DNA from: Aquamicrobium lusatiense
Lineage (GTDB): Bacteria; Pseudomonadota; Alphaproteobacteria; Rhizobiales; Rhizobiaceae
DNA length: 64,000 bases
Assembly: GCF_014201615.1 (NCBI RefSeq)
Contig: NZ_JACHEU010000004.1
Location: 1 to 64,000 of the forward strand
Reading direction: 5' to 3'
Positions 1 to 64,000 of the stretch are shown piece after piece (position 1 is the stretch's first letter; each line of letters opens with the position of its first letter). The notes beneath the pieces were generated by a model. The model did no database searches and was not told where the DNA came from. It saw only the letters and a list, made by a program, of their open reading frames with translations. The position numbers and the translations under genes were made by a program.

Positions 1-338
1 ACCAGGCCCGGCTGTTCGGCCTCGACCACGCCCTTGAGCACCTTGGCGACGCCCAGCGGCTCGACCGTCTCGTCCGACTTCACCAGAATGGCGCGATCGG
101 CACCCATGGCCAGCGCCGTGCGCAGCGTCTCCTGGGCCTGCTGCGGGCCGACCGAGACCACGACGATCTCCGCAACCTTGCCCGCTTCCTTCAGGCGGAT
201 CGCTTCCTCCACCGCAATCTCGTCAAACGGGTTCATCGCCATCTTCACATTGGCAAGCTCAACACCGCTGCCATCGGCGAGTGCCCTGACCTTCACGTTG
301 GGATCGATCACTCTCTTTATCGCGACCAGCACTTTCAT
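1..338 (-). CDS. etfB: Electron transfer flavoprotein subunit beta (partial, N-terminal part)
   Basis: The minus strand encodes a protein beginning [18 protein letters not shown] and containing [19 protein letters not shown], which is the classic N-terminus of ETF beta. ETF is the FAD heterodimer that takes electrons from acyl-CoA dehydrogenases and passes them to ETF-ubiquinone oxidoreductase. About 112 codons are present and the gene runs off the left edge; etfA probably follows outside the window. It is divergent from the acyl-CoA dehydrogenase operon starting near 470, which fits co-expression with the three dehydrogenases in this window. The start is the ATG at 336-338. Confidence 0.93.
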
Positions 339-468
339 TAAACAGCCTCGACCTTGTTTTGTAGATAATGTTAAACTCCATAATATGAAATTATCGGATA
401 ATGGCGATTTTATAAAGGGGGTTGTTTAAAAAATCAAACTACCCTATGGTGAGGCCACTGAGAAACAG
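339..468. promoter_or_regulatory. Divergent promoter region between etfB and the acyl-CoA dehydrogenase operon
   Basis: About 130 bases of AT-rich DNA separate the two divergent starts, in contrast to the GC-rich genes on both sides. The stretch from about 358 to 442 is the most AT-rich and must hold promoters for both directions. It includes the shared 20-bp motif at 423-442, which recurs before other transcription units in this region. No exact -35/-10 pair can be assigned with confidence. Confidence 0.6.
423..442 (+). promoter_or_regulatory. Shared operator-like motif, copy A
   Basis: The sequence TGTTTAAAAAATCAAACTAC aligns without gaps to copies at 9053-9072, 11371-11390 and 16083-16102. 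The common core is AAAA, two A/T bases, then TCAA. The outer bases GTTT and AAAC form an imperfect palindrome, as expected of a dimeric regulator site. It sits just upstream of the acyl-CoA dehydrogenase start. The XRE-cupin regulator at 10665-11237 is the obvious candidate to bind it, but this is inference. Confidence 0.5.
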
Positions 469-480
469 GTGTCCTCGCCA

Positions 481-1677
481 ATGTCCATCGACAATGATTT
501 CCGTAACCAGATCCTTTCGAGCGTGGAGCGTTTCGTCGCCGATCGCATTGCGCCGCGAGCATCCGAAATCGATGCCGCCAATCTTTTTCCGGCAGATCTC
601 TACAGGGAGGCGGCTGCGCTCGGCGTCTTCGGCCTCTGGATTCCGGAAGAGTATGGCGGCATCGGGCCGGACATGGTCACGCCGCTTCTGATTTCCGATG
701 TCATTGCGCGCGTCAGTCCATCTTTTGCCCTGATCTTCTCCAATTGCGGCGACGCCGTTACCCCCATTGTCAATTTTGGAAGCGATGAGCAGAAGCGTCG
801 GTTGTTGCCGGGTATCGCGGCCGGCACCACTATTCCCTGCTTTGCCCTGACCGAGCCGGGCTCCGGGTCCGACGCGGCATCGATCTCGACGCAAGCAGAG
901 GAGGTGGATCGTGGCTACCGGATCAGCGGGCGCAAGATGTGGATCACCAATGGCGGTGTCGGCGATGTGTTCACGGTTTTTGCCAAGACCGACCCGGACG
1001 CCGGCAACAAGGGCATCTCGGCCTTCATCATTGAGCGCGGAGCACCGGGCTTCACGATCGGCCGCAACGAGGACCTGATCGGCCTGCGCGGTTGCCCGGC
1101 GACGGAACTTGTTTTTGAGGATGTGTTCGTTCCGGCCGACCAGATGCTGGGCGAAAAGAACCGTGGCTTCAGGATTGCCATGTCGACGCTGGATGAGGCC
1201 CGCCTCAACTGTTCTGCCATGGCGCTGGGGGCCGCCACCGGCGCGCTGCAATGTGCCATCGACTACGCGAAGGAGCGCGTCCAGTTCGGCAAGCCGATCA
1301 TCGAGCATCAGGGCCTGGCTTTCCTACTGGCCGACTGTGCGGCCCGCCTGACCGGCGCCCGCGCCATATGGCAACGCGCCATGACCATGCTGGAGCGGTC
1401 ACGCAGCCGGGAGGCGAGCACCATCGCCGCCATGGCGAAACTGCTCAGCACGGAAGCGGCGATGCGCGTGACAACCGAATGCGTGCAGGCGATGGGCGCC
1501 AACGGCCTGTCGAAAGCCTATCCGGTGGAGCGCTTCATGCGGGACTGCAAGCCATTCGAGGTTTTTGACGGCACCAGCCAGATCCAGAAGCTGCTCATCG
1601 GCCGTCATCTCGAAAAATACGGACTGCCGGAGGTCTCGCACGAAGAGATCGCGGCGCTTGGAATCGCGGCCGAATAG
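481..1677 (+). CDS. Acyl-CoA dehydrogenase (copy 1)
   Basis: The 398-residue product has the full acyl-CoA dehydrogenase layout: helical N-domain, middle beta domain with CFALTEPGSGSDAASI and KMWITNGGVGDVF, and a C-terminal helical domain with QFGKPI and the AMGANGLSK stretch. It should oxidise an acyl-CoA at the alpha-beta bond using FAD and hand electrons to ETF. The usual catalytic Glu in the YEGT motif is Asp here (FEVFDGTSQIQ). It is first in an operon with an SDR, an amidohydrolase, an enoyl-CoA hydratase and an acyl-CoA ligase. A GTG at 469 is an alternative start; neither start has a strong ribosome site. Confidence 0.9.
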   Translation: MSIDNDFRNQILSSVERFVADRIAPRASEIDAANLFPADLYREAAALGVFGLWIPEEYGGIGPDMVTPLLISDVIARVSPSFALIFSNCGDAVTPIVNFGSDEQKRRLLPGIAAGTTIPCFALTEPGSGSDAASISTQAEEVDRGYRISGRKMWITNGGVGDVFTVFAKTDPDAGNKGISAFIIERGAPGFTIGRNEDLIGLRGCPATELVFEDVFVPADQMLGEKNRGFRIAMSTLDEARLNCSAMALGAATGALQCAIDYAKERVQFGKPIIEHQGLAFLLADCAARLTGARAIWQRAMTMLERSRSREASTIAAMAKLLSTEAAMRVTTECVQAMGANGLSKAYPVERFMRDCKPFEVFDGTSQIQKLLIGRHLEKYGLPEVSHEEIAALGIAAE

Positions 1678-1700
1678 CCCGCACCAATCTGGAGACTGAC

Positions 1701-2432
1701 ATGAGCAAGGGTACTGTTTTCGCCACCGGTGCAGCCGGGGGCATCGGGGAAGCTACAGTCGCTCGGCTGCTGGAGGATGGGTACACCGTCGTCGCTGCCG
1801 ACCTCAGCCAAGACGGACTGGAAATCCTGGCCAGACGGCATGCGGGGCAAAAACTGCATATCGTGCAGGCGGACCTGACCGATGAGACGGCGGCGCGGGC
1901 GGCCGTGAACACGGCTCGCGAGAAGGCCGATCAGATCGACTATCTCGTCAATCTGATCGGCTGGTTCGGCACGCAACCTTTCGTGCAGGAAGACTCCGCC
2001 TACTGGCGCAAGACCATCGCCATCAATTTCGAGGCGCTGCTCTATGTGACGCACGAGATCCTGCCTGAAATGATCGCCCGCAAGAAGGGCAAGATCATCA
2101 ACGTCACCTCGGATGCCGGAAAGGTAGGCCAGAGTGGCGAGGCGGTTTATTCGGGCATGAAGGGAGCTGTCATTGCCTGGACCAAGAGCCTCGCGCGCGA
2201 GAATGCACGCTATGGTCTCAACATCAACTGCACGGCGCCCGGACCGACGGAGACGGCGCTCGAACTGGCGCAGGACCCCGACATCATCGGCCGCGTAGTC
2301 AAGGCCATTCCTTTCCGCCGTTTCGCCAGGCCATCGGAGCAGGCCGCCATGATTTCTTTCCTGTGCGGGCCGGACTCCGACTTCATCACCGGTCAGGTCT
2401 ACAGCGTCAGCGGCGGACTGACGATGATCTGA
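1701..2432 (+). CDS. SDR family NAD(P)-dependent oxidoreductase
   Basis: This 243-residue short-chain dehydrogenase has the nucleotide-binding GAAGGIGEATV motif near its N-terminus and a complete active site, with a serine in NVTSD and YSGMK (Tyr-x3-Lys). The C-terminal end ITGQVYSVSGGLTMI is typical of FabG-like enzymes. It probably oxidises a 3-hydroxyacyl-CoA or related alcohol between the dehydrogenase and hydratase steps of this operon. The ATG at 1701 follows a GGAG ribosome site with good spacing, 23 bases after the preceding gene. Confidence 0.88.
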   Translation: MSKGTVFATGAAGGIGEATVARLLEDGYTVVAADLSQDGLEILARRHAGQKLHIVQADLTDETAARAAVNTAREKADQIDYLVNLIGWFGTQPFVQEDSAYWRKTIAINFEALLYVTHEILPEMIARKKGKIINVTSDAGKVGQSGEAVYSGMKGAVIAWTKSLARENARYGLNINCTAPGPTETALELAQDPDIIGRVVKAIPFRRFARPSEQAAMISFLCGPDSDFITGQVYSVSGGLTMI

Positions 2433-2476
2433 CCGGTAACCGGTCCAACCTGAACTCAAGAGGGGATGCCATCCAT

Positions 2477-3316
2477 ATGGCCATCGATTTCCTGTGCAAT
2501 CATTTCACTGCCGACAGCATCGCCAAGAACTACCTTCACAATGAGGAGGAGGCGGCGCGTTTCGCCCAGATCGGCCTGACCGACAATCTGGTTGGCAATG
2601 ACCCCGAAGTCTTTCTGGCCGAGATGTCGAAGATCGGGGTGGAGAAGCTTCTGGTGCCGTCGATCGTCACCTGGTCCTACTGGCGTTCCGAGCCGGTCGA
2701 GCACACGACGCCGGAGGAGGTCATCGAGATCCGCAAGGCGGCGCCCGATCGCATCTACGGGCTCTATGGCGTCGACGTGCGCAAGCGCATGGCCGGTGTG
2801 CGAGAGCTGGAAATGCTGGTGCGCGAGCATGACTTCCGCGGCATCCATATTCACCCCCATGGCTTCGGCTTCCCGCCGGACCATGCCTACTACTTTCCGT
2901 TCTACGCAAAGTGCGAGGAACTCGGCGTTCCTGTCGTGATATCGATGGGCCACACCGTCGACCTGATGCCGATCGAGAACGGCAAGCCGATCCATCTCGA
3001 CAAGATCGCCCTCTATTTCCCGGACCTCAGGATCGTCTGCGCCCATACGGGCTGGCCCTGGGTGGAAGAGGCGATCGCGCTCGCCTGGAAGCATCCCAAT
3101 CTCTATATCGGCACCTCGGCCTACAAGCCCAGGAACTGGTCGCCGCAACTGGTGAAGTTCATCAATAGCTGGGGCAAGGGCAAGGTGATGTGGGGAACCG
3201 ATTTCCCGCTCATCATGCAGAAGGAATCCATCGAGCAGGTGAAGGCGCTGGGCCTGAAGCCGGATGCGGAGGCATCGCTTCTGCACGGCACCGCACAGCA
3301 TGTCTTCGGGCTCTGA
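2477..3316 (+). CDS. Amidohydrolase family protein (ACMSD/decarboxylase-like)
   Basis: The 279-residue protein belongs to the amidohydrolase-2 type of TIM-barrel metal enzymes, judged by HIHPHGFGFPPDHAYYF, the strand with ISMGHTVDL, CAHTGWPWVEEA and the late WGTDFPL aspartate motif. Members hydrolyse, hydrate or decarboxylate carboxylic acid substrates. The usual N-terminal DxHxH metal motif is not obvious (CNHF is found there), so metal loading may differ. The in-frame ATG at 2477 is preceded by AGAGGGG about ten bases upstream. Its position among acyl-CoA enzymes suggests it acts on a ring-derived or branched acid; the substrate is unknown. Confidence 0.8.
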   Translation: MAIDFLCNHFTADSIAKNYLHNEEEAARFAQIGLTDNLVGNDPEVFLAEMSKIGVEKLLVPSIVTWSYWRSEPVEHTTPEEVIEIRKAAPDRIYGLYGVDVRKRMAGVRELEMLVREHDFRGIHIHPHGFGFPPDHAYYFPFYAKCEELGVPVVISMGHTVDLMPIENGKPIHLDKIALYFPDLRIVCAHTGWPWVEEAIALAWKHPNLYIGTSAYKPRNWSPQLVKFINSWGKGKVMWGTDFPLIMQKESIEQVKALGLKPDAEASLLHGTAQHVFGL

Positions 3317-3338
3317 ACAGACAAGAGGGAGTTTCATC

Positions 3339-4097
3339 ATGAGCGGAGAATCGGGACTTGAGGCCGCCTTCGAAAGCGGCGTGGCCAAGCTGATGATCGC
3401 GCGCGAGCGACGCCGCAATGCGCTCGACGATGCAACGATGGAAGCGCTACGCGATGCCCTGATCAGAGCCAAGCGCGAGAGCATCGGCGCCATCGTGTTG
3501 TGCGGCGAGGGCACCAAGGCGTTTTGTGCCGGATCCGACCTGAAGGAAATGGCGGAGCAGAGCTATGACGAGAGGCTGATGCACACTGAACTCGGCCAGG
3601 AGATCGGCGACCTCATTGAAGCGCATCCGGCAGTGGTGATCGCAGCGATCGAGGGGTATTGCCTCGGCGGCGGGCTGGAGATCGCCTCGGCCTGCGACTA
3701 TCGCATTGCCGGGCGTTCGGCTGTCCTCGGCCTGCCCGAGGTGGCGATCAACGCCTTGCCGTCATGGGGCGGAACGGTGCGCATCCCGCGAATCGTCGGT
3801 GTGGGACGCGCACGCGAGCTGGTGATCTTCGGACGTATGCTCAGCGGAGCCGAAGCGGAGCAATGGGGGCTTGTCGCCCGCGCGGTAGACGATGGCGCCG
3901 CCGTAAACGAGGCCATGGAACTGGCGCGTCAGATCGCTTCCGGGCACGATCGCAGGACTGTGTCGATCGCCAAGCACCTTCTGAGTTTCGGCTATGGCAT
4001 ACCTGCCCGCAGCGGCCGGCATCTGGAATATCTTGCCGATATGAACCAGCTTGGCAGCGATGCTGTGGAGCAGGGCGTGGCCAGGTATAAGAGCTGA
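3339..4097 (+). CDS. Enoyl-CoA hydratase/isomerase (crotonase family, copy 1)
   Basis: This 252-residue crotonase has the oxyanion-hole segments TKAFCAGSDLKEM and EGYCLGGGLEIASACD. Both glutamates used for hydration are present, in GGGLEIA and LPEVAIN. It should add water across the double bond made by the acyl-CoA dehydrogenase upstream. The chosen ATG at 3339 has an AGAGGGAG ribosome site, and the preceding gene ends at 3316. The family also includes isomerases and hydrolases, so the exact reaction is uncertain. Confidence 0.88.
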   Translation: MSGESGLEAAFESGVAKLMIARERRRNALDDATMEALRDALIRAKRESIGAIVLCGEGTKAFCAGSDLKEMAEQSYDERLMHTELGQEIGDLIEAHPAVVIAAIEGYCLGGGLEIASACDYRIAGRSAVLGLPEVAINALPSWGGTVRIPRIVGVGRARELVIFGRMLSGAEAEQWGLVARAVDDGAAVNEAMELARQIASGHDRRTVSIAKHLLSFGYGIPARSGRHLEYLADMNQLGSDAVEQGVARYKS

Positions 4098-4126
4098 CCG
4101 GCTGGCGCGGACGGGAGGAGAGAAGA

Positions 4127-6238
4127 TTGAACGAGCAATTTGCCGAAGAGGCAAGGCCCGCACAGCGCCTCGACGCTTTGCTGTCACCACGGTCGATCGC
4201 GGTCATCGGCGCATCGCCGCGTCCCGACACGCCCGGTCACGATACGCTCAGGCAGCTTGCCCGCATCGGCTATGCAGGCAAGATCATCCCGGTAAACCCG
4301 AAATATGAAGAAATCGCCGGCCTGCGCTGCGTTCCCAATCTGGCGGCCCTCGACGAGGCACCGGACCATGCCGTCATCGCTGTTAACAACGACATCGTAG
4401 AAGCCGCTGTCGGCGAGGCTGCGGCACGGGGTATCAAGGCCGCGACCATTTTCGCAAGCTGCTATCTGGAAAATGACACCAGCCCGAAACTGGTCGACCG
4501 GCTGAGGAGGGAGGCGCAGCGGAGCGGCATGTCGATCGTCGGCGCCAATTGCATGGGCTTCTACAACATGGCGCATCGTGTTGCGGCGAGCTGGTTCCCG
4601 ATCGAGGACCTGCCCTCCGGACCGATCGCGTTCGTCAGTCATTCGGGGGCGGTTTTTGCGGCATTCCTCGGTCTGGACCAGCGACTGGGTTTCAGTCTGG
4701 CCGTCTCGGCAGGGCAGGAACTGACAACCACGGTCGCCGACTATCTCGACTATGCGCTGGACCTGGAGGAAACGCGCGTTGCGGCGCTTTTCCTCGAAAC
4801 CATACGCGACCCCAAGGGGTTCGAGAGGGCGCTTGAGAAAGCGCGCGCACGCACCGTTCCGGTGGTTGCCATCAAGGTCGGCCGCACCAGCCAGAGCGCC
4901 CGTCTTGCGGAAAGCCATTCCGGCGCCATCGCCGGAAATGACGCCGCCTATCAGGCGCTGTTCGACAGATATGGCGTGATCCGTGTCAGGGACGTCGATG
5001 AACTGGCGGCGACGGCGACATTGCTTTCGTCGCCAAAGCGCTATGTTTCCGGCGGTCTCGCGGCGATTACCGATTCCGGTGGTGCGCGCGGCCTGCTGAT
5101 CGATCTGGCCGAGGACGAGAAAGTTCAGTTTGCCGATATCGGAAAGGCCACGCAGAAAATCCTGAGCGAACGGCTGGATTATGGCCTTGAGCCGGTGAAC
5201 CCGCTCGACGCCTGGGGCTCTGGCCGCGACTATGTCGGCGTCTACCGCGATTGCCTGAACGCGCTTATGGCGGACCCGGCAACCGGTATCGGTATGTTCC
5301 TGTTCGACATCGGACTGGAGGACCATCTGTCTTGCGGTTTCGTGGATGCCTGCATCGAGGTCGCGACCGCCAGCGAAAAGCCGGTATTCGTTGCCACCAA
5401 CTTCGGCAAGCTGCCGCGCACCGGACTGGCGAACCGGCTGCGTGAGGCGGGCATTCCGCTGATCGACGGAGTTGGCCCGGCGTTGCGTGCGGTCAGGCAT
5501 CTGATGAATATGAAGCCTTTCGCGGCCGCCTCTGCCTATGGGGAACGCTCTGGAGCGATGTCGGAGGTCGCTGCCAACTGGAACGAGATGCTGACACGGC
5601 CATCGGGCGGCTTCGTTGACGAAGCCACGGGCTATCGTCTGCTTTCGGACTGGGGCATGAACACGCTCCAGTATGAGACGGTCGACAGCGCGCAGGCGCT
5701 CAGCGAGGCGCTTGACGGCTTTATCCTGCCGGTTGTCCTCAAGACGGCCGTTCCCGGCATCCTGCACAAGTCGGATGTTGGCGGCGTGCGCGTCGGCCTG
5801 CCCGACCGCGCTGCGGTGGAAGCGGCCTACTCCGATATGGCGACGCGGCTCGGTCCGCAGGCCCTGCTGGTGGAGATGGCGCCAAAAGGTGTCGAGCTCA
5901 TCGTCGGCGGGCTGGTCGATCCGCAGTTCGGGCCGATCGTCATGATCGGTGCCGGCGGCGTCATGGTCGAGCTGTTCAAGGATGTGACCTTCGTGCTGGC
6001 TCCGGCCTCGCGGGACGAAATCCGCACCGCGATCAGCCGGCTCAAGGCCTCGGCCATCCTCGACGGGTTCCGCGGATCGGAGGCGGTTGACCTCGAGGCA
6101 GTGGTTGATGCCATCCATTCGTTCGCACAGCTGGTCGCCGACCTTTCCGACAGCATCACCGGCATCGAGATCAATCCGCTTCTGGCGACATCGAAAGGCT
6201 GCATTCCGCTGGATGTGCTGGTGACGCTGAAGCGCTGA
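4127..6238 (+). CDS. ADP-forming acyl-CoA synthetase (fused alpha-beta, CoA-binding plus ATP-grasp), copy 1
   Basis: This 703-residue protein joins a CoA-binding domain (SPRSIAVIGASPRPDTPGHDT), succinyl-CoA-ligase-like middle domains and a C-terminal ATP-grasp domain (LKTAVPGILHKSDVGGVRVG). The segment AESHSGAIAGNDAAY holds the likely phosphorylated His of this family. It interconverts an acid, CoA and ATP with acyl-CoA, ADP and phosphate, so it either activates the pathway substrate or recovers ATP from the final acyl-CoA. The start is a TTG at 4127 preceded by GGGAGGAG. It is the last gene of the operon and is followed by a strong terminator. A second paralogue lies at 44025-46202. Confidence 0.88.
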   Translation: MNEQFAEEARPAQRLDALLSPRSIAVIGASPRPDTPGHDTLRQLARIGYAGKIIPVNPKYEEIAGLRCVPNLAALDEAPDHAVIAVNNDIVEAAVGEAAARGIKAATIFASCYLENDTSPKLVDRLRREAQRSGMSIVGANCMGFYNMAHRVAASWFPIEDLPSGPIAFVSHSGAVFAAFLGLDQRLGFSLAVSAGQELTTTVADYLDYALDLEETRVAALFLETIRDPKGFERALEKARARTVPVVAIKVGRTSQSARLAESHSGAIAGNDAAYQALFDRYGVIRVRDVDELAATATLLSSPKRYVSGGLAAITDSGGARGLLIDLAEDEKVQFADIGKATQKILSERLDYGLEPVNPLDAWGSGRDYVGVYRDCLNALMADPATGIGMFLFDIGLEDHLSCGFVDACIEVATASEKPVFVATNFGKLPRTGLANRLREAGIPLIDGVGPALRAVRHLMNMKPFAAASAYGERSGAMSEVAANWNEMLTRPSGGFVDEATGYRLLSDWGMNTLQYETVDSAQALSEALDGFILPVVLKTAVPGILHKSDVGGVRVGLPDRAAVEAAYSDMATRLGPQALLVEMAPKGVELIVGGLVDPQFGPIVMIGAGGVMVELFKDVTFVLAPASRDEIRTAISRLKASAILDGFRGSEAVDLEAVVDAIHSFAQLVADLSDSITGIEINPLLATSKGCIPLDVLVTLKR

Positions 6239-6256
6239 GTTGATTTGCTCGTCTCG

Positions 6257-6304
6257 GGACTGGAAAGCCGGCGTCATGGTGTCGGCTTTCCAGTCCTGTT
6301 TTTA
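6257..6304 (+). terminator. Rho-independent terminator after the first operon
   Basis: A perfect 14-bp stem, GGACTGGAAAGCCG paired with CGGCTTTCCAGTCC, encloses a 12-base loop and is followed at once by TGTTTTTA. It lies 19 bases after the stop of the acyl-CoA synthetase and before the convergent PaaK-like gene. The T-run is on the plus strand only, so it mainly ends the plus-strand operon. Confidence 0.92.
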
Positions 6305-6336
6305 TCAACGCCACCTGCGATGGGCGCCTGCTCCGA

Positions 6337-7719
6337 TCATGGCGTGTGCGCCGTCCGGGCCGCATCTGAAATATAGTCGCGCTGGTCTTTCCATCGTCTG
6401 GCCTTGTACTCGCTGCGAGCAAGGCTTTCGGGCGCGAGAGCGGTGACTTCGAAGCGCAAAGCTATCTTGCTGCGGATTTCGCTGGCGATCCGTTCGCAAA
6501 GTAAGGCGGCCTGACCCGGCTCCAGAAAGCTCTTCGGCATAAAGCGCAGTTCCGCCTGGTCGGAGCCGTCAGGCGTGGTGCTGAGCAGGATCTCGTACTC
6601 ATCGACTTCGTAAAAGCCGAGCACAACCTGCTCGATTGCCTGTGGCCACACATTGATACCCTTGATGCGATACATTTCGTCCAGACGGCTGATCGAACCG
6701 ATTTCGATACCGCAGAATGGGCGACCGCATCGGCAATAGGAACCGCTGTGATAGACCGCCAGATCTTTCATACGGCAACGAATGACCGGCGTGTCGAGGT
6801 GATAGAGGCTGGTCAGAACCACCTCGCCTTTTTCCCCGTCGCGCGCATGTTTGCCGGTGGCCGGATCTATGACCTCAAGCAGTACATGCGGATCTATGTT
6901 GTGCAGCAGGCCCGGCCGGTTCTCCGCGCCCAGGCCTTCCTCGCATGTGAACATGTGATCGTTGCGCGATTGCGTCGAGCCATAACGGTCGAACACGCGT
7001 GCGTCCCAGCCGCGCTCGAGCCTGCCATACCAGCGCAGCGATGCGCCTTCCCCGCCGCAGAACAGCGCCTCCACGCCCGACACATCGGCACCCTCATCCC
7101 GGATCGCTGCCAGATGCCATAAGTAAGATGTCGTGCCAATCAGCCCTTTCGGTTTGAAACGATCGATAAGTTCCAGCTTGCGCCGGGCATCGTAGTTGCC
7201 GGCAGGAAGAACGTTGAGCCCGTAGTCGAGCGCCCCGTGATATTCCAGCCTGCCGCCGCCCAGCATGGTCAGCGGCAGAGTGAGCAAAGCCGTGTCGCCC
7301 GGCCGCAGGCCGGCCCATCGGTACATATAGGCGTAGACCGCAGAACTGCCCTGCAATTCGCGCAGCGTTTGCGCATGCAGTTCCTGCCCCTGTCCGGACG
7401 TGCCGCTGGTGGTGAAAAGCATGAGTGGCCCGGCATTCCCGATGAGATGCCGGAGACGGCTCCCATAAGGCGGTTCGTTCACCTGATCCGCGATGAAGTC
7501 GCTCTTCTCGACTGTGGGCACGCGCTTCGTGAAATCCTCCAGCGAATTGATCCTGGTGATATCCAGGCCATGCTCACGCCAGAGACGGGCATAGAAGCCA
7601 TTGGTGTTAGAGACGTGATCGAGCAATGCCCTGACCCGGCGAAACTGCAGCGCCCGCAATTCGGCATGCTCCATCTGCTCGAATGCATCGCGCATGATCG
7701 GCAGGGAATTCAGCATCAT
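6337..7719 (-). CDS. Phenylacetate-CoA ligase-like AMP-forming ligase (PaaK-type)
   Basis: The 460-residue product shows adenylate-forming enzyme motifs: FTTSGTSGQGQELHAQT near residue 105, DRYGSTQSRND in the central region, and the cysteine-containing CRCGRPFCG seen in PaaK-type ligases. It ends with the usual C-terminal domain starting IGSISRLDEMYRIKGINVWP. It would activate an aromatic or other carboxylic acid with ATP and CoA. It follows the acyl-CoA dehydrogenase at 7787-8941 on the same strand with a 67-base gap, so the two likely form one unit. The identity of the acid is unknown. Confidence 0.87.
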   Translation of the reverse strand: MMLNSLPIMRDAFEQMEHAELRALQFRRVRALLDHVSNTNGFYARLWREHGLDITRINSLEDFTKRVPTVEKSDFIADQVNEPPYGSRLRHLIGNAGPLMLFTTSGTSGQGQELHAQTLRELQGSSAVYAYMYRWAGLRPGDTALLTLPLTMLGGGRLEYHGALDYGLNVLPAGNYDARRKLELIDRFKPKGLIGTTSYLWHLAAIRDEGADVSGVEALFCGGEGASLRWYGRLERGWDARVFDRYGSTQSRNDHMFTCEEGLGAENRPGLLHNIDPHVLLEVIDPATGKHARDGEKGEVVLTSLYHLDTPVIRCRMKDLAVYHSGSYCRCGRPFCGIEIGSISRLDEMYRIKGINVWPQAIEQVVLGFYEVDEYEILLSTTPDGSDQAELRFMPKSFLEPGQAALLCERIASEIRSKIALRFEVTALAPESLARSEYKARRWKDQRDYISDAARTAHTP

Positions 7720-7786
7720 TTTGTCTCTTTCGGACCGTCGCGCACCTCGGCTGCATCCTTCCGGGTTCCGGTCAGTGCCGTCAGGT

Positions 7787-8941
7787 TCAGAACGTCATCA
7801 ATCCGTCGCGGACCAGATGGCGTGCTATCAACAGGCGCTGGATTTGCGGTGTGCCGTCGAAAATCTGGAAGGTCCGGGAGTCGCGCATCAGGCGTTCAGC
7901 AGGGTTTTCCTTAGACAGCCCGCTGGCACCCATCACCTGCACGCACTCGGTGGTGACGCGCACCGCCATTTCCGTACACAGCAATTTGGCGATCGAAGCG
8001 ATTGCGCTGGTTTCCCTTGCTGCGCCGCGGCCCATGGCGTCGAGCCCTTTAAACCAGACCGTTCTGCACATCTCGATCTCTGCCGCGAGTTCGGCGATCA
8101 GAAACTGCAGGCCCTGATGATGGAAAACTGGCTTGCCGAATTGCTGACGCTCAAGCGCATATGAGCGGGCGATTTCAAGCGCTGCTCTTGCTGCACCAAG
8201 CGCCATGCCGGCAGCGTTGAGCCTGGCCGAGTCGAGCGTCAGCATGGCGATCCTGAAGCCTTCATTTTCCTCGCCGAGACGATGGCTGTCCGGCACGAAG
8301 ACATCCTCAAGCACCAGTTCGCTGGTCGGATTGCCGCGCAGGCCGGTAAGCGGCTCGTCCCGGCCTCGCTCGAAACCCGGGGCGCCGTTCTCGATAAGGA
8401 ATGCGGAGATGCCGCGTGATCCGGCGTCGGGATCGGTCTTGGCGAAAACGACGAAGACATCGCCCACCGAACCATTGGTGCACCACATCTTCCGGCCGTT
8501 GATGCGGTAACCTCCTTTGACCCGGACAGCGCGGGTGCGCATGGCGGATACGTCCGATCCCGCCAGCGGCTCTGACATCGAGATGCAGGGGACCCTGATG
8601 CCGGCAGCCACATCCGGAACGATCGAGGAGGAAAGGGCCGGCGTCGCTTTCGCGATAATCGGGGTCAGCACGTCGGCGCAATTGGCGAAGGTTACGGCAA
8701 ATGCCGGGCTGGTCCGCGCGATGCGTTCCGCTGCCAGCAGCGGCAGGACGCGATCCTCGCCGATGCCGCCCAGCTCTTCCGGTATGTCCATGCGAAAAAG
8801 GCCGAGTTCACCCGCCTTGCGATACAGATTTTCCGGGAATTCGGCGGTGAGCTCCATATCCGGAACGGCTGGCCGGACATGCTCATGACAGAACCGGTCG
8901 ACAGTTGCGAGGACGGAGGAGCGAAGGGAAGTGTCAGTCAA
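7787..8941 (-). CDS. Acyl-CoA dehydrogenase (copy 2)
   Basis: This 384-residue acyl-CoA dehydrogenase has CISMSEPLAGSDVSAM and KMWCTNGSVGDVF in the FAD domain and QFGKPVFHHQGLQF in the C-terminal domain. It is clearly related to the copy at 481-1677, with similar length and motifs. The catalytic-Glu motif is again changed to Asp (FQIFDGTPQIQ). The start appears to be a TTG at 8941 with only a weak ribosome site. It shares the intergenic region 8942-9100 with the divergent acetoacetate-decarboxylase-like gene. Confidence 0.88.
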   Translation of the reverse strand: MTDTSLRSSVLATVDRFCHEHVRPAVPDMELTAEFPENLYRKAGELGLFRMDIPEELGGIGEDRVLPLLAAERIARTSPAFAVTFANCADVLTPIIAKATPALSSSIVPDVAAGIRVPCISMSEPLAGSDVSAMRTRAVRVKGGYRINGRKMWCTNGSVGDVFVVFAKTDPDAGSRGISAFLIENGAPGFERGRDEPLTGLRGNPTSELVLEDVFVPDSHRLGEENEGFRIAMLTLDSARLNAAGMALGAARAALEIARSYALERQQFGKPVFHHQGLQFLIAELAAEIEMCRTVWFKGLDAMGRGAARETSAIASIAKLLCTEMAVRVTTECVQVMGASGLSKENPAERLMRDSRTFQIFDGTPQIQRLLIARHLVRDGLMTF

Positions 8942-9052
8942 TCTGTTGGCCCCGATGTTATGTTGGCTTTGCCGGAGAAATGTAGGATTGTTTAGAAAAT
9001 AAAGTCTTTTTTCCGTTTAACCCTTGCCAGTTGCGTGAAAATACCCATAGAT

Positions 9053-9072
9053 GTTTGAAAAAATCAACACAC
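9053..9072 (+). promoter_or_regulatory. Shared operator-like motif, copy B, in a divergent promoter region
   Basis: GTTTGAAAAAATCAACACAC aligns without gaps to the copies at 423, 11371 and 16083. It lies about 30 bases before the ATG at 9101, within the AT-rich region between two divergent genes. A weaker, inverted relative (TGTTTAGAAAATAAAG) lies at 8989-9004, oriented toward the minus-strand acyl-CoA dehydrogenase. Two sites in a divergent region would allow control of both directions. Confidence 0.5.
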
Positions 9073-9100
9073 AAAAGAGAATATCGGAGGGGAAGGGAAG

Positions 9101-9901
9101 ATGGAGGCGGAAGCCTGTTACCTGGATGTCGGGCAGTGGGCCCATCCCTTCGGCCATGCCCCATGGCATTTCGAGGGAGAGACCGTCAGCGTATTCGTGG
9201 AGGCGGAGCCGCGGTCGCTGGCTGCTTTCGTGCCGCTGCCATTGACCCTGTCGGGTCCGCCCGTTTTCAGGCTCACAGTGCATGCCCTGCGCTCCGATTG
9301 CGGCCTTGGTGCGGAATGGGCCGCGCGCAATCCGCAGCGGTCGCAGTTCCACGAGGCGGTAATTGCGTTCAACGCCGCCATCGATGGTGTCGACGGTAAC
9401 TGGGACCCGTTCATGTGGACCGATGCGGAGGCGCAGCTCTGCGTGGGCCGTGAACTCTACGGCTTCTCCATGCGGTTGGGAGACGTTGCAATGACCAGAC
9501 GCCCGGCCTTGAACGGCTGGCGCCGTGGCGATTTCGTCTCGGCCCGCGTCGGTCAGGATGGTGTTCCGATCATGTCGCTGGAAATGCAGATGGAAGGTGC
9601 AGGCTCGCAGGCGGCCGCACCACCCGTGCCGGGTACGCCGGTGTTCTATTCGCGCCGGACACTGCCAAGGCCCGACAGTCCGGCTATCTCCGATATCGTG
9701 CTCAGCCGCACGACGATGCAGAGCCTGCGATCGGGGGAAGTCTGGTCCGGCAGCGGCAGTTTCCGCATTTGGGACGAGCGGCTTGCAGCGCTGGCTGGCG
9801 GCAGGGTGCTTGGCGCGCGCTGGAGCAGTTTCGAGATGACCAAGCCGCCGGCCGAGGTCCTCGGACGGTGGGTGGCCAGGAGTGGAGAACTGACATCATG
9901 A
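9101..9901 (+). CDS. Acetoacetate decarboxylase superfamily protein without the Schiff-base lysine
   Basis: The 266-residue sequence follows the acetoacetate decarboxylase fold: an N-terminal FEGETVSVFVEAEP strand, the LAAFVPLPL turn, then FHEAVIAFNA and VGRELYGF. In true decarboxylases this last motif continues with Pro-Lys-Lys, where the first Lys forms the Schiff base. Here it reads GFSMRLG, so the lysine is Met and the neighbour is Arg. A classical decarboxylation mechanism therefore looks impossible. Related lysine-less superfamily members are thought to act as hydrolases, dehydratases or aldolase-like enzymes. The ATG at 9101 has a GGGAAGGGAAG ribosome site, and its stop overlaps the next start as ATGA. 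Confidence 0.75.
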   Translation: MEAEACYLDVGQWAHPFGHAPWHFEGETVSVFVEAEPRSLAAFVPLPLTLSGPPVFRLTVHALRSDCGLGAEWAARNPQRSQFHEAVIAFNAAIDGVDGNWDPFMWTDAEAQLCVGRELYGFSMRLGDVAMTRRPALNGWRRGDFVSARVGQDGVPIMSLEMQMEGAGSQAAAPPVPGTPVFYSRRTLPRPDSPAISDIVLSRTTMQSLRSGEVWSGSGSFRIWDERLAALAGGRVLGARWSSFEMTKPPAEVLGRWVARSGELTS

Positions 9902-10656
9902 TAGACCTTCGCAACAAGACCGTTCTTGTCACGGGTTCGTCCCGCGGTATCGGCCGGGCGATCCTGGAAACCTGCCATGCGGCCGGAGCTGGCGTCGTGC
10001 TTCACTATGGCCGCAATGCCGGCGCTGCCGATGAAATCACGTCGCGGCTGGGCGCGGAGCGGTGTCTGGCGGTGCAGGGCGAACTCTCTGAACTCGCCGA
10101 TGTGAAGCGGCTGTGGCAGACTGCCGTCGACTGGACAGGAAGAGTGGATGTTCTGGTGAACAATGCCTCGATCCGCATGGATCTCGATATCGAAGCTCCG
10201 GATGAGGAGTGGGACCGGGCGTGGCGGAAGGTACTGGACGTCAATCTCATAGCGCCCGCGCATCTCGCACGAATGGCAGTACGGCATTTCCAGCAGCGCG
10301 GCGGCGGAGCGATGATCAACATTGCCAGTCGGCCGGCGTTCCGCGGTGACACCGCCACCTGCCCGCATGATGGCGCGGCAAAGGGCGGGCTGGTGTCGCT
10401 TACCCGCCAGATCGCGCGGCATTACGGCGGTGACAATGTGAAGGCGTTTGTGGTCGCCCCTGGCATTATCGAGACCGATCAGGCCACGGAATTCTTTGAG
10501 GCCAGCGGGCGTGCCGCGTGGCTGGAAGAGATTCCGGCCGGACGCTTCGGCCGTCCGTCCGACATCGCCGGTATTGTGGCTTTCCTCGCTTCGGGACTGG
10601 CCGACTATGCGACCGGATCGACGATAGACGTCAATGGCGCCTCATATGTACACTGA
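9898..10656 (+). CDS. SDR family protein with altered catalytic tyrosine
   Basis: The 252-residue protein has the Rossmann motif TGSSRGIGRAI and the FabG-like NNASIRMD segment. The active-site serine is in NIASRPAF, but the usual Tyr-x3-Lys reads DGAAK, so the catalytic Tyr appears to be Asp. The C-terminus (GSTIDVNGASYVH) is normal for the family. It may be a non-classical oxidoreductase or a binding protein. The ATGA overlap with the acetoacetate-decarboxylase-like gene indicates the two are co-translated and act in the same pathway. Confidence 0.8.
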   Translation: MIDLRNKTVLVTGSSRGIGRAILETCHAAGAGVVLHYGRNAGAADEITSRLGAERCLAVQGELSELADVKRLWQTAVDWTGRVDVLVNNASIRMDLDIEAPDEEWDRAWRKVLDVNLIAPAHLARMAVRHFQQRGGGAMINIASRPAFRGDTATCPHDGAAKGGLVSLTRQIARHYGGDNVKAFVVAPGIIETDQATEFFEASGRAAWLEEIPAGRFGRPSDIAGIVAFLASGLADYATGSTIDVNGASYVH

Positions 10657-10664
10657 CCGATGCC

Positions 10665-11237
10665 TCAGAAGGACGGTGGGGTTGCTGCGCTGACGACCTC
10701 GCATATGTCCTCGCCCAGGTTGCGGAAGCGGTGCGGGAGAGAGCTGTTGAAATAATAAGCCTCTCCTGCCTGAAGGATCCTGCGTTCGGTGCCGACGGTG
10801 ACTTCGAGCGAACCACTCAGAACAATCCCGCACTCCTCTCCCGAATGTTGCAACATTTCAACGCCCGTGTCGGCGCCCGGCTCGTATCGCTCCGTTACCA
10901 TCTGCAGCTTGCGGTTCTTGTCCCTGCCATTCACGAGGAGGAAGGAAATATCTCCGCCGCCGATCTCAACAAGATCTTCCTTGCCGAAAAAGACATTGGA
11001 AGCGCTTTCGGTGTCGAGTGAGAAGAAATCGGCGATGCTGATAGAGAAGACCGACAATATCTTCTTCAGAGATGCAACCTGAGGGCTCGTGACACCTTGC
11101 TCTATGAGGGAAATCGTGCCGTTTGTCAGACCTGCACGCCTTGCCAGCTCCCTTTGGGAAAGGCCGTATGCGGCGCGCAGCGTGGCCAGGCGCTCGCCGA
11201 CGCCATCAGGGTCATTGCCGTGCTTTGCTTCGTTCAC
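10665..11237 (-). CDS. XRE family transcriptional regulator with C-terminal cupin domain
   Basis: The protein has an N-terminal helix-turn-helix (RLATLRAAYGLSQRELARR and LTNGTISLIEQG), followed by a cupin barrel with HSGEECGIVLSGSLEV and a late PHRFRNLG. This is the PuuR/SinR-like cupin regulator type that senses small acids, amines or amino acids. The chosen GTG at 11237 gives 190 residues, the usual size. The frame stays open upstream to a GTG at 11357, but that extension lacks family features and a ribosome site. It lies between the units carrying the shared 20-bp motif and is the likely regulator of them. Confidence 0.85.
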   Translation of the reverse strand: MNEAKHGNDPDGVGERLATLRAAYGLSQRELARRAGLTNGTISLIEQGVTSPQVASLKKILSVFSISIADFFSLDTESASNVFFGKEDLVEIGGGDISFLLVNGRDKNRKLQMVTERYEPGADTGVEMLQHSGEECGIVLSGSLEVTVGTERRILQAGEAYYFNSSLPHRFRNLGEDICEVVSAATPPSF

Positions 11238-11370
11238 TTTGATCTTCTTCTTGGTTCTTTGTTCATTTTTAACTACGCCAATCTCCCCCGGATGCACAAG
11301 GCAGAAATGACATAAGCCCGTTTCCGCAAGGACGACATTCTCATGTGGACAGCTCACGGGAAGTGTGTAA

Positions 11371-11390
11371 TGTAGAAAAAATCAAACACA
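11371..11390 (+). promoter_or_regulatory. Shared operator-like motif, copy C
   Basis: TGTAGAAAAAATCAAACACA lies 22 bases before the TTG start at 11413 and aligns without gaps to the copies at 423, 9053 and 16083. Its right half, AAATCAAACACA, is the best match to the consensus. It also lies upstream of the divergent XRE-cupin regulator, so the regulator may control itself here. Confidence 0.5.
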
Positions 11391-11412
11391 TGCGAATGTC
11401 GGGAGGACCTCG

Positions 11413-12570
11413 TTGGACTTTGAGCTTACCAGTCAGCAGGCTTTGATAGCAGAGACGGCACGTCGTTTCGTGTCGGCGCATCTTATGCCGCATGAAGAAA
11501 ATATCGAACGGCTGGGCGAGGTGCCGGATGAGCTGCGCCATCAGCTCAAGGCACTGGCGATGGAGGCCGGCCTCTATGCGGCCAATATGCCGGAGTCGGT
11601 TGGCGGAGCTGGCCTGAGCAATGTCGAGCTCGCCCTTCTGGAGCGCGAGCTGGGGCGGGTCAGTCTGCCGCTGGCAAGCTGCGTGCTTCGCCCGGCGCCT
11701 ATTCTCAAGGCCTGTGCCGGCGAGCAGATCGAGCGCTATCTCAAGCCCGTCGTCCGGGGCGAGCGTGTCGATTGCTTTGCGCTGACCGAGCCGGGTGCGG
11801 GATCGGACGCCAACAACATCTCCACCGAGGCGGTGGCCGACGGCGACGACTTCATCCTCAATGGTTCGAAGCATTTCATCAGCCATGCCGATGTCGCCGA
11901 TTTCGCTATCGTCTTCGCCGTCAGCGGCATGACCGAGGGCGCACGGCCGCGCAAGCTCATTACCTCTTTCCTCGTCGACAAGGGAACCCCCGGTTTCGAG
12001 GTTCGCCGCATGGGCCGTGCCGTCGGCAACCGGGGCTATCACCAGTGCGAGCTCTTCTTCACCGATTGCCGCGTGCCGGGAAGCCAGGTTCTTGGCGAAG
12101 TGCATCGGGGCTTCGATGTCGCCAAGGAATGGCTGTTCGCGAGCCGGCTGGCGATCGCGGCCAATTGCGTGGGGCGGGCCGAGCGCATTCTTGAGATGTC
12201 TCTGCAATGGGCGGCGACGCGCAGGACTTTTGGCAAGCCGATCGCGGATCACCAGGGAATTGGTTTCAAGCTTGCCGACATGGCGACCGAGATCGAGGCG
12301 GCGAAGCTTCTGACGCTGCAATGCGCATGGAAGATCGACCGGGGTGAGGGGAGCGAGGCCGTAGTCGCCATGGCGAAGATGTATTCCAGCGAGATGCTGG
12401 GCCGGGTTGCCGACAATGCAGTACAGATCTTTGGCGGCATGGGCGTGATGCAGGAGATGCCGGTTGAGCGCTTCTGGCGGGATGCACGCGTTGAGCGGAT
12501 ATGGGACGGTACGTCGGAAATCCAGCGTCATCTGATCGCGCGCGAGCTGACGCGCCCATACAAGCAGTAG
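11413..12570 (+). CDS. Acyl-CoA dehydrogenase (copy 3)
   Basis: This 385-residue acyl-CoA dehydrogenase has DCFALTEPGAGSDANNI, the GSKHFISHADVADF loop, RRTFGKPIADHQGIGF and a QIFGGMGVMQEMPVERFWRD segment. As in the two other copies, the residue at the usual catalytic Glu is Asp (RIWDGTSEIQRH). Sequence details differ enough to suggest a different substrate. The TTG at 11413 has GGGAGGA a few bases upstream. It heads the operon with an enoyl-CoA hydratase, a BKACE enzyme, a flavoprotein and a PotA-like ATPase. Confidence 0.9.
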   Translation: MDFELTSQQALIAETARRFVSAHLMPHEENIERLGEVPDELRHQLKALAMEAGLYAANMPESVGGAGLSNVELALLERELGRVSLPLASCVLRPAPILKACAGEQIERYLKPVVRGERVDCFALTEPGAGSDANNISTEAVADGDDFILNGSKHFISHADVADFAIVFAVSGMTEGARPRKLITSFLVDKGTPGFEVRRMGRAVGNRGYHQCELFFTDCRVPGSQVLGEVHRGFDVAKEWLFASRLAIAANCVGRAERILEMSLQWAATRRTFGKPIADHQGIGFKLADMATEIEAAKLLTLQCAWKIDRGEGSEAVVAMAKMYSSEMLGRVADNAVQIFGGMGVMQEMPVERFWRDARVERIWDGTSEIQRHLIARELTRPYKQ

Positions 12571-12580
12571 GAGGAGCAAA

Positions 12581-13366
12581 GTGGACTCACTGATCAGAAC
12601 CGCGCGCGAGGGCCGTGTCTTTATCGTGACGCTTGATCGACCCAGGGCCAATGCCATCAACATCGCCATGAGCGAACAGTTGGCTGAGGCGTTTACCACT
12701 TTTCGCGATGACGATGACCTCTCCGTCGCCATCGTCACCGGGGCGGGCGACAAGTTCTTCTGCGGCGGCTGGGATATGAACGAGGCTGCCAGCGGCGTGA
12801 AGGACAATGAGGAGCACGGCACCGGCGGTTTCGCCGGGCTGCAGGTGCTGCTCGACTGCAACAAGCCGCTTATTGCCGCGCTCAATGGTCTGACGGTTGG
12901 CGGAGGCTGGGAGATTTCGCTGGCCTGCGATCTGGTTCTCGCCACGCCCAACACCCGTTTCTGGTTTCCGGAAGTGCAGCGCGGCTTCATCGCCGATGCG
13001 GGGGGCGTGCAGCGTCTTCCGCGCATGCTGCCAAGGCGCATCGCCATGGAAATCCTGCTCACCGGCCGGTGGTTCGAGGTGGCGGAAGCTGAACGGTGGG
13101 GCATGATCAATGCCATCGTCGAAAGTGATGAGCTGATGCCGCGCGCCCTGGAACTGGCAAAGCAGATCGCCAAAGGGGCTCCGCTCTCGGTGCAGGCGAC
13201 AAAGGAAGTCGTGCGTGCAACCGAGACGATGAGCGATCGCGATGCGCTGACGGGCCTGAACGGGCTTGCCCTGCCGCTTCACCAGAAGATGCTGGCCTCT
13301 TCGGATTTCCTTGAGGGACCGAAGGCCTTTACCGAAGGCCGCGCACCGGTATGGACAGGGCGCTGA
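12581..13366 (+). CDS. Enoyl-CoA hydratase/isomerase (crotonase family, copy 2)
   Basis: The 261-residue crotonase has the oxyanion-hole segments DKFFCGGWDMNEA and LTVGGGWEISLACD, and it carries both catalytic glutamates (GGGWEIS and FWFPEVQRG). It should hydrate the enoyl-CoA made by the acyl-CoA dehydrogenase just upstream; the genes are ten bases apart. The GTG at 12581 follows TAGGAGGAG, a near-perfect ribosome site. Confidence 0.88.
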   Translation: MDSLIRTAREGRVFIVTLDRPRANAINIAMSEQLAEAFTTFRDDDDLSVAIVTGAGDKFFCGGWDMNEAASGVKDNEEHGTGGFAGLQVLLDCNKPLIAALNGLTVGGGWEISLACDLVLATPNTRFWFPEVQRGFIADAGGVQRLPRMLPRRIAMEILLTGRWFEVAEAERWGMINAIVESDELMPRALELAKQIAKGAPLSVQATKEVVRATETMSDRDALTGLNGLALPLHQKMLASSDFLEGPKAFTEGRAPVWTGR

Positions 13367-13379
13367 GGAGTTTTAGCCG

Positions 13380-14294
13380 ATGAGCAAGACCATCATCACC
13401 GCTGCCATCACCGGCTCTATCCACACGCCGAGCATGTCGCCCTACCTGCCGGTTACGCCGAAGGAGATTGCCGATCAGGCGATTGGCGCGGCGCGGGCCG
13501 GGGCGGCGATCGTGCATCTGCATGCCCGCAATCCCGAGACCGGAGAGCCGGCATCCTCGCCGGAGCTGTATCGGGAGATCGTCACGCGCATTACCGATGC
13601 CTGCGATGTCGTCATCAACATCACGACCGGTGGCGGCAACAACATGAGCGTCGAGCAGCGACTGGCAGCCGCCGTCGAACTGAAACCGGAGATATGCTCG
13701 CTCAACATGGGATCGATGAATTTCCCCATGCACACGCTGCTGCGCAAATACACCGAGTTCAGGCACGGCTGGGAGCGGGAATACATCGAGGAGAGCCGCG
13801 ATTTCGTGTTCAAGAGCACGTTCAAGGACATCGAGGATACGGTGAGGTTGCTTTCGCCGCTCGGTACGCGCTTTGAATTCGAGTGCTACGATGTCGGCCA
13901 CCTTTATACGCTCTCCTTCTTCGAGCGCGAGGGCCTCATAGAAGCGCCTTATGCGGTGCAGTTCGTCATGGGCATACTGGGCGGCATCGGCGCATCGCTG
14001 GAGGAGCTTGTGCACCTGAAGACGACGGCGGATCGCCTGTTTGACAGCCGCTATCGCTTCTCCGTTCTGGCAGGCGGCAAGGCGCAGATGCGCATCGCGG
14101 CTGGCGCGGCCATCCTGGGCGGCAATGTCCGCGTCGGCATGGAAGACAGCCTCTTCATCTCGGCCGGCCAGTTGTGCGAGAGCAATGCCCAGCAGGTCGA
14201 GAAGGCGGTGCGGATCCTGAGCGAACTGTCATGCGACATCGCGACGCCAGCCAATGCGCGGCAGATGCTCGAGCTCAAAGGCAGGGTGGGCTGA
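13380..14294 (+). CDS. BKACE family beta-keto acid cleavage enzyme (DUF849)
   Basis: The 304-residue product is a clear member of the 3-keto-5-aminohexanoate cleavage enzyme family. The zinc ligands His46 and His48 sit in IVHLHARNPETGEPAS, and the GGGNNMSVEQR and GGNVRVGMEDSLF motifs are present. Family members cleave a beta-keto acid with acetyl-CoA to give acetoacetate and a new acyl-CoA. In this operon it would finish a route in which an acyl-CoA dehydrogenase and a hydratase build a beta-keto acid. The physiological substrate cannot be read from the sequence. Confidence 0.9.
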   Translation: MSKTIITAAITGSIHTPSMSPYLPVTPKEIADQAIGAARAGAAIVHLHARNPETGEPASSPELYREIVTRITDACDVVINITTGGGNNMSVEQRLAAAVELKPEICSLNMGSMNFPMHTLLRKYTEFRHGWEREYIEESRDFVFKSTFKDIEDTVRLLSPLGTRFEFECYDVGHLYTLSFFEREGLIEAPYAVQFVMGILGGIGASLEELVHLKTTADRLFDSRYRFSVLAGGKAQMRIAAGAAILGGNVRVGMEDSLFISAGQLCESNAQQVEKAVRILSELSCDIATPANARQMLELKGRVG

Positions 14295-14297
14295 CCG

Positions 14298-14951
14298 ATG
14301 TCGGGCGAGCGGATATGCAGTCTGATCGCCAGCCCGCGCCGCGATGGCAATTCGTCGCTCATGGCGCGCGCCTTTGCCGAAGGCGCGGCCGCAGCAGGCC
14401 ATGAGGTGGAGACCCTGCACATTGACGACTATGTGACTGCTTTCCTGCGCGATTGCCGTGAATGCCGCACCGCCGATGGGGAATGTGGAATCGAGGACCG
14501 CTACGCCGAATTGTTGCTGGAGCACATGTTGCCGGCATCAGCCATCGCCATTGCCTCGCCGATCTATTGGTACGGTTTGCCGGCGCGGTTCAAATGCGTG
14601 GTCGACCGGCTTGTCTGCTATACAAGCCATCGGCATCGCCGTTCGGAAGAAGTTCTGCAACGATTGCGCGGCAAGAAATATGCGCTGCTGCTGTCGTCGG
14701 AAGAGAGCAACCAGGGAATGAGCGTCGGCATTGTCCAGCAGATGTCGGATTTCTGTCGGTATACCCATGGAGCGCTGGTCACAGTGGTCAATGCCGTCGG
14801 CAATCGCCGTGGTGAGGTCGCGCGCGATCCCGCGCAGCCATTGGCATTGGCCCGGCGGACCGGTGCCGTTTTGCTGCAGGCCCGCGCTACCGATTTCAGG
14901 ATCGATACATCGCGTTCCGGGACCGTATGGTCTGGAGGAGAAACCGGATGA
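14298..14951 (+). CDS. Flavodoxin-fold NADPH-dependent FMN reductase-type protein
   Basis: The 217-residue protein begins with the FMN phosphate loop (LIASPRRDGNSSLMARA) and has the SPIYWYGLPARFKCVVDRL segment of NAD(P)H:FMN reductases and iron-sulfur flavoproteins. A cysteine-rich stretch, RDCRECRTADGECGIEDRY, resembles those of iron-sulfur flavoproteins but has too few cysteines in order to be sure of a cluster. It may supply reduced flavin or act as a small reductase. Its stop overlaps the start of the PotA-like ATPase as ATGA, which ties catabolism to uptake. Confidence 0.8.
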   Translation: MSGERICSLIASPRRDGNSSLMARAFAEGAAAAGHEVETLHIDDYVTAFLRDCRECRTADGECGIEDRYAELLLEHMLPASAIAIASPIYWYGLPARFKCVVDRLVCYTSHRHRRSEEVLQRLRGKKYALLLSSEESNQGMSVGIVQQMSDFCRYTHGALVTVVNAVGNRRGEVARDPAQPLALARRTGAVLLQARATDFRIDTSRSGTVWSGGETG

Positions 14952-16087
14952 GTGGTCTCACGCAAGAGACGCCCGCCATTGCGCGGGATATGGCAAGGAA
15001 AGTCCTGTGCCGCTTCAGGAATGTCAATAAGAGCTACGATGGCAAGGCGCGTGTCGTTGCCGATCTCGATCTCGACATTCATCAGGGAGAATTCCTGACA
15101 TTGCTCGGTCCCTCCGGGTCGGGCAAGACGACGACGCTCATGATGCTGGCTGGCTTCGAGCAGCCAAACCATGGAACCATCGAGCTGGATGGCAGTTCGA
15201 TAGTCGGTGTGCCTGCCTATCAGCGCAACATAGGCATGGTGTTCCAGAACTATGCGCTCTTCCCCCATATGACTGTTGCCCAGAATCTCGCGTTCCCCCT
15301 GCGCATGCGTGGCATTGCGAAGGCTGAGCGGGAGCGGCGCGTCAGCGACATTCTGGACATGGTGCGGTTGCCGGAGGTGGCCGACCGCCGCCCCGTCCAG
15401 CTTTCCGGAGGCCAGCAGCAGCGTATCGCCCTGGCGCGGGCGCTGATCTTCGAGCCGCAGCTCGTTCTGATGGACGAGCCGCTTGGTGCGCTCGACAAGC
15501 AATTGCGCGAGCAGATGCAGCTCGAAATCCGAAGCCTGCATGAAAGGCTTGGCATTACTGTTGTCTACGTTACCCACGACCAGTCCGAGGCGCTCACCAT
15601 GTCGGATCGCGTGGCGGTGTTCGCCCACGGGCGCATCCAGCAGATCGCGCCTCCGGACGATATTTATGAGCATCCAGCCAATGCATTCGTTGCCGATTTC
15701 GTGGGAGACAACAATCGCTTGTCCGGTGTCGTCAGAAGCCGGGGCGGAGAAGAATACGAAGTTGACTGCAATGGTCTGGTGCTGCAGGCGGTCGCGAAGT
15801 CGGAGCATGGGATCGGCGACGAGGTTCTGGTCGTATTCAGGCCGGAGAACGGGGTGATAAATCATCCCATACCGCCAGCGCCGAACAGGTTCGACGGCAA
15901 GATTACCGAAAGGATCTATCTTGGAGATCACCTGCGATTGCGTTGTCAGTTGACAAATGGCGATCTGATAACGGTGAAGATTTCCAACAAGTCCCATCTC
16001 TCTACATGCGGAACGGGGTCCGCAATATCTTTATATTGGTCAGGAATGGACTGTTATGTTCTCCCCCAACCTGCTGGCAAGGCGTAG
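14948..16087 (+). CDS. ABC transporter ATP-binding protein (PotA-like)
   Basis: This 379-residue ATPase has Walker [10 protein letters not shown], signature [15 protein letters not shown], Walker [13 protein letters not shown] and the H-loop VTHDQSEAL, followed by a TOBE-type C-terminal domain of about 120 residues. This is the PotA/FbpC/UgpC layout. The ATG at 14948 overlaps the previous stop. With the binding protein and two permeases downstream it forms a polyamine/spermidine-type importer, though the real substrate may be an amine or acid broken down by the upstream enzymes. Confidence 0.92.
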
Positions 16088-16102
16088 AAAATTTCAAACA
16101 CA
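16083..16102 (+). promoter_or_regulatory. Shared operator-like motif, copy D, before the binding-protein gene
   Basis: CGTAGAAAATTTCAAACACA begins at the end of the ATPase gene and matches copy C at 17 of 20 positions. It is followed by AT-rich DNA up to the binding-protein start at 16188, so the binding protein, which is needed in excess, probably has its own regulated promoter. Confidence 0.45.
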
Positions 16103-16187
16103 CACTGGACGTGGCAGCTCTCGTTTGGTACAGTTTATTTAATTAAACAAAGCCCGATGGGAGCCGGGCAAATAAGGGGAGTGACAC

Positions 16188-17234
16188 ATGAAGACATATT
16201 TTTCCGCCCTTGCCTGCACGGCCGCACTGTTCGTGTTTCAGCCTGGACTGGCATCGGCGCGTGACCTGACCATCGTTGCGTGGGGTGGAGCCGGACAGGA
16301 GGCGCAGCGCGCTGCATTCTTCGGCCCCTACACGAAGGAAACCGGCAAGGCTATTCTCGAGGATCAGACCCCGTTGCTGGCAAAGGTGCGCAGCATGGTC
16401 GAATCCGGCAACATCACCTGGGATGTGCTGGATCTCGAATCGGCGGAAGCCATGATCGGTTGCGAGGAAGGACTGTTCGAACGGCTGGACTGGAGCCAGA
16501 TCGACCAGTCGAAATACGTTGAGCATGTGCACAGCGATTGCGGTTATGGACTTTACACGGCCGGCAACATTCTTGCCTATGATGGCGACCGTTTCCCTCA
16601 GGATCCTCCCTCAAGCTGGGCGGATTTTTTCAACACCGAAAAATATCCCGGCAAGCGGGGGATCTGGAACACGCCGAAGGGCGCGCTTGAAGTCGCCCTG
16701 ATGGCGGACGGCGTGCCGGCTGGCGAGATTTATCAGGTGCTGCGCACGCCGCAGGGCATTGATCGCGCCTTTGGCAGGCTTGACTCTATCAAGAGCGACA
16801 TACTGCTCTGGAATTCGGGCGCTGAATTTGTCAGCCGGCTGGCTACCGGGGAATATGTCATGACCTATGCCTGGAACGGCCGCATCTCGACGACCAATGA
16901 CAGCGACGGCAAGAACTTCAGGATCGCCTGGGATGCTGGCTATACCTACGTTACGGACCAGCTCGTCATCGTCAAGGGAAGTCCCAACAAGGAACAGGCG
17001 ATGGAGTATTTCAAGTTCCTTCACGACCATCCCGAACTGCAGGCTGACTATACGAAGCGCACCTATTACAGCTCCACCAGCTTGGCCTCTCTCGATTATC
17101 TGCCGGCCGAGGTGAAGGAGCAATTGCCGCTGATACCCGAGCACCTGAAGAACGCTGTCCCGGTGGATGATGAGTTCTGGGTCGAAAACCTCGACAGCCT
17201 GACCGAGCGCTTCAACATCTGGGCAGCCCGGTAG
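16188..17234 (+). CDS. Extracellular solute-binding protein (PotD-like)
   Basis: The 348-residue protein has a signal peptide (MKTYFSALACTAALFVFQPG, cleavage probably after GLASA) and a mature start RDLTIVAWGGAGQEAQ typical of PotD/PotF-like periplasmic receptors. The middle segment CGYGLYTAGNILAYDGDRFP and the C-terminal helices fit the family. It delivers substrate to the permease pair encoded downstream. The ATG at 16188 follows AAGGGGAG. A strong hairpin follows the gene at 17256-17283. Confidence 0.9.
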   Translation: MKTYFSALACTAALFVFQPGLASARDLTIVAWGGAGQEAQRAAFFGPYTKETGKAILEDQTPLLAKVRSMVESGNITWDVLDLESAEAMIGCEEGLFERLDWSQIDQSKYVEHVHSDCGYGLYTAGNILAYDGDRFPQDPPSSWADFFNTEKYPGKRGIWNTPKGALEVALMADGVPAGEIYQVLRTPQGIDRAFGRLDSIKSDILLWNSGAEFVSRLATGEYVMTYAWNGRISTTNDSDGKNFRIAWDAGYTYVTDQLVIVKGSPNKEQAMEYFKFLHDHPELQADYTKRTYYSSTSLASLDYLPAEVKEQLPLIPEHLKNAVPVDDEFWVENLDSLTERFNIWAAR

Positions 17235-17255
17235 CCGTTTCGCATGTCTCAAGAC

Positions 17256-17283
17256 CGACGGCGCCTGTGGAAGTGCGCCGTCG
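17256..17283 (+). other. Intergenic stem-loop between binding-protein and permease genes
   Basis: CGACGGCGC pairs perfectly with GCGCCGTCG around a ten-base loop. There is no T-run, so it is probably not a full terminator. Such hairpins after a binding-protein gene often protect the upstream mRNA end and reduce permease expression relative to the binding protein. Confidence 0.6.
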
Positions 17284-17302
17284 TTCCATTCCGGAGAAAG
17301 CT

Positions 17303-18502
17303 GTGACGTTTCTTGTCAGGATGACCAGGACCAGGAGCTTGATCAGCCTCATGCTGATAGCACCGCTGTTTGCGTTCCTGATTGCCTTCTACTTCTACCC
17401 CATTGCCTCGTTTCTTCTGCGCAGTGCCAGTACTTCGGAAGTGACCGACACCATTCCCGATACCACGGCGGCCCTCGCCGGCTGGGACGGCGAAGGCCTT
17501 CCGGGTGACGAAATATACGCGGCGCTCGTCGCTGATCTTAGCGCATCGGATCAGAAGGCCGCTATTCTGGGCCGCCGGCTCAACGCTCTGGAGCCCGGCA
17601 TGCGGACTGTCGTGCGCAAGGCGACGCTCGCGGCTCGGGAACTTGAAAAATCGTCACCTGCCGAAATCAGGGCAGGCCTGATCGAGGCAGACCCCAAATG
17701 GGGCGACATGGCCACATGGAGCCTGCTGCGGCGGGAAACCGGCATCGGTACAGCGACTTTCCTGCTTTCGGCCATCGACGTTCAGCGGGCGGCCGGGAGA
17801 CTGGAACTGAAGACGGGAGGCGAGGCTCTGTTCCTGCCGATTTTCATGCGCACGCTTGCGATCTCGCTCGCGGTTACACTGATCTGCATTGTCATAGGCT
17901 ATCCCGTCGCGTGGGTCATCGCCATGGCCCAGCCGCGAACCTCAGCCTGGCTGATGCTGCTGGTGCTCGTGCCTTTCTGGCTTTCAATTCTGGCGCGCAC
18001 GGCGGCGTGGATTATCGTGTTGCAGGGAAGCGGTCCGGTGAACAGCGTGTTGATATGGGCTGGTCTCACCGACACCCCGCTTCAGCTCGTTTTCAACCGC
18101 TTCGGTGTGGTTCTGGTCATGGTCCATGTCATGCTGCCCTTCCTTGTGCTTCCGCTCACCAATTCGATCCGTGCCATTCCAAAATCCTATTTTCAGGCGG
18201 CGGCTAACCTCGGGGCTCCGCCATTGCGCGCCTTCGTGCATGTGATTTTTCCGCTTACACTGCCGGGCATGTGGGCGGGAGGTTTCATCGTCTTCATTCT
18301 GTCTGTTGGATATTACATCACGCCCGCGCTCGTCGGCGGCCCGAACGATCAGATGATAAGCTCATTCATCGCCTTCTACACCAACCAGTCGATCAACTGG
18401 TCGCTTGCGTCAGCCCTCAGTGCATGGTTGCTCGGCGGCATGCTGGTGCTGGTGATGATGAGCCAGCGCTTCGTTGGCCCGATGATCCGGAGGGTGACAT
18501 GA
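17303..18502 (+). CDS. ABC transporter permease (PotB-like)
   Basis: The 399-residue membrane protein has one N-terminal transmembrane segment (LISLMLIAPLFAFLIAF), then a hydrophilic loop of about 130 residues, then five or more membrane helices with the permease EAA-type loop near AAANLGAPPLRAFVHVIFPL. The long periplasmic loop is seen in some PotB-type permeases. The GTG at 17303 is chosen because GGAG lies six bases upstream. Its stop overlaps the next permease start as ATGA. Confidence 0.88.
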   Translation: MTFLVRMTRTRSLISLMLIAPLFAFLIAFYFYPIASFLLRSASTSEVTDTIPDTTAALAGWDGEGLPGDEIYAALVADLSASDQKAAILGRRLNALEPGMRTVVRKATLAARELEKSSPAEIRAGLIEADPKWGDMATWSLLRRETGIGTATFLLSAIDVQRAAGRLELKTGGEALFLPIFMRTLAISLAVTLICIVIGYPVAWVIAMAQPRTSAWLMLLVLVPFWLSILARTAAWIIVLQGSGPVNSVLIWAGLTDTPLQLVFNRFGVVLVMVHVMLPFLVLPLTNSIRAIPKSYFQAAANLGAPPLRAFVHVIFPLTLPGMWAGGFIVFILSVGYYITPALVGGPNDQMISSFIAFYTNQSINWSLASALSAWLLGGMLVLVMMSQRFVGPMIRRVT

Positions 18503-19311
18503 AAGGCAGAGCTTCAGGGTACGGATGGACCATCCTGATACGCATCGCCGCCTTCCTGGTCTTTGCATTCCTGTTGCTTCCGCTGCTTGTGCTGATCCCG
18601 GTATCGCTCACTTCCGGCACGATGCTGGTGCTGCCGACGCCGGGATATTCGATGCGGTGGTACGAAGATGTCTTCTACAATCCGATCTGGCTGAATGCGT
18701 TGCGCAACAGCTTGATAATTGCTGCCGTAACCATGAGTGTTTCCCTGGTTCTGGGCACCATGGCTGCTATCGGCATCTGGCGCCTTGCGCCCCGCATGCG
18801 GGGTGTCGCGCTCGCCTTGATCAGCGTACCGATCGTCACGCCTGCAGTCATCGCGGCGGTCGCCATGTTCATCTTTCACGCCGGCATCGGCATCGGCGGT
18901 ACGATGACCAGCATCGTTCTCGGCCATATCGCGATCTCGGCACCTTTTGTGGTGATCACGGTGCTATCGAGCCTCGACGTCTTCGATAACCGTCTCATGA
19001 TGGCTGCCGCCAGTCTTGGGGCTCCGCCAGGAAAGGCGTTCTGGAATGTCATGCTGCCGATCATCACGCCCGGCATTGTGTCCGGCGCGATCTTCGCGTT
19101 TCTCACTTCGTTCGATGAAATCGTACTCGTTCTCTTCCTTGGCAGTCCGGGCATGCGTACGCTACCGCAGGAATTGTTCAGCGGTATTCGCGAGCAGATG
19201 ACCCCTTCGATCGCCGTGATTGCCAATATGCTGATCGTGGTTGCAACTGCCGCCATAATCGCGGTCGAGATGCTGCGCCGCCGCATCGTGTCTGTCGTGG
19301 ACAGGAAGTAG
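18499..19311 (+). CDS. ABC transporter permease (PotC-like)
   Basis: The 270-residue protein has six predicted membrane helices starting with LIRIAAFLVFAFLLLPLLVL and the EAA loop MAAASLGAPPGKAFWNVMLP. It forms a heterodimer with the PotB-like permease and couples to the ATPase encoded at 14948-16087. The gene ends the transporter operon. No terminator hairpin with a T-run is visible after it. Confidence 0.9.
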   Translation: MKGRASGYGWTILIRIAAFLVFAFLLLPLLVLIPVSLTSGTMLVLPTPGYSMRWYEDVFYNPIWLNALRNSLIIAAVTMSVSLVLGTMAAIGIWRLAPRMRGVALALISVPIVTPAVIAAVAMFIFHAGIGIGGTMTSIVLGHIAISAPFVVITVLSSLDVFDNRLMMAAASLGAPPGKAFWNVMLPIITPGIVSGAIFAFLTSFDEIVLVLFLGSPGMRTLPQELFSGIREQMTPSIAVIANMLIVVATAAIIAVEMLRRRIVSVVDRK

Positions 19312-19425
19312 CGTCCGGATTGCGGGCCCGGTTGCCTGCTGACTCCATCGGCCGTCCCACGTCCGCTTGTTGCGGGTGGCTTGTTTGACTGAACTCGGCA
19401 GGCATCAGCTGGCAGCAGCCAGAGT

Positions 19426-20255
19426 CTAGGTGTTCAGTCCCGATATTCGATGGATTGGATTGATGAAGAATCGATCTGGCTGTGAAGTCCATCGTTTGCA
19501 GATGAACTCGCAGGGTGTGAGGCCCTTTAACATCTTGAGCCCTGTGCCGAAGTTGCAGGCGGCGATGAAGTCCTGGAGATGCCGTCGCAACTGGTCGTGG
19601 TTACCGTAGTGGAGGCGCTTGACAGTGGGGTCTCTGAAGGTGCGGTTCATGCGCCCGCCCTGATCGTTGATCCAGGGATGATTGATCTGGGGGGAATCTG
19701 TGCTTGATGTCTTTGTCAGTGGATCTTCTAACGCACCGCTTCGATCATAGAACGAGGAACGTCGGGGCAGACACATGATTGGCCTTTCCGGCTAGCTGCG
19801 CGCAGGCGAACTTTGAAGGCCGGTCGATGGCGACGAACATGTACAGCTGGGCTTCGGCTGTCTGCAGCTCGGCGACATCGATGCGGAAGTAGCCTGTCGG
19901 GCGGGCTTTGAACTTTTTCCTGGCCGGCTTGTCGCCGACAACTTAGGGCGCAGACAGCGATGGGGGGGCGTGTCACGCAAGGGATTACGGCCTCGGGTGC
20001 TTAGAGACAATCGCCGAACGGCAGCAGCGTATAGCGTCGGAAGGCGGCAATGACCGCGTCATCTTTCCGCGATAGCATCGTTGAATGCGGCTTCTTCGGT
20101 CCCGTCGGCAGGTCGGCTGTCGAGGTCCGCTTCGCTACTGTCTTCTGGTTGATCCCGTAGCGCCTGGCCAGTCCCCTCAGGCTTTCTTGACCATGGTGTA
20201 TCGATCGACGCACCACCTGTGTTGCCGTGGCGCTCCCATGCGGCACCGGGCCCAT
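19426..20255 (-). pseudogene. Degenerate IS481-family transposase
   Basis: The minus strand encodes, in several broken frames, pieces of one transposase. The N-terminal part (SIHHGQESLRGLARRYGINQ, then TADLPTGPKKPHSTMLS) ends at a stop just after DCL near 20001. The C-terminal part contains INHPWINDQGGRMNRTFRDP, TVKRLHYGNHDQLRRHL and GLTPCEFICKRWT, ending at 19426. A middle section near 19728-19976 is out of frame and shortened. Stops, frameshifts and missing residues mean it is not functional. Intact terminal repeats were not identified. It marks past insertion next to the DhaKLM-PTS operon. Confidence 0.85.
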
Positions 20256-20454
20256 AGCGCATCCTTCCATTGCTGGGAAAGATTGCAACATAAAAATCCG
20301 GAATCAAACACCGGGGATGCAGGCGGTGGGGTCGAGAGGGATTTGCTTCCTGCGGTCCGAGTCTGGTCGTCAGAATTCACATCAACGAAGGTACACACCG
20401 CATATTTCTACTTAACAACTCATACAGAGCATGGCTTGTTATCATGTGATTTAA

Positions 20455-20475
20455 TATTAGAATTTTTTTCTAATA
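20455..20475. promoter_or_regulatory. Perfect AT-rich inverted repeat
   Basis: TATTAGAA and TTCTAATA form perfect 8-bp arms around five T bases. The hairpin is too AT-rich to be a strong terminator; a protein-binding site or a bent promoter-upstream element is more likely. Confidence 0.45.
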
Positions 20476-20556
20476 AATCGATACGAAGAAGTTCGATATT
20501 CCCCACAGGGCGCTTTGAAGCCTCTTGCATTAGCCCGTTTGCGGCGCTACGAATTT

Positions 20557-20583
20557 GTTGAGTTACTAAATATGTGACTTAAC
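20557..20583. promoter_or_regulatory. Operator-like inverted repeat 26 bases before the operon start
   Basis: GTTGAGTTAC and GTGACTTAAC pair at eight of ten positions around a seven-base AT spacer. The position just upstream of the ribosome site of the first gene (ATG at 20609) suits a repressor site. The DNA-binding-like protein at 29231-29638 is one candidate to bind it. Confidence 0.45.
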
Positions 20584-20608
20584 ATGGCACATCGTGATCG
20601 GAGGATGC

Positions 20609-21124
20609 ATGACCATAGACGAGGCCATTACGCTATTCGGACGGGAATGCGAGGCTATCTGGCTGACCCAGCCTGAGGAAATTCGCGTCCTCTCACGCGG
20701 GGAAAGCGTGCAGGGCGTCGGATCCAGAGGGCAATATCTGACCCCCCTGATCTTCGCGGAAGGCACAGCCCGCTCGCTGGCCGACGAAACGCTCTGGGTC
20801 ATTCACCTGATGTGCGACCGCCCGGACACCGATCTGGCGACGCTCAAGGTGATGATCTCGGAACTGGTGGGCCGCAAGGCGGGCTTCTTCGAGCTGTTCG
20901 GGCTCGAGCACGCCGCCGGCCTCGTCCGCACTTATATCGGGCTTGCCCAGACCGCGCAGGATCTGGCCGAACTTCAGCGTCTGACCGACGCTGCCCTGGC
21001 CTATGCCAACCGCGTCCATGTCTGGCTCGACGCTGCCTTTCCCTGGGGCGTCTGCACCGGCTTCATGCGCGCCGGCTATGGTACGCGCAACGCCGATGGT
21101 CTGGAAATGGGAGCAAAGTCATGA
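20609..21124 (+). CDS. Cucumopine-synthase C-terminal-like helical protein
   Basis: This 171-residue, mostly helical protein starts MTIDEAITLFGRECEAIWL and ends with YANRVHVWLDAAFPWGVCTG. I recognise it as resembling the helical-bundle half of cucumopine synthase, the opine-forming enzyme of Agrobacterium that condenses histidine with 2-oxoglutarate. This is from memory of the family and needs a profile search. The ATG at 20609 follows GGAGGA. The stop overlaps the DUF3830 start as ATGA, so the two may form one split enzyme. It heads a 12-gene block. Confidence 0.55.
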   Translation: MTIDEAITLFGRECEAIWLTQPEEIRVLSRGESVQGVGSRGQYLTPLIFAEGTARSLADETLWVIHLMCDRPDTDLATLKVMISELVGRKAGFFELFGLEHAAGLVRTYIGLAQTAQDLAELQRLTDAALAYANRVHVWLDAAFPWGVCTGFMRAGYGTRNADGLEMGAKS

Positions 21125-21543
21125 AGCTGATCCTCAACATGGCCGGGCGCGACACCTGCGCCATCGAAATCTGGGAAGACCGCTATCCGGCCGTGGCCGA
21201 AGCGCTGCGCAAGATATTGCCGGTCACCAGCATTGCCCAGCACGGCAAGATCGTGGGCGACCTGCTCTATTTCTGCCTGCCGGTGGTGATGCCCAACGAA
21301 AAGCCGCAGACGCTGACGGAAATCTGCAAGGAGCGTCGCGCCGCCAAGGGCACGGCCGGCGGTTCGGTCTGCTTCTACGGCCCGCGCCAGCAGATCTGCA
21401 TCTATTACGGCGATGACGTGTCGCCGGAGCCCTTCGAGCTTTCCTATTGCGGAGAGATCATCGAAGGGGCGACCGAAATGGAGCTGGCCGCCGTCAAGAC
21501 CTGGACCAGCCCGGGCGTGCCGCTGACCTTGCGGCTCGCCTAG
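21121..21543 (+). CDS. DUF3830 family (cyclophilin-like fold) protein
   Basis: The 140-residue protein has the DUF3830 hallmarks LLYFCLPVVMPNEK, GGSVCFYGPRQQICIYYGDD and EPFELSYCGEI. Known members adopt a cyclophilin-like barrel without a proven general function. In cucumopine synthase a barrel of this kind is, as I recall it, fused to the helical bundle; here the two parts are separate overlapping genes. It may form a two-subunit enzyme acting on the substrate carried by the downstream ABC importer. Confidence 0.75.
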   Translation: MKLILNMAGRDTCAIEIWEDRYPAVAEALRKILPVTSIAQHGKIVGDLLYFCLPVVMPNEKPQTLTEICKERRAAKGTAGGSVCFYGPRQQICIYYGDDVSPEPFELSYCGEIIEGATEMELAAVKTWTSPGVPLTLRLA

Positions 21544-21601
21544 AAATAACCGTGTTCCCGGTGGGAGGCGGCTTGTGAACATGAACAAAAAAGGGGAAGT
21601 C

Positions 21602-22747
21602 ATGACGCATCGTATGAACTGGCTGGCAAGGACCGGCCTGGCAATGGCAGTAGCGGCGACGCTGATGCAGGGGGCAAGCACCCCTGCATTGGCGCAGTCG
21701 CAGGAGAACGTGACTTTCGGCTTCTTCGCACCGTTGACCGGTCGCTTCGGTGCCAATGGCGAGCGCTTCAAGGAAGCGGTCGAGCTGTTTGTCGAGCAGA
21801 CGAACGAAAGCGGCGGCATTGGTGGCAAGCCGCTGGTCGTCCTGACCGAAGACGATCGTGGCGAGCCGATGCAGGCGACCGCGATCGCGCAGAAGTTCTC
21901 CGAGAACAAGGATGTTGTGGCGGCCATCGGCTCGTTCACCAGCGGCAACTCCATCGCGGCCGGCGAAATCTTTGCCGCGGCCGGCGTACCGCAGGTCAGC
22001 CCGTCATCCTCGCATCCGGACTATACTAAGATCTCCAAATACCAGTTCCGTATTCCCAACACTCAGGACACCATGTCCCTGATCTATGTGAAGACGCTGG
22101 AAGAGAACGCGCCGCATGAGCGCGTGGCCATCATCTACTTCCAGGACGACTGGGGCATCTTTGTTGGCAACGCGACCAAGAAGGCGCTCGAAGCCGACGG
22201 TTCGGAAGTTCCGGTGTTCGAAGCCATGCTTCCCGACGCCCGCGACTTCCGTCCGCTGGTGACCAAGCTGCGTCAGGCCAATGTGGACGCCATCCTTCTG
22301 GCCAGCCATTACGGCCCGTCGGCCACCTTCCTACAGCAGCTGCGCCAGGCGGGCCTCGAAACGCCGGTCATCGGCCCGGAAACCCTCTACAATCCGGAGC
22401 TGATCACGCTGGCCGGCGATGCAGCCAACGGTGTCATCACCACCACCTACTTCTTCCCGGGCGATCCGTCGAAGGCCAAGTTCGTGGAAGAGTACAGCGC
22501 CAAGTTCGGCCGCGAACCGGATCTCTGGGCTGCCTATGCCTACGACGCCATCTCCATCGCTGCGGCCGGCGCCAAGGCCCTTGCCGATGCAGGTCAGCCG
22601 ATCACCCGCGAAGCCCTGCGTGACGCCATCGACAACCTGCCGCCGTTTGACGGCGTTACCGGCGTTACCGAATTCGTTGATGGAACACCTGCCAAGGACC
22701 TGACGATTCTCAAGATCCAGAATGGCGCTTACACGCTGCTTAAGTGA
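21602..22747 (+). CDS. ABC transporter substrate-binding protein (LivK-type)
   Basis: The protein (381 residues from this start) has a signal peptide (LARTGLAMAVAATLMQG, cleavage probably after ALA) and a mature domain beginning VTFGFFAPLTGRFGANGERF. It contains SSSHPDYTKISKYQFRIPNT, typical of branched-chain amino acid or amide receptors. The ATG at 21602 has AGGGGAAG just upstream; a GTG at 21575 with GGGAGG is an alternative. It is followed by a strong hairpin and the fused permease gene. The ligand may be an amino acid, amide or opine-like compound. Confidence 0.9.
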   Translation: MTHRMNWLARTGLAMAVAATLMQGASTPALAQSQENVTFGFFAPLTGRFGANGERFKEAVELFVEQTNESGGIGGKPLVVLTEDDRGEPMQATAIAQKFSENKDVVAAIGSFTSGNSIAAGEIFAAAGVPQVSPSSSHPDYTKISKYQFRIPNTQDTMSLIYVKTLEENAPHERVAIIYFQDDWGIFVGNATKKALEADGSEVPVFEAMLPDARDFRPLVTKLRQANVDAILLASHYGPSATFLQQLRQAGLETPVIGPETLYNPELITLAGDAANGVITTTYFFPGDPSKAKFVEEYSAKFGREPDLWAAYAYDAISIAAAGAKALADAGQPITREALRDAIDNLPPFDGVTGVTEFVDGTPAKDLTILKIQNGAYTLLK

Positions 22748-22768
22748 TCTCCCCCGGCGCCTGATATT

Positions 22769-22794
22769 CCGGAGGGCCTTCAAAGGCCCTCCGG
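22769..22794 (+). other. Strong stem-loop after the LivK-type gene
   Basis: CCGGAGGGCCTT pairs with AAGGCCCTCCGG around two central bases, giving a long GC-rich hairpin without a T-run. It lies between the binding-protein and permease genes and probably stabilises the upstream transcript or attenuates read-through. Confidence 0.7.
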
Positions 22795-22828
22795 AGATCG
22801 GTCCGTGACCCCCTGAGGTTTCCCTCCC

Positions 22829-24709
22829 ATGTTGGAACTCTTTTTCAGTCAGGTCCTTAACGGGATCGTGATCGGCTTCGTGTACGCCATGATTGCACTC
22901 GGCTTCAGCCTTGTGTTCGGCGTCGCCAATATCATCAATTTCGCTCAGGGCGCCCTTTTGATGCTGGGTGCGTTTCTGACCTTTACCATGGTGCGGCTTC
23001 ATGTGCCGCTGGCGTTAGCCATACCGTTGGCGATTGCCATCACCACGGTGACGGGCATGCTCATCGAGAAACTGGCTCTGCGCCCGCTCCAGAATGCGCC
23101 CTATATCGCTCCGCTTCTGTCGACCCTGGCGATCGCCATCATCTTTGATGCAGGCGCAGAAATGATCTGGTCTGCGGAAATCCAGTCTTTTCCTTCCCCT
23201 CTTTCAAGCTTCGTGATCCTGATCGGCTCAGCATATATTACCGGCGTCGATATACTGATCGTCGTCTTGTCGCTGGTCGTCATGGCGGCGCTGATGCTGT
23301 TCCTCTCACGAACCTGGACAGGCAAGGCGCTGCGCGCCACCGCCCAGGACCCGGAAGCCGCGCAACAGATGGGCATCAACGTTCCGCTGATGCGCCAGTT
23401 CTCCTTCGGCCTTGCCGGTGCCCTTGGCGCGCTGGCCGGCGTGCTGATCGGCATGTACTACCTGTCGGTCTTCCCGCAGATGGGCATTCCCTTCGGCCTC
23501 AAAGGCTTCGCGGCGGCGCTGCTCGGTGGCCTCTCCTCGGTTCCCGGCGCTATTGTCGGCGGCATGCTGCTCGGCATTTTTGAAAGCCTGGCTTCGGGCT
23601 ATGTCGGCGAAGGCTGGCGCGATGTCACCGCCTTCAGCGTGTTGCTGCTTGTTCTCATAGTGCGCCCGCATGGTCTGTTCGGCAACAAGTCGCTCGACGC
23701 CCTCGGCGGCGCATCTGGCGCATCGGGCGGCATTCCCACAACCTCCGTCGTTGCATCCATGGCCGGCTCGACCGGCAGGACCAAACAGCGTGTCATCGAT
23801 GCGCCCCTGCCCGTTCTGCTTGGCGTCATCGCACTCTTTGCGCTGCTGCCGGTGCTGAGCGGTTCCAACTACCTGATGCAGATCGGCGTGCAGGCCGCGA
23901 TCTACGCAATGCTGGCCGTCTCGCTCACGCTGCTGACGGGTTCGGCCGGCGTCATCTCCATCGGCCATGCCGCGTTCTTCGGCGTGGGCGCCTATGCCGC
24001 AGCGCTGGCGAGCGTAGCCTGGAGCATTCCGGCAGAAGCCGCGTTCCTGTTCGCCGGCGTGGCGGGTGCTGTGTTCGCGGCAGTGCTCTACGCGCCGACG
24101 CTGCGCCTCTCGGGTCATACCGTCGGCCTTGCGACGCTCGCCATCGGGCAGATCGTCTATCTCGTGTGCCTCAACTGGGTCGACCTGACCCGCGGGCCCA
24201 TGGGCATACCCGGCGTACAGCGGCCATCGCTGTTCATCGGCGGGCTCGACATGCGTTCACTGTCGGCCCAGTACTGGCAGGCGCTTGTGGTGCTCGGCAT
24301 CGTCGTGGCCGTCGCCTTTGCGGTGCTGAACTCGCCGATCGGCAGGACGTGGCGCGCTATTCGCGAAGACAGGCTGGCGGCTCATGCCTCCGGAGTCCCC
24401 GTGGCACGCTACCTGACGCTGGCATTTCTCGTCTCCGGCTTCCTTGCCGGTCTGGCTGGCGCACAGTTCGCGTTCCTCCAGAACTTCGTCAGCCCCGACA
24501 GCTTCATCATCGACACGTCCATCGTGCTGATCTCCATGATCGTGCTGGGTGGGCTCGGAAACATTACCGGGGCGCTGATCGGAGGCGTGGTGCTTGCATT
24601 GCTGCCTGAAGTTCTGCGCGAATTCGCCGAATACCGCATGGTCGCCTATGGCCTCATCCTTCTCCTTCTTCTGCGCTTCCGTCCGCAGGGACTGGCAGGA
24701 ACCCGATGA
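22829..24709 (+). CDS. Fused LivH-LivM ABC transporter permease
   Basis: The 626-residue protein joins two permeases normally made as separate chains. Residues 1 to about 290 resemble LivH (IGFVYAMIALGFSLVFGVAN and GLKGFAAALLGGLSSVPGAI). A Gly/Ser/Thr-rich linker follows, and residues from about 330 resemble LivM (SLTLLTGSAGVISIGHAAFF and VSPDSFIIDTSIVLISMIVL). It provides both halves of the membrane channel for the branched-chain-amino-acid-type importer. The stop overlaps the next ATPase start as ATGA. Confidence 0.93.
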   Translation: MLELFFSQVLNGIVIGFVYAMIALGFSLVFGVANIINFAQGALLMLGAFLTFTMVRLHVPLALAIPLAIAITTVTGMLIEKLALRPLQNAPYIAPLLSTLAIAIIFDAGAEMIWSAEIQSFPSPLSSFVILIGSAYITGVDILIVVLSLVVMAALMLFLSRTWTGKALRATAQDPEAAQQMGINVPLMRQFSFGLAGALGALAGVLIGMYYLSVFPQMGIPFGLKGFAAALLGGLSSVPGAIVGGMLLGIFESLASGYVGEGWRDVTAFSVLLLVLIVRPHGLFGNKSLDALGGASGASGGIPTTSVVASMAGSTGRTKQRVIDAPLPVLLGVIALFALLPVLSGSNYLMQIGVQAAIYAMLAVSLTLLTGSAGVISIGHAAFFGVGAYAAALASVAWSIPAEAAFLFAGVAGAVFAAVLYAPTLRLSGHTVGLATLAIGQIVYLVCLNWVDLTRGPMGIPGVQRPSLFIGGLDMRSLSAQYWQALVVLGIVVAVAFAVLNSPIGRTWRAIREDRLAAHASGVPVARYLTLAFLVSGFLAGLAGAQFAFLQNFVSPDSFIIDTSIVLISMIVLGGLGNITGALIGGVVLALLPEVLREFAEYRMVAYGLILLLLLRFRPQGLAGTR

Positions 24710-25578
24710 ACACAAACGCAAACCAGAACCAGCCAGGCACGCTGACCATCAACAAGGTCAGCCGGCGTTTTGGCGGCGTGATCGCCGCCAACGGGCTGGA
24801 CTTCACGATCCCCAAGGGCGAATTCCTCGCCGTCGTGGGGCCTAACGGGGCCGGCAAGTCGACCCTGCTCCAGATGATCAGCGGCATCATTCGGCCCAGT
24901 GAAGGCGAAATCCTGCTTGGCGACCGGCGCATCGACAGGTTGCGGCCGGAGGCGATCAACGCACTGGGCATCTCACGCACCTTCCAGACGAGCCGCGTGT
25001 TCCCGATGCTGACCATTCGCGACAGCATTATGGTCGGCACTCAGGTCGGCCTGATCGGGGGCGGCCGTGCCCCGCGCAAATATGGACCGGTGACCGAGCT
25101 GATCTCCGCGCTTCTTCGCCTCCCCGCCTATCAGGCGCGGGTCGCAGCATCCGAAAAGCGCGTGGAAGACGTGATGGCGATGTTCGGCGACCGGCTTCTG
25201 CCGCGCCGCAACGAACAGGCCTTTTCCCTGTCCTATGCCAATCGCCGGCGTCTGGAGATTGCCCGCGCGCTGGTGCAGGACCCGGACATTCTGTTGCTGG
25301 ATGAACCTGCAGCAGGCATGAACCCGACCGAGACCGACGAACTGACCGAGGTGCTGGCGGATCTGCGGCGCAGACGGCCCGACATGACCATTGTCATGGT
25401 CGAGCACAAGTTGCAGGTCGTGCGCCAGCTGGCAGAGCGCTGCATCGTCATGGCCATGGGCACGGCCATCGTAGATGCGCGCCCCGAAGCAGCGTTGGAA
25501 GATCCGCGCGTCATCGAAGCCTATCTCGGCACGCGACGCACAGCCGCCGCATTCGGAAAGGTGAATGCCGATGACTGA
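24706..25578 (+). CDS. ABC transporter ATP-binding protein (LivG-type)
   Basis: The 290-residue ATPase has Walker A GPNGAGKST, Walker B DILLLDEPAAGMNPTE, the H-loop VMVEHKLQVV and the long LivG insertion before a variant signature (FSLSYANRRRLEIARAL, in place of LSYGQQRR). The altered signature lacks the usual Gly-Gln pair, which could affect ATPase activity. It works with the LivF-type subunit encoded next. Confidence 0.9.
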   Translation: MNTNANQNQPGTLTINKVSRRFGGVIAANGLDFTIPKGEFLAVVGPNGAGKSTLLQMISGIIRPSEGEILLGDRRIDRLRPEAINALGISRTFQTSRVFPMLTIRDSIMVGTQVGLIGGGRAPRKYGPVTELISALLRLPAYQARVAASEKRVEDVMAMFGDRLLPRRNEQAFSLSYANRRRLEIARALVQDPDILLLDEPAAGMNPTETDELTEVLADLRRRRPDMTIVMVEHKLQVVRQLAERCIVMAMGTAIVDARPEAALEDPRVIEAYLGTRRTAAAFGKVNADD

Positions 25579-26308
25579 TACCCCGAAGAAAACTCCGCTT
25601 GCCTCACTGACCAATGTGGATGTGTTCTACGGCCCGGTGCAGGCGCTATTTGGTGTCAACGTCACCGTCATGCCGGGTGAAACAGTGGTGGTCCTTGGCG
25701 GCAACGCGTCGGGCAAGTCCACCACCGTCAAGACCCTTCTCGGGCTGGTGAAGGTCGCCTCGGGCGAGGTCGTTTTCGATGGCGAAAGCGTCAACAACCG
25801 TCCGGCCTACCAGATGATCGAGCGCGGCATCGGCTCGATCCCCGAAGGCCGTCGCATGTTCTCGGAAATGACCGTGCTCGACAATCTCAAGCTTGGCGCT
25901 TTCGTGCGCCGGGGTGAGCCGAAGGCGGTTCTGGATGCGCAGATCGAAGAGGCCATGGTGATGTTTCCGCGTCTGGCCGAGCGCCGCAACCAGATTTCCG
26001 GCACCATGTCCGGAGGTGAACAGCAGATGCTCGCCATGGCTCGTGCCTGGATGCGCAAGCCAAAGCTGCTCTGCATCGACGAGCCGTCCATGGGCCTGTC
26101 GCCTCTCTTCGTTGACCATGTCTATGAGATCCTCTCCAAATGGAAAGCGCAGGGCCTGACCATCCTCATGGTCGAGCAGAATGCGAATATGGCGCTGTCC
26201 ATCGCCGATCATGGCTATGTGCTGAGACAGGGACATGTCTCCGTTGCGGGCACGGCCGCCGAACTGCGCGACAATGACGAAGTCCGTCGCGCCTATCTGG
26301 GAGGATGA
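25571..26308 (+). CDS. ABC transporter ATP-binding protein (LivF-type)
   Basis: The 245-residue ATPase has Walker A GGNASGKST, the LivF segment RGIGSIPEGRRMFSEMTVLD, signature MSGGEQQMLAMARAWM and Walker B LLCIDEPSMGLSP. The gene overlaps the LivG-type gene by eight bases; an ATG at 25565 is an alternative start. It completes the importer and is followed three bases later by dhaL, so transporter and kinase genes are clearly one operon. Confidence 0.92.
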   Translation: MTDTPKKTPLASLTNVDVFYGPVQALFGVNVTVMPGETVVVLGGNASGKSTTVKTLLGLVKVASGEVVFDGESVNNRPAYQMIERGIGSIPEGRRMFSEMTVLDNLKLGAFVRRGEPKAVLDAQIEEAMVMFPRLAERRNQISGTMSGGEQQMLAMARAWMRKPKLLCIDEPSMGLSPLFVDHVYEILSKWKAQGLTILMVEQNANMALSIADHGYVLRQGHVSVAGTAAELRDNDEVRRAYLGG

Positions 26309-26311
26309 GAG

Positions 26312-26923
26312 ATGCAGATGGACCGTGACCTGCTTTACAGGCTGATCGAGGCTGCCGTCGGCACCGTGGACAGCCATTGGCAGGAGTTGACCGCACTCGA
26401 TCAGGCCATTGGCGACGGCGACCACGGCGCGGGCATGAAGCGCGGCTTCGACGCCGTGATGGCCGACGCCGACAAACTGGCCGAACAGCCCCTGCCAGCA
26501 ACCCTGACCGCAATTGGCCGGACTCTGGTGATGTCGATGGGCGGGGCTTCCGGCCCGCTTTACGGTACCTTTTTCATGGAACTGGGCAAATCATTGGATG
26601 CTGCACCGGACAGGGCGGCGCTGAATGCAGGTTTCACCCGCGCACTTGCCGCTGTTGCTGCCCGCGGCAAGTCCGAACCCGGCCAGAAGACCATGCTGGA
26701 CGTACTGGCACCCGTCTCGGCCGCGCTTGATGCGGGAGCGGATGCCGGCACCGTTGCGCGTGTCGCGCACGACGCTGCTGAGGCAACTGTACCCATGCTG
26801 GCACTTCGCGGCCGCGCAGCCTTTCTGGGCGAGCGCTCCGTCGGCCATATGGACCCCGGCGCGCGGTCGTCATCACTGATCATTGGCGCTGTCTGCGCCG
26901 TTCTGGAGGAGCAATCGGCATGA
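26312..26923 (+). CDS. dhaL: Dihydroxyacetone kinase ADP-binding subunit DhaL
   Basis: The 203-residue protein carries the DhaL nucleotide loop with Asp30, Asp35 and Asp37 in LDQAIGDGDHGAGMKRG, at the same numbering as the E. coli subunit. The GGASGPLYGTFF loop and the GxxDPGARSSSLI-type C-terminal motif (HMDPGARSSSL) are also present. DhaL holds a permanently bound ADP that is rephosphorylated by DhaM and passes phosphate to the substrate held by DhaK. The stop overlaps the dhaM start as ATGA. Confidence 0.94.
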   Translation: MQMDRDLLYRLIEAAVGTVDSHWQELTALDQAIGDGDHGAGMKRGFDAVMADADKLAEQPLPATLTAIGRTLVMSMGGASGPLYGTFFMELGKSLDAAPDRAALNAGFTRALAAVAARGKSEPGQKTMLDVLAPVSAALDAGADAGTVARVAHDAAEATVPMLALRGRAAFLGERSVGHMDPGARSSSLIIGAVCAVLEEQSA

Positions 26924-27306
26924 ATGTCGGAATTGTGATCGTCTCGCACTCATCCAAGGTAGCAGAAGGCGCCGCCGACATGGTCCGCCAGATGGTCGGC
27001 AACCAGGTAAGCGTGGCCTATGCCGGAGGTGACGAATCCGGCGGGCTCGGCACCAGCGTGGCCAGGATCATGGCCGCAATCGATGCGGCCTGGAGCGACG
27101 CGGGCGTCGCCATTCTCGTCGATCTGGGTGGGGCAGAGACGAACAGCGAGATGGCGATGGAAATGCTGCCGCCAGAACGACAGGGCAAGGTCGTGATCTG
27201 CAATGCCCCGATCGTTGAGGGCGCCGTCATCGCTGCCACCGAAGCGTCTGGCGGATCTTCACTTGAAAAAGTTCAGGCCGTTGCCGAAGAGCTTTCGGCC
27301 CAGTAA
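26920..27306 (+). CDS. dhaM: PTS-type phosphotransferase subunit DhaM (EIIA-like domain only)
   Basis: The 128-residue protein is a stand-alone EIIA-Man-like domain with His10 in VIVSHSSKVAEGA as the phosphorylated residue and a conserved VDLGGAETNSEMAMEML segment. It carries phosphate from HPr to ADP on DhaL. In E. coli DhaM is fused to HPr and a partial enzyme I; here those modules are the next two genes. Confidence 0.92.
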   Translation: MNVGIVIVSHSSKVAEGAADMVRQMVGNQVSVAYAGGDESGGLGTSVARIMAAIDAAWSDAGVAILVDLGGAETNSEMAMEMLPPERQGKVVICNAPIVEGAVIAATEASGGSSLEKVQAVAEELSAQ

Positions 27307-27316
27307 GGAAACTTCG

Positions 27317-27610
27317 ATGTCGCAGGACTACCTCGTCGCCTCCGCCGTTCTGACCAATGATGCAGGCATGCACGCCCGTCCCTCGGTCAAGCTCACGCAA
27401 TTGGCACGGTCCTTTACCGCAAATATCGAGGTGGCGACCGACAGCGCCGGCCCCTGGGTCGACGCCAAGAGCCCTGTCAAGCTGATGCGGTTCCGGGCGC
27501 CGCAGGGCGCTACGCTCTGGTTGCGTGCTGCGGGCGAAGATGCACAACGCGCACTGGATGAGGTGCTGGCGCTGGTAGCCGGCAATTTCGGTGAAGGTGC
27601 GCATGGCTGA
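27317..27610 (+). CDS. HPr family phosphocarrier protein
   Basis: This 97-residue HPr has the active-site motif DAGMHARPSVKL, with His19 as phosphate acceptor. It lies between dhaM and the enzyme I gene and overlaps the latter by eight bases. It probably serves only this phosphorelay and is distinct from the cell's nitrogen-PTS HPr. The ATG at 27317 follows AAGGAAAC, ten bases after dhaM. Confidence 0.93.
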   Translation: MSQDYLVASAVLTNDAGMHARPSVKLTQLARSFTANIEVATDSAGPWVDAKSPVKLMRFRAPQGATLWLRAAGEDAQRALDEVLALVAGNFGEGAHG

Positions 27611-29234
27611 GATCGTCTTCTCCGGCATTCCAGCTTCAAAAGGTCTGGCTCTGGGGTATATCTGGCGGCCAGCCACGGGAGCCGCATGTGGTGAGGCCAC
27701 TCAGGGGGACGCTGCTCTGACCGGGGGCGATGCTGACGCCCTGCGCAAGGCCATTGCTACGGCGATTGGAGACCTGTCTCAGCTTGAGGGTACGCTCTCC
27801 GGCGAAGAAGCAGAAATCGTGGGCATGCAACTGGCATTCCTCAGCGACGACGAACTGGCCCGCCCCGCTTTTGAAGCGATAGAGGCCGGGCAATCGGCTG
27901 TCGTTGCATGGACAGAGGTCATGAATGCCGAAATTGCCACGTATGAGGTGTCCGACGACGAATATTTCCGCGCACGCGCCATCGATTTTCAGGACATACG
28001 TGACCGGGTTCTCGCCGCTCTGACGGGCGTGCAAAGCGGTGTGTTGCAGGTTCCCAGGGGCGCTATTCTGCTCGCCTCGGATCTGAGACCCTCCCAGTTT
28101 CTCTCCGCGCGCTGGGGCGCCGGCTGCGGCATCGCTCTCACCGACGGCAGCCCGACAAGCCATGTCGCCATGCTGGCGCGGGGTCGCGGCTTGCCGATGG
28201 TGGTGGGGCTGGCCGGCGAACTGCAGGACCTCGAAGGCACGGCTCTTCTCGACGGAACCACTGGAATTCTCGTTTCCGGTCCCGACGCAGAGCGACTGGC
28301 GGAGGGCAAGGCTCGCCTTGAAGCCGATTCGGCAGCTCGTAAACAGAGCGCGGCGCTGGCCGGCGAACCGGCCCTCAGTCGCAACGGCGTTCGGGTAGCC
28401 ATCCATGCGACCATCGCCGATCCCGCAGAACTTGATGGACTTGACCCGAGCCATTTCGACGGCATAGGTTTGGTGCGGACGGAACTCTTCCTCGACAAAC
28501 TCGAAAAACTGATGGACGAGGAAACGCAGTTTGCCACATACCGGCGCATCCTGACATGGGCTGATGGAAAGCCCGTCACCGTTCGAACGCTGGATGCGGG
28601 CGGCGACAAGCCGATCAAAGGTTATACCGTCGCCAATGAGGCCAATCCCTTCCTCGGGATACGCGGCATCCGTCTCTCGCTTCGTCAACCCGAGGTGTTC
28701 CGTGTGCAATTGCGCGCTCTGGCGCGCGCCGCAGCTTACGGCAGGCTCAGGATCATGTTGCCGATGGTGACGCTGCCGGACGAAATCACCACGGCAAGAG
28801 AACTGCTCGACGCCGAAATTACCGCTCTTGCCGCCGCAGGCGTGGACCATGGCCGTCCCGCGCTTGGCATCATGGTCGAGGTTCCGGCCGTCGCCATCAC
28901 GCCAGAGCGTTTTGACGCCGATTTCTACTCGATCGGATCCAACGATCTGGTGCAATATACCTGCGCGGTTAGTCGCGACGAGGCAGGGGTTGCGCATCTC
29001 GGCTCCGCAATTGACCCGTCTGTTCTGGCCCTCATCGCGCGTGTGGTCGAACATGGCCGCGCAACCGGACGTGAGGTGAGCCTTTGCGGTGACGCCGGCA
29101 GCGATCCGCGAATGGTGCCGCATTTCCTCGCCGCTGGCCTGCGTTCACTTTCGGTGCAATACGGATTGGGAGGGGCCGTGAAGGCGACCATTGCGGGCCT
29201 TGATCTCGTCGATCACAGGGCAGGGCAGGCATGA
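27603..29234 (+). CDS. ptsI: Phosphoenolpyruvate-protein phosphotransferase (PTS enzyme I)
   Basis: The 543-residue enzyme has the enzyme I layout: an HPr-binding N-domain, the phosphorylated His187 in SPTSHVAMLARGRGLPM, and a PEP-binding barrel with RTLDAGGDKPIKGY, NEANPFLGIRGIRL, IMVEVPAVAI and the catalytic Cys in VSLCGDAGSDP. There is no GAF domain, so it is not the nitrogen-PTS enzyme. It transfers phosphate from PEP to HPr. The ATG at 27603 overlaps the HPr gene and has a GGTGAAGG ribosome site. Confidence 0.93.
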   Translation: MAEIVFSGIPASKGLALGYIWRPATGAACGEATQGDAALTGGDADALRKAIATAIGDLSQLEGTLSGEEAEIVGMQLAFLSDDELARPAFEAIEAGQSAVVAWTEVMNAEIATYEVSDDEYFRARAIDFQDIRDRVLAALTGVQSGVLQVPRGAILLASDLRPSQFLSARWGAGCGIALTDGSPTSHVAMLARGRGLPMVVGLAGELQDLEGTALLDGTTGILVSGPDAERLAEGKARLEADSAARKQSAALAGEPALSRNGVRVAIHATIADPAELDGLDPSHFDGIGLVRTELFLDKLEKLMDEETQFATYRRILTWADGKPVTVRTLDAGGDKPIKGYTVANEANPFLGIRGIRLSLRQPEVFRVQLRALARAAAYGRLRIMLPMVTLPDEITTARELLDAEITALAAAGVDHGRPALGIMVEVPAVAITPERFDADFYSIGSNDLVQYTCAVSRDEAGVAHLGSAIDPSVLALIARVVEHGRATGREVSLCGDAGSDPRMVPHFLAAGLRSLSVQYGLGGAVKATIAGLDLVDHRAGQA

Positions 29235-29638
29235 GCGGCCCGCGCATTCCCAAGCCCGTCCGGCAATACAAGGAAGTTCTGCGCCGGATACTGGACAGCC
29301 GGCCATCGGGCACACGCCAGCGGCTGGCCGTTGCCCTGGGAACCAACCGGTCCTTTGTCTCGCAGATCAGCAGCCTGTCATACAAGGTGGCGGTCCCGGC
29401 GCATCACATCGATACGATTTTCGAGGTCTGCCATTTTTCACCCACAGAACGGGTCGAGTTCTTGGCTGCCTATGATGCGGCCCATCCTGACCAGCGCAAG
29501 CAGTCCGGCGGCAGCGTTGCAAGGCGCACCATTCAGGTCGTTGTGCCGGACATGGGCAGCGAACGCGCCAACCGGCTGGTGGATGACGCCATACGCGACA
29601 TGGCCCGCAACATTATTCTGATTTTGCAGGAAAAATAG
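29231..29638 (+). CDS. Small XRE-like DNA-binding protein within the PTS operon
   Basis: The 135-residue protein has an apparent helix-turn-helix (TRQRLAVALGTNRSFVSQIS) near residues 27-50, and a C-terminal helical half ending DDAIRDMARNIILILQEK. The function is unknown. Being overlapped by enzyme I (ATGA) and followed by dhaK, it may be a regulator whose activity is set by the phosphorelay or by DhaK/DhaL, as with DhaR in E. coli. That role is inference. Confidence 0.7.
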   Translation: MSGPRIPKPVRQYKEVLRRILDSRPSGTRQRLAVALGTNRSFVSQISSLSYKVAVPAHHIDTIFEVCHFSPTERVEFLAAYDAAHPDQRKQSGGSVARRTIQVVVPDMGSERANRLVDDAIRDMARNIILILQEK

Positions 29639-29660
29639 CCTGCCAGGAGGAGGATGCTTC

Positions 29661-30644
29661 ATGAAGAAGCTGATCAACGATATCGCCAATGTCCTCGACG
29701 AAAGCCTTGACGGTTTTGCTGCCGCCCACGCGGATCTGGTCGCGATGGACCCCGGCCGCCGCTTCGTGCAACGCCGTACGCCTGCTCAGGCCAAAGTCGC
29801 ACTCGTCTCCGGCGGCGGATCGGGCCACGAACCCCTGCATGCCGGCTTTGTCGGACGGGGGATGCTCGATGCCGCGGTTCCCGGCGCGATTTTCACCTCG
29901 CCCACTCCCGACCGTATCCTTGCCGCCATCGAGGCGGCCGACACAGGCGCCGGTGTCGTCCTGATCGTCAAGAACTACGAAGGCGACGTGATGAACTTCG
30001 AGATGGCCGCGGAAATGGCCGAGGGCGAGGTCGCGCGCGTTCTGGTTGATGACGACGTGGCGGTCGACAACTCGTCCTACACCATCGGGCGTCGTGGGGT
30101 TGCCGGAACGCTGGTGGTTGAGAAAATCCTCGGCGCTGCCGCCGAAAAGGGCATGGCGCTGCCAGACCTCGTCGCTCTCGGCGCCCGCGTCAATGCCGCA
30201 ACCCGCAGCATGGGCGTTGCTCTCTCCTCCTGCACCGTACCCGCAGCCGGCATTCCGACCTTCCAGCTGGGAGAAGACGAGATCGAGGTCGGCGTCGGCA
30301 TTCATGGCGAGCCGGGTCGCCGCCGCGCGCCGATGGTCTCTGCCGACGCCATCGTCGCCGAACTGCTCAAGGCGATCCTCGACGATCTCAAGCCCAAGGC
30401 TGGCAGCAAATGCCTGCTCTTCGTCAACGGCTTTGGCGGCACGCCTTCGAGTGAACTCTATCTGGTGTTCAACGCCGCTCGCAAACGTCTCGAGGTCGAA
30501 GGCCTCAGCGTCGCGCGCAGCCTCGTCGGCTCTTATGTCACCTCGCTCGAAATGGCAGGTTGCTCGCTGACGGTCACGGTGCTCGACGATGAACTGACGG
30601 CGCTTTGGGACGAGCCTGTGAGCACTCCGGCGCTGCGTTGGTAA
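29661..30644 (+). CDS. dhaK: Dihydroxyacetone kinase substrate-binding subunit DhaK
   Basis: The 327-residue protein has the DhaK substrate site: GGGSGHEPLHAGFVGRG near residues 52-68, KNYEGDVMNFEMA with the catalytic Asp, and His215 in VGIHGEPGRRR, which forms a covalent hemiaminal with the carbonyl substrate. It should phosphorylate dihydroxyacetone or a related ketose using phosphate from DhaL. It closes the operon, separated from the regulator by 22 bases including AGGAGGAGG. No glycerol dehydrogenase is nearby, so the true substrate may differ from dihydroxyacetone. Confidence 0.93.
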   Translation: MKKLINDIANVLDESLDGFAAAHADLVAMDPGRRFVQRRTPAQAKVALVSGGGSGHEPLHAGFVGRGMLDAAVPGAIFTSPTPDRILAAIEAADTGAGVVLIVKNYEGDVMNFEMAAEMAEGEVARVLVDDDVAVDNSSYTIGRRGVAGTLVVEKILGAAAEKGMALPDLVALGARVNAATRSMGVALSSCTVPAAGIPTFQLGEDEIEVGVGIHGEPGRRRAPMVSADAIVAELLKAILDDLKPKAGSKCLLFVNGFGGTPSSELYLVFNAARKRLEVEGLSVARSLVGSYVTSLEMAGCSLTVTVLDDELTALWDEPVSTPALRW

Positions 30645-31120
30645 TCTCCGCTTCCTCCCGCCCGGTGGCAGCTTCGCTGGATCCGATCTTGCCGTATGTG
30701 ACAAGCTGATCCATGATCCCGATTGCAACCGACGACGCCATTGGTCCCATATTCCCGGACGGTGATCGCAAATGGCCTGCCGTTCGTCTCCGGCCAGATG
30801 CGCTGGCGCCTCGCCGCTATCGGCGAGGCGGCCTGTGCCAGCCTTTCACGCATGGGCAGGTGTCGTATTCCATTTGATTTGGTTCTTCCTTCCTTTGTGT
30901 GATTCAACGATAGCATTCTCGCCCCCCTGAATTCCGGCACGGCGTGACCGCAGAGGGCTCTGTTCGATCCGATTGTTCAGGTATTTGTTCTTGCGTATCC
31001 TGATCGGCTTCAGCCGGCGCCGGGAGCGATCCTGACAACCTGCGGAAGGCTGGCTTCAAATTACCTATCAGCTGCCGCGCTCGTTTCTGCTCTCATCGCA
31101 TGGGTTTTAATGCGCCCATC
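30645..31120. other. Convergent intergenic region with hairpin, no confident gene
   Basis: About 475 bases separate dhaK from the convergent Fbp-like ATPase gene. A perfect 9-bp hairpin (GCCTCGCCG/CGGCGAGGC, loop CTAT) lies at 30808-30829 without a T-run. The minus strand around 30574-30860 shows weak, frame-shifting protein-like stretches (for example AIGIMDQLVTYGKIGSSEAA) that may be a decayed gene, but no family is recognised. Confidence 0.5.
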
Positions 31121-32203
31121 TCAGGCCGGCGCGAAAACGTGAATGGCTTCACGTGGCAGGCGGGCATGCAGCGTCTGTCCTGCGGCAATGGCTTTTGCCT
31201 GCTCGGCCTGGAACTCGACGTCGCCGAGCCTGAAAGCCAGAACGTGCCGGGCCCCCTGATAGACACTGTCGAGCAGCTCGACTGCGTGGATTTCGGCAGG
31301 GTCACTTTCCGGGTTGGTTTCCCCGAGTACGATCTCTTCCGGGCGGATCGCTGCCTTGACCAGTTCCCCAACTTCCACGCCGTCTATGGCGGGTGCAAGA
31401 ATCTCGATGCCGCCGGCAAGGCCAAGCGTCAGTGTGCGTTCCTGCCTGCGCAGAACACGAGCTTCAAAAATGTTGTTCGAGCCAACGAAATCCGCGACGA
31501 ACGGCGATGCCGGCTGCTGGTAAATTTGTTCGGGGGTTCCAACCTGGACGATGTGGCCCGCTTCCATCACCACGATACGATCGCTGAGCGCGAGCGCCTC
31601 AGTCTGGTCGTGCGTGACGTAGACTGTGGTCACGCCTGTGCGTCGTTGCAGGTCACGCAGCCAGTCCCTTGCCTTGTCACGCAGCTTGGCGTCGAGGTTG
31701 GACAGTGGCTCGTCCAGCAGCATCAGGCGAGGACCGTAGACAAGGGTGCGCGCGAGCGCGACGCGTTGCTGCTGTCCGCCCGACAACTCACCGGGATAGC
31801 GACCCGCGTAGCGGTCCATGTCTACAAGGTCGAGTGCGTGCGCGATCTTCTCACGCGCGACAGCGCCGGTGATCCGGCGGATGTCGAGGGTGAAGGCGAG
31901 GTTCTGCTGCACCGTCATATGCGGCCACAGCGCATAGGATTGAAACATCATGCCGAGATCACGGAACCGCGGCTCCACGAAGATACCAGCATCCTCGTCA
32001 TAGAGCACACGCCCGCCGACGGTGATCCGTCCAGCGCTCGGCCGGTCGAGGCCGGCAAGCGCATTGAGCGTCGTCGACTTGCCACAACCGGAGGGGCCCA
32101 GCAGGGTGATGAACTCGCCTTCGGCAACCGAAAGCGACAAATCGTGCAGGATCTTCAGCGCGCCGATCGTGCGGCTCATGTTTTCGATAACGATGTCAGC
32201 CAT
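31121..32203 (-). CDS. ABC transporter ATP-binding protein (FbpC/PotA-type)
   Basis: The 360-residue ATPase has Walker A GPSGCGKST, signature [15 protein letters not shown], Walker B LMLLDEPLSNLD and H-loop VTHDQTEAL, then a TOBE-like C-terminal domain. It is the third gene of a binding-protein/permease/ATPase operon on the minus strand, overlapping the permease gene by eight bases. Such transporters carry ferric iron, phosphonates, thiamine or small organic ions; the substrate is unknown. Confidence 0.92.
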   Translation of the reverse strand: MADIVIENMSRTIGALKILHDLSLSVAEGEFITLLGPSGCGKSTTLNALAGLDRPSAGRITVGGRVLYDEDAGIFVEPRFRDLGMMFQSYALWPHMTVQQNLAFTLDIRRITGAVAREKIAHALDLVDMDRYAGRYPGELSGGQQQRVALARTLVYGPRLMLLDEPLSNLDAKLRDKARDWLRDLQRRTGVTTVYVTHDQTEALALSDRIVVMEAGHIVQVGTPEQIYQQPASPFVADFVGSNNIFEARVLRRQERTLTLGLAGGIEILAPAIDGVEVGELVKAAIRPEEIVLGETNPESDPAEIHAVELLDSVYQGARHVLAFRLGDVEFQAEQAKAIAAGQTLHARLPREAIHVFAPA

Positions 32204-33959
32204 TTAACTTGACTCCGAACAGGCGGGTGAAAACGAGCAGAAGCAGGCTCGTCAGCACGATCTGGATCACGGCCAGCGAGGCGACGATACCGGTGTAGCC
32301 CGGCACCCAGGCGTTGAGCATCGCCATGGAAATCACCTCATTGCCGGGGCGATAAAGGAAGATCGCCGCCGCATATTCCTTGAAGAAAAGGATCATCAGC
32401 AGCGCAAAGCAGGACAGGAACGCCGGCTTGAGGATGGGGGCAACGATGCGACGCATGATGGTCATCCATGACGCACCGGCAACGCTGGCGGCGCGGTCGA
32501 AGTCCTTCGTGACCTGCAACATCGCCGGCGCCACGATGCCGTAGCCGGCCGGCAGATGGCGGATGACGTAGGCAAAAGCCAGAACCCAGAGCGTGCCGCC
32601 GAAAACGGAAAGGCCCGGGATGAAAATCACCGCATAAAAGACGCCGAGGCTGACGATCAGGCCAGGCACAGCGCGGGGCAGCTGCACGGTAAGGTCGAGC
32701 AAACGGGCGAGGCGATAGCTCGAACGCTGCGCGACGAAGGTGATCATTCCGATGATGACTGTGCCGACGAATGCGCCGCCGATGGCGATCAGAACGGTGT
32801 TCCAGATCGCGCGCTGGTAGCTCGGATTGAACAGCACATCCTGATAGTTTTTCAGCGTGAGCACATCGAGCGGGTTGATGTAAGGGGACAACACCATGAC
32901 GAAGGAGCGCAGGAACAACCCGAACACCAAAGCCACAATCCCCAGCAGAACATAGGAAAGCGTCGCCCCGAACACCCACCACTTCCATGCGCCGAGGTCC
33001 ATCACCTGCATGCGGCTTCCTTTCGGACCGATGCTGAGGAAGCGATGGCTGCTGCGCAGCACAAAGGTCTGCGCAGCAACCAGCAATGCGACGAGTACAA
33101 GAAGCACCAGCGCAGCTGCGGCTACGAGGCCGTAATCCGGCCGTCCGTCCTCGAAGCCCTTGTCATAGATGAAGGTCGTCAAGAGCTGGATGCCGGACGG
33201 GCCGCCGAGCAGAAGCGGGATCGCAAACATTTCCAGCGCTGCGACGATGTTCATCGCAAGCGAGAAGATCAGCGCCGGCCGCATCATCGGCAGTGTAATG
33301 CGGCGCATGATCCGAACGGGCGATGCACCGGCGACCTGCGCCGCCTGTTCCAGCCGTGGGTCCTGCTGCCTTGCCGATGACAGGCAGTAGAGGATCGTCA
33401 TCGGTGCCATCGACAGGCCGGAGATGAGCGACAGGCCGGTGAGCGAGTAGATGTTCCAGGGTTCGCTGATGCCGGTTATACGTGTCACCAGCGTGGTGAT
33501 GTAGCCCGTCGGTCCATATGTCAGGATCGCGCCGAAGCCGATGACAAGCGGCGACACGAAAATCGGCCACAGCAGGATGCTTGTCAGCAGTCCGCGTGCC
33601 GGGATGTTGGTCCGAGCCACCACAATCGCCAGCCCGATCCCGAACACCATCGAGAAGATGATCGATATCGCGCAGAACAAAAGCGTGTTGCCGGCGAGTT
33701 CCGATATTTCAGGCAAGCCGAAGAGAGTGCGGAAGTTGCCGAGGGTCAGGGAGCCCTGCCATGCGTAGAGAGGCATGGGGCTGAACGCCTGAAGCAGCAG
33801 CGGCACCAGGGGCACCATGACCAGCGCGACGCATGAAAGCATCACGGCGTGCTGGATGAAAGGCTCTGCCAGGCTCCTCCCCGGGCGTGCGCCCGGGGAT
33901 ATAGGCCTGACGGAGAGGGTGGCGGTTGGCGCTGGCACTGAACCGTGTCTCTCTTGCAT
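32196..33959 (-). CDS. Two-domain ABC transporter permease (FbpB-like)
   Basis: The 587-residue protein contains two permease domains in tandem with about twelve membrane helices. Each has an EAA-type loop, near AAQVAGASPVRIMRRITLPM and RAASVAGASWMTIMRRIVAP. This double layout is typical of FbpB, ThiP and phosphonate-type importers. It forms the whole channel for the ATPase downstream and the binding protein upstream. Confidence 0.92.
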   Translation of the reverse strand: MQERHGSVPAPTATLSVRPISPGARPGRSLAEPFIQHAVMLSCVALVMVPLVPLLLQAFSPMPLYAWQGSLTLGNFRTLFGLPEISELAGNTLLFCAISIIFSMVFGIGLAIVVARTNIPARGLLTSILLWPIFVSPLVIGFGAILTYGPTGYITTLVTRITGISEPWNIYSLTGLSLISGLSMAPMTILYCLSSARQQDPRLEQAAQVAGASPVRIMRRITLPMMRPALIFSLAMNIVAALEMFAIPLLLGGPSGIQLLTTFIYDKGFEDGRPDYGLVAAAALVLLVLVALLVAAQTFVLRSSHRFLSIGPKGSRMQVMDLGAWKWWVFGATLSYVLLGIVALVFGLFLRSFVMVLSPYINPLDVLTLKNYQDVLFNPSYQRAIWNTVLIAIGGAFVGTVIIGMITFVAQRSSYRLARLLDLTVQLPRAVPGLIVSLGVFYAVIFIPGLSVFGGTLWVLAFAYVIRHLPAGYGIVAPAMLQVTKDFDRAASVAGASWMTIMRRIVAPILKPAFLSCFALLMILFFKEYAAAIFLYRPGNEVISMAMLNAWVPGYTGIVASLAVIQIVLTSLLLLVFTRLFGVKLNG

Positions 33960-33968
33960 GTCGCCTCG

Positions 33969-35030
33969 TTACTTCTTGGCGAAGAACGCGGCCGACCACT
34001 TCTGGGAAAAGGCTTCGCGGTTCGTCATCAGTTCCGGGTCGTACTCGACGATGAAGATGTTCTCCTCGCCGACCTGCTCGCGGATCGCGGTCAGGCTGTA
34101 ATAGGGCACGTCCTCTTTGGAAATGTCGTCGCGATAGGGGGTGAGGCCGTTCTCTGCGAGCGCGATCTGGCCATCACGTGACAGCAGGAGATTCATCATC
34201 AGCTTGGCCGAGGCAGGGCTCGAAGCTGCCTTGGTCAGCGCCAGTCCGCGCATGGAAAGCATCGTGCCGTCTTCGGGAAAAGCCCAGCCGACAATCGACG
34301 ACATCTCCGGTGCGCTCAGGCGCGGGATGTTGACCCCGGATAGGAACATTCCAAGCGCGTACTCGCCGGATATGACCTTGTCGCGGATGGTGCCCGCACT
34401 GCGCTCCGGCCGCGAAGCAGCGCCGATGGCTTCCATCTGCGACCAGCCTTCCGGATGATTCTGATCCCAGGTCCAGAAGAGTGACAGGCCGAACGGATTG
34501 GCAGCGGCATCATATGTCGACACCTTGCCTTTGTAGTCGGGAGCGAGTGCCGCGATGTCGGCGACGGATTTGGGCCATTTGTCTTCCGTGACGACAAACT
34601 TGTTGTAGGCAATGATGATCGGGTCGACAGATGCAGTATAGAGACCCGGCAGCGGCCTGCTCCAGTCTGGCAGGGACGAGGCCTCCGGCGACACATAGTC
34701 AACAATCTCACCCTTTTCGGCAAACTCCAGCCAGCGGTCGACACCTGCGGTCAGGATAAGATCTGCCGTGCGGGTCGAGGTCGAGCTTTCCGCGTAATAT
34801 TTCTCCCAGAGGTCGCCGCCCATATTGGTGGTTTCGACCTTGATCCACGGGTATTGTGCGTTGAATTTTTTCAGCGCAGCCGTCCAGAATTCGGGCTCGA
34901 GGTTCGAGTAAATCAGAAGGCCGGCTTCGGCCTTGCTCGTCTCCACCAGCTCGGCCTGCTCATCGGCGAAGGCATTTGTGCCAGCAACCAGCAGAGCAGC
35001 GGCTGCAACCCATCCAGTAAAACGTCCCAT
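33969..35030 (-). CDS. Extracellular solute-binding protein (FbpA-like)
   Basis: The 353-residue protein has a signal peptide (GRFTGWVAAAALLVAGTNAF, then A) and a mature start near DEQAELVETSKAEAGLLIYS, which resembles FbpA-type receptors. The ATG at 35030 follows GAGGAG and is preferred to an upstream start that would add 12 residues before the signal. The usual iron-ligand tyrosines of FbpA cannot be confirmed by eye. Its closeness to the AtuA/DUF4387 pair suggests an organic acid ligand rather than iron. Confidence 0.87.
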   Translation of the reverse strand: MGRFTGWVAAAALLVAGTNAFADEQAELVETSKAEAGLLIYSNLEPEFWTAALKKFNAQYPWIKVETTNMGGDLWEKYYAESSTSTRTADLILTAGVDRWLEFAEKGEIVDYVSPEASSLPDWSRPLPGLYTASVDPIIIAYNKFVVTEDKWPKSVADIAALAPDYKGKVSTYDAAANPFGLSLFWTWDQNHPEGWSQMEAIGAASRPERSAGTIRDKVISGEYALGMFLSGVNIPRLSAPEMSSIVGWAFPEDGTMLSMRGLALTKAASSPASAKLMMNLLLSRDGQIALAENGLTPYRDDISKEDVPYYSLTAIREQVGEENIFIVEYDPELMTNREAFSQKWSAAFFAKK

Positions 35031-35054
35031 TGTGTTCTCCTCTAATTTTCTTGT

Positions 35055-35081
35055 CGATCCGCCCATTTCGGATCGCTTTTT
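35055..35081 (+). terminator. Hairpin with T-run, plus-strand orientation, between GntR and binding-protein genes
   Basis: CGATCCG pairs with CGGATCG around a seven-base loop, followed by CTTTTT on the plus strand. No plus-strand gene ends here, so it may stop antisense transcription, or act as a processing or stability element in the minus-strand mRNA. Confidence 0.4.
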
Positions 35082-35093
35082 CCACCCCCGGTG

Positions 35094-35759
35094 TCAGTCA
35101 GCCAGCGGGGAAACCTGGCTTTCAAGCAATGCACGGGAGCGCTCGATGTGCCGGCGCATCAGCAACGCTGCGAGTTCTCCGTCCCGCTGGCGCAACGCAT
35201 CCAGAACCGCAGAATGCTCGGCATGCGCGATGCGGGTGCGGTCGGCGAGGTCCGGCCATACACGCCGGTAGTAACCGCGTGCGCGGCGCCACAGATCAGT
35301 TGCAAGCAGGCTCTGAAGCTCCGAATTGTCGGCTATCTCTGCCAGCCGGGCATGGAAGTCCCGGATCGGAAGTGGCCGGCTTTGCTCGCCGTGCTCAATG
35401 AGAGGAAGCAGCGACCGCTCGGCCTCGAGCATCGTTTCAAGTTCCTCGATCTGCGTGTCGGTGATCCTTGCCGCTGCGCGACGGCAGACGATTGCCTCCA
35501 GCGCGGCGCGAATTTCGTACAGCTCGGAGACCATACGGGCGGTCAAAGGAACAACGCGCACACCGGCGTAGGGCAGCCGCTCGATCAGCCGCCGCTCTTC
35601 AAGCAGCCGCATCGCTTCACGCAGCGGGGCACGGCTTACACCAAACCGTGTTGCGAGTTCCGCCTCCCGCAACCGCTCACCCTCAGCGAACTCGCCTGAA
35701 ATGACCGCGTCGGAAATGATCTGCACGATCTGGTCCGAAAGGGGGGCTGAACTATCCAC
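35094..35759 (-). CDS. GntR family transcriptional regulator (FadR/FCD type)
   Basis: The 221-residue protein has an N-terminal winged helix with LREAELATRFGVSRAPLREA and a C-terminal all-helical ligand domain with the metal-ligand style residues FHARLAEIADN and IAHAEHSAVLDAL. FCD regulators sense organic acids. It lies between the importer it precedes and the divergent AtuA gene, and two palindromes matching the GntR operator type lie in the gap. The start is a GTG at 35759. Confidence 0.9.
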   Translation of the reverse strand: MDSSAPLSDQIVQIISDAVISGEFAEGERLREAELATRFGVSRAPLREAMRLLEERRLIERLPYAGVRVVPLTARMVSELYEIRAALEAIVCRRAAARITDTQIEELETMLEAERSLLPLIEHGEQSRPLPIRDFHARLAEIADNSELQSLLATDLWRRARGYYRRVWPDLADRTRIAHAEHSAVLDALRQRDGELAALLMRRHIERSRALLESQVSPLAD

Positions 35760-35767
35760 ATCTCACC

Positions 35768-35779
35768 TTTGTCGACAAA
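35768..35779. promoter_or_regulatory. GntR-type operator, site 1
   Basis: TTTGTCGACAAA is a perfect 12-bp palindrome ten bases upstream of the GntR start. Known FadR/VanR-type regulators often bind T-x-GT-xx-AC-x-A sites, which this matches. It should allow self-repression. Confidence 0.6.
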
Positions 35780-35850
35780 ATTGCGAGCTATCTAAAGAAG
35801 TGCGGTAAAATATTCGGACGTCAAGCCTGTTTTGTGAGTCTTGCGAAAAT

Positions 35851-35862
35851 TTAGTCGACAAT
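35851..35862. promoter_or_regulatory. GntR-type operator, site 2
   Basis: TTAGTCGACAAT repeats the GTCGAC core of site 1, 83 bases away, and lies 51 bases before the AtuA-like start. The two sites could be bridged by the regulator to control both divergent operons. Confidence 0.55.
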
Positions 35863-35912
35863 CTCGATTATCTGTGGTGAGTTGCCCCCACAATGAAGCA
35901 GCGGAGCTTGCC

Positions 35913-37286
35913 TTGACTGAGAGTGTGAAATTTGTGTGCTCGTCCGGCGCTGTCGGAAGTGGCATCCACCTGCCGGCCTTCCGTGCCGCTATGGAGCGGC
36001 AACCGGATTTTGTCGCGTCCGATGCTGGTACGATTGATGCAGGGCCATATCATCTCGGCGTCGGCAAGGGAGCCTACGCCACCGAGGCCTTGCGGCACGA
36101 TCTTGAGATATTGCTGACAGAAGTGCCCAAGGGCACACCTGTTCTCGTCGGGTCCGCAGATACGGCAGGCGGCGACCCTCATGTCGATCGTACGCTCGAC
36201 ATCATCAAGGACATCGTCTCGCAGCACGGGTTGAAGCGCCGCATCGCGGTGATCCGTTCAGAACTTGATCCGGCGATGCTCCAGAACGCCTATGATGACG
36301 GACGCGTGGTCGCTCTCGACCATGCGCCTGCGCTGGACCGCGACGGCATCGGCCGTTCCACGCGCATCGTCGGCATGATGGGGGTCGAGCCGCTGCAGGA
36401 AGCGTTACAGGAGGATGTCGACTTCATTTTGGCCGGCAGATGCAGCGATTCAGCCCTCTTCGCCGCTCTGCCCATCATGCGCGGCATCCCTGAGGGACTT
36501 GCCTGGCATGCCGGCAAGATCGTCGAATGCGGCACGCTGACCTGCGAGACCTACGGCAAGGGCGCCATGTTCGGCGAGTTGTTTGCCGATCACGGTATCA
36601 TCACCCCGGTGGGCGAGGGCCTGCGTTGCACGCCTCAAAGCGTAGCCTCGCACAGCCTGTATGAAAACGGCGATCCGTATCTGCATCGCGAATCATCGGG
36701 AACGCTCGACATCACCGACGCGCAGTTCGAGCAGCACGACCCGGTCAGCGTTCGCATTTCCGGCGCTCGCTACATTCCGGCGGACAGGCCGAGCATAAAA
36801 CTGGAAGGCGTCGAATTCGCCGGCTATCAGTCGATGCTTATGGGCGGCATCAGGGATCCGTTCATCATTCGCCAGTTCGACAAATGGTTGGCGGAAGTGA
36901 AAGATGATGTGCGCCAGCGCGCCGCGCGCCTTTTGGGCGATGTGCTGTCGCCGAAAGACTGGAGAATTGACACGCACGCCTATGGGCACAACGCCGTGAT
37001 GGGCGCTCGCGAGCCTTCCCACGCGCATCCACCGCACGAGATCGGTCTCGCCTTCTGTCTTTCGGCACCGACCCAGGAGCTGGCAAACAAGCTTGCAGAA
37101 CTGAGCCGGCAGCCCCTGTTGCATCATCCGATTCCCGAATGGTCGGGCTCGATCACGGGCTTCGCCTGCCTGTTCAATCAAGCTCATGTAGAACGGGGAC
37201 CGTATTGGAGGTTCTCGATGCACCATGTCCTGCTTCCCACGCCGGACGAAACCGTTTTCCGCAGAGAAATCCTCACTCTCGGTTGA
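35913..37286 (+). CDS. AtuA family protein (acyclic terpene utilization/DUF1446)
   Basis: The 457-residue protein matches the AtuA family by VCSSGAVGSGIHLPAFRAAM, PVLVGSADTAGGDPHVDRTL, DVDFILAGRCSDSALFAALP and GYGKGAMFGELF-like segments. The family's activity is unknown; the founding member is needed for citronellol and geraniol use in Pseudomonas, but most relatives sit in other acid-degradation clusters. The TTG at 35913 is chosen because GGAG lies six bases before it. It is divergent from GntR and followed by the small DUF4387 gene, a frequent partner. Confidence 0.85.
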   Translation: MTESVKFVCSSGAVGSGIHLPAFRAAMERQPDFVASDAGTIDAGPYHLGVGKGAYATEALRHDLEILLTEVPKGTPVLVGSADTAGGDPHVDRTLDIIKDIVSQHGLKRRIAVIRSELDPAMLQNAYDDGRVVALDHAPALDRDGIGRSTRIVGMMGVEPLQEALQEDVDFILAGRCSDSALFAALPIMRGIPEGLAWHAGKIVECGTLTCETYGKGAMFGELFADHGIITPVGEGLRCTPQSVASHSLYENGDPYLHRESSGTLDITDAQFEQHDPVSVRISGARYIPADRPSIKLEGVEFAGYQSMLMGGIRDPFIIRQFDKWLAEVKDDVRQRAARLLGDVLSPKDWRIDTHAYGHNAVMGAREPSHAHPPHEIGLAFCLSAPTQELANKLAELSRQPLLHHPIPEWSGSITGFACLFNQAHVERGPYWRFSMHHVLLPTPDETVFRREILTLG

Positions 37287-37304
37287 TCGATAAAGGCAGC
37301 CCCT

Positions 37305-37622
37305 ATGAAACTGAGCGATTGCACCGCGCTGATCCGCAGCAAGAACGCCGGCCCCTTCTCCCTCACCTACGACATCATGTTCTCCGATGAGGCTACTTAT
37401 CAGCATGTGAAACGTTCCGGCGTTATCACCTCCGAGGCCATGGCCGAGAAGATCGGTTGTGATGTCAACGATATAAAGTTCTTCGTCTGTGACAACGCGC
37501 TCGCGTTCAAGTTCACGATCCCGAGGTTGCTTCCGGCCGGTGACCCTGCCGATGCCGACCTTCACGGCGGCCAGCAATTCGCGCCGCTGATGGATATCGA
37601 GGTTCCGGAATTGTCAAAGTAG
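37305..37622 (+). CDS. DUF4387 family protein (AtuA partner)
   Basis: The 105-residue protein begins MKLSDCTALIRSKNAGPFS and has YDIMFSDEATYQHVKRSG, the signature of DUF4387. It is almost always found next to AtuA-like genes or fused to them, and the two probably form one enzyme. It lies 18 bases after the AtuA-like gene. The reaction is unknown. Confidence 0.85.
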   Translation: MKLSDCTALIRSKNAGPFSLTYDIMFSDEATYQHVKRSGVITSEAMAEKIGCDVNDIKFFVCDNALAFKFTIPRLLPAGDPADADLHGGQQFAPLMDIEVPELSK

Positions 37623-38336
37623 GGTGTGATCGATCCACGCCATGCATGTGTCATGCGGCGGGCTGCTGTTCCGTGGGCTGGTTTGTGCGGATGCCCGACC
37701 GTTAGAACTCACTGATGACGATCATGCATCCGAAGCAGCAGGGGCATCCCACCATTGACAGATAGTTTGCAATGCAACCTTCGCAACCTGTCGCAAGAGG
37801 TATACCGGGACCAAGATGCGCGCAGCCCATCATCGCGGCAGCAAGGAGGCTGAGATACGCGACATTCCGGAAACAACGATACTGCCCGTCGATCGTCTTC
37901 GCATCGGTTCGACTGTGGCGAATTGAGCCTCGAGGTCGGATAATCTACCGATCTCGGGGCGCCGGGGCAGATTGGAAACAAGACGTCCACCCGCCCATGG
38001 ATTTCGAATAGAATAGTCCAACAGTACGGGGACAGACCTCAGACCTCAGACCTCACGCACGCCGCTGTAACCGGTGGCCTTGACCACCTTTGTTACCTTG
38101 CAGTCGAAACTCGCCATGCTCTCGCAATGTGCGGCGTTCCGCCTGATCGAGTGCGACACCCACAACAGCGGCGTCTGTCGGCAGAGCCGGGATCTGGCCC
38201 GAAATCTGGCCGGTGATCTGGAACGGCTCCGGATCATTGGCGTTGCGGGTATTTCGCAAAAGGGCTATCGGAAATCAGGCCGACCTCAATCGTGGCGTAT
38301 TCGCAGCGGCGCAGCGCCACAGTTTCCTGTTCCGAC
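37623..38336. other. Intergenic region without a supported gene
   Basis: About 710 bases hold several short open frames on both strands, none of which resembles a known family or has a good ribosome site. A tandem 7-bp repeat AGACCTC occurs three times at 38034-38054, next to GGGGACAG. The region may hold decayed genes or a former insertion boundary, and it should contain the promoter for the FecI gene. Confidence 0.5.
38034..38054. repeat. Three tandem copies of AGACCTC
   Basis: The heptamer AGACCTC occurs three times in a row without interruption. No function is evident; a short slipped-strand repeat or the edge of a former mobile element are possible. Confidence 0.7.
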
Positions 38337-38852
38337 ATGACCACGACCCTTGCCGATATTTTCCTGAGCAATCGCAAATCCATCATGTGGAGCGTGTTGC
38401 GGATCGTGCGTGACCCGCAGACGGCGGAAGATGTCGCGCAGGAGACCTATGTCAGGGCCAGAAAGGCCGTCGAGCACGGTCCCATCGACCACATCGAAGC
38501 CTTCCTGTTCCAGACGGCCCGCAACATTGCGCTCAACCACCTGCGCCACCAAAGAACTCGTGGGGCTGTCGAATGCGACGACCTGCCGGCGGCTGATGTC
38601 GGCAACATCGCCTCGGATACGCCCTCGCAGGAGGCCGATCTCATCCATCGCCAGAGGTTGCGCCATCTGCACGAGGCCGTGGCGAAGCTACCGCAGCGGG
38701 CGAGGACGGTGTGGGTGCTCAGCCGCATCGAGAAATGGTCCTACCCCAGGATTGCCGAGCATCTTGGCGTTTCGCCGAATACCGTCTTCAATGATCTGAA
38801 GCTGGCGCATGCTCATTGCGTTGAGGCTCTGGCGAAGATCGACCGCAACTGA
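38337..38852 (+). CDS. RNA polymerase ECF sigma factor (FecI-like)
   Basis: The 171-residue protein has sigma region 2 (VRDPQTAEDVAQETYVRARK) and region 4 (VLSRIEKWSYPRIAEHLGVS, then PNTVFNDL). It is a FecI-type iron-starvation sigma factor that would direct transcription of the FecR and heme-receptor genes downstream. The ATG at 38337 is chosen by comparison with the family; the ribosome site is weak. Confidence 0.88.
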   Translation: MTTTLADIFLSNRKSIMWSVLRIVRDPQTAEDVAQETYVRARKAVEHGPIDHIEAFLFQTARNIALNHLRHQRTRGAVECDDLPAADVGNIASDTPSQEADLIHRQRLRHLHEAVAKLPQRARTVWVLSRIEKWSYPRIAEHLGVSPNTVFNDLKLAHAHCVEALAKIDRN

Positions 38853-38900
38853 ACAACCACCTGACGGGCGAGTGGCCGTCGCCGGTATTTGGAGTGCATT

Positions 38901-38927
38901 TTGTGAGATTACAGCCCGCGATGTGTC
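38901..38927 (+). promoter_or_regulatory. ECF-type promoter upstream of fecR-like gene
   Basis: TTGTGAGATT, a 12-base spacer, then GTGTC is found here and again, with the same spacing, before the heme-receptor gene (40011-40038). Two such matched elements in front of the two targets of a FecI-like sigma factor strongly suggest its -35 and -10 sites. Confidence 0.6.
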
Positions 38928-38977
38928 TCACCTACAGGGTCGCTCTCATGACGACCTGCCAGACCGGATTGACCTGA

Positions 38978-39997
38978 GTGGAACGTGACAAGCCAGATCA
39001 GAGCGAGGAGGAGGGGTTCGTCCATCCCGACGCAGCGATGGATGCTGCGCTGAGCTGGCTCTTTACGCTTCAGGCCGAACCGAACGACAGGCAGCTGCGG
39101 ACGGCATTCGAGGCATGGCGTCAGGCGGATGCTGCAAACGCCCGGGCATTTGCCACGGTCGCCGAGGCTTGGGAACTTCCGGAAATGGACATGGTTGCAG
39201 GCGAGGTGGCTTTACGTGCCGGCCACGTCGCTCTCGACCGAAAGCCGGTCGCCATCGACGGCGGGAGGCGGAAAAGGAAGGTGTGGAGCCGGGCGGTTCT
39301 CGCGGCTGCCGCGGCAATCTTGATTGCGGTCTGTGTCCAGCAATACCCCGCGCTGATGCTGCGATGGCAGGCGGATTACATCACCGCCACTGGCATGCGC
39401 GACGAAATCATGCTGCCCGACGGTTCGCGCATGATCCTCAACACGGCCTCGGCCGTCGCGCTCGATTTCGAAGGCGGCAGGCGCGCCGTTTCGCTGCTTG
39501 GGGGAGAGGCGTTTTTCGATGTCGTTCCGGACCCTGCGCGGCCCTTCACCGTTGCCGCGGCCTTTTCCTCGGTGGAGGTGAAGGGAACGGCGTTTTCCGT
39601 CCGCACAGAAACGGATCATGACGTCGTCGTGCTGGAACGCGGCCATGTCGATGTGACGCGACCCGCCGCACCGGGTGAAAAGGTGGCGCTGGAACCCGGC
39701 GAAAGCGTGACGGCCACAAACACCAGACTTTCCGCGGTGGAGAAAATGGATACGGCAACAGCGCTTGCCTGGCTGAACGGCCGGGTGATTTTCCGGGATC
39801 GTCCGTTCGGCGAGGTCTTGCAGGAAATCGGCCGATATCACAGCCCGCCGGTCATCGTTGCGAACACACGGCTCAGGCAGGTGAGGATCAACGGCAACTA
39901 TCGGCTCGAAGATCCGGAGCGGGCGATCCGCTCTCTTGCCACCGCTGCAGGCGCTTCCGTTACCCGACTTCCCGGCGGAATCCTAATCCTGCGATAA
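38978..39997 (+). CDS. FecR family anti-sigma regulator
   Basis: The 339-residue protein has an N-terminal DUF4880-like cytoplasmic part (ALSWLFTLQAEPNDRQLRTAF and AFEAWRQADAANARAF), one membrane helix (AVLAAAAAILIAVCVQQYP), then the FecR periplasmic domain (TGMRDEIMLPDGSRMILNTA and VKGTAFSVRTETDHDVVVLE). It passes the signal from the loaded outer-membrane receptor to the FecI-like sigma factor. The likely start is a GTG at 38978. Confidence 0.9.
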   Translation: MERDKPDQSEEEGFVHPDAAMDAALSWLFTLQAEPNDRQLRTAFEAWRQADAANARAFATVAEAWELPEMDMVAGEVALRAGHVALDRKPVAIDGGRRKRKVWSRAVLAAAAAILIAVCVQQYPALMLRWQADYITATGMRDEIMLPDGSRMILNTASAVALDFEGGRRAVSLLGGEAFFDVVPDPARPFTVAAAFSSVEVKGTAFSVRTETDHDVVVLERGHVDVTRPAAPGEKVALEPGESVTATNTRLSAVEKMDTATALAWLNGRVIFRDRPFGEVLQEIGRYHSPPVIVANTRLRQVRINGNYRLEDPERAIRSLATAAGASVTRLPGGILILR

Positions 39998-40010
39998 AAA
40001 CTCAACTTTT

Positions 40011-40038
40011 TTTGTGAGATTTGCCCCGCCCGCGTGTC
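40011..40038 (+). promoter_or_regulatory. ECF-type promoter upstream of the heme receptor gene
   Basis: TTTGTGAGATT, a 12-base spacer, then GTGTC matches the element at 38901-38927 in both boxes and in spacing. The spacers also share GCCCGC. It starts a few bases after the FecR-like stop and 69 bases before the receptor start. Confidence 0.6.
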
Positions 40039-40106
40039 AGGTGTTTACAGGCCGGGTCCTCGCAGCAGCGAACCGGCCCTCATGACCAGTTTGCAGGGGA
40101 TTGCCG

Positions 40107-42671
40107 ATGGGGCGGATTGCGTATGGTGACGGCCGGGTTCGGGCGGATGGAGGAGGCATGCTGCGCGGCGGACGGCGTCTCGCCTTTTTCTTCATCACCT
40201 CGACGATGCTCGGATCGGCAAGCCTCTTTTTCCCGGTGATCTCGCATGCCCAGCAGCGGGTGGCAGAACAGACGCGCTTCGACATTCCCGCGCAGCCCCT
40301 TTCGGCGGCGATCGCCTCCTTTATCCGAGCCACCGAATGGGACGTGGGCTTCACCTCCGCGACCGTCTCGGGCAAGCGCTCGGCCGCCGTGTCCGGCACG
40401 ATGACGCCCGCACAGGCATTGCAGGCAATGCTTGCCGGCACAGGCGTGAGCGCCGACATTTCCGGTCCCTCCACCGCCGCGCTGGTTTCCGGTTCAGGCG
40501 GTGCTGCTCAGAGAGCCCCTGTCAATGCGGATGGCTCGCTCGTGCTCGACACCATAACGATCAGCGGCGGCGGCAATCCGGCGGATGCGCCCTACAGGAG
40601 TTCCGGTTCGGGTGCATACATATCTGCCCAACAGATCGAGCGGTTTCGGGGCACCTCCACCGGCGACATGCTAAAGTCGACGCCCGGCGTCATTGCCTCG
40701 GCGAACCGCAACGGAGCGTCGCTCGAGGTAAACATTCGCGGCGTTCAGGGCATGAACCGCGTCAAGGTCACGGTCGACGGCAGCGAGCAGACAATCGCGG
40801 AAGGGCAGGGCTATCCCGGCAGCCGCACGCGTTCCTATATCGATCCCGATCTGATTGCGGGAGTTGAGATCGAGAAGGGCCCGCAGATGTCGGGCGCCGG
40901 TGCCGGCGCGATCGGCGGCGCGGTCAACATGCGCACGCTGGACGTGCAGGACATCCTGAAGGATGGCAAGCAGTTCGGCGTGCGGCTGAAGGGCGGGCTG
41001 ATGTCCAACAACAGGCCGCCGCCACCGACCGGAACCACGACATTTCGCAACGACCCCACCAGCCTGTTCGACTTCGACAATCTCAACGGAAGCGTGGCCG
41101 CGGCGGCGACGCTCGGCGGCATAGACCTTGTCGCCGCCTATTCGCGGCGCAGGCACGGCAACTATTTTGCCGGCCGGCATGGCAAATCGACATATGCCGA
41201 CGACTGGGGCAACGAGCAGACCTATTCCCTCTACAGGCCGGGCAGCGAGGTCCTCAACACCGGGCTGGAGACGGAGTCCTTCCTGCTCAAGTCCGGCTTT
41301 TCCTTCCTTGAGGACCACAAGGTCCAGCTTTCGTGGCTGCGCTCGGACTTCTCCTACGGCGAGACCTGGCCTTCCGATCTCCTCTATGGCGCGCTGAAGC
41401 AGAACGATCCGCGTAAGACCAGAACCAACCGGCTGACGGCGAAGTATGAGTGGGACCCCGCCGAAAACGACGCCATAAGGCTACGGGCCAATGTCTATTA
41501 TGCGGACACCAACGACGAGGGGGCGGCCTATGCTTTCGCCAAGCCCTATACGTCGCAGAACTATGGCTTCGACGTCGAAAACGTATCGCAGTTCCACTTT
41601 GGCGCACTGGGAAGCCTGGCACTGACCTATGGCGGCTCCTATGCCGTGGAGGATCTCAATTCCAGCCAGGGCAGGGTCAACGGCAGCAACTTCTTCTTTG
41701 AAGGCAGGCGGGACGTTGCCAGCCTCTACGCCAAGGCGGACTGGAACCCGACGGACTGGCTCGCCCTCAATGCGGGCCTGCGCTACCTTTCCTACAAGAC
41801 GCAGGACAACAGCCCGGTTTCCGGCAGTTACGGCGAGTTCAATGATCTGTCGGGCAGTTCCTTCTCGCCCGGTCTGGGGGCAAGGCTTGAGCCCTGGGAC
41901 GGCATCCAGTTCTTCGCCCAGTACAATGAAGGCTATCGTCCGCCGAGCCTGCGGGAGTCGGTTTCGAACTATGATACCAGCCTCGTGCCCAATCCGTTCC
42001 TGAAGGCCGAACATGCCCGCAATCTGGAGGCCGGGATCAACCTGCTGCGCGACGATGTGCTTGTCGGGGGTGACAAGCTGCGGGTGAAGGGCGTGTTCTT
42101 CAACAACGACATAGACGACTACATCATGAGGCTGTGGCCGAAGTCTTCCGCCTATTTCATGATGGACAACATCGACAGGGCCCGGTTCTCCGGCATAGAG
42201 CTTTCGGCGAAATACGACACCGGCACCTTCTTCGTGGATGGCAGCTTCACCTATTTCACGAAGGCGGATTATTGCTATGTGTGGACGCGATGGGAGACCC
42301 AGCCGGACGGCACCAACCAGCAGGTGGAAAGCGATGTCTGCAGCTCCACTCCGCCCGACGTGGATTTCTCGGCCGGCTTCGTCCAGCCGCGCTTCACGGG
42401 CAGTGTGACGGCAGGTGCGCGTTTCATGGAGGAGAAGCTCACTGTTGGCGGACGCGTTTCCTATGTGGGGACCAACCCCGTCGCCAATTTCGCGCCGTGG
42501 CCCTCCTACACGCTGGTCGATCTCTTCGCCAGCTACAAGGTCAGCGACAGCTTCCGGGTGGATGTGGCGGCCGACAACATCTTCGACCGCTACTATCTGG
42601 ATGCGCTGAGCAACAACGCCGTCGTCGCCCCCGGCCGCACCTTCCGCCTCGACCTGACCGCGAAATTCTGA
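40107..42671 (+). CDS. TonB-dependent heme/hemoglobin receptor with STN signalling domain
   Basis: The 854-residue protein has a signal region (LAFFFITSTMLGSASLFFPV, then cleavage near HAQ), an STN domain at about residues 50-105 (FDIPAQPLSAAIASFIRATE), a plug with EVNIRGVQGMNRVKVTVDGS, and a barrel ending in Phe (DLTAKF). The heme-receptor boxes appear as EGYRPPSLRE and PNPFLKAEHA, related to FRAP and NPNL. The STN domain talks to the FecR-like protein. The ATG at 40107 with AGGGGA is preferred to a TTG at 40101. Confidence 0.9.
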   Translation: MGRIAYGDGRVRADGGGMLRGGRRLAFFFITSTMLGSASLFFPVISHAQQRVAEQTRFDIPAQPLSAAIASFIRATEWDVGFTSATVSGKRSAAVSGTMTPAQALQAMLAGTGVSADISGPSTAALVSGSGGAAQRAPVNADGSLVLDTITISGGGNPADAPYRSSGSGAYISAQQIERFRGTSTGDMLKSTPGVIASANRNGASLEVNIRGVQGMNRVKVTVDGSEQTIAEGQGYPGSRTRSYIDPDLIAGVEIEKGPQMSGAGAGAIGGAVNMRTLDVQDILKDGKQFGVRLKGGLMSNNRPPPPTGTTTFRNDPTSLFDFDNLNGSVAAAATLGGIDLVAAYSRRRHGNYFAGRHGKSTYADDWGNEQTYSLYRPGSEVLNTGLETESFLLKSGFSFLEDHKVQLSWLRSDFSYGETWPSDLLYGALKQNDPRKTRTNRLTAKYEWDPAENDAIRLRANVYYADTNDEGAAYAFAKPYTSQNYGFDVENVSQFHFGALGSLALTYGGSYAVEDLNSSQGRVNGSNFFFEGRRDVASLYAKADWNPTDWLALNAGLRYLSYKTQDNSPVSGSYGEFNDLSGSSFSPGLGARLEPWDGIQFFAQYNEGYRPPSLRESVSNYDTSLVPNPFLKAEHARNLEAGINLLRDDVLVGGDKLRVKGVFFNNDIDDYIMRLWPKSSAYFMMDNIDRARFSGIELSAKYDTGTFFVDGSFTYFTKADYCYVWTRWETQPDGTNQQVESDVCSSTPPDVDFSAGFVQPRFTGSVTAGARFMEEKLTVGGRVSYVGTNPVANFAPWPSYTLVDLFASYKVSDSFRVDVAADNIFDRYYLDALSNNAVVAPGRTFRLDLTAKF

Positions 42672-42928
42672 CGTGCGGCTTTCCGATCCATGGCGGCGAT
42701 CCTGATATCGAACCGGGAAGGAGCTGTGAGCGTTCAGGGGTAAGGCGATGATCCGCTCATGGCATGTCCTGCGGCTCAATGTCTGATATCCACGGAAGAC
42801 GGACAGATCGGGAGTGTTCGTTCGCTGCCTGTTGCGAGCGCGCACGGTCATTGCCTTGGATAATCGCGGCGGCAGTGGGCGCCTGCCTCGCGCCCATGGA
42901 AACAGTTAAGGAAGATTTCCATCCACCG

Positions 42929-43864
42929 TCAGGTGACTGAGCTTTTGAGCAGGGTTCGGATAGTGTCAACAAACGCCTGTGCGGCAATCGACAGGCTCCG
43001 GTTGGGCATACGGCAGCAGGCAAGCACATTGCTGCCCCATTGAGGTTCATCTATCGGGATATAGGCAATCCTGCCTTCGCTTGCCTTTCTGCCGCTGTGC
43101 CCGGTCACGATGCTGATTCCGGCTCCCGATGCGACGAACCGCAGGATCAGATCAAACGAGTTGGTTTCGACCAGTATGTTCAATTGCAGTCTGGACTGCC
43201 GGACCGCATGATCGAAAGCCTGTCGGATAAGCAGCGAATTATCGGGGAAGATCAGCTTGTGGCGTGCCAGATCGGGTAGAGTGATGCGCTCACGCGACTC
43301 CAGCGGGTGACCAATCGGGACCACAACATGGAGGTGTAATGGGATCGCCTCGTCAAACACCAGGCCAACATTTGCAGGAAAATTGTATCCGACAGCGAAG
43401 TCGATCTCCCCTTGCCGGAGGCGTCCGACCAGAGCGCGGGTGTTGTCGACCTTTATGTCGAAGTCGATGCCCGGATGCTGCTCGTGAAACTGATTGAAGG
43501 CGGTGGGCATGATGTCGCCGGCCAGGCTCTCATTGACGCCAACGATAACATGTCCCCGCTGAAGGCCTTTTATCGCCGTAATCTCATCGTTTGCGATGCG
43601 CAGCTCATTGTAAGCAGAGCGAAGCCGTGCACGAAGAATGTGTCCCGCCTCTGTCAGCTGAAGTCCCATGCGACCACGCTGGCGATCAAAAAGCGGCGCG
43701 CCGAGGTCGATCTCCAGATTGGTTATCTGACGATTGATCGCCGATGCCGCAATGCCCAGTGATTCCGATGCGGCACGAAACGATCCATGTTCAGCGACTG
43801 CGGAAAAATAGCGCAGCGCAGCCAGTCGGGCAATGCGAGGGGCCGAGTTGAGGTCGTTGGCCAT
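42929..43864 (-). CDS. LysR family transcriptional regulator
   Basis: The 311-residue protein has an N-terminal HTH (FSAVAEHGSFRAASESLGIA and SAINRQITNLE) and a ligand-binding domain starting GHVIVGVNESLAGDIMPTAF. It is divergent from the acyl-CoA synthetase gene at 44025 with a 160-base AT-rich gap, the normal arrangement for a LysR activator and its target. It probably senses a pathway acid or CoA-ester. Confidence 0.9.
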   Translation of the reverse strand: MANDLNSAPRIARLAALRYFSAVAEHGSFRAASESLGIAASAINRQITNLEIDLGAPLFDRQRGRMGLQLTEAGHILRARLRSAYNELRIANDEITAIKGLQRGHVIVGVNESLAGDIMPTAFNQFHEQHPGIDFDIKVDNTRALVGRLRQGEIDFAVGYNFPANVGLVFDEAIPLHLHVVVPIGHPLESRERITLPDLARHKLIFPDNSLLIRQAFDHAVRQSRLQLNILVETNSFDLILRFVASGAGISIVTGHSGRKASEGRIAYIPIDEPQWGSNVLACCRMPNRSLSIAAQAFVDTIRTLLKSSVT

Positions 43865-44024
43865 GAGAATTTATGCGCTAATTATCAGATCATAGCTATG
43901 CCAATTTTGTGTTTTACGAGTGAGTTCCTTTGCGTCAGGATCAGCATCGCGGGGATGGGAGGAGCCAATCCCGTCTTATACGGGCCGAGAGGGAGCCGGC
44001 CCCGTGTATCTGACAGGAGCAAGA

Positions 44025-46202
44025 ATGCTGACCAACAACCTGCGTCAGGCCCCTGACGCGCGTCGTGCATGCACGTCCATGGAAAAGTTGCTTTATCCGA
44101 AGCGGATTGCCGTTCTCGGCGCGACAGAGCGCGTAGGCGCTCCCGCCGGAATTGCCTTCCGCAATCTTCTCGACGCAGGCTGGCGCGGGAACATTTTCCC
44201 GGTCCACCCCTCGGCCGAAACCGTGTTCGGCGTTCCTGCATTTCGCAAACTTGCCGATCTTCCTGTGCCTGTCGATTGTGTCGTCATCGGCCTTGCTGCG
44301 GACAAAGTGGTTTCGGCCATAGACGAAGCCGCCGATGCCGGGATCGGTGCCGCGGTCGTTCTGGCCAGCGGCTTTGCAGAGCTCGGTTCCGGGGGGCGTA
44401 AACGTCAGGCCGAACTGGTGGCGGCAGCGGAGCGGGCCGGCATGGCCGTGTGTGGGCCGAACTGCCTCGGCCTCATCAATGTCGGCGCCCGTATCCCCCT
44501 CTACGCTGCCGACAACTGGGCCAGCGCACCAAAAGGCCGGCTGGCGCTGCTGTCCCATTCAGGGTCTGGCGCGATTACGCTCTCCGCCACCGGCAGGCTT
44601 GGCTTCAGCCATGTTGTCTCATCCGGGAACAGCGCGGTCTGCGATCTGGCGGAATATCTCGAATTCCTTGCCGATGATGAGCAGACAGGCGCTGCGGCGC
44701 TTTTTCTGGAGACCATTCGCGATCCTGCAGCCTTCGAGCGTGCGATGGAGGCGATGCATAAAGCAGGAAAGCCTGTAGTCTGCCTTCGCATTGGCCGCTC
44801 ATCGGCAGGAGCGGCCGCCTCCGCCGCTCATACCGGGACACTGGTGGGATCAAACGATGCTTTTGACGCCTTCTTCCGCCGCACGGGCGTCATCGCGGTC
44901 GATGACATGGACGAGTTGATTGAAGCCTCCTGTCTCGTGACCGGACTGAAGGTGCGCGCGCCGGGGAATGGTGTCGGGCTTATCAATTGCAGTGGAGGCG
45001 AGGTTGCACATGCCTGCGACATAGCCGAGACAATCGGCCTGTCGTTTCCACCTCTGGCAGAAACCACGACCCGGGAACTGGCCACCGTTCTGCCGGCCTT
45101 CGCCACTCCGGGCAATCCGCTGGATGTTACGGGTGCGGTGTTCGCGGATCGGACGATGTATCCGGCGGCGCTGAAGGCGTTTGCAGGGGACCCGTCCGTC
45201 GGGTTCCTCGCCGTGGTTCAGGATGCGCCGGCGGGTCTGAGCGAAGAGGGTGCGACCAGCTACCGCCGTATTGCAGAAGATGTCGCTGAGTTCGCCCGTA
45301 GCACTCCCGAATTGCCGGTCGCGTTCATCAGCAACCTGTCCGGAACTATGCATCCGCATGTCCGGCAACCGCTGGACGAGGCGGGCGTTCCGGTCCTGAC
45401 GGGAACGCGGGCAGCCTTGAAGGCCGTGCTTAACGTGGTGTCGGGCGGCCGACCTGTGGCCGCACCGGAGGGGCTGTCTGCGCGCCCACGGCTGTCAACA
45501 CAGCCGGAGTGGATTATGCGTCTTAAAACGGGACGCCCGTTCAGCGAGCATGAGGCAAAGGCGTTCCTGCGCGATCACGGTATCCCGACCACGCGCGAGA
45601 TCCTTGCCACGAGTGAAGATGAGTGCACCGCCGCGGCAGCGAAGCTTGGCTACCCCGTGGTTCTCAAGATCGCCTCGGAGGATCTGCCGCATAAGACGGA
45701 GGTTGGCGGTGTCGCCCTCCACCTCACCTCTGAAGCGGAGGTGCGTGATGCCTTTGGACGGATCATGGCCTCGATCGGGAAGCATGCACCCAAGGCACGT
45801 ATCGACGGGATCCTCGTTCAGGAGATGATTGGCGACAGCATAGAGGCGATCGTCGGACTGGCTCGGCATCACCCGTTTGGTCTGGCCGTCGTGGTGGGCA
45901 GCGGCGGCATCATGGTGGAACTGCTGCGCGACGCAGCGCTGGGGTTACCCCCATTGAGCGATCATGATGCCCGCGGGCTTGTCGAGAGAACCCGGCTGGC
46001 CACGCTGCTCGATGGTTTCCGTGGTGCGGCACCTGCCGACCGCAAGGCTCTGGAAACGATCCTCACAGCGGTCTCTGACATCGCGCTGGCCTATGGCGAA
46101 TGGATCGAGGCGCTGGACCTCAATCCGGTTGCCGTCCTGCAGAATGGGCAGGGCGCCTGTGTTCTGGACGCATTGATTGTGCCCGTGGGACAGCGCCGAT
46201 GA
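44025..46202 (+). CDS. ADP-forming acyl-CoA synthetase (fused alpha-beta), copy 2
   Basis: The 725-residue protein has a CoA-binding domain (YPKRIAVLGATERVGAPAGI), the likely phospho-His segment ASAAHTGTLVGSNDAFD, and a C-terminal ATP-grasp domain (VVLKIASEDLPHKTEVGGVA). It shares its layout with the copy at 4127-6238. The ATG at 44025 follows CAGGAG. It is divergent from the LysR gene, and its stop overlaps the ABC ATPase start as ATGA, so uptake and CoA activation of the same acid are probably coupled. Confidence 0.88.
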   Translation: MLTNNLRQAPDARRACTSMEKLLYPKRIAVLGATERVGAPAGIAFRNLLDAGWRGNIFPVHPSAETVFGVPAFRKLADLPVPVDCVVIGLAADKVVSAIDEAADAGIGAAVVLASGFAELGSGGRKRQAELVAAAERAGMAVCGPNCLGLINVGARIPLYAADNWASAPKGRLALLSHSGSGAITLSATGRLGFSHVVSSGNSAVCDLAEYLEFLADDEQTGAAALFLETIRDPAAFERAMEAMHKAGKPVVCLRIGRSSAGAAASAAHTGTLVGSNDAFDAFFRRTGVIAVDDMDELIEASCLVTGLKVRAPGNGVGLINCSGGEVAHACDIAETIGLSFPPLAETTTRELATVLPAFATPGNPLDVTGAVFADRTMYPAALKAFAGDPSVGFLAVVQDAPAGLSEEGATSYRRIAEDVAEFARSTPELPVAFISNLSGTMHPHVRQPLDEAGVPVLTGTRAALKAVLNVVSGGRPVAAPEGLSARPRLSTQPEWIMRLKTGRPFSEHEAKAFLRDHGIPTTREILATSEDECTAAAAKLGYPVVLKIASEDLPHKTEVGGVALHLTSEAEVRDAFGRIMASIGKHAPKARIDGILVQEMIGDSIEAIVGLARHHPFGLAVVVGSGGIMVELLRDAALGLPPLSDHDARGLVERTRLATLLDGFRGAAPADRKALETILTAVSDIALAYGEWIEALDLNPVAVLQNGQGACVLDALIVPVGQRR

Positions 46203-46963
46203 TCGAGATCAGGGGACTGAACAAGGTTTACGATACGCGCGACGGCGAACCGATCATTGCGCTTAAGGATATCAATTTCGACATCGAGCAGGGTGAGTTC
46301 GTCACCGTGGTTGGCCCCAGCGGCTGCGGCAAGACGACGATGCTGAAGATACTTGCCGGTATCATGCGTAAGACGTCCGGCGAGATTCTCGTGCGTGGCA
46401 CGCCAATTGACGGCCCGAACAGGCAGATAGGCGTTGTGTTTCAGGAACCGCTTCTGCTGCCCTGGCGCAACATAATCCAGAACGTCATGGTTCCAATCGA
46501 GATACAGGGTCGAAGCAAGGCGGAGTATGGGCCTGTCGCAGCGGAGCTTCTGCGCCTCGTGGGACTGACGGGCTTCGATAAAAAGTATCCGAACGAACTC
46601 TCGGGTGGCATGCAGCAGCGTGTCGGCATCGCGAGGGCCCTGGTGCATGATCCCGCTTTTTTGCTGATGGACGAGCCTTTCGGGGCGCTCGATGCCATGA
46701 CGCGCGAACAGATGAACCTGGAACTTCTGCGGATCTGGCACGAACGGCAGAAGACGGTTCTGCTCGTAACGCACAGCATTGCCGAGGCGGTGTTTCTTGC
46801 CGACCGCATCGTGGTGATGAGCCCAAGGCCGGGACGCATCGCGGAGGTGATCGAGGTCGACCTGCCACGCCCGAGAACGCTGGCCATGATCAATTCGGAC
46901 GCTTTCGGAACCTATGTGGCGCGCGTGCGCAAGCACTTTGGCGCGGAAGGATTGGACGGATGA
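46199..46963 (+). CDS. ABC transporter ATP-binding protein (TauB/SsuB-like)
   Basis: The 254-residue ATPase has Walker A GPSGCGKTT, signature LSGGMQQRVGIARAL, Walker B FLLMDEPFGALD and H-loop VTHSIAEAV, the Tau/Ssu/nitrate importer type. The ATG at 46199 overlaps the synthetase stop and its own stop overlaps the permease start. With the permease and binding protein it forms an importer for an organic acid or sulfonate-like ligand. Confidence 0.92.
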   Translation: MIEIRGLNKVYDTRDGEPIIALKDINFDIEQGEFVTVVGPSGCGKTTMLKILAGIMRKTSGEILVRGTPIDGPNRQIGVVFQEPLLLPWRNIIQNVMVPIEIQGRSKAEYGPVAAELLRLVGLTGFDKKYPNELSGGMQQRVGIARALVHDPAFLLMDEPFGALDAMTREQMNLELLRIWHERQKTVLLVTHSIAEAVFLADRIVVMSPRPGRIAEVIEVDLPRPRTLAMINSDAFGTYVARVRKHFGAEGLDG

Positions 46964-47793
46964 CCGCGAAAAAGGAAACGAGCCTGCCGGCGGGCCGCAT
47001 CCGGGATCTGCTCTACCGGCGACCTGAGATCGTGTTTTCGGTCCTTCTGCTCATCCTCATCATCGGCGGCTGGGAGGCCATCATCGCGCTGTTCAACATC
47101 CCGCCGATACTGGTGCCGGCGCCAAGCGCGATAGCCAGGTCTCTATGGGCGAACCTGACGACGCCGCGATTTTACTCGCATGTGGGCGTTACGCTCTGGG
47201 AAATCCTCGCCGGCTTTGCGATCGGCTCGGTGGTCGGGCTCTTCATCGGGGTGTGCATCGGCCAGTGGAAGATGCTCGAAAAGACCGTCTATCCCTACAT
47301 CGTGGCGTTCCAGACAGTACCGAAGGTAGCGATCGCGCCGCTTATCGTCATCTGGTTCGGTTACGGCATCATGTCCAAGGTGGTCATCACGGCCCTGATC
47401 GCGTTTTTTCCGGTCGTCGTGAACTGCATCGCCGGCATGAATGCCGCTTCCTATCAGCAGGTCGACATGCTGCGCTCGTTTACCGCGACCCGGTGGCAGG
47501 TGTTTCGCATGGTGAAGATACAGGCCGCGATGCCCTTCATTTTCGCAGGGCTCGACATTGCCATCGTTCTGGCCGTGATCGGGGCGATCGTGGGCGAGTT
47601 CATCGGGGCGCAGGCGGGCCTCGGCTTCCTGCTGCTGCAGCGCAATTTCTCGATGGATACCGCCGGCACCTTCGCAATCCTCATCGTGCTTTCCGCGATC
47701 GGAATGATCCTTCACCTTCTGATGAACATGATACGTCGCCGCATCGTGTTCTGGAACGAACGGGATGAAATTCTCGCGCAGGGGTCATCCTGA
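46960..47793 (+). CDS. ABC transporter permease (TauC/SsuC-like)
   Basis: The 277-residue protein has about six membrane helices, starting IVFSVLLLILIIGGWEAIIA, and the EAA-type loop near VDMLRSFTATRWQVFRMVKI. A long conserved stretch VAFQTVPKVAIAPLIVIWFG is typical of TauC/SsuC permeases. It pairs with the ATPase just upstream and the binding protein encoded 40 bases downstream. Confidence 0.92.
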   Translation: MTAKKETSLPAGRIRDLLYRRPEIVFSVLLLILIIGGWEAIIALFNIPPILVPAPSAIARSLWANLTTPRFYSHVGVTLWEILAGFAIGSVVGLFIGVCIGQWKMLEKTVYPYIVAFQTVPKVAIAPLIVIWFGYGIMSKVVITALIAFFPVVVNCIAGMNAASYQQVDMLRSFTATRWQVFRMVKIQAAMPFIFAGLDIAIVLAVIGAIVGEFIGAQAGLGFLLLQRNFSMDTAGTFAILIVLSAIGMILHLLMNMIRRRIVFWNERDEILAQGSS

Positions 47794-47833
47794 AGCAGCT
47801 GCGACAATAACAACAAAGCAAAGGGGAAATGTC

Positions 47834-48946
47834 ATGACTGCAAAAACGAATGGTATATTCCGTACATTCCTGCTGGCAGGTGCTGCGTCTGTGGCGGTGC
47901 TTGCCGGCGCGTGCAGCGCACAGGCGCAGGACCTTCAAAAGGTCAAGATCGGTGTGGGTGGATCAAATTTCCTCAATCTGACCTACTACTACGTGCTCCT
48001 GCCCGGTCCCCTCGGCTACTGGAAGGAGGAGGGCTATGACGTCGAAGTGTTTCCCGTCAGTGGCTCGGCCGAAGCTGCTCAGCAACTGGCGATAAACAAC
48101 CTCGACTTTGCCGAAATGAATGCAAGCGCCATCATTCAGGCCAACACCGAGCAGAAGTTGCCGATACAGGCCATCATTACCAATGGCACTATCGGCTGGG
48201 GCCTGTCGGTTGCGAGGGATGGCCCGATCAAGACCGTTGCCGACCTCAAGGGCAAGTCAATCGGAGTGGTCAGCCTTTCAAGCGGCGGCATCCCGTTGCT
48301 CAATTCCTTTTTGAAGACGAACGGCCTGGACCCTGAGAACGATGTCACGCTGATCTCGACTGGTGTCGGCGCGCAGGCGATCTCGGCTTTCAACAGCGGC
48401 CAGGTGGATGCGCTGATGTATTGGGGGACGGCTACCGTCGGCTTCCGGAACGCCGGTCTGGAGCTCGAGACCTTGAGCGACCCGGCCTGGAAGGGATTTC
48501 CGGACTTCACGTTCTCGACCGTCAAGAGCGTTGTCGAGAAAGATCCTGCGATGGTGGAGAGCATAGCGCGCGGCATGGCCAAAGCCATGGTGTTCGCAGC
48601 TGCCAACCCGGACTGCGCACGAAAACTTCAATGGAAGCATTATCCGGATACCAGGCCGACTGGGATGGACGAGGATCAGGCTGCGGCCAATGACCTTTCG
48701 CTGATTTCCGTCATTCTCAGTGAACAGGCTGCGGCTGCAGAGCTTAACGGGAACGGACAGGTGGCGGGTGCCAGTGTCCCGGCTTTCGGTACCTATCAGG
48801 ACTTCCTCTTTGATGCAGGCGTCCTGACGTCAAAGGTTGAGCCTGCGCAGCTCGTAGCCGGCGACGATGCATTCCGGGAGAGAATCAACAACTTCGACAA
48901 GGCGGCAATCGAAGCCCAGGCCAAAGCCTGCGACTTCCCCGGCTGA
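47834..48946 (+). CDS. ABC transporter substrate-binding protein (TauA/NMT1-like)
   Basis: The 370-residue protein has a signal peptide (TFLLAGAASVAVLAGACSAQ), with the Cys in LAGACS leaving open a lipoprotein, and a mature domain with YWKEEGYDVEVFPVSGSAEA and NNLDFAEMNASA, as in NMT1/SsuA receptors. The ATG at 47834 follows AAAGGGGA. It supplies the TauBC-like membrane parts. Its ligand is unknown. Confidence 0.9.
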   Translation: MTAKTNGIFRTFLLAGAASVAVLAGACSAQAQDLQKVKIGVGGSNFLNLTYYYVLLPGPLGYWKEEGYDVEVFPVSGSAEAAQQLAINNLDFAEMNASAIIQANTEQKLPIQAIITNGTIGWGLSVARDGPIKTVADLKGKSIGVVSLSSGGIPLLNSFLKTNGLDPENDVTLISTGVGAQAISAFNSGQVDALMYWGTATVGFRNAGLELETLSDPAWKGFPDFTFSTVKSVVEKDPAMVESIARGMAKAMVFAAANPDCARKLQWKHYPDTRPTGMDEDQAAANDLSLISVILSEQAAAAELNGNGQVAGASVPAFGTYQDFLFDAGVLTSKVEPAQLVAGDDAFRERINNFDKAAIEAQAKACDFPG

Positions 48947-49068
48947 AAATACTTCCAGCAGCGTGGCCCGGCTGAGGGCCTCTGTCGTTCGGAACGGTGT
49001 TCTGGACGGTGGCGCCCGTGCGCCGCCGAGCCCGAAATCATGCCCATGAAGTCAGGAAAGGACAAGAG

Positions 49069-49884
49069 ATGGACTATCAGAATATCAAGCTGAAGAAGGA
49101 AGACTGGCTCGCCACGCTCACCCTCAGCCGGCCGCAGAAGATGAATGCATTGAGCAAGGAACTGCAGCTTGAGATGCAGCATGCCATGGATGATCTGGAA
49201 GCAGACGAAACCATTCGTGCGGTCATCATCAACGGTGAGGGCAAATGCTTTTCGGCCGGCTTCGACATCACCGGGACCGGCGGCGAACCACCAACGGTTC
49301 AGGACTGGCGCGCAGGGGTGAAGCGTGAGAACGATACGTGGTTTCGCATCTGGCGTTCGCGGCTGCCTTATATAGCCGCCGTCCATGGCTATTGCCTGGG
49401 TGGCGCGTGCGAGCTGTCCATGGTGTGCGATATTACCATTGCAGCCGAGGACGCGCAGTTCGGCGAGCCCGAAATCCAGTTCCAGTCGGCCCCTCCATTT
49501 CCGATCATGCCATGGGTTCTCGGCATGAAGAAGACCAAGGAACTGCTGCTGACCGGTGACCGTATCGACGCGATGGAGGCCCACCGCATCGGTCTCGTCA
49601 ATCGCGTGGTGCCGACGGATGAGCTGGCTGGAAGTGCGCGCGAGCTTGCCCGCAAGCTCAGCATGATCCCGCCGCCCGCGATGCATCTGAACAAGCAGAG
49701 CCTGAACCGTCAGTATGACATCCGGGGTTTCCAGTCGACCGTCGACTACGGGGCGGAAATCTTCACCCTGGTCCTCACGTCGGACTCCCAGGAAAAGCGC
49801 GACTTCGACAACATTGCCGCCGAGCATGGCCTCAAGGCCGCTTTCAAATGGCGTGACGATAAGTTTGCGGCGCCGCGAAACTGA
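49069..49884 (+). CDS. Enoyl-CoA hydratase/isomerase (crotonase family, copy 3)
   Basis: The 271-residue crotonase has LSRPQKMNALSKELQLEMQ, the oxyanion segments GKCFSAGFDITGTG and YCLGGACELSMVCD, and both catalytic glutamates (GGACELS and FGEPEIQ). The third Gly of the usual GGG motif is Ala, a small change seen in other members. It follows the importer genes with a 120-base gap and likely hydrates an enoyl-CoA made from the imported acid. ATG at 49069 with AGGAAAGG. Confidence 0.87.
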   Translation: MDYQNIKLKKEDWLATLTLSRPQKMNALSKELQLEMQHAMDDLEADETIRAVIINGEGKCFSAGFDITGTGGEPPTVQDWRAGVKRENDTWFRIWRSRLPYIAAVHGYCLGGACELSMVCDITIAAEDAQFGEPEIQFQSAPPFPIMPWVLGMKKTKELLLTGDRIDAMEAHRIGLVNRVVPTDELAGSARELARKLSMIPPPAMHLNKQSLNRQYDIRGFQSTVDYGAEIFTLVLTSDSQEKRDFDNIAAEHGLKAAFKWRDDKFAAPRN

Positions 49885-49894
49885 ACCCGGACAT

Positions 49895-51547
49895 ATGATC
49901 ATGAACATCGGGACATCGACATCCCTCCAGGTACATCGGGCACTTGCCCGATCCCTCGCCGATCATGGCATGCGAACCCTGTTTGGCCTGATCGGAGATG
50001 CCAACCTGTTCATGGTCGACAGTTTCGTTCGCGAGCAGGGCGGTCGCTTCGTCGCGGCCGCCCACGAGGCGGGCGCGGTGCTGATGGCGCAAGGCTTCGC
50101 GCAGGTCTCGAACCAGATCGCGGCCGCTACGATCACGCATGGCCCCGGCCTGACCAACGCTGTCACCGCACTCGTGGAAGCCGTCAGAAGCCGCGTGCCC
50201 ATGGTCGTGCTGTGTGGCGATACCCCTGCCGATGCGCCCGAACACCTGCAAAAGATAGACCAACGTGAAATAATCCTGGCGACCGGAGCGGGCTTCGAGC
50301 AGATGCGCACGGCTGAAACCACCCTCGACGACATTGCCAATGCTTTCCGGCGGGCCGCCATCGAGCAGCGCCCCATTGTCTTCAACATGCCGGTCGATCT
50401 TCAGTGGGAGACTACAGTTTACCGCAAACATATCCTGCGGATCCCGGATCGTCGCGCCCTTGTCCCCGACAGCAACGATCTCGACGATGCGCTGGGCATC
50501 ATTGCAGCCGCAAAGCGTCCCGTGATACTGGCGGGCCGCGGCGCGGTTGATGCGCGCGATGCATTGTTACGGCTGGCCAGAAGGATTGAGGCGCCGCTAT
50601 CCACGACGCTGCGGGCCAGCGGATTGTTTGGTGGAGAGCCCTTTGCGCTGGGCGTCTTCGGTACTCTGAGCACGCCGGTCGCGACAGACATCATTCTGGA
50701 AAGTGACTGCGTCGTGGCCTTCGGCGCGAGCCTCAACATGTTCACCGGCTCCCATGGCAGCTTCCTGCAGGGTAAGCGCGTCGTTCAGGTCGATCTGGAT
50801 CCCAAAAACCTGGGAAGCAGATGGAAGCCGACCATCGGCATCGTTGGTGACGCCGCGTTGACGGCGGAGCGGATGATCGGGCTGCTCGATGAAGCCGGAA
50901 TACCCGGGTCAGGCCATAGTTCGCCCGCCATGGCGCAGGCAATCGCCGGTTACAAACCAGAGCCCCGCTTTCCCGACTGGGCGGGCGAACCCAAAGCCGG
51001 CACCGTAGAGCTGCATGAGGCGCTGCGGCGCATCGATGCGGTTGTGCCAGCGCAGAGAACCATTGTTACCGACCTCGGGCGGTTTGTCGGCGAGGCTCTT
51101 CGGGTCTTTCGCATTCCGGATCCGCGTGCCTATGCGCATACGATGAGCTTCGGCGCCATCGGTGCCGGCCTCCCATGCGCTATCGGCGCTGCGGTTGCCG
51201 AACATGAGCGCCCGACAGTGCTCATCTCCGGCGATGGTGGGTTCATGATGGGAGGGCTGACGGAGCTCAACACGGTCGCCCGCAACCGGCTCGACATGAT
51301 CATCGTGGTGTGCAGCGACGGGAGCTATGGGGCCGAACATGTTCAGTTTCGAAACCGGTCGCTCGATCCGCGTCAGTCGATGTTCGACTGGCCCGATTTT
51401 GCGCCTGTTGCCGAGGCTCTCGGGGTGCGCGGCGTAACCGTCCGGAACCAAGGCGATCTTGACGCTGCAGTACAGGCAATTGCCGCACGTGACGGCCCGC
51501 TGCTCATCGACCTCAGGATAGATCCGGAACGCATAGCCTGGGGCTGA
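49895..51547 (+). CDS. Thiamine diphosphate-dependent enzyme (acetolactate synthase-like)
   Basis: The 550-residue protein has the three ThDP-enzyme domains: an N-terminal PYR domain with the catalytic Glu in AAHEAGAVLMAQG, a central domain (VILAGRGAVDARDALLRLAR), and a C-terminal PP domain with SGDGGFMMGGLTELNTVARN for Mg-ThDP. Members make acetolactate, decarboxylate 2-keto acids or cleave 2-hydroxyacyl-CoA. Among CoA enzymes here, a 2-hydroxyacyl-CoA lyase, oxalyl-CoA-like or benzoylformate-type role is possible. The start is ATG 49895 or 49901. Confidence 0.85.
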   Translation: MIMNIGTSTSLQVHRALARSLADHGMRTLFGLIGDANLFMVDSFVREQGGRFVAAAHEAGAVLMAQGFAQVSNQIAAATITHGPGLTNAVTALVEAVRSRVPMVVLCGDTPADAPEHLQKIDQREIILATGAGFEQMRTAETTLDDIANAFRRAAIEQRPIVFNMPVDLQWETTVYRKHILRIPDRRALVPDSNDLDDALGIIAAAKRPVILAGRGAVDARDALLRLARRIEAPLSTTLRASGLFGGEPFALGVFGTLSTPVATDIILESDCVVAFGASLNMFTGSHGSFLQGKRVVQVDLDPKNLGSRWKPTIGIVGDAALTAERMIGLLDEAGIPGSGHSSPAMAQAIAGYKPEPRFPDWAGEPKAGTVELHEALRRIDAVVPAQRTIVTDLGRFVGEALRVFRIPDPRAYAHTMSFGAIGAGLPCAIGAAVAEHERPTVLISGDGGFMMGGLTELNTVARNRLDMIIVVCSDGSYGAEHVQFRNRSLDPRQSMFDWPDFAPVAEALGVRGVTVRNQGDLDAAVQAIAARDGPLLIDLRIDPERIAWG

Positions 51548-51630
51548 TGGTCCCTGCGTGTCGCATCAGGGCAGGGGCCTGTCCACCGCATTGTGAACGT
51601 TGTTCCAGTCACCAATCATGGGAGTATCCA

Positions 51631-52626
51631 ATGACCGAATCCTTTGCTGCGATGATCATCGATCAGGACGAAGCGGGCCGCCCTAACGGGAGGCTGCGGG
51701 AGATCACGTTGGCCGATTTGCCGGATCATCCGGTTCTTGTGGAGATCAGCCACTCCAGCCTCAACTACAAGGACGGGCTGGCGATTTCCGGCAAGGGCCG
51801 TATTGCGCGGCGAACGCCGTTGATCGCGGGCATCGATCTGGCAGGGGTGGTGGTTGAGTCCCGATCGCCCGAATGGAAAGCCGGCGACAAGGTGATCGTC
51901 AATGGCTGGGGCCTGTCAGAGACTGAATCGGGTGCGTTTACCCGGTTCCAGCGGCTGAAACCGGAGTGGCTGACACCGCTGCCGTCAGCGTTCAGCGCCG
52001 AACAGGCGATGGCGATCGGGACTGCTGGTTATACGGCAGCACTCGCCGTACTGGCATTGGAGGATTGGGGCAATCTCATCAAGGCCCGGGGTGACGTGCT
52101 GGTGACTGGCGCGGCGGGCGGTGTTGGCTCCATGGCGATCAGCCTTCTCTCTGCCCGTGGCTATCGGGTGGTGGCGTCGACCGGACGGGCAGGCGAGCAC
52201 GATTATCTGCGCTCGCTTGGTGCCGCCGAATGTATCGACCGGAGCGAATTTTCGGCTGTTTCCCGGCCGTTGCAAGCCGAACGCTGGAGCGGAGCAGTCG
52301 ACAGTGTCGGCTCGACAACGCTTGCCAACGTGCTGGCCCAGACGGGCTATGGCGGCGCAGTCGCGGCCTGTGGCCTCGCGGGTGGTTCCGATCTGCCCGC
52401 AACTGTATTGCCGCATATTTTGCGGGGCGTAGCCCTGCTGGGCATCGATTCCGTCATGGCTCCACCGGACAAGCGCCAGCGTGCATGGGATCTGCTTTCC
52501 GGGAGTCTCGAAGCGGAGAAGCTGGCTTCCATGACATGCGTCGCGCCCATGCGCGATTTGCCGGTCCTCGCGGAAGAAATTGTCGCCGGCAGGGTTCGCG
52601 GCCGCGTGGTGATCGAAATCGCCTAG
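51631..52626 (+). CDS. AcuI/YhdH-type acrylyl-CoA reductase family oxidoreductase
   Basis: The 331-residue medium-chain dehydrogenase matches the AcuI/YhdH group: SHSSLNYKDGLAISGKGRI, GIDLAGVVVESRS, the NADPH loop VTGAAGGVGSMAISLLSARG and GGAVAACGLAGGSDLPATVL with ILRGVALLGIDS. AcuI reduces acrylyl-CoA to propionyl-CoA with NADPH in 3-hydroxypropionate and DMSP metabolism. Here it could remove a toxic enoyl-CoA or reduce a pathway intermediate. The ATG at 51631 follows GGGAG. Confidence 0.85.
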   Translation: MTESFAAMIIDQDEAGRPNGRLREITLADLPDHPVLVEISHSSLNYKDGLAISGKGRIARRTPLIAGIDLAGVVVESRSPEWKAGDKVIVNGWGLSETESGAFTRFQRLKPEWLTPLPSAFSAEQAMAIGTAGYTAALAVLALEDWGNLIKARGDVLVTGAAGGVGSMAISLLSARGYRVVASTGRAGEHDYLRSLGAAECIDRSEFSAVSRPLQAERWSGAVDSVGSTTLANVLAQTGYGGAVAACGLAGGSDLPATVLPHILRGVALLGIDSVMAPPDKRQRAWDLLSGSLEAEKLASMTCVAPMRDLPVLAEEIVAGRVRGRVVIEIA

Positions 52627-52643
52627 AGGTCTGGCGGGCACGG

Positions 52644-52696
52644 TGCCTGCTGCGGTTTGTGCAGAAAGCTACCCGGTGGCGGGCCAGCAGCAGGCA
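52644..52696. other. Inverted repeat with 10-bp arms after the AcuI-like gene
   Basis: TGCCTGCTGC at 52644-52653 pairs perfectly with GCAGCAGGCA at 52687-52696 across a 33-base loop, followed by six or more A bases. On the minus strand this would be a stem with a T-run, and on the plus strand a possible end-of-operon hairpin. Confidence 0.4.
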
Positions 52697-52834
52697 AAAA
52701 ACAACGGTTAACAAGGGCATGGCTGAAGAGGCGCTGCTCGCTTTATTATGCGATAGCCTCGTTATCGGGGCGCCACTTTACTCGTCCGAGGATCTGGACG
52801 CCCCGCTACGTCATCAACGGAGGAACATTGTTCG

Positions 52835-53224
52835 ATGGCCAGACCGATAAGCCCGCCAACACTGCCTGATCCATTGTCAAATTACAGTCATGCGATGCTG
52901 GTGCCTGCCGGTTCGCAATTGCTGGTCTGTTCCGGTCAGTTGGGCGCAAGGGCGGACGGAACGGTTCCTGAGGGTGCGGGTGCTCAGGCCGAAATCTGCT
53001 TTGCCAATGTCCGGGCCTTGTTGGCGGAAAGCGGAATGGACCTGTCGAACGTCGTGCGCATCAACGCTTATGTGACAGGCCGCGAGCACATGGCGCCTTA
53101 CATGGAGGTGCGCAATGCTCTTTTTCCTGAACCCTGGCCCGCTTCCACCTTGCTGATCGTCAGCGGCTTTTCCAGACCGGAATTTGTAGTCGAGGTGGAA
53201 GTAATCGCAGCAAAATCCGCATAG
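52835..53224 (+). CDS. RidA family protein
   Basis: The 129-residue protein has the RidA fold signature: YSHAMLVPAGSQLLVCSGQL, AQAEICFANVRALLAESGMD, LSNVVRINAYVTGREHMAPY and PWPASTLLIVSGFSRPEFVV. RidA proteins hydrolyse reactive enamine/imine intermediates, or act as deaminases in catabolic clusters. The last part lacks the classic R in VEVxxxAxxP form that would confirm deaminase activity, so the subtype is open. It follows a 208-base gap after the AcuI-like gene. Confidence 0.85.
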   Translation: MARPISPPTLPDPLSNYSHAMLVPAGSQLLVCSGQLGARADGTVPEGAGAQAEICFANVRALLAESGMDLSNVVRINAYVTGREHMAPYMEVRNALFPEPWPASTLLIVSGFSRPEFVVEVEVIAAKSA

Positions 53225-53484
53225 ATCGTGATCTTCTTACGAATGCTGAACACTTGGCAGCGGTCATCTGCCTGTTGGAAGAGGTCCGTTGCGCGTGTCG
53301 CCAAAGATGTCAGCCGATGCGGATCGGATACGGCAAGGTGTGGCTTATTCGGCAAGGTTGAGAAAAGTGCTTCCGCAACCGTCGGAAAGTGCATGCCTGC
53401 TCGCAACATCAGGCCCGTTAGCTGAGGCTTGCCAATACTGCGCGACGTAAGTGTCCGAAAGGAAGCAGTCGGCGGACTGGAGCT

Positions 53485-53805
53485 CTATCCCTGGCGTTCG
53501 GGTATCCTCACGACCAGCCCATCGAGTGCATCGGTCACCCTCAGCTGGCAGGAAAGCCGCGAATTGGCCGATGGTTCCCAGGCGAAGTCGAGCATGTCGG
53601 TTTCCATGCCATCGGCTTCGCCGACTGCTTCCATGAATTCCGGCTCTATGTACACGTGGCAGGTTGCGCAGGCGCAAGCGCCTCCACATTCTGCCTCGAT
53701 GCCGGGGATGCCGGCCCGAACCGCTGCTTCCATGACGGTGGACCCGTTTTCCGCATCCAGCTCGAAGCGCTGGTCGTCGTGGGTCACATAGATGATGCGT
53801 GCCAT
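53485..53805 (-). CDS. [2Fe-2S] ferredoxin (adrenodoxin/putidaredoxin type)
   Basis: The 106-residue protein has the cluster ligands Cys40, Cys46 and Cys49 in ECGGACACATCHVY and Cys86 in SRLSCQLRV, the exact spacing of oxygenase ferredoxins. It would pass electrons from a ferredoxin reductase such as that at 61047-62279 to an oxygenase or hydroxylase. No Rieske or P450 partner lies in the window. It is last in the minus-strand creatininase operon, 90 bases after the TetR gene. Confidence 0.93.
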   Translation of the reverse strand: MARIIYVTHDDQRFELDAENGSTVMEAAVRAGIPGIEAECGGACACATCHVYIEPEFMEAVGEADGMETDMLDFAWEPSANSRLSCQLRVTDALDGLVVRIPERQG

Positions 53806-53895
53806 GGCTGTTGGTCTCTCGGATGCTGTCTGATGCAGCCGCGACTGATTTTGCTGTCGCGGCCTGTTTGTGCGGACGGGTGGGAAGCTGAAGCG

Positions 53896-54597
53896 CTATT
53901 CGAGCCCCAGCGCGCGCAGGAAAAGGGAGGCGACCTCTTTCTCGATCTGCTCGTAGTCAGGTTCCTCGCCATCCCCCAGATGCATCATGTTGCGAACCTG
54001 AACTTCAAAATCCGCATAATGCTGGGTAACGGCCCAGATGTGCATCTGGAACAGCAGCGGATCGACCGCTCTGACCAGTCCCTGATCGACCCAGGACTGT
54101 ATCAGCTTGACCGCCTCTTTCGTTGAAGCCTGATAAGGTGCCCAGTGGCGGCCCAGTACCGGCGCGCCATTCGCGATCTCGGTGGTAAAGAGGCGCGAGG
54201 CCTTGGGGTGTCTGCGTCCATATTCCAGCTTTTTATGCACATAGGCCCGGATGACATCTGCAGGCGTGTCGCCGGTGGAGGCGCTGAGAAACAGCTCCTG
54301 CCACTCGTCGAGGATATAAACCAGTATGTCCTCGTACAGCTCCTCTTTGCTGGAGATGTAGTAGTGCAGCTGCGGTTTGGTCAGTCCGGCACGCTGGGCT
54401 ATAGCTTGCGTGGAAGCCCCGATGAGTCCCTTGCTGGCAAACTCATCTATTGCCGCATCGCGGATGGCGGCAAGGATCATGCGCCGGCGCTCAAGGACCT
54501 TGTCCCTGGGGCTCGACATCTGCGGTTCCGGATTTTCAGCCTTTTGCTGCGTCATTGCCTGTGCACGAAGGTGATGGGCAGAAAGGCCGCCCATCAC
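53896..54597 (-). CDS. TetR family transcriptional regulator (RutR-like)
   Basis: The protein of up to 233 residues has an N-terminal HTH (AAIDEFASKGLIGASTQAIA and QRAGLTKPQLHYYISSKEEL) and a helical C-domain resembling RutR/YcdC regulators. The start is uncertain: GTG 54597, ATG 54594 or ATG 54555. It lies inside the minus-strand operon, 19 bases after the binding-protein gene, and is the best candidate to bind the palindrome at 60927-60940. RutR relatives sense pyrimidines, which fits the nearby cytosine-deaminase-like gene. Confidence 0.85.
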   Translation of the reverse strand: MMGGLSAHHLRAQAMTQQKAENPEPQMSSPRDKVLERRRMILAAIRDAAIDEFASKGLIGASTQAIAQRAGLTKPQLHYYISSKEELYEDILVYILDEWQELFLSASTGDTPADVIRAYVHKKLEYGRRHPKASRLFTTEIANGAPVLGRHWAPYQASTKEAVKLIQSWVDQGLVRAVDPLLFQMHIWAVTQHYADFEVQVRNMMHLGDGEEPDYEQIEKEVASLFLRALGLE

Positions 54598-54616
54598 TCC
54601 ATTTTCCGTTCTCTGT

Positions 54617-55627
54617 TTATGGGGTGAGCTGCTTCTTCACGTCGAGCCCGACGCCCTTGTTGACAAAGGCGTCAGTCGCAACCTTTGAAATATCGACCTT
54701 ACCATCCTCGACGATACCAGATTTGACTGCAAGGTCGTAAAACTGCTTCACGCGGTCAAGCGAGATCGCGCCGATGCCCTTTTCCAGCGTATCGCCGCTG
54801 TCGATCATCTCCAGCTTCTTCAGCATCTCGATCTCGCCATCCAGCGTCTCGGTGCTCATGTCGGGATTGTCTTTGAGGATCAGCTCATAGGCCTTGCTGC
54901 GGTCGCCATAGAGGAAATTGTTCCAGCCGATGATGCTCGCATCCACGAAGCGCTGAACGAGATCCGGATTGTTCTCGACCAGATCGAGGCGCGTTTCAAT
55001 GGTGTTGGCGTAGGTGCTGTAGCCGTAGTCTGCCAGCAGATAGGTGGTGACCTTCGCACCTTCCTTCTGCGCATAGAGCGGCTCGGCGGTGGCATAGGCC
55101 TGCTGAACCATCTTCGGGTCGCTCAGGAACTGGGCGAGGCTGTAGCCATAGGGGCGGATCTGCTCGTCCTTGAACCCAAAATCGTTGACCAGCCAGCGCC
55201 AGAAACCGTACTGGGTGTCCTTTGCCATCAGCACCGACGGTGCATTGGTCAGATCCTGAAAGTCCTTGTAGGCGCCTTCATGCGCCATCAGCGCCTGCGG
55301 GTCCTTCTGGTAGAAGGAAGCGATGACGGTTGTCGGAATGTCGTTGGCCGTGTTGTGGAAGGACAAGAGCAGATTTCCCGTCAGCAGGAAATCCAGCCGG
55401 CCGGCGGCCAGCATCGGGCGGTTGTTGACCTGCGGGCCGCCCATTTCGATGGTGACGTCGAGGCCATGCTTCTCATAAGTGCCATCGGCCACCGCCTGAT
55501 AGAAGCCGCCATGGCCGGCCTGAGCCAGCCAGTTGGTGCCGAGTGTAACCTTGTCCAGCGCCAGAGCAAATTGCGTGGACACCACAAGTGTTGCGGCGGT
55601 CATCGCCACTTTGAGCATGCTTTTCAT
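54617..55627 (-). CDS. ABC transporter substrate-binding protein (NMT1/ThiY-like)
   Basis: The 336-residue protein has a signal peptide (LKVAMTAATLVVSTQFALA) and a mature domain starting KVTLGTNWLAQAGHGGFYQA, typical of NMT1/ThiY receptors for pyrimidine-like or N-heterocyclic ligands. It belongs with the permease and ATPase genes at 58292-59939, though separated from them by the FAD oxidase and amidohydrolase genes. The ATG at 55627 has GGGAG upstream. Confidence 0.88.
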   Translation of the reverse strand: MKSMLKVAMTAATLVVSTQFALALDKVTLGTNWLAQAGHGGFYQAVADGTYEKHGLDVTIEMGGPQVNNRPMLAAGRLDFLLTGNLLLSFHNTANDIPTTVIASFYQKDPQALMAHEGAYKDFQDLTNAPSVLMAKDTQYGFWRWLVNDFGFKDEQIRPYGYSLAQFLSDPKMVQQAYATAEPLYAQKEGAKVTTYLLADYGYSTYANTIETRLDLVENNPDLVQRFVDASIIGWNNFLYGDRSKAYELILKDNPDMSTETLDGEIEMLKKLEMIDSGDTLEKGIGAISLDRVKQFYDLAVKSGIVEDGKVDISKVATDAFVNKGVGLDVKKQLTP

Positions 55628-55656
55628 CAGAACTTTACTCCCATTGGTTCTTCGGT

Positions 55657-57039
55657 TCAGTCTGCGGCGGCCATGTCGGCCGTCCAGCCACGTGTCTTGC
55701 CGGGATTGAGCAGGCCAAAGGGATCGGCCAGCTTCTTGAATTCGATCTGCATGGTGTCGATCTCTTTCATCCCGCCATCTTCGATCGTGAAGGCGTGCGG
55801 ATCGTAGATGTCGCAGCCGTCCTTCTCCTCCAGCTCCCGGATGACGCGGTAGGTATCGTCGCGATCCTTGTAACGAACCAGGGGCAGGCCGAAGATCTGT
55901 ATTTCGCCTTCCAGCCGCGCCATCTCATGATGCATGTACTGGTCGTCGCCATAGCGCTCCATCTGACGCAGAACCACATCCGGGTCGAAGGGGCGCGGAT
56001 AGGCGACCTGAAGATAGGTCCAGCCTTCCTCGGCCTTCAGCGCCTGCAGGGTGGTGTGGTTCCAGCCGCATTCGTAAGCGGGCTGCAATCCCTTTGCATG
56101 AAGCGCGTCCTGCGTCATGCCGAACGAAACGCGGCCGCCGAACGACGCCACCAGTTCGGCAAAGCGGGCCTGCTCTTCGGGTGCGATCATTGCGAACACC
56201 GCATCGCGGTCGGCCGGGAACAGGTCTCCGAACTTGGTGTAGAAGCGCGAGAAGCGGCGATCCACCGTGGTCAGCAGATAGCAGTCCAGCTTGTCGTCCA
56301 GCGCCTTCAGGCAGAAACGCAGCGTCGCGTCGTAGCTCTCGAAGAGGGCTGCGGTGTGAATCCAGTCGGTCGCTTTCGTCAGGCCGATCTCCAGCTCCAT
56401 GACGATGCCGTTGGTGCCATAGGCATGCTGCACCTTCTGGATGTCGTGGCCATGCAGTTCGATGATCTTCGGCTCCGGCTCCACCGTCATCACCTTCACC
56501 GAATAGATGTTGCCATCGTCGCGCAGCATGCCGTGGCGCAGCGAGCCGATGCCGCCCGAGCCGCCAGTGAAGAAGCCGCCGATGGTGGCGATGCGACGCG
56601 TCGACGGATACATGAGAAGCTCCTGTCCCGTTTCGCGCACGGCATCGTCCAGCCGCGAGATGCGCGCGCCGGCCTGCACGCGCACGCGGCCCGGCTCGAT
56701 CGAAAGCACCTTGTCGATCTTGGTCATGTCGAGAATGATGCCGCCTTCCAGCGGCACGCACTGGCCGTAATTGCCGGTGCCGCCACCGCGAATGGTGATC
56801 GGGATGCGCAGTTTCGCGGCCGCTGCCGCCACTCGGCGCACCTGATCCTCATCGGCCGGGATGACGACGAGGTCACCCACGAAATGGCCAATATCTTCGC
56901 TGAGGATGGGGCTGTACCAGAAATAATCGCGCGAACGCAGTTCAACCTGCTTCGGATCGTCGTAGACACGGATGCCATCGATCTCGCTGCGGAAGGCGGC
57001 CCAGTCATAGGCGCGCACGGGCTTGGTCGCGACGTTCAT
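55657..57039 (-). CDS. FAD-binding oxidase (PCMH/GlcD type)
   Basis: The 460-residue flavoenzyme has the PCMH FAD domain, with IPITIRGGGTGNYGQCVPLE and ATIGGFFTGGSGGIGSLRHG, and the C-terminal end DPFGLLNPGKTRGW of the glycolate-oxidase/lactate-dehydrogenase group. It would oxidise a hydroxy acid or ring compound with FAD. Its ATG at 57039 overlaps the upstream amidohydrolase stop as ATGA and has GGAGAAA. The neighbours suggest it acts on a product of the deaminase or amidohydrolase. Confidence 0.87.
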   Translation of the reverse strand: MNVATKPVRAYDWAAFRSEIDGIRVYDDPKQVELRSRDYFWYSPILSEDIGHFVGDLVVIPADEDQVRRVAAAAAKLRIPITIRGGGTGNYGQCVPLEGGIILDMTKIDKVLSIEPGRVRVQAGARISRLDDAVRETGQELLMYPSTRRIATIGGFFTGGSGGIGSLRHGMLRDDGNIYSVKVMTVEPEPKIIELHGHDIQKVQHAYGTNGIVMELEIGLTKATDWIHTAALFESYDATLRFCLKALDDKLDCYLLTTVDRRFSRFYTKFGDLFPADRDAVFAMIAPEEQARFAELVASFGGRVSFGMTQDALHAKGLQPAYECGWNHTTLQALKAEEGWTYLQVAYPRPFDPDVVLRQMERYGDDQYMHHEMARLEGEIQIFGLPLVRYKDRDDTYRVIRELEEKDGCDIYDPHAFTIEDGGMKEIDTMQIEFKKLADPFGLLNPGKTRGWTADMAAAD

Positions 57040-58289
57040 GCGTTTCTCCAATCGTTGTTTGCTGCCAGCAGTGGCGCACCGCTGCGATAGACAATGCGTT
57101 CGCTCCGGGGACGGCTGATGAGGTCGCCCATATCGGTTGCGCCATGCCAGATGAAGTCGGCCTGCATGCCCTTCTCAATGGGCCCAAAGGCATTGCTTGC
57201 GCACCAGCGCGCGGGCAGTGAGGTTATGCTGTCCAGCCACGCATCCGGTTCCAGATGCGCGGATGGCACCGCCAGTCTCAGAATGGAAAGCGGGTCGTAA
57301 TCTCCATACGGATAGAAGGCGTCGCCGACATTGTCGGAAGCGATCATCACCTCCATGCCCGCCGCGCGCGCCTCCTTCAGTGTGGCAAGGCCGCGCAGGC
57401 GTGGCGTGCGGCCGATGCCGCGATCCTGCAGGTAAAGGTTCGTGGTTGGCAGAACCACGAGCCCCACGCCAGCGCGCGCGCCTGCCGCCAGTATTCGTTC
57501 CAGCTCGTCCGGCGCACGCAGCGACAGGGAGCAGGCATGGCCGCACAGCACGCGTCCGGCCATGCCGAAACGCGACGCGGCATCGATGATGAGCGACAGT
57601 CCGTCGGCTTCCGGCTCCAGTCCTTCATCGACATGAAAATCGAGGGTGAGATCATGGCGCGCGGCAAGGCTGAACATGGTTTCAACCTTGGTCGCCAGAT
57701 CCGGGTTGCGGTAGAAGAAGGCACCGAACACGCCCCTGTCGGCCGCCACCCGCGCGGCGATGGCGCTTCCGGCTTCGGGTACGATATCTCCCAGAACGAG
57801 AGCTGCCGGTTGCAGATCGACACGGCCTTTCCATTCCTCGCGCAGCTCGCAGAGCACGGGCCATGCCGCCGGCACGTCCGGCGTCACCCAGTCGACGTGG
57901 CTGCGAACGGCACCGACGCCATGCGCGAAGGCTGCTTCCAGCGCGCGGCCTGCCCGCGCACGGATATCGGCGGCGGTCCAGTTCGGCCGGTCCTCTTCCA
58001 TCAGCGCGATGGCATCGAACAGGGACTGGATCGGAGCCGGGTTTCCGGCTTTGATCCTTTGGATGGTGTGGGTCTTGTCGAGATGCACATGCACATCGGC
58101 CAGCAGCGGTGTCACGAAGCCGCCGCTAGCCTTCCCGACATCGCCGGGGTTTGCGGGAACGACATAGGCGACAAAGCCGTTCTTCACCACGATATCGTGG
58201 CGCCCGGAAAGCCCGGCCACGCCCACGCCCGACAGGCGCAACGTCCCGTCCGGCGCGTCTGTGCGTGGAATGTCGTGCCCTTTGGTCAC
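57036..58289 (-). CDS. Cytosine deaminase-like amidohydrolase
   Basis: The 417-residue metal hydrolase has the CodA-type ligand set: His67 and His69 in DVHVHLDKTH, the DFHVDEGLE histidine, CGHACSLSL, and an Asp in MIASDNVGDAF. CodA-like enzymes hydrolytically deaminate or open pyrimidine- or creatinine-like rings. It lies three bases downstream of the permease gene and overlaps the FAD oxidase. Its presence with a creatininase-family protein points to an N-heterocycle or cyclic amide substrate. Confidence 0.87.
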   Translation of the reverse strand: MTKGHDIPRTDAPDGTLRLSGVGVAGLSGRHDIVVKNGFVAYVVPANPGDVGKASGGFVTPLLADVHVHLDKTHTIQRIKAGNPAPIQSLFDAIALMEEDRPNWTAADIRARAGRALEAAFAHGVGAVRSHVDWVTPDVPAAWPVLCELREEWKGRVDLQPAALVLGDIVPEAGSAIAARVAADRGVFGAFFYRNPDLATKVETMFSLAARHDLTLDFHVDEGLEPEADGLSLIIDAASRFGMAGRVLCGHACSLSLRAPDELERILAAGARAGVGLVVLPTTNLYLQDRGIGRTPRLRGLATLKEARAAGMEVMIASDNVGDAFYPYGDYDPLSILRLAVPSAHLEPDAWLDSITSLPARWCASNAFGPIEKGMQADFIWHGATDMGDLISRPRSERIVYRSGAPLLAANNDWRNA

Positions 58290-58291
58290 GC

Positions 58292-59125
58292 TCAGGTCTC
58301 CCGACGGATTTCGCTTTCGTGCCAGCGTCCAAGCACGAGGCGCGACAGCCAGCTCGTGGCGAGGAAGATGACGATGCCGAGAACCGAAACGAGGAACAGG
58401 GCCGCGAACATGCGCGGGATCTCGTTGCGGAAGCTGGATTCCAGAATGCGCGAGGCGAGGCCCGTGTTCTGGCCGGCGGTGCCCGCGACAAACTCGGCCA
58501 CCACAGCACCGATCAGCGCCAGACCGCCGGCGATCTTCAGCGCCGCCATGAAGTAGGGCAGGGCGCTGGGCGCCAGCAGAAAGCGGAGGCGCTGCAACGG
58601 CGTCGCACGGTAGAGCTTGAACAGGTCGCGTAGATTGTGGTCGGCGCTCCGCAGGCCGATCACCGTGTTCGACAGGATCGGGAAGAAGGCGACGATCCAG
58701 GCGCAGATGAGCAGCGCGGTGAAGGTGTCGCGCACATAGATGAGGATCAGCGGCGCAATCGCCACGACGGGCGTGACCTGAAGGATCACCGCGAAGGGGA
58801 AAAAGCTCATTTCCACGGTGCGGGACAGGGCGAAGATCATGCCCAGCAGAACGCCGCCGGCAATGGCGCAGGCCAGCGAAAGCATGGTCAGCCTCACCGT
58901 GAACATCATCGAGCTCATCAGCGAAGACCAGTCCTTCACCAGCGTTTGCGCGATCAGCGATGGTGCGGGGATGACGTAGTGAGGAACCTCATAGTAGCGG
59001 ACCAGCCCTTCCCACACGAGAAGGGCGATCACGATGGCCATTGTCGGCATGATGACCGCCTGGCGGCGCTCGATGCGGGCGCGGCGGTTTTGTTCGGAAT
59101 TGAGTACTGGCGTCTCGGTTGTCAT
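58292..59125 (-). CDS. ABC transporter permease (SsuC/ThiX-like)
   Basis: The 277-residue protein has about six membrane helices (for example IMPTMAIVIALLVWEGLV and FFPFAVILQVTPVVAIAPLI) and the EAA-type loop near LRDLFKLYRATPLQRLRFLL. The chosen ATG at 59125 has GAGG eight bases upstream; an ATG at 59155 would overlap the ATPase gene. It works with the ATPase and the NMT1/ThiY-like receptor of this operon. Confidence 0.88.
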   Translation of the reverse strand: MTTETPVLNSEQNRRARIERRQAVIMPTMAIVIALLVWEGLVRYYEVPHYVIPAPSLIAQTLVKDWSSLMSSMMFTVRLTMLSLACAIAGGVLLGMIFALSRTVEMSFFPFAVILQVTPVVAIAPLILIYVRDTFTALLICAWIVAFFPILSNTVIGLRSADHNLRDLFKLYRATPLQRLRFLLAPSALPYFMAALKIAGGLALIGAVVAEFVAGTAGQNTGLASRILESSFRNEIPRMFAALFLVSVLGIVIFLATSWLSRLVLGRWHESEIRRET

Positions 59126-59135
59126 GGCGAGGGCC

Positions 59136-59939
59136 TCAATGGTTGATGTCGTCATTTCCGAGCGTCTGATTGAGCGCGTCGGAAACGATTTCACAGCTTT
59201 CGGTATATTCGCGGGTGGTGCGGAAATTATCCGCACGGGGATAGCTTCCCGGAATAGCGATATCGGCGACGACGCGCCCCGGTCGGGCAGCCATCACCAC
59301 GACGCGGTTGGACAGATAGACCGACTCATAAACGCTGTGGGTCACGAAGATCACGGTCAGCCCATGTTCCTGCCACAGGCGCAGAACGTCGTTGTTGAGC
59401 TTGAAGCGGGTCATTTCGTCGAGCGCTGCGAAGGGCTCGTCCATCAGCAGCAGACGGGGCTTGGTCACGATGGCGCGCGCAATCGAGACACGCATCTTCA
59501 TGCCGCCCGAAAGCTCGCGCGGATAGGCTTTCGCAAACTTGCTCAGCCCCACCTGCGCCAGAACTTCCTCGACGCGCGGCGTTGCCTGTGCACGTGACAT
59601 GCCGCCAAGCCGCAGCGGCAGGTAGACATTGTCGAACACGGATGCCCACGGCATGAGTGTCGGCTCCTGAAACACGAAGGCGACATCCTGCGGGCCGGTG
59701 CCGCTGCCCGGCGCATGGCCATTCACGGTGATAGAGCCGGCGGACACTTCCGACAGGCCTGCAATCATGCGCAGCGCGGTGCTCTTGCCACAGCCCGACG
59801 GTCCAAGGAAGCTGACGAACTGCCCGTCCTCGATGGAGAGCGACATGTCGCGGACAGCCACCACCCCCGTACCGTATTGCTTGTAGACGTTCCTGATTTC
59901 GATCAGTGGCTGCGAACCTGTCGTAGCTGCTGCGCTCAT
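59136..59939 (-). CDS. ABC transporter ATP-binding protein (SsuB/TauB-like)
   Basis: The 267-residue ATPase has Walker A GPSGCGKST, signature LSGGMKMRVSIARAI, Walker B LLLMDEPFAALDEMTR and H-loop VTHSVYESV. The signature has KM where QQ is usual, as in many nitrate/taurine-type ATPases of pyrimidine uptake systems. The ATG at 59939 overlaps the creatininase-family stop as ATGA. Confidence 0.92.
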   Translation of the reverse strand: MSAAATTGSQPLIEIRNVYKQYGTGVVAVRDMSLSIEDGQFVSFLGPSGCGKSTALRMIAGLSEVSAGSITVNGHAPGSGTGPQDVAFVFQEPTLMPWASVFDNVYLPLRLGGMSRAQATPRVEEVLAQVGLSKFAKAYPRELSGGMKMRVSIARAIVTKPRLLLMDEPFAALDEMTRFKLNNDVLRLWQEHGLTVIFVTHSVYESVYLSNRVVVMAARPGRVVADIAIPGSYPRADNFRTTREYTESCEIVSDALNQTLGNDDINH

Positions 59940-60748
59940 TGCGTGTCCTCACCCCAGGCCGGGTTGTTGTCGAGCCAGGTCAAAGGCGCGCGCTCCACCT
60001 CGGCGAGCACTTCGACGAGACGGTCGGCTGCATAATCGATGGTCTGGCGACCTTTTTCGGTCGTCGCGGCGGCGGCGTTGCCGGCAGCGCCGAAGGGGTT
60101 GATGTCATGCATCTGCCAGCCGGGCTTCGCGCCCGACAGCGCGATGTGACGATATTCGCTTTCAAAGGTTTCGGTGAGAGCCGAAAAATTCTGCGCCTTG
60201 TCCATCACCACCAGATCGGGGTGCATGGCAAGCATCACCGACGTCTCCATGTCGCCGGCATGAATGCCATGCAGCGTTTCATGCTCGTCATAGAGGCCAT
60301 CCGGCAGGCCGTGCCCGAACCAGTTGACCGAAAACACCATCATGCCATGGCGCTGGCGCAGCTCGCGCGCAACGATATCCATGATGCTGATCTGCCCGCC
60401 ATGGCTGTTGAGCAGCACCATCTTGCGAACGCCGCTGGCGGCAACGCAGGCACCGATCTCGCACCACATTGAAATAAGCGTCTGGGCGGAGAAGGTCAGC
60501 GTGCCGGGATACCGAGCGTGCTCATTGCTTTTGCCAACCGGCTGCGTGGGCAGAAAAAGCGTCCGGCTCGTTTCCGGCAGCCGCTCCACAATGGCTGCCA
60601 CCATGCCGCTGACGATCGCGGCATCCACTGACAAAGGCAGATGCGGCCCATGTTGCTCCGTAGCGCCAACAGGCAGAACCGCGACGATGCCGCCACGATC
60701 GAGCCGGGAAAATTCCTCGCTCGTGTAATCCGACCAATATCTTTTCAA
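59936..60748 (-). CDS. Creatininase family protein
   Basis: The 270-residue protein has the creatininase metal site: Glu31, His33 and Asp42 in LPVGATEQHGPHLPLSVDA, then LLNSHGGQISIMD and HAGDMETSVML. Creatininases open cyclic amides such as creatinine; relatives act on other lactams or amides. The start is a TTG at 60748 after a strong AGGGAGGAA site. It heads the minus-strand operon, whose deaminase-like and oxidase genes suggest breakdown of an N-heterocycle. Confidence 0.92.
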   Translation of the reverse strand: MKRYWSDYTSEEFSRLDRGGIVAVLPVGATEQHGPHLPLSVDAAIVSGMVAAIVERLPETSRTLFLPTQPVGKSNEHARYPGTLTFSAQTLISMWCEIGACVAASGVRKMVLLNSHGGQISIMDIVARELRQRHGMMVFSVNWFGHGLPDGLYDEHETLHGIHAGDMETSVMLAMHPDLVVMDKAQNFSALTETFESEYRHIALSGAKPGWQMHDINPFGAAGNAAAATTEKGRQTIDYAADRLVEVLAEVERAPLTWLDNNPAWGEDTQ

Positions 60749-61046
60749 AATCAGAATTCCTCCCTCATGCTCCGCGCAGCTTCGCTACGAGAAAGCGCGG
60801 AGCAGCTTCAGATGCCGGCGCGCCTCCACGTCGCCACCAAAGCTGTTCTCCATCCCTGACGCAGCTGGCTTTCTCCCTGCTCCCAAGGGGCCGAAACTGC
60901 ATCCTGAGCGATACTACTAAACGATCTGATCGATCGGTCAAACTAATTGTTTAAATTCTCCCGGGAATATGCAACCAAATGTCCTGCGGCCCTTCGAGGG
61001 AGCGAAGCGCGCAGTTCGTGCGGTGGGCCGTCAGTGGAGGATGTCG
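60749..61046. promoter_or_regulatory. Divergent promoter region between creatininase-family and ferredoxin reductase genes
   Basis: About 300 bases contain a perfect 10-bp hairpin at 60768-60804 in the creatininase leader (TGCTCCGCGC/GCGCGGAGCA, loop of 17), then AT-rich DNA from about 60910 to 60960 with a palindromic operator at 60927-60940. Promoters for both operons must lie here. Confidence 0.65.
60927..60940. promoter_or_regulatory. TetR-type operator candidate
   Basis: TGATCGATCGGTCA is a 14-bp palindrome with one mismatched pair. Read on the minus strand as TTGACCGATCGATCAG it resembles the RutR box (TTGACCA, two bases, TGGTCAA). It lies in the divergent promoter region and could be bound by the TetR protein encoded at 53896-54597. 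Confidence 0.5.
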
Positions 61047-62279
61047 ATGGTTGAAAGATGCATCATCGTGGGTGCCGGGCATGGCGGCTCGCAGGCCGCG
61101 GTCAGCCTGCGTCAGGAAGGATATTCCGGCGAGATCGTGCTGGTCAGCGATGAAAAGGACCTGCCGTATCATCGTCCGCCCCTGTCAAAATCCTACCTGA
61201 AGACCCCCGATGCGGAAGGGCTGGTGCTGCGCACGGAGGCCGTCTATCGCGACAATGCCGTAGAGCTGGAACTCGGCATATGTGCCGAACGGATCGATAC
61301 GAGCGGGAAGCGGCTGGTTCTGGCTGGCGGGCGCGAGCTGGAATTCTCCGACCTCGTTCTGGCAACGGGTGCGCGGGCGAGGATGCCCGGGCTTCCCGGC
61401 ATGGATCTCGATGGCGTCGTCACGCTGCGCACCATGGAAGACGCCCGCCGCATTCGTGCGGCGATGCCCCGGGTCGAGAATGTGGTGATTGTCGGCGGCG
61501 GTTTCATCGGCATGGAAATGGCGCATAGCTGCATCGGCCTCGGCAAGTCGGTTACGCTCATCGAAGCTGCGCCGCGGGTGCTTGCCCGTTCGGTCGCGCC
61601 GGTCGTTTCCGCCCATGTCGAGCAGCGCAGCCGATCTGTCGGCATCGACCTGATCACCGGCGCGCAGCTTGCCGCCATCCACGGCGAAAACGGGCGCGTT
61701 GCCGCCGTTTCCACCGCAGACGGCCGTCGTTTCGATGCAGACATGGTTGTGATGGGGATTGGCGCGGTGCCCAATGTGGAACTGGCCGCCGACGCGGGAC
61801 TTGAAATCGCCAACGGCATCGTCGTCGATCCGAACCTGCGCAGCTCCGCAGCGAACATTCACGCCATCGGCGATTGCGTCAGCTTCGATCACCATCAGCT
61901 GGGAACGCGGGTCCGTCTGGAATCGGTGCAGAACGCAACCGACCATGCGCGGCATGTCGCGCTGGCCCTCACCGGGCGCGCACGTCCCTATGCCGAGGTT
62001 GCATGGTTCTGGTCCGATCAGGGCGACATGAAGCTTCAAACCGCCGGGCTGTCAGCCGGTGCGGACAATTGCATCGGATCGGGCGACCCCGAAGCCAACG
62101 CTTTCTCCGTCTATCATTTCAGCGGTCAAAGACTGGTCGCCGTCGATTCCATCAACCGGCCGGCGGATCATATGATCGCGCGCCGGCTTCTTGCAGCCGG
62201 CATCAGCCCCACGGCAGCGGATATCGCGGAAGGCCCCCAACGCCTCAAGCAAATGGCCAGCCCCGCCAGGGCAGGCTGA
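61047..62279 (+). CDS. FAD-dependent ferredoxin reductase
   Basis: The 410-residue protein has an N-terminal FAD site (CIIVGAGHGGSQAAVSLRQE), PYHRPPLSKSYL, an NADH domain (VENVVIVGGGFIGMEMAHSC) and FAD motif ANIHAIGDCVSFD, typical of putidaredoxin/rubredoxin reductases. It should reduce the [2Fe-2S] ferredoxin encoded at 53485-53805. The ATG at 61047 is chosen because GTGGAGG lies just upstream. The oxygenase they would serve is not in the window. Confidence 0.9.
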   Translation: MVERCIIVGAGHGGSQAAVSLRQEGYSGEIVLVSDEKDLPYHRPPLSKSYLKTPDAEGLVLRTEAVYRDNAVELELGICAERIDTSGKRLVLAGGRELEFSDLVLATGARARMPGLPGMDLDGVVTLRTMEDARRIRAAMPRVENVVIVGGGFIGMEMAHSCIGLGKSVTLIEAAPRVLARSVAPVVSAHVEQRSRSVGIDLITGAQLAAIHGENGRVAAVSTADGRRFDADMVVMGIGAVPNVELAADAGLEIANGIVVDPNLRSSAANIHAIGDCVSFDHHQLGTRVRLESVQNATDHARHVALALTGRARPYAEVAWFWSDQGDMKLQTAGLSAGADNCIGSGDPEANAFSVYHFSGQRLVAVDSINRPADHMIARRLLAAGISPTAADIAEGPQRLKQMASPARAG

Positions 62280-62342
62280 GCCCTACACATATTGCGCGGC
62301 TGCCGTGACGGTCGCGGAAACATCATTCGGAGTTCTGTGCAA

Positions 62343-63338
62343 ATGCTTCACTGCCTTATCATCGGCGCGGCCGGCATGCTCGGCGACGGGCTGGCAAAGC
62401 GCCTCGTGAAGGATGGCCAAATCGGCGGCCGCAAGGTCGGGCGGATGACGCTGTTCGACATCGTTGCTGCCAATACGCCTTCAGCTGAAGAAATTGGCGT
62501 AACGGTCGAGACCGGCGATATTTCATTGCCGGAAACGGCGACAGATCTCATCGCATCCCGCCCCGACGTGATCTTCCATCTGGCGGCCATCGTATCGGGC
62601 GAGGCGGAGCGGGATTTCGAGAAAGGCTATCGCATCAATCTGGACGGCACCCGCCATCTGTTCGAGGCTATCCGCAAGGCGCATGAGGCGGATGGCTATT
62701 GCCCGCGCGTGGTCTTCACCTCCTCGCTTGCCGTGTTCGGCTCGCCCCTGCCTGATGTCATCGGCGACGACTACATCATCACGCCGCGCTCCAGCTACGG
62801 CACCCAGAAGGCCATCGGCGAACTGCTTCTGGCCGATTACAGCCGGCGCGGTTTCCTCGATGGTATTGGCATCCGCCTACCCACCATCTGCATTCGCCCG
62901 GGAAAGCCGAATGCGGCGGCTTCCGGCTTCTTCTCCGGTATCCTGCGCGAGCCGCTGGCGGGTCTGCCTGCAACCTTGCCGGTCGACACCTCCGTGCGCC
63001 ACTGGTTCGCCAGCCCGCGCGCGGCGATCGGCTTCATGGCCCATGCCGCGGCGGTCAGCAGCGAGTTGCTGACCGAGCGCCGCAACATGACGATGCCCGG
63101 TGTTTCGGCAACGGTGGCCGATGAGATCGAGGCGCTGCGCACCACGGCCGGTGAGGCCGCAGTTGCCCTCATCCGCCATGAGAAAGACCCGGCCATCGAG
63201 GCGATCATCTCCACCTGGCCGCAGGCATTCGACGCCGGTCAGGCGCTCAGCCTCGGCTTCGAGGCTGACGAGTCGTTCGAAGCCATCGTGCGCGCTTATC
63301 TTGAGGATTACGCACCGGCTGTGGAGCGCGCATCGTGA
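62343..63338 (+). CDS. denD: NAD-dependent epimerase/dehydratase, D-erythronate dehydrogenase-like
   Basis: The 331-residue protein has the Rossmann motif IIGAAGMLGDGLAKRL and the active-site Tyr-x3-Lys in SSYGTQKAIGELL, with FTSSLAVFG and PTICIRPGKPNAAASGFFSG as in D-erythronate dehydrogenase (DenD). DenD oxidises D-erythronate in the four-carbon sugar acid pathway. The start is ATG 62343 or GTG 62337. Its stop overlaps the next gene's GTG start as GTGA. Confidence 0.8.
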   Translation: MLHCLIIGAAGMLGDGLAKRLVKDGQIGGRKVGRMTLFDIVAANTPSAEEIGVTVETGDISLPETATDLIASRPDVIFHLAAIVSGEAERDFEKGYRINLDGTRHLFEAIRKAHEADGYCPRVVFTSSLAVFGSPLPDVIGDDYIITPRSSYGTQKAIGELLLADYSRRGFLDGIGIRLPTICIRPGKPNAAASGFFSGILREPLAGLPATLPVDTSVRHWFASPRAAIGFMAHAAAVSSELLTERRNMTMPGVSATVADEIEALRTTAGEAAVALIRHEKDPAIEAIISTWPQAFDAGQALSLGFEADESFEAIVRAYLEDYAPAVERAS

Positions 63339-64000
63339 GCGCAGCAGTGCAGGACACCACCGTCAGCGGAAAAAACTTCCTTCTGATCGGCCTTGGCGCA
63401 ATGGGCTACGGCATGGGCCGTTCGCTGCTGCGCGCCGGCCTTCGCGTGGACGGCTTTGACCTGAATGCAGAAACGCAGGCACGCTTCCGCACCGAAGCAG
63501 GGCTTGACCGCACGCTGGCAGAAGCTGCAGGCGAAGCGGATGGTGCGATCCTCGTTGTGGTCAACGGCGCACAGACAAGCGAGGCCCTGTTCGGCGCGAA
63601 TGGCCTTGCCGAAAGGCTGAAGCCGGGTGCGGTGGTGATCAGTTGCGCCACCATCGACCCGCAGCAGGCTATCGCTTTCGAGCAACGGCTTGCAGAAAAG
63701 GGCATTCTCTATCTCGATGCCCCGATCTCCGGCGGTTCGGCACGCGCCGCGCAGGGCAAGCTTTCGATCATGGCCTCCGGAAGGCCGGAAGCTTTTGCAA
63801 AAGCTGAGCCTGCGCTGGATGCCATGGCCGAAACCCTGTTCCGGCTGGGCGACAAGGCCGGGCCCGGCTCGGCGATGAAGAGCGTCAACCAGCTTCTGGC
63901 CGGCATTCATATCGCGGCCACCGCGGAAGCCTTTGCCTTCGGCATCGCGCAGGGGCTGGATGCGGACCAGATCATGCAGGTCATTCCCGCCTGCGCGGGC
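63335..64000 (+). CDS. 3-hydroxyisobutyrate/L-threonate dehydrogenase-like protein (partial)
   Basis: The visible 222 residues show the NAD-binding motif FLLIGLGAMGYGMGRSLLRA, the substrate motif DAPISGGSARAAQGKLSIMA and the catalytic Lys region GSAMKSVNQLLAGIHIAATA. These match L-threonate dehydrogenase (LtnD) of the beta-hydroxyacid dehydrogenase family. The GTG at 63335 overlaps the DenD-like stop. The gene is cut by the right edge. The pair points to D-erythronate or L-threonate catabolism. Confidence 0.85.
   Translation, partial: MSAAVQDTTVSGKNFLLIGLGAMGYGMGRSLLRAGLRVDGFDLNAETQARFRTEAGLDRTLAEAAGEADGAILVVVNGAQTSEALFGANGLAERLKPGAVVISCATIDPQQAIAFEQRLAEKGILYLDAPISGGSARAAQGKLSIMASGRPEAFAKAEPALDAMAETLFRLGDKAGPGSAMKSVNQLLAGIHIAATAEAFAFGIAQGLDADQIMQVIPACAG

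Follow-up and report, generated by a model that had tools for sequence, protein, structure and literature searches.

Organization of the locus

The region from 20609 to 30644 of the window (the whole analysed stretch of 64,000 nucleotides) contains twelve open reading frames, all open and all on the + strand, as the first-pass annotation had described (Table 1). The operon sits on contig C4 (260 kb).

Table 1. Positions of the operon genes and associated elements in the window, with the matches that support them
Feature	Position	Strand	Support
Upstream element AATTTGTTGAGT..CTAAA	20552..20570	+	alignment; common to both Kaistia operons
cucC (gene 1), Cucumopine_C helical-bundle subunit, 171 aa	20609..21124	+	Pfam PF18631, 106 bits (cut-off 27); profile match to 3x27
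Cyclophilin-like/DUF3830 subunit (gene 2), 140 aa	21121..21543	+	Pfam PF12903, 22.9 bits (under cut-off of 26); profile-profile match
LivK-type periplasmic binding protein	21602..22747	+	PF13458, 205 bits; best solved chain 3hut
livK-livHM intergenic hairpin, stem of 13 pairs, 4-nt loop	22767..22796	+	
Fused LivH-LivM permease	22829..24709	+	PF02653, two stretches
LivG ATPase	24706..25578	+	PF00005
LivF ATPase	25565..26308	+	PF00005
DhaL	26312..26923	+	TIGR02365, 196.6 bits over 138.3
DhaM (EIIA-Man type)	26920..27306	+	TIGR02364, 140.9 bits over 98.25
HPr	27317..27610	+	TIGR01003, 57.8 bits over 47.9
Enzyme I	27603..29234	+	TIGR01417, 347.1 bits over 341.7; ATG at 27603
Small HTH-like protein	29231..29638	+	by eye; homologue between EI and dhaK in relatives
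DhaK	29661..30644	+	TIGR02363, 474.4 bits over 406.25; substrate-site motifs kept

The intergenic distances from gene 1 to gene 12 are -4, 58, 81, -4, -14, 3, -4, 10, -8, -4 and 22 nt, where the HPr-enzyme I value (-8 nt) is taken from the enzyme I ATG listed in Table 1. The junctions had been described as mostly ATGA overlaps or gaps of a few tens of bases, which is accurate for most of them but not for the two longest gaps, those of 58 nt and 81 nt that flank livK on its 5' and 3' sides. An alternative GTG start of livK lies at 21575, and the livK-livHM gap of loci L022, L023 and L055 also holds a strong hairpin, of different sequence. The element upstream of gene 1 is a possible operator or promoter. 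Scans of positions 20300-31100 were uninformative, with one promoter-like site versus 2.3 in shuffled sequences and 9 terminator-like sites versus 7.4; neither Rfam nor tRNA searches of the window gave a match. Transposase remnants suspected by eye upstream (about 19426-20300) were dropped as a candidate feature, the stretch containing two ORFs without a Pfam match.

Nearly all of the family names given earlier are upheld by Pfam or NCBIfam. LivK, LivHM, LivG, LivF, DhaL, DhaM and DhaK have clear Pfam matches, and DhaK, DhaL, DhaM, HPr and enzyme I exceed their NCBIfam cut-offs, enzyme I barely; the DUF3830 gene scores under its Pfam cut-off. The small protein described as DNA-binding-like is a genuine ORF whose label comes from inspection by eye, and no Pfam or NCBIfam model matched it.

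A complete importer and a self-contained kinase cassette

All components of a Liv/HAAT importer are recognized by Pfam, namely the substrate-binding protein, the LivH/M permease and two ATPases. The PTS-dependent dihydroxyacetone (DHA) kinase is likewise represented by DhaK, DhaL and DhaM equivalogs with intact site motifs, and both of its phosphate donors, HPr and enzyme I, are encoded within the operon; the relay driven by PEP is apparently intact. A second enzyme I-type match occurs in the same genome on contig C10. The window cassette resembles the DhaKLM system of Escherichia coli in that its DhaK, DhaL and DhaM score above the equivalog cut-offs and keep the motifs, but HPr and enzyme I are fused to DhaM there, whereas they are separate genes here (model NF008478 spans three proteins of the window), and no DhaR was matched among the operon genes.

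The order dhaL-dhaM-HPr-EI-HTH-dhaK is identical in all 10 of the loci fetched from relatives, and in each of the 10 a homologue of the small HTH-like protein lies between enzyme I and dhaK; judged from this arrangement, the protein is intrinsic to the Dha cassette. The initial view that PTS-driven DHA kinases are usually linked to glycerol genes did not hold in the loci inspected: in the relatives examined the cassette goes with a CUT1-type sugar ABC importer (four gene-called loci, assigned by eye, and two annotated plasmids). Operons of this kind, for example in Rhizobium sp. T1473 and Phyllobacterium zundukense, share the cassette order with the window but have the sugar importer and often a second dhaK, in contrast to the Liv importer and split opine enzyme found here. 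Because the cassette accompanies a sugar ABC importer in these relatives, the novelty of the present operon lies in the exchange of the importer and the addition of an enzyme.

It had also been proposed that the phosphorelay controls uptake, in which case the HTH-like protein would be the output. This idea found little support and is highly unlikely: in genome G643 an HTH homologue (38%) is found divergent to a related Liv operon that lacks Dha genes, but the protein accompanies the cassette with the sugar ABC importer as well, and Pfam and NCBIfam matched no PTS-regulated regulator domain among the twelve genes.

Conservation of the operon

All twelve genes recur in Kaistia granuli and K. adipata, at 69-94% identity and in unchanged order. 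Because both species keep it, the order is not accidental; chance adjacency is ruled out, and the conservation of the neighbourhood in other genomes, on which the proposed functional link had been made to depend, is established. The livF-dhaL junction is tight, at 3 nt in the window and about 4 nt in both Kaistia, and the operon dhaK is the only DAK1 gene found in the source genome and in either Kaistia. In genome G516 the pair formed by genes 1 and 2 and the Liv genes are present (61-81% identity), with a flavoprotein gene after livF replacing the kinase. The fetched stretches of G719, G770 and G674 contain no DhaK, and DAK1 matches are found on other contigs of these genomes.

These data bear on the view that two independent modules without a common substrate, Liv/opine-type uptake and a stock DHA-utilization cassette, share one transcript. 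We consider this fairly unlikely. The constant order of the cassette in relatives, its position there behind another importer class (the four loci assigned by eye) and the occurrence of the six upstream genes without it in G516 are in line with independence, but the join is kept with a tight junction in three genomes, their sole DAK1 gene is the joined one, and genome G656 has a separate link between the pair and a kinase (below), with a different kinase and importer.

An apparent split relative of cucumopine/mikimopine synthase

Enzymes of the cucumopine/mikimopine synthase family condense histidine with 2-oxoglutarate. The search of the first two proteins suggested with the first-pass annotation identified the family's Cucumopine_C domain clearly in gene 1, whose profile matches cucumopine synthase 3x27 over its C-terminal half (E 4e-18). 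Gene 2 matches the DUF3830 subunits of the pRi1724 type with probability 95.6 in profile-profile comparison. By sequence, the window shares the helical domain with 3x27 and with the Pictet-Spenglerase 9ns6 (E 1e-10 for the latter); both are single fused chains, whereas the window has two separate, overlapping genes, and its cyclophilin-like half matches 9ns6 weakly by sequence. On plasmid pRi1724, the split DUF3830 protein is 54% identical to the N-part, and the split Cucumopine_C protein 40% identical to the C-part, of the adjoining fused synthase-like protein. The window profiles of genes 1 and 2 match those of the pRi1724 pair, and the two pairs fall into different clades in a tree with long branches. 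Genes 1 and 2 thus look like a two-subunit, split relative of the synthase, with one gene of the pair corresponding by sequence to each half of mikimopine synthase. The earlier label "opine-synthase-like" holds as to relationship; what it had missed is that the genes appear to encode two subunits of one enzyme, in a context that points to cleavage.

The pair did not prove widespread in the searches of relatives and of the Kaistia family, the order, the class and the phylum. PF18631 was found in 1/61 relatives and 1/398 genomes across the phylum, and the A1 profile in 5/385 genomes of the class, 11/397 of the order and 5/28 of the Kaistia family (16 different genomes in total); because each search sampled different genomes, no meaning can be read into the gap between model and profile counts. 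Among plasmids, cucC matched five records at about 24% identity, the window DUF3830 gene gave no match, and the pRi1724 subunit matched six records, none of them a cucumopine-type Agrobacterium plasmid. A published plasmid for cucumopine catabolism is pAtAg67 (PMC10745273).

Gene neighbourhoods of the pair

The neighbourhood survey and the hutH test covered 12 of the 16 A1-positive genomes, leaving out G141, G174, G427 and G473 (E above 1e-5 in all four). An amino-acid-type ABC importer lies next to the pair on pRi1724 and on Sodalis plasmid pHS1 (by annotation) and in G719, G770, G656 and G714 (by eye, with three importer genes of G656 and the G719 substrate-binding protein checked against Pfam). 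Of the 12 genomes, 5 have a hutH or hutH-like gene no more than 12 kb from the Cucumopine_C gene, which scores over the hutH cut-off in three; two of the genomes with hutH near the pair, G714 and G779, belong to the same genus. A gene for histidine ammonia-lyase or a similar enzyme is also near the pair on the Sodalis plasmid. No hutH over the cut-off was found in K. granuli or K. adipata; released histidine, if any, would therefore not be burnt by that route in these species.

In G656, of the genus Kaistia, a HutC gene and, behind it, a gene for a fused DAK1-DAK2 kinase run divergently from the pair and its importer, and the locus adjoins hutFIHGU. This is a second, separate assembly of the pair with a DHA kinase, using another kinase and importer. 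In its congener G515, which has no Cucumopine_C match, the hut cluster contains no DAK gene (hutH assigned by its family match, the other genes by eye).

The mikimopine-type Ri plasmid pRi1724 carries, beside the synthase gene, a DUF3830 and Cucumopine_C pair with an amino-acid ABC importer and hydantoinase A/B, a region presumed from its position to act in mikimopine breakdown. It resembles the window in its split synthase-related enzyme and linked amino-acid-type importer, but the importer is of another class, hydantoinases take the place of the kinase, and the subunit order is reversed. Opine catabolic operons of the Ti/Ri type combine an opine-type importer with an opine-splitting enzyme; the window operon has an importer and a synthase-related pair, for which splitting is a putative activity.

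The neighbourhood thus points to cleavage rather than synthesis. The opposite direction, in which the pair would join a carbonyl to an amino acid taken up from outside, accords with the names of the solved homologues (synthase, Pictet-Spenglerase) and is quite improbable, given that the pairs are found with importers, hut genes and hydantoinases and that Pfam and NCBIfam reveal no exporter among the twelve genes.

Proposed function

We propose, with a probability of about 0.4, that the operon serves the catabolism of an opine-like adduct. The compound brought in by the Liv importer would be formed from an amino acid, histidine or one like it, by Pictet-Spengler-type condensation with a small hydroxy-carbonyl compound. 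The Cucumopine_C and cyclophilin-like subunits would then run the cucumopine/mikimopine synthase reaction in reverse, freeing the amino acid together with a ketose resembling dihydroxyacetone, which the relay from PEP through EI, HPr, DhaM and DhaL to DhaK would phosphorylate for lower glycolysis. We infer the reaction direction, the substrate and the triose product.

The earlier suggestion of a new route that converts and phosphorylates an imported opine-like compound survives as the best reading, with the linkage conserved, except that the kinase more likely traps the released triose than phosphorylates the adduct. Action of the kinase on the imported compound itself or on a hydroxyketone side chain of it, before or instead of cleavage, is unlikely; enzymes of the DAK family can use ketoses besides DHA and the substrate-site motifs are intact, but the scores of DhaK and DhaL are those of ordinary DHA-kinase equivalogs.

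Several observations count against adduct catabolism: the lack of a hutH over the cut-off in both Kaistia with the full operon, the G516 pair and Liv genes without a kinase, DAK1 on other contigs in G719, G770 and G674, the sub-threshold score of gene 2 and its lack of a plasmid match, the different clades of the window and pRi1724 pairs, and the absence of a cucumopine-type Agrobacterium plasmid from the six records matched by the pRi1724 subunit.

A broader claim, tentative and rather doubtful, is that these genes mark a novel class of opine-like nutrients, formed by Pictet-Spengler reaction between a triose, such as dihydroxyacetone or glyceraldehyde, and an amino acid, which would be histidine in the relative from the genus Kaistia, and used by means of a split retro-Pictet-Spenglerase and a dedicated PTS-driven DHA kinase. 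Literature searches found nothing on DUF3830, on cucumopine synthase with cyclophilin, on cucumopine with Pictet-Spengler, on Pictet-Spenglerase with helical bundle, on DHA kinase joined with opine or on dhaKLM with Rhizobium.

If adduct catabolism is correct, the operon would provide a genetic handle on the breakdown of opine-type heterocycles, would suggest that the mikimopine synthase encoded on T-DNA has an ancestor in common with a bacterial enzyme that splits such compounds, and would predict an undescribed amino acid-triose nutrient. The phosphorelay-driven kinase cassette would then be a trapping module that shifts between importers.

Organization and proposed function of the operon

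The twelve-gene operon may serve to import an opine-like adduct and then cleave it, with the carbonyl half of the adduct being trapped by the PTS-driven dihydroxyacetone (DHA) kinase encoded in the same operon; judged from sequence comparison, we give this reading a probability of about 0.42. The functional proposal of the first-pass annotation is thereby kept in part, its uptake, conversion and phosphorylation becoming uptake, cleavage and trapping of the carbonyl half. Its twelve co-directional genes and most of their families are borne out by open reading frames and family searches, but its description of the spacing as overlaps and short gaps holds at most junctions and fails around livK, which is flanked by gaps of 58 and 81 nt. 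The motifs expected of the relay proteins, chosen in part from an alignment, were all found (DhaK GGGSGHEP, GDVMNFE and GIHGEPG; DhaL AIGDGDHG; DhaM VIVSHS; HPr GMHARP; EI PTSHVAM).

The livK-livHM gap contains a strong hairpin, and strong hairpins of unrelated sequence occupy the same gap in Kaistia granuli, K. adipata and G516 (loci L022, L023 and L055). Intercistronic hairpin elements can set the level of a binding protein above that of the permease, and the livK-livHM hairpins are what would be expected of such an element. Alignment of the window with both Kaistia sequences yields a common element, AATTTGTTGAGT..CTAAA, upstream of the operon.

Features of the window and of compared loci
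Feature	Position	Strand	Observation
Operon	20609-30644	+	12 genes, all open and co-directional
cucC			Cucumopine_C, 106 bits, cut-off 27 (family search)
Second gene			DUF3830/cyclophilin-like, 22.9 bits, below cut-off of 26
Genes 3-6			LivK, fused LivHM, LivG, LivF (family searches)
Genes 7-12			DhaL, DhaM, HPr, EI, HTH-like protein without family, DhaK (family searches)
livK-livHM hairpin	22767-22796		13 pairs
Short ORFs just upstream of operon	about 19426-20300	-	Resemble transposase remnants (by eye); two gave no Pfam match
ORF upstream of G516 pair			Transposase-like (by eye)
Fec-type cell-surface signalling set	about 38337-42671		ECF-sigma-like gene (by eye), FecR (PF04773), TonB-dependent receptor with STN domain (PF07660)
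L083 (G643) HTH protein	5968-6420		38% homologue of Dha-cassette HTH protein, divergent to related Liv operon; no Dha genes on fetched stretch
L052 (G116) proteins	4788-7782		Two of fused length within 3 kb; Cucumopine_C C-terminal in one, N-terminal in the other

Relationship of the putative split enzyme to opine synthases

Genes 1 and 2 seem to encode a single enzyme divided between two polypeptides. The cucC profile matches cucumopine synthase 3x27 in its C-terminal half (E 4e-18) and Pictet-Spenglerase 9ns6 in its N-terminal half (E 1e-10), and the DUF3830-like partner matches 2nnz (3.5e-5) and, weakly, 9ns6 (0.055). A precedent for a synthase with a catabolic relative exists in agropine synthase and its catabolic cyclase. 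In pRi1724, described as a mikimopine plasmid in passages of PMC5606197 and PMC8554961, we found a fused protein, with Cucumopine_C as its C-terminal domain and taken for the mikimopine synthase, adjoining a split DUF3830 and Cucumopine_C pair; hydantoinase A/B and an amino-acid ABC importer belong to the same region. Each split protein resembles one part of the fused protein, at 54% and 40% identity, and from the position of the genes we infer that this pair would cleave mikimopine. Hydantoinase A/B beside opine genes is proposed, in a passage of PMC6733357, to open lactam opines, and a cucumopine-catabolic region has been published for pAtAg67 according to a citation in PMC10745273; pAtAg67 is absent from the 6 plasmid records matched by the pRi1724 subunit. 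Profiles of the window pair match those of the pRi1724 type with probabilities of 95.6 (DUF3830-like) and 99.2 (Cucumopine_C), and a tree with long branches places the two pairs in separate clades.

The G809 locus (L109) combines a divergent Cucumopine_C-like/DUF-like pair with a Liv-type importer (by eye), a FAD_binding_2 flavoprotein, a GntR-type regulator (by eye) and UbiD/UbiX genes, perhaps reflecting another substrate for the same enzyme family.

Association with histidine utilization genes

We searched for hutH in 12 of the 16 genomes positive for the A1 profile, which detects Cucumopine_C-type genes, and in five of them hutH or a hutH-like gene shares a contig with the Cucumopine_C gene at a distance of no more than 12 kb, above the hutH cut-off in G116, G719 and G656 and below it in G714 and G779, which belong to one genus. 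The hutUGHIF genes adjoin the importer and pair in G719; hutH, hutU and hydantoinase A/B are present in G116; and 1.3 kb separates hutH from the pair on Sodalis pHS1. A rough binomial estimate (4 of 8 at 0.58% each) gives 8e-8, an order of magnitude at best, as the eight were chosen post hoc and include two congeners, G719 and G809. Other results count against the link: the hutH of the source genome is on a different contig from the operon, and in G516, G770 and G809 it is distant or on other contigs. Among the 12 genomes searched G674 has no hutH, and K. granuli and K. adipata, which carry the full operon, have only a hutH paralogue (about 183 bits; cut-off 539).

Distribution and conservation

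A scan of genome contigs with a cucC profile of 25 rows returned three loci. The gene order is preserved in two of them, K. granuli and K. adipata having all 12 genes in identical order at 69-94% identity, and the cucC proteins of the window and both Kaistia fall within one supported 9-row clade (100/100); the third locus, on a MAG contig (G674), matches the pair alone. PF18631 matched one of 61 relatives; within the order the A1 profile matched 11 of 397 genomes, and within the Kaistia family 5 of 28. Such rare and patchy occurrence suggests horizontal spread of the operon. The only DAK1 gene found in the source genome, and likewise in both Kaistia, is that of the operon.

LivHM relatives at E <= 1e-150 occur in 5 of the 397 genomes, namely the source genome, the two Kaistia, G516 and G643. 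G516 has the pair and Liv genes (61-81%) with a flavoprotein where the kinase would stand, and G643 has a related Liv operon and an HTH homologue, while the stretch fetched from it gave no match to pair or kinase. Consequently, not every member requires the kinase.

The Dha cassette and a second link to DHA kinase

DhaM is present in 35 of 61 genomes, including the source genome, and the order dhaL-dhaM-HPr-EI-HTH-dhaK is kept in all 10 other loci fetched from DhaM-positive genomes. A CUT1-type sugar ABC importer lies upstream in the four gene-called loci (by eye), and two annotated plasmids with the cassette have a sugar/carbohydrate ABC importer. The fixed order and these importers mark the cassette as stock that serves a sugar importer in relatives, whereas in the window it follows a Liv importer preceded by the split enzyme. 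The main rival explanation, that the operon is a plain fusion of two modules, seems to us less probable than uptake and cleavage of an adduct. Contig C10 of the source genome holds a match to the EI model that outscores the operon EI, so the operon EI is not the sole EI-type gene of the cell.

As regards cleavage of an adduct with trapping of its carbonyl half, a second link between pair and kinase is found in G656, of the genus Kaistia. Here a three-gene amino-acid importer is followed by cucC and DUF3830, and divergently from the importer side run HutC and a fused DAK1-DAK2 kinase, which scores 616 bits against the DHA kinase family protein model (cut-off 492) and falls just under the glycerone-kinase equivalog cut-off (550 vs 575). 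Beyond the kinase lie a second GntR-type regulator (by eye) and HutF on the opposite strand, then HutI, HutH, HutG and HutU. Its congener G515 has no Cucumopine_C hit; the hut cluster of G515 (hutH assigned by family, the other genes by eye) is without kinase, importer and pair, and its DAK lies on another contig adjoining an apparent sugar ABC system. Since both the importer class and the kinase type of G656 are unlike those of the window, the pair appears to have been joined to a DHA kinase on two separate occasions.
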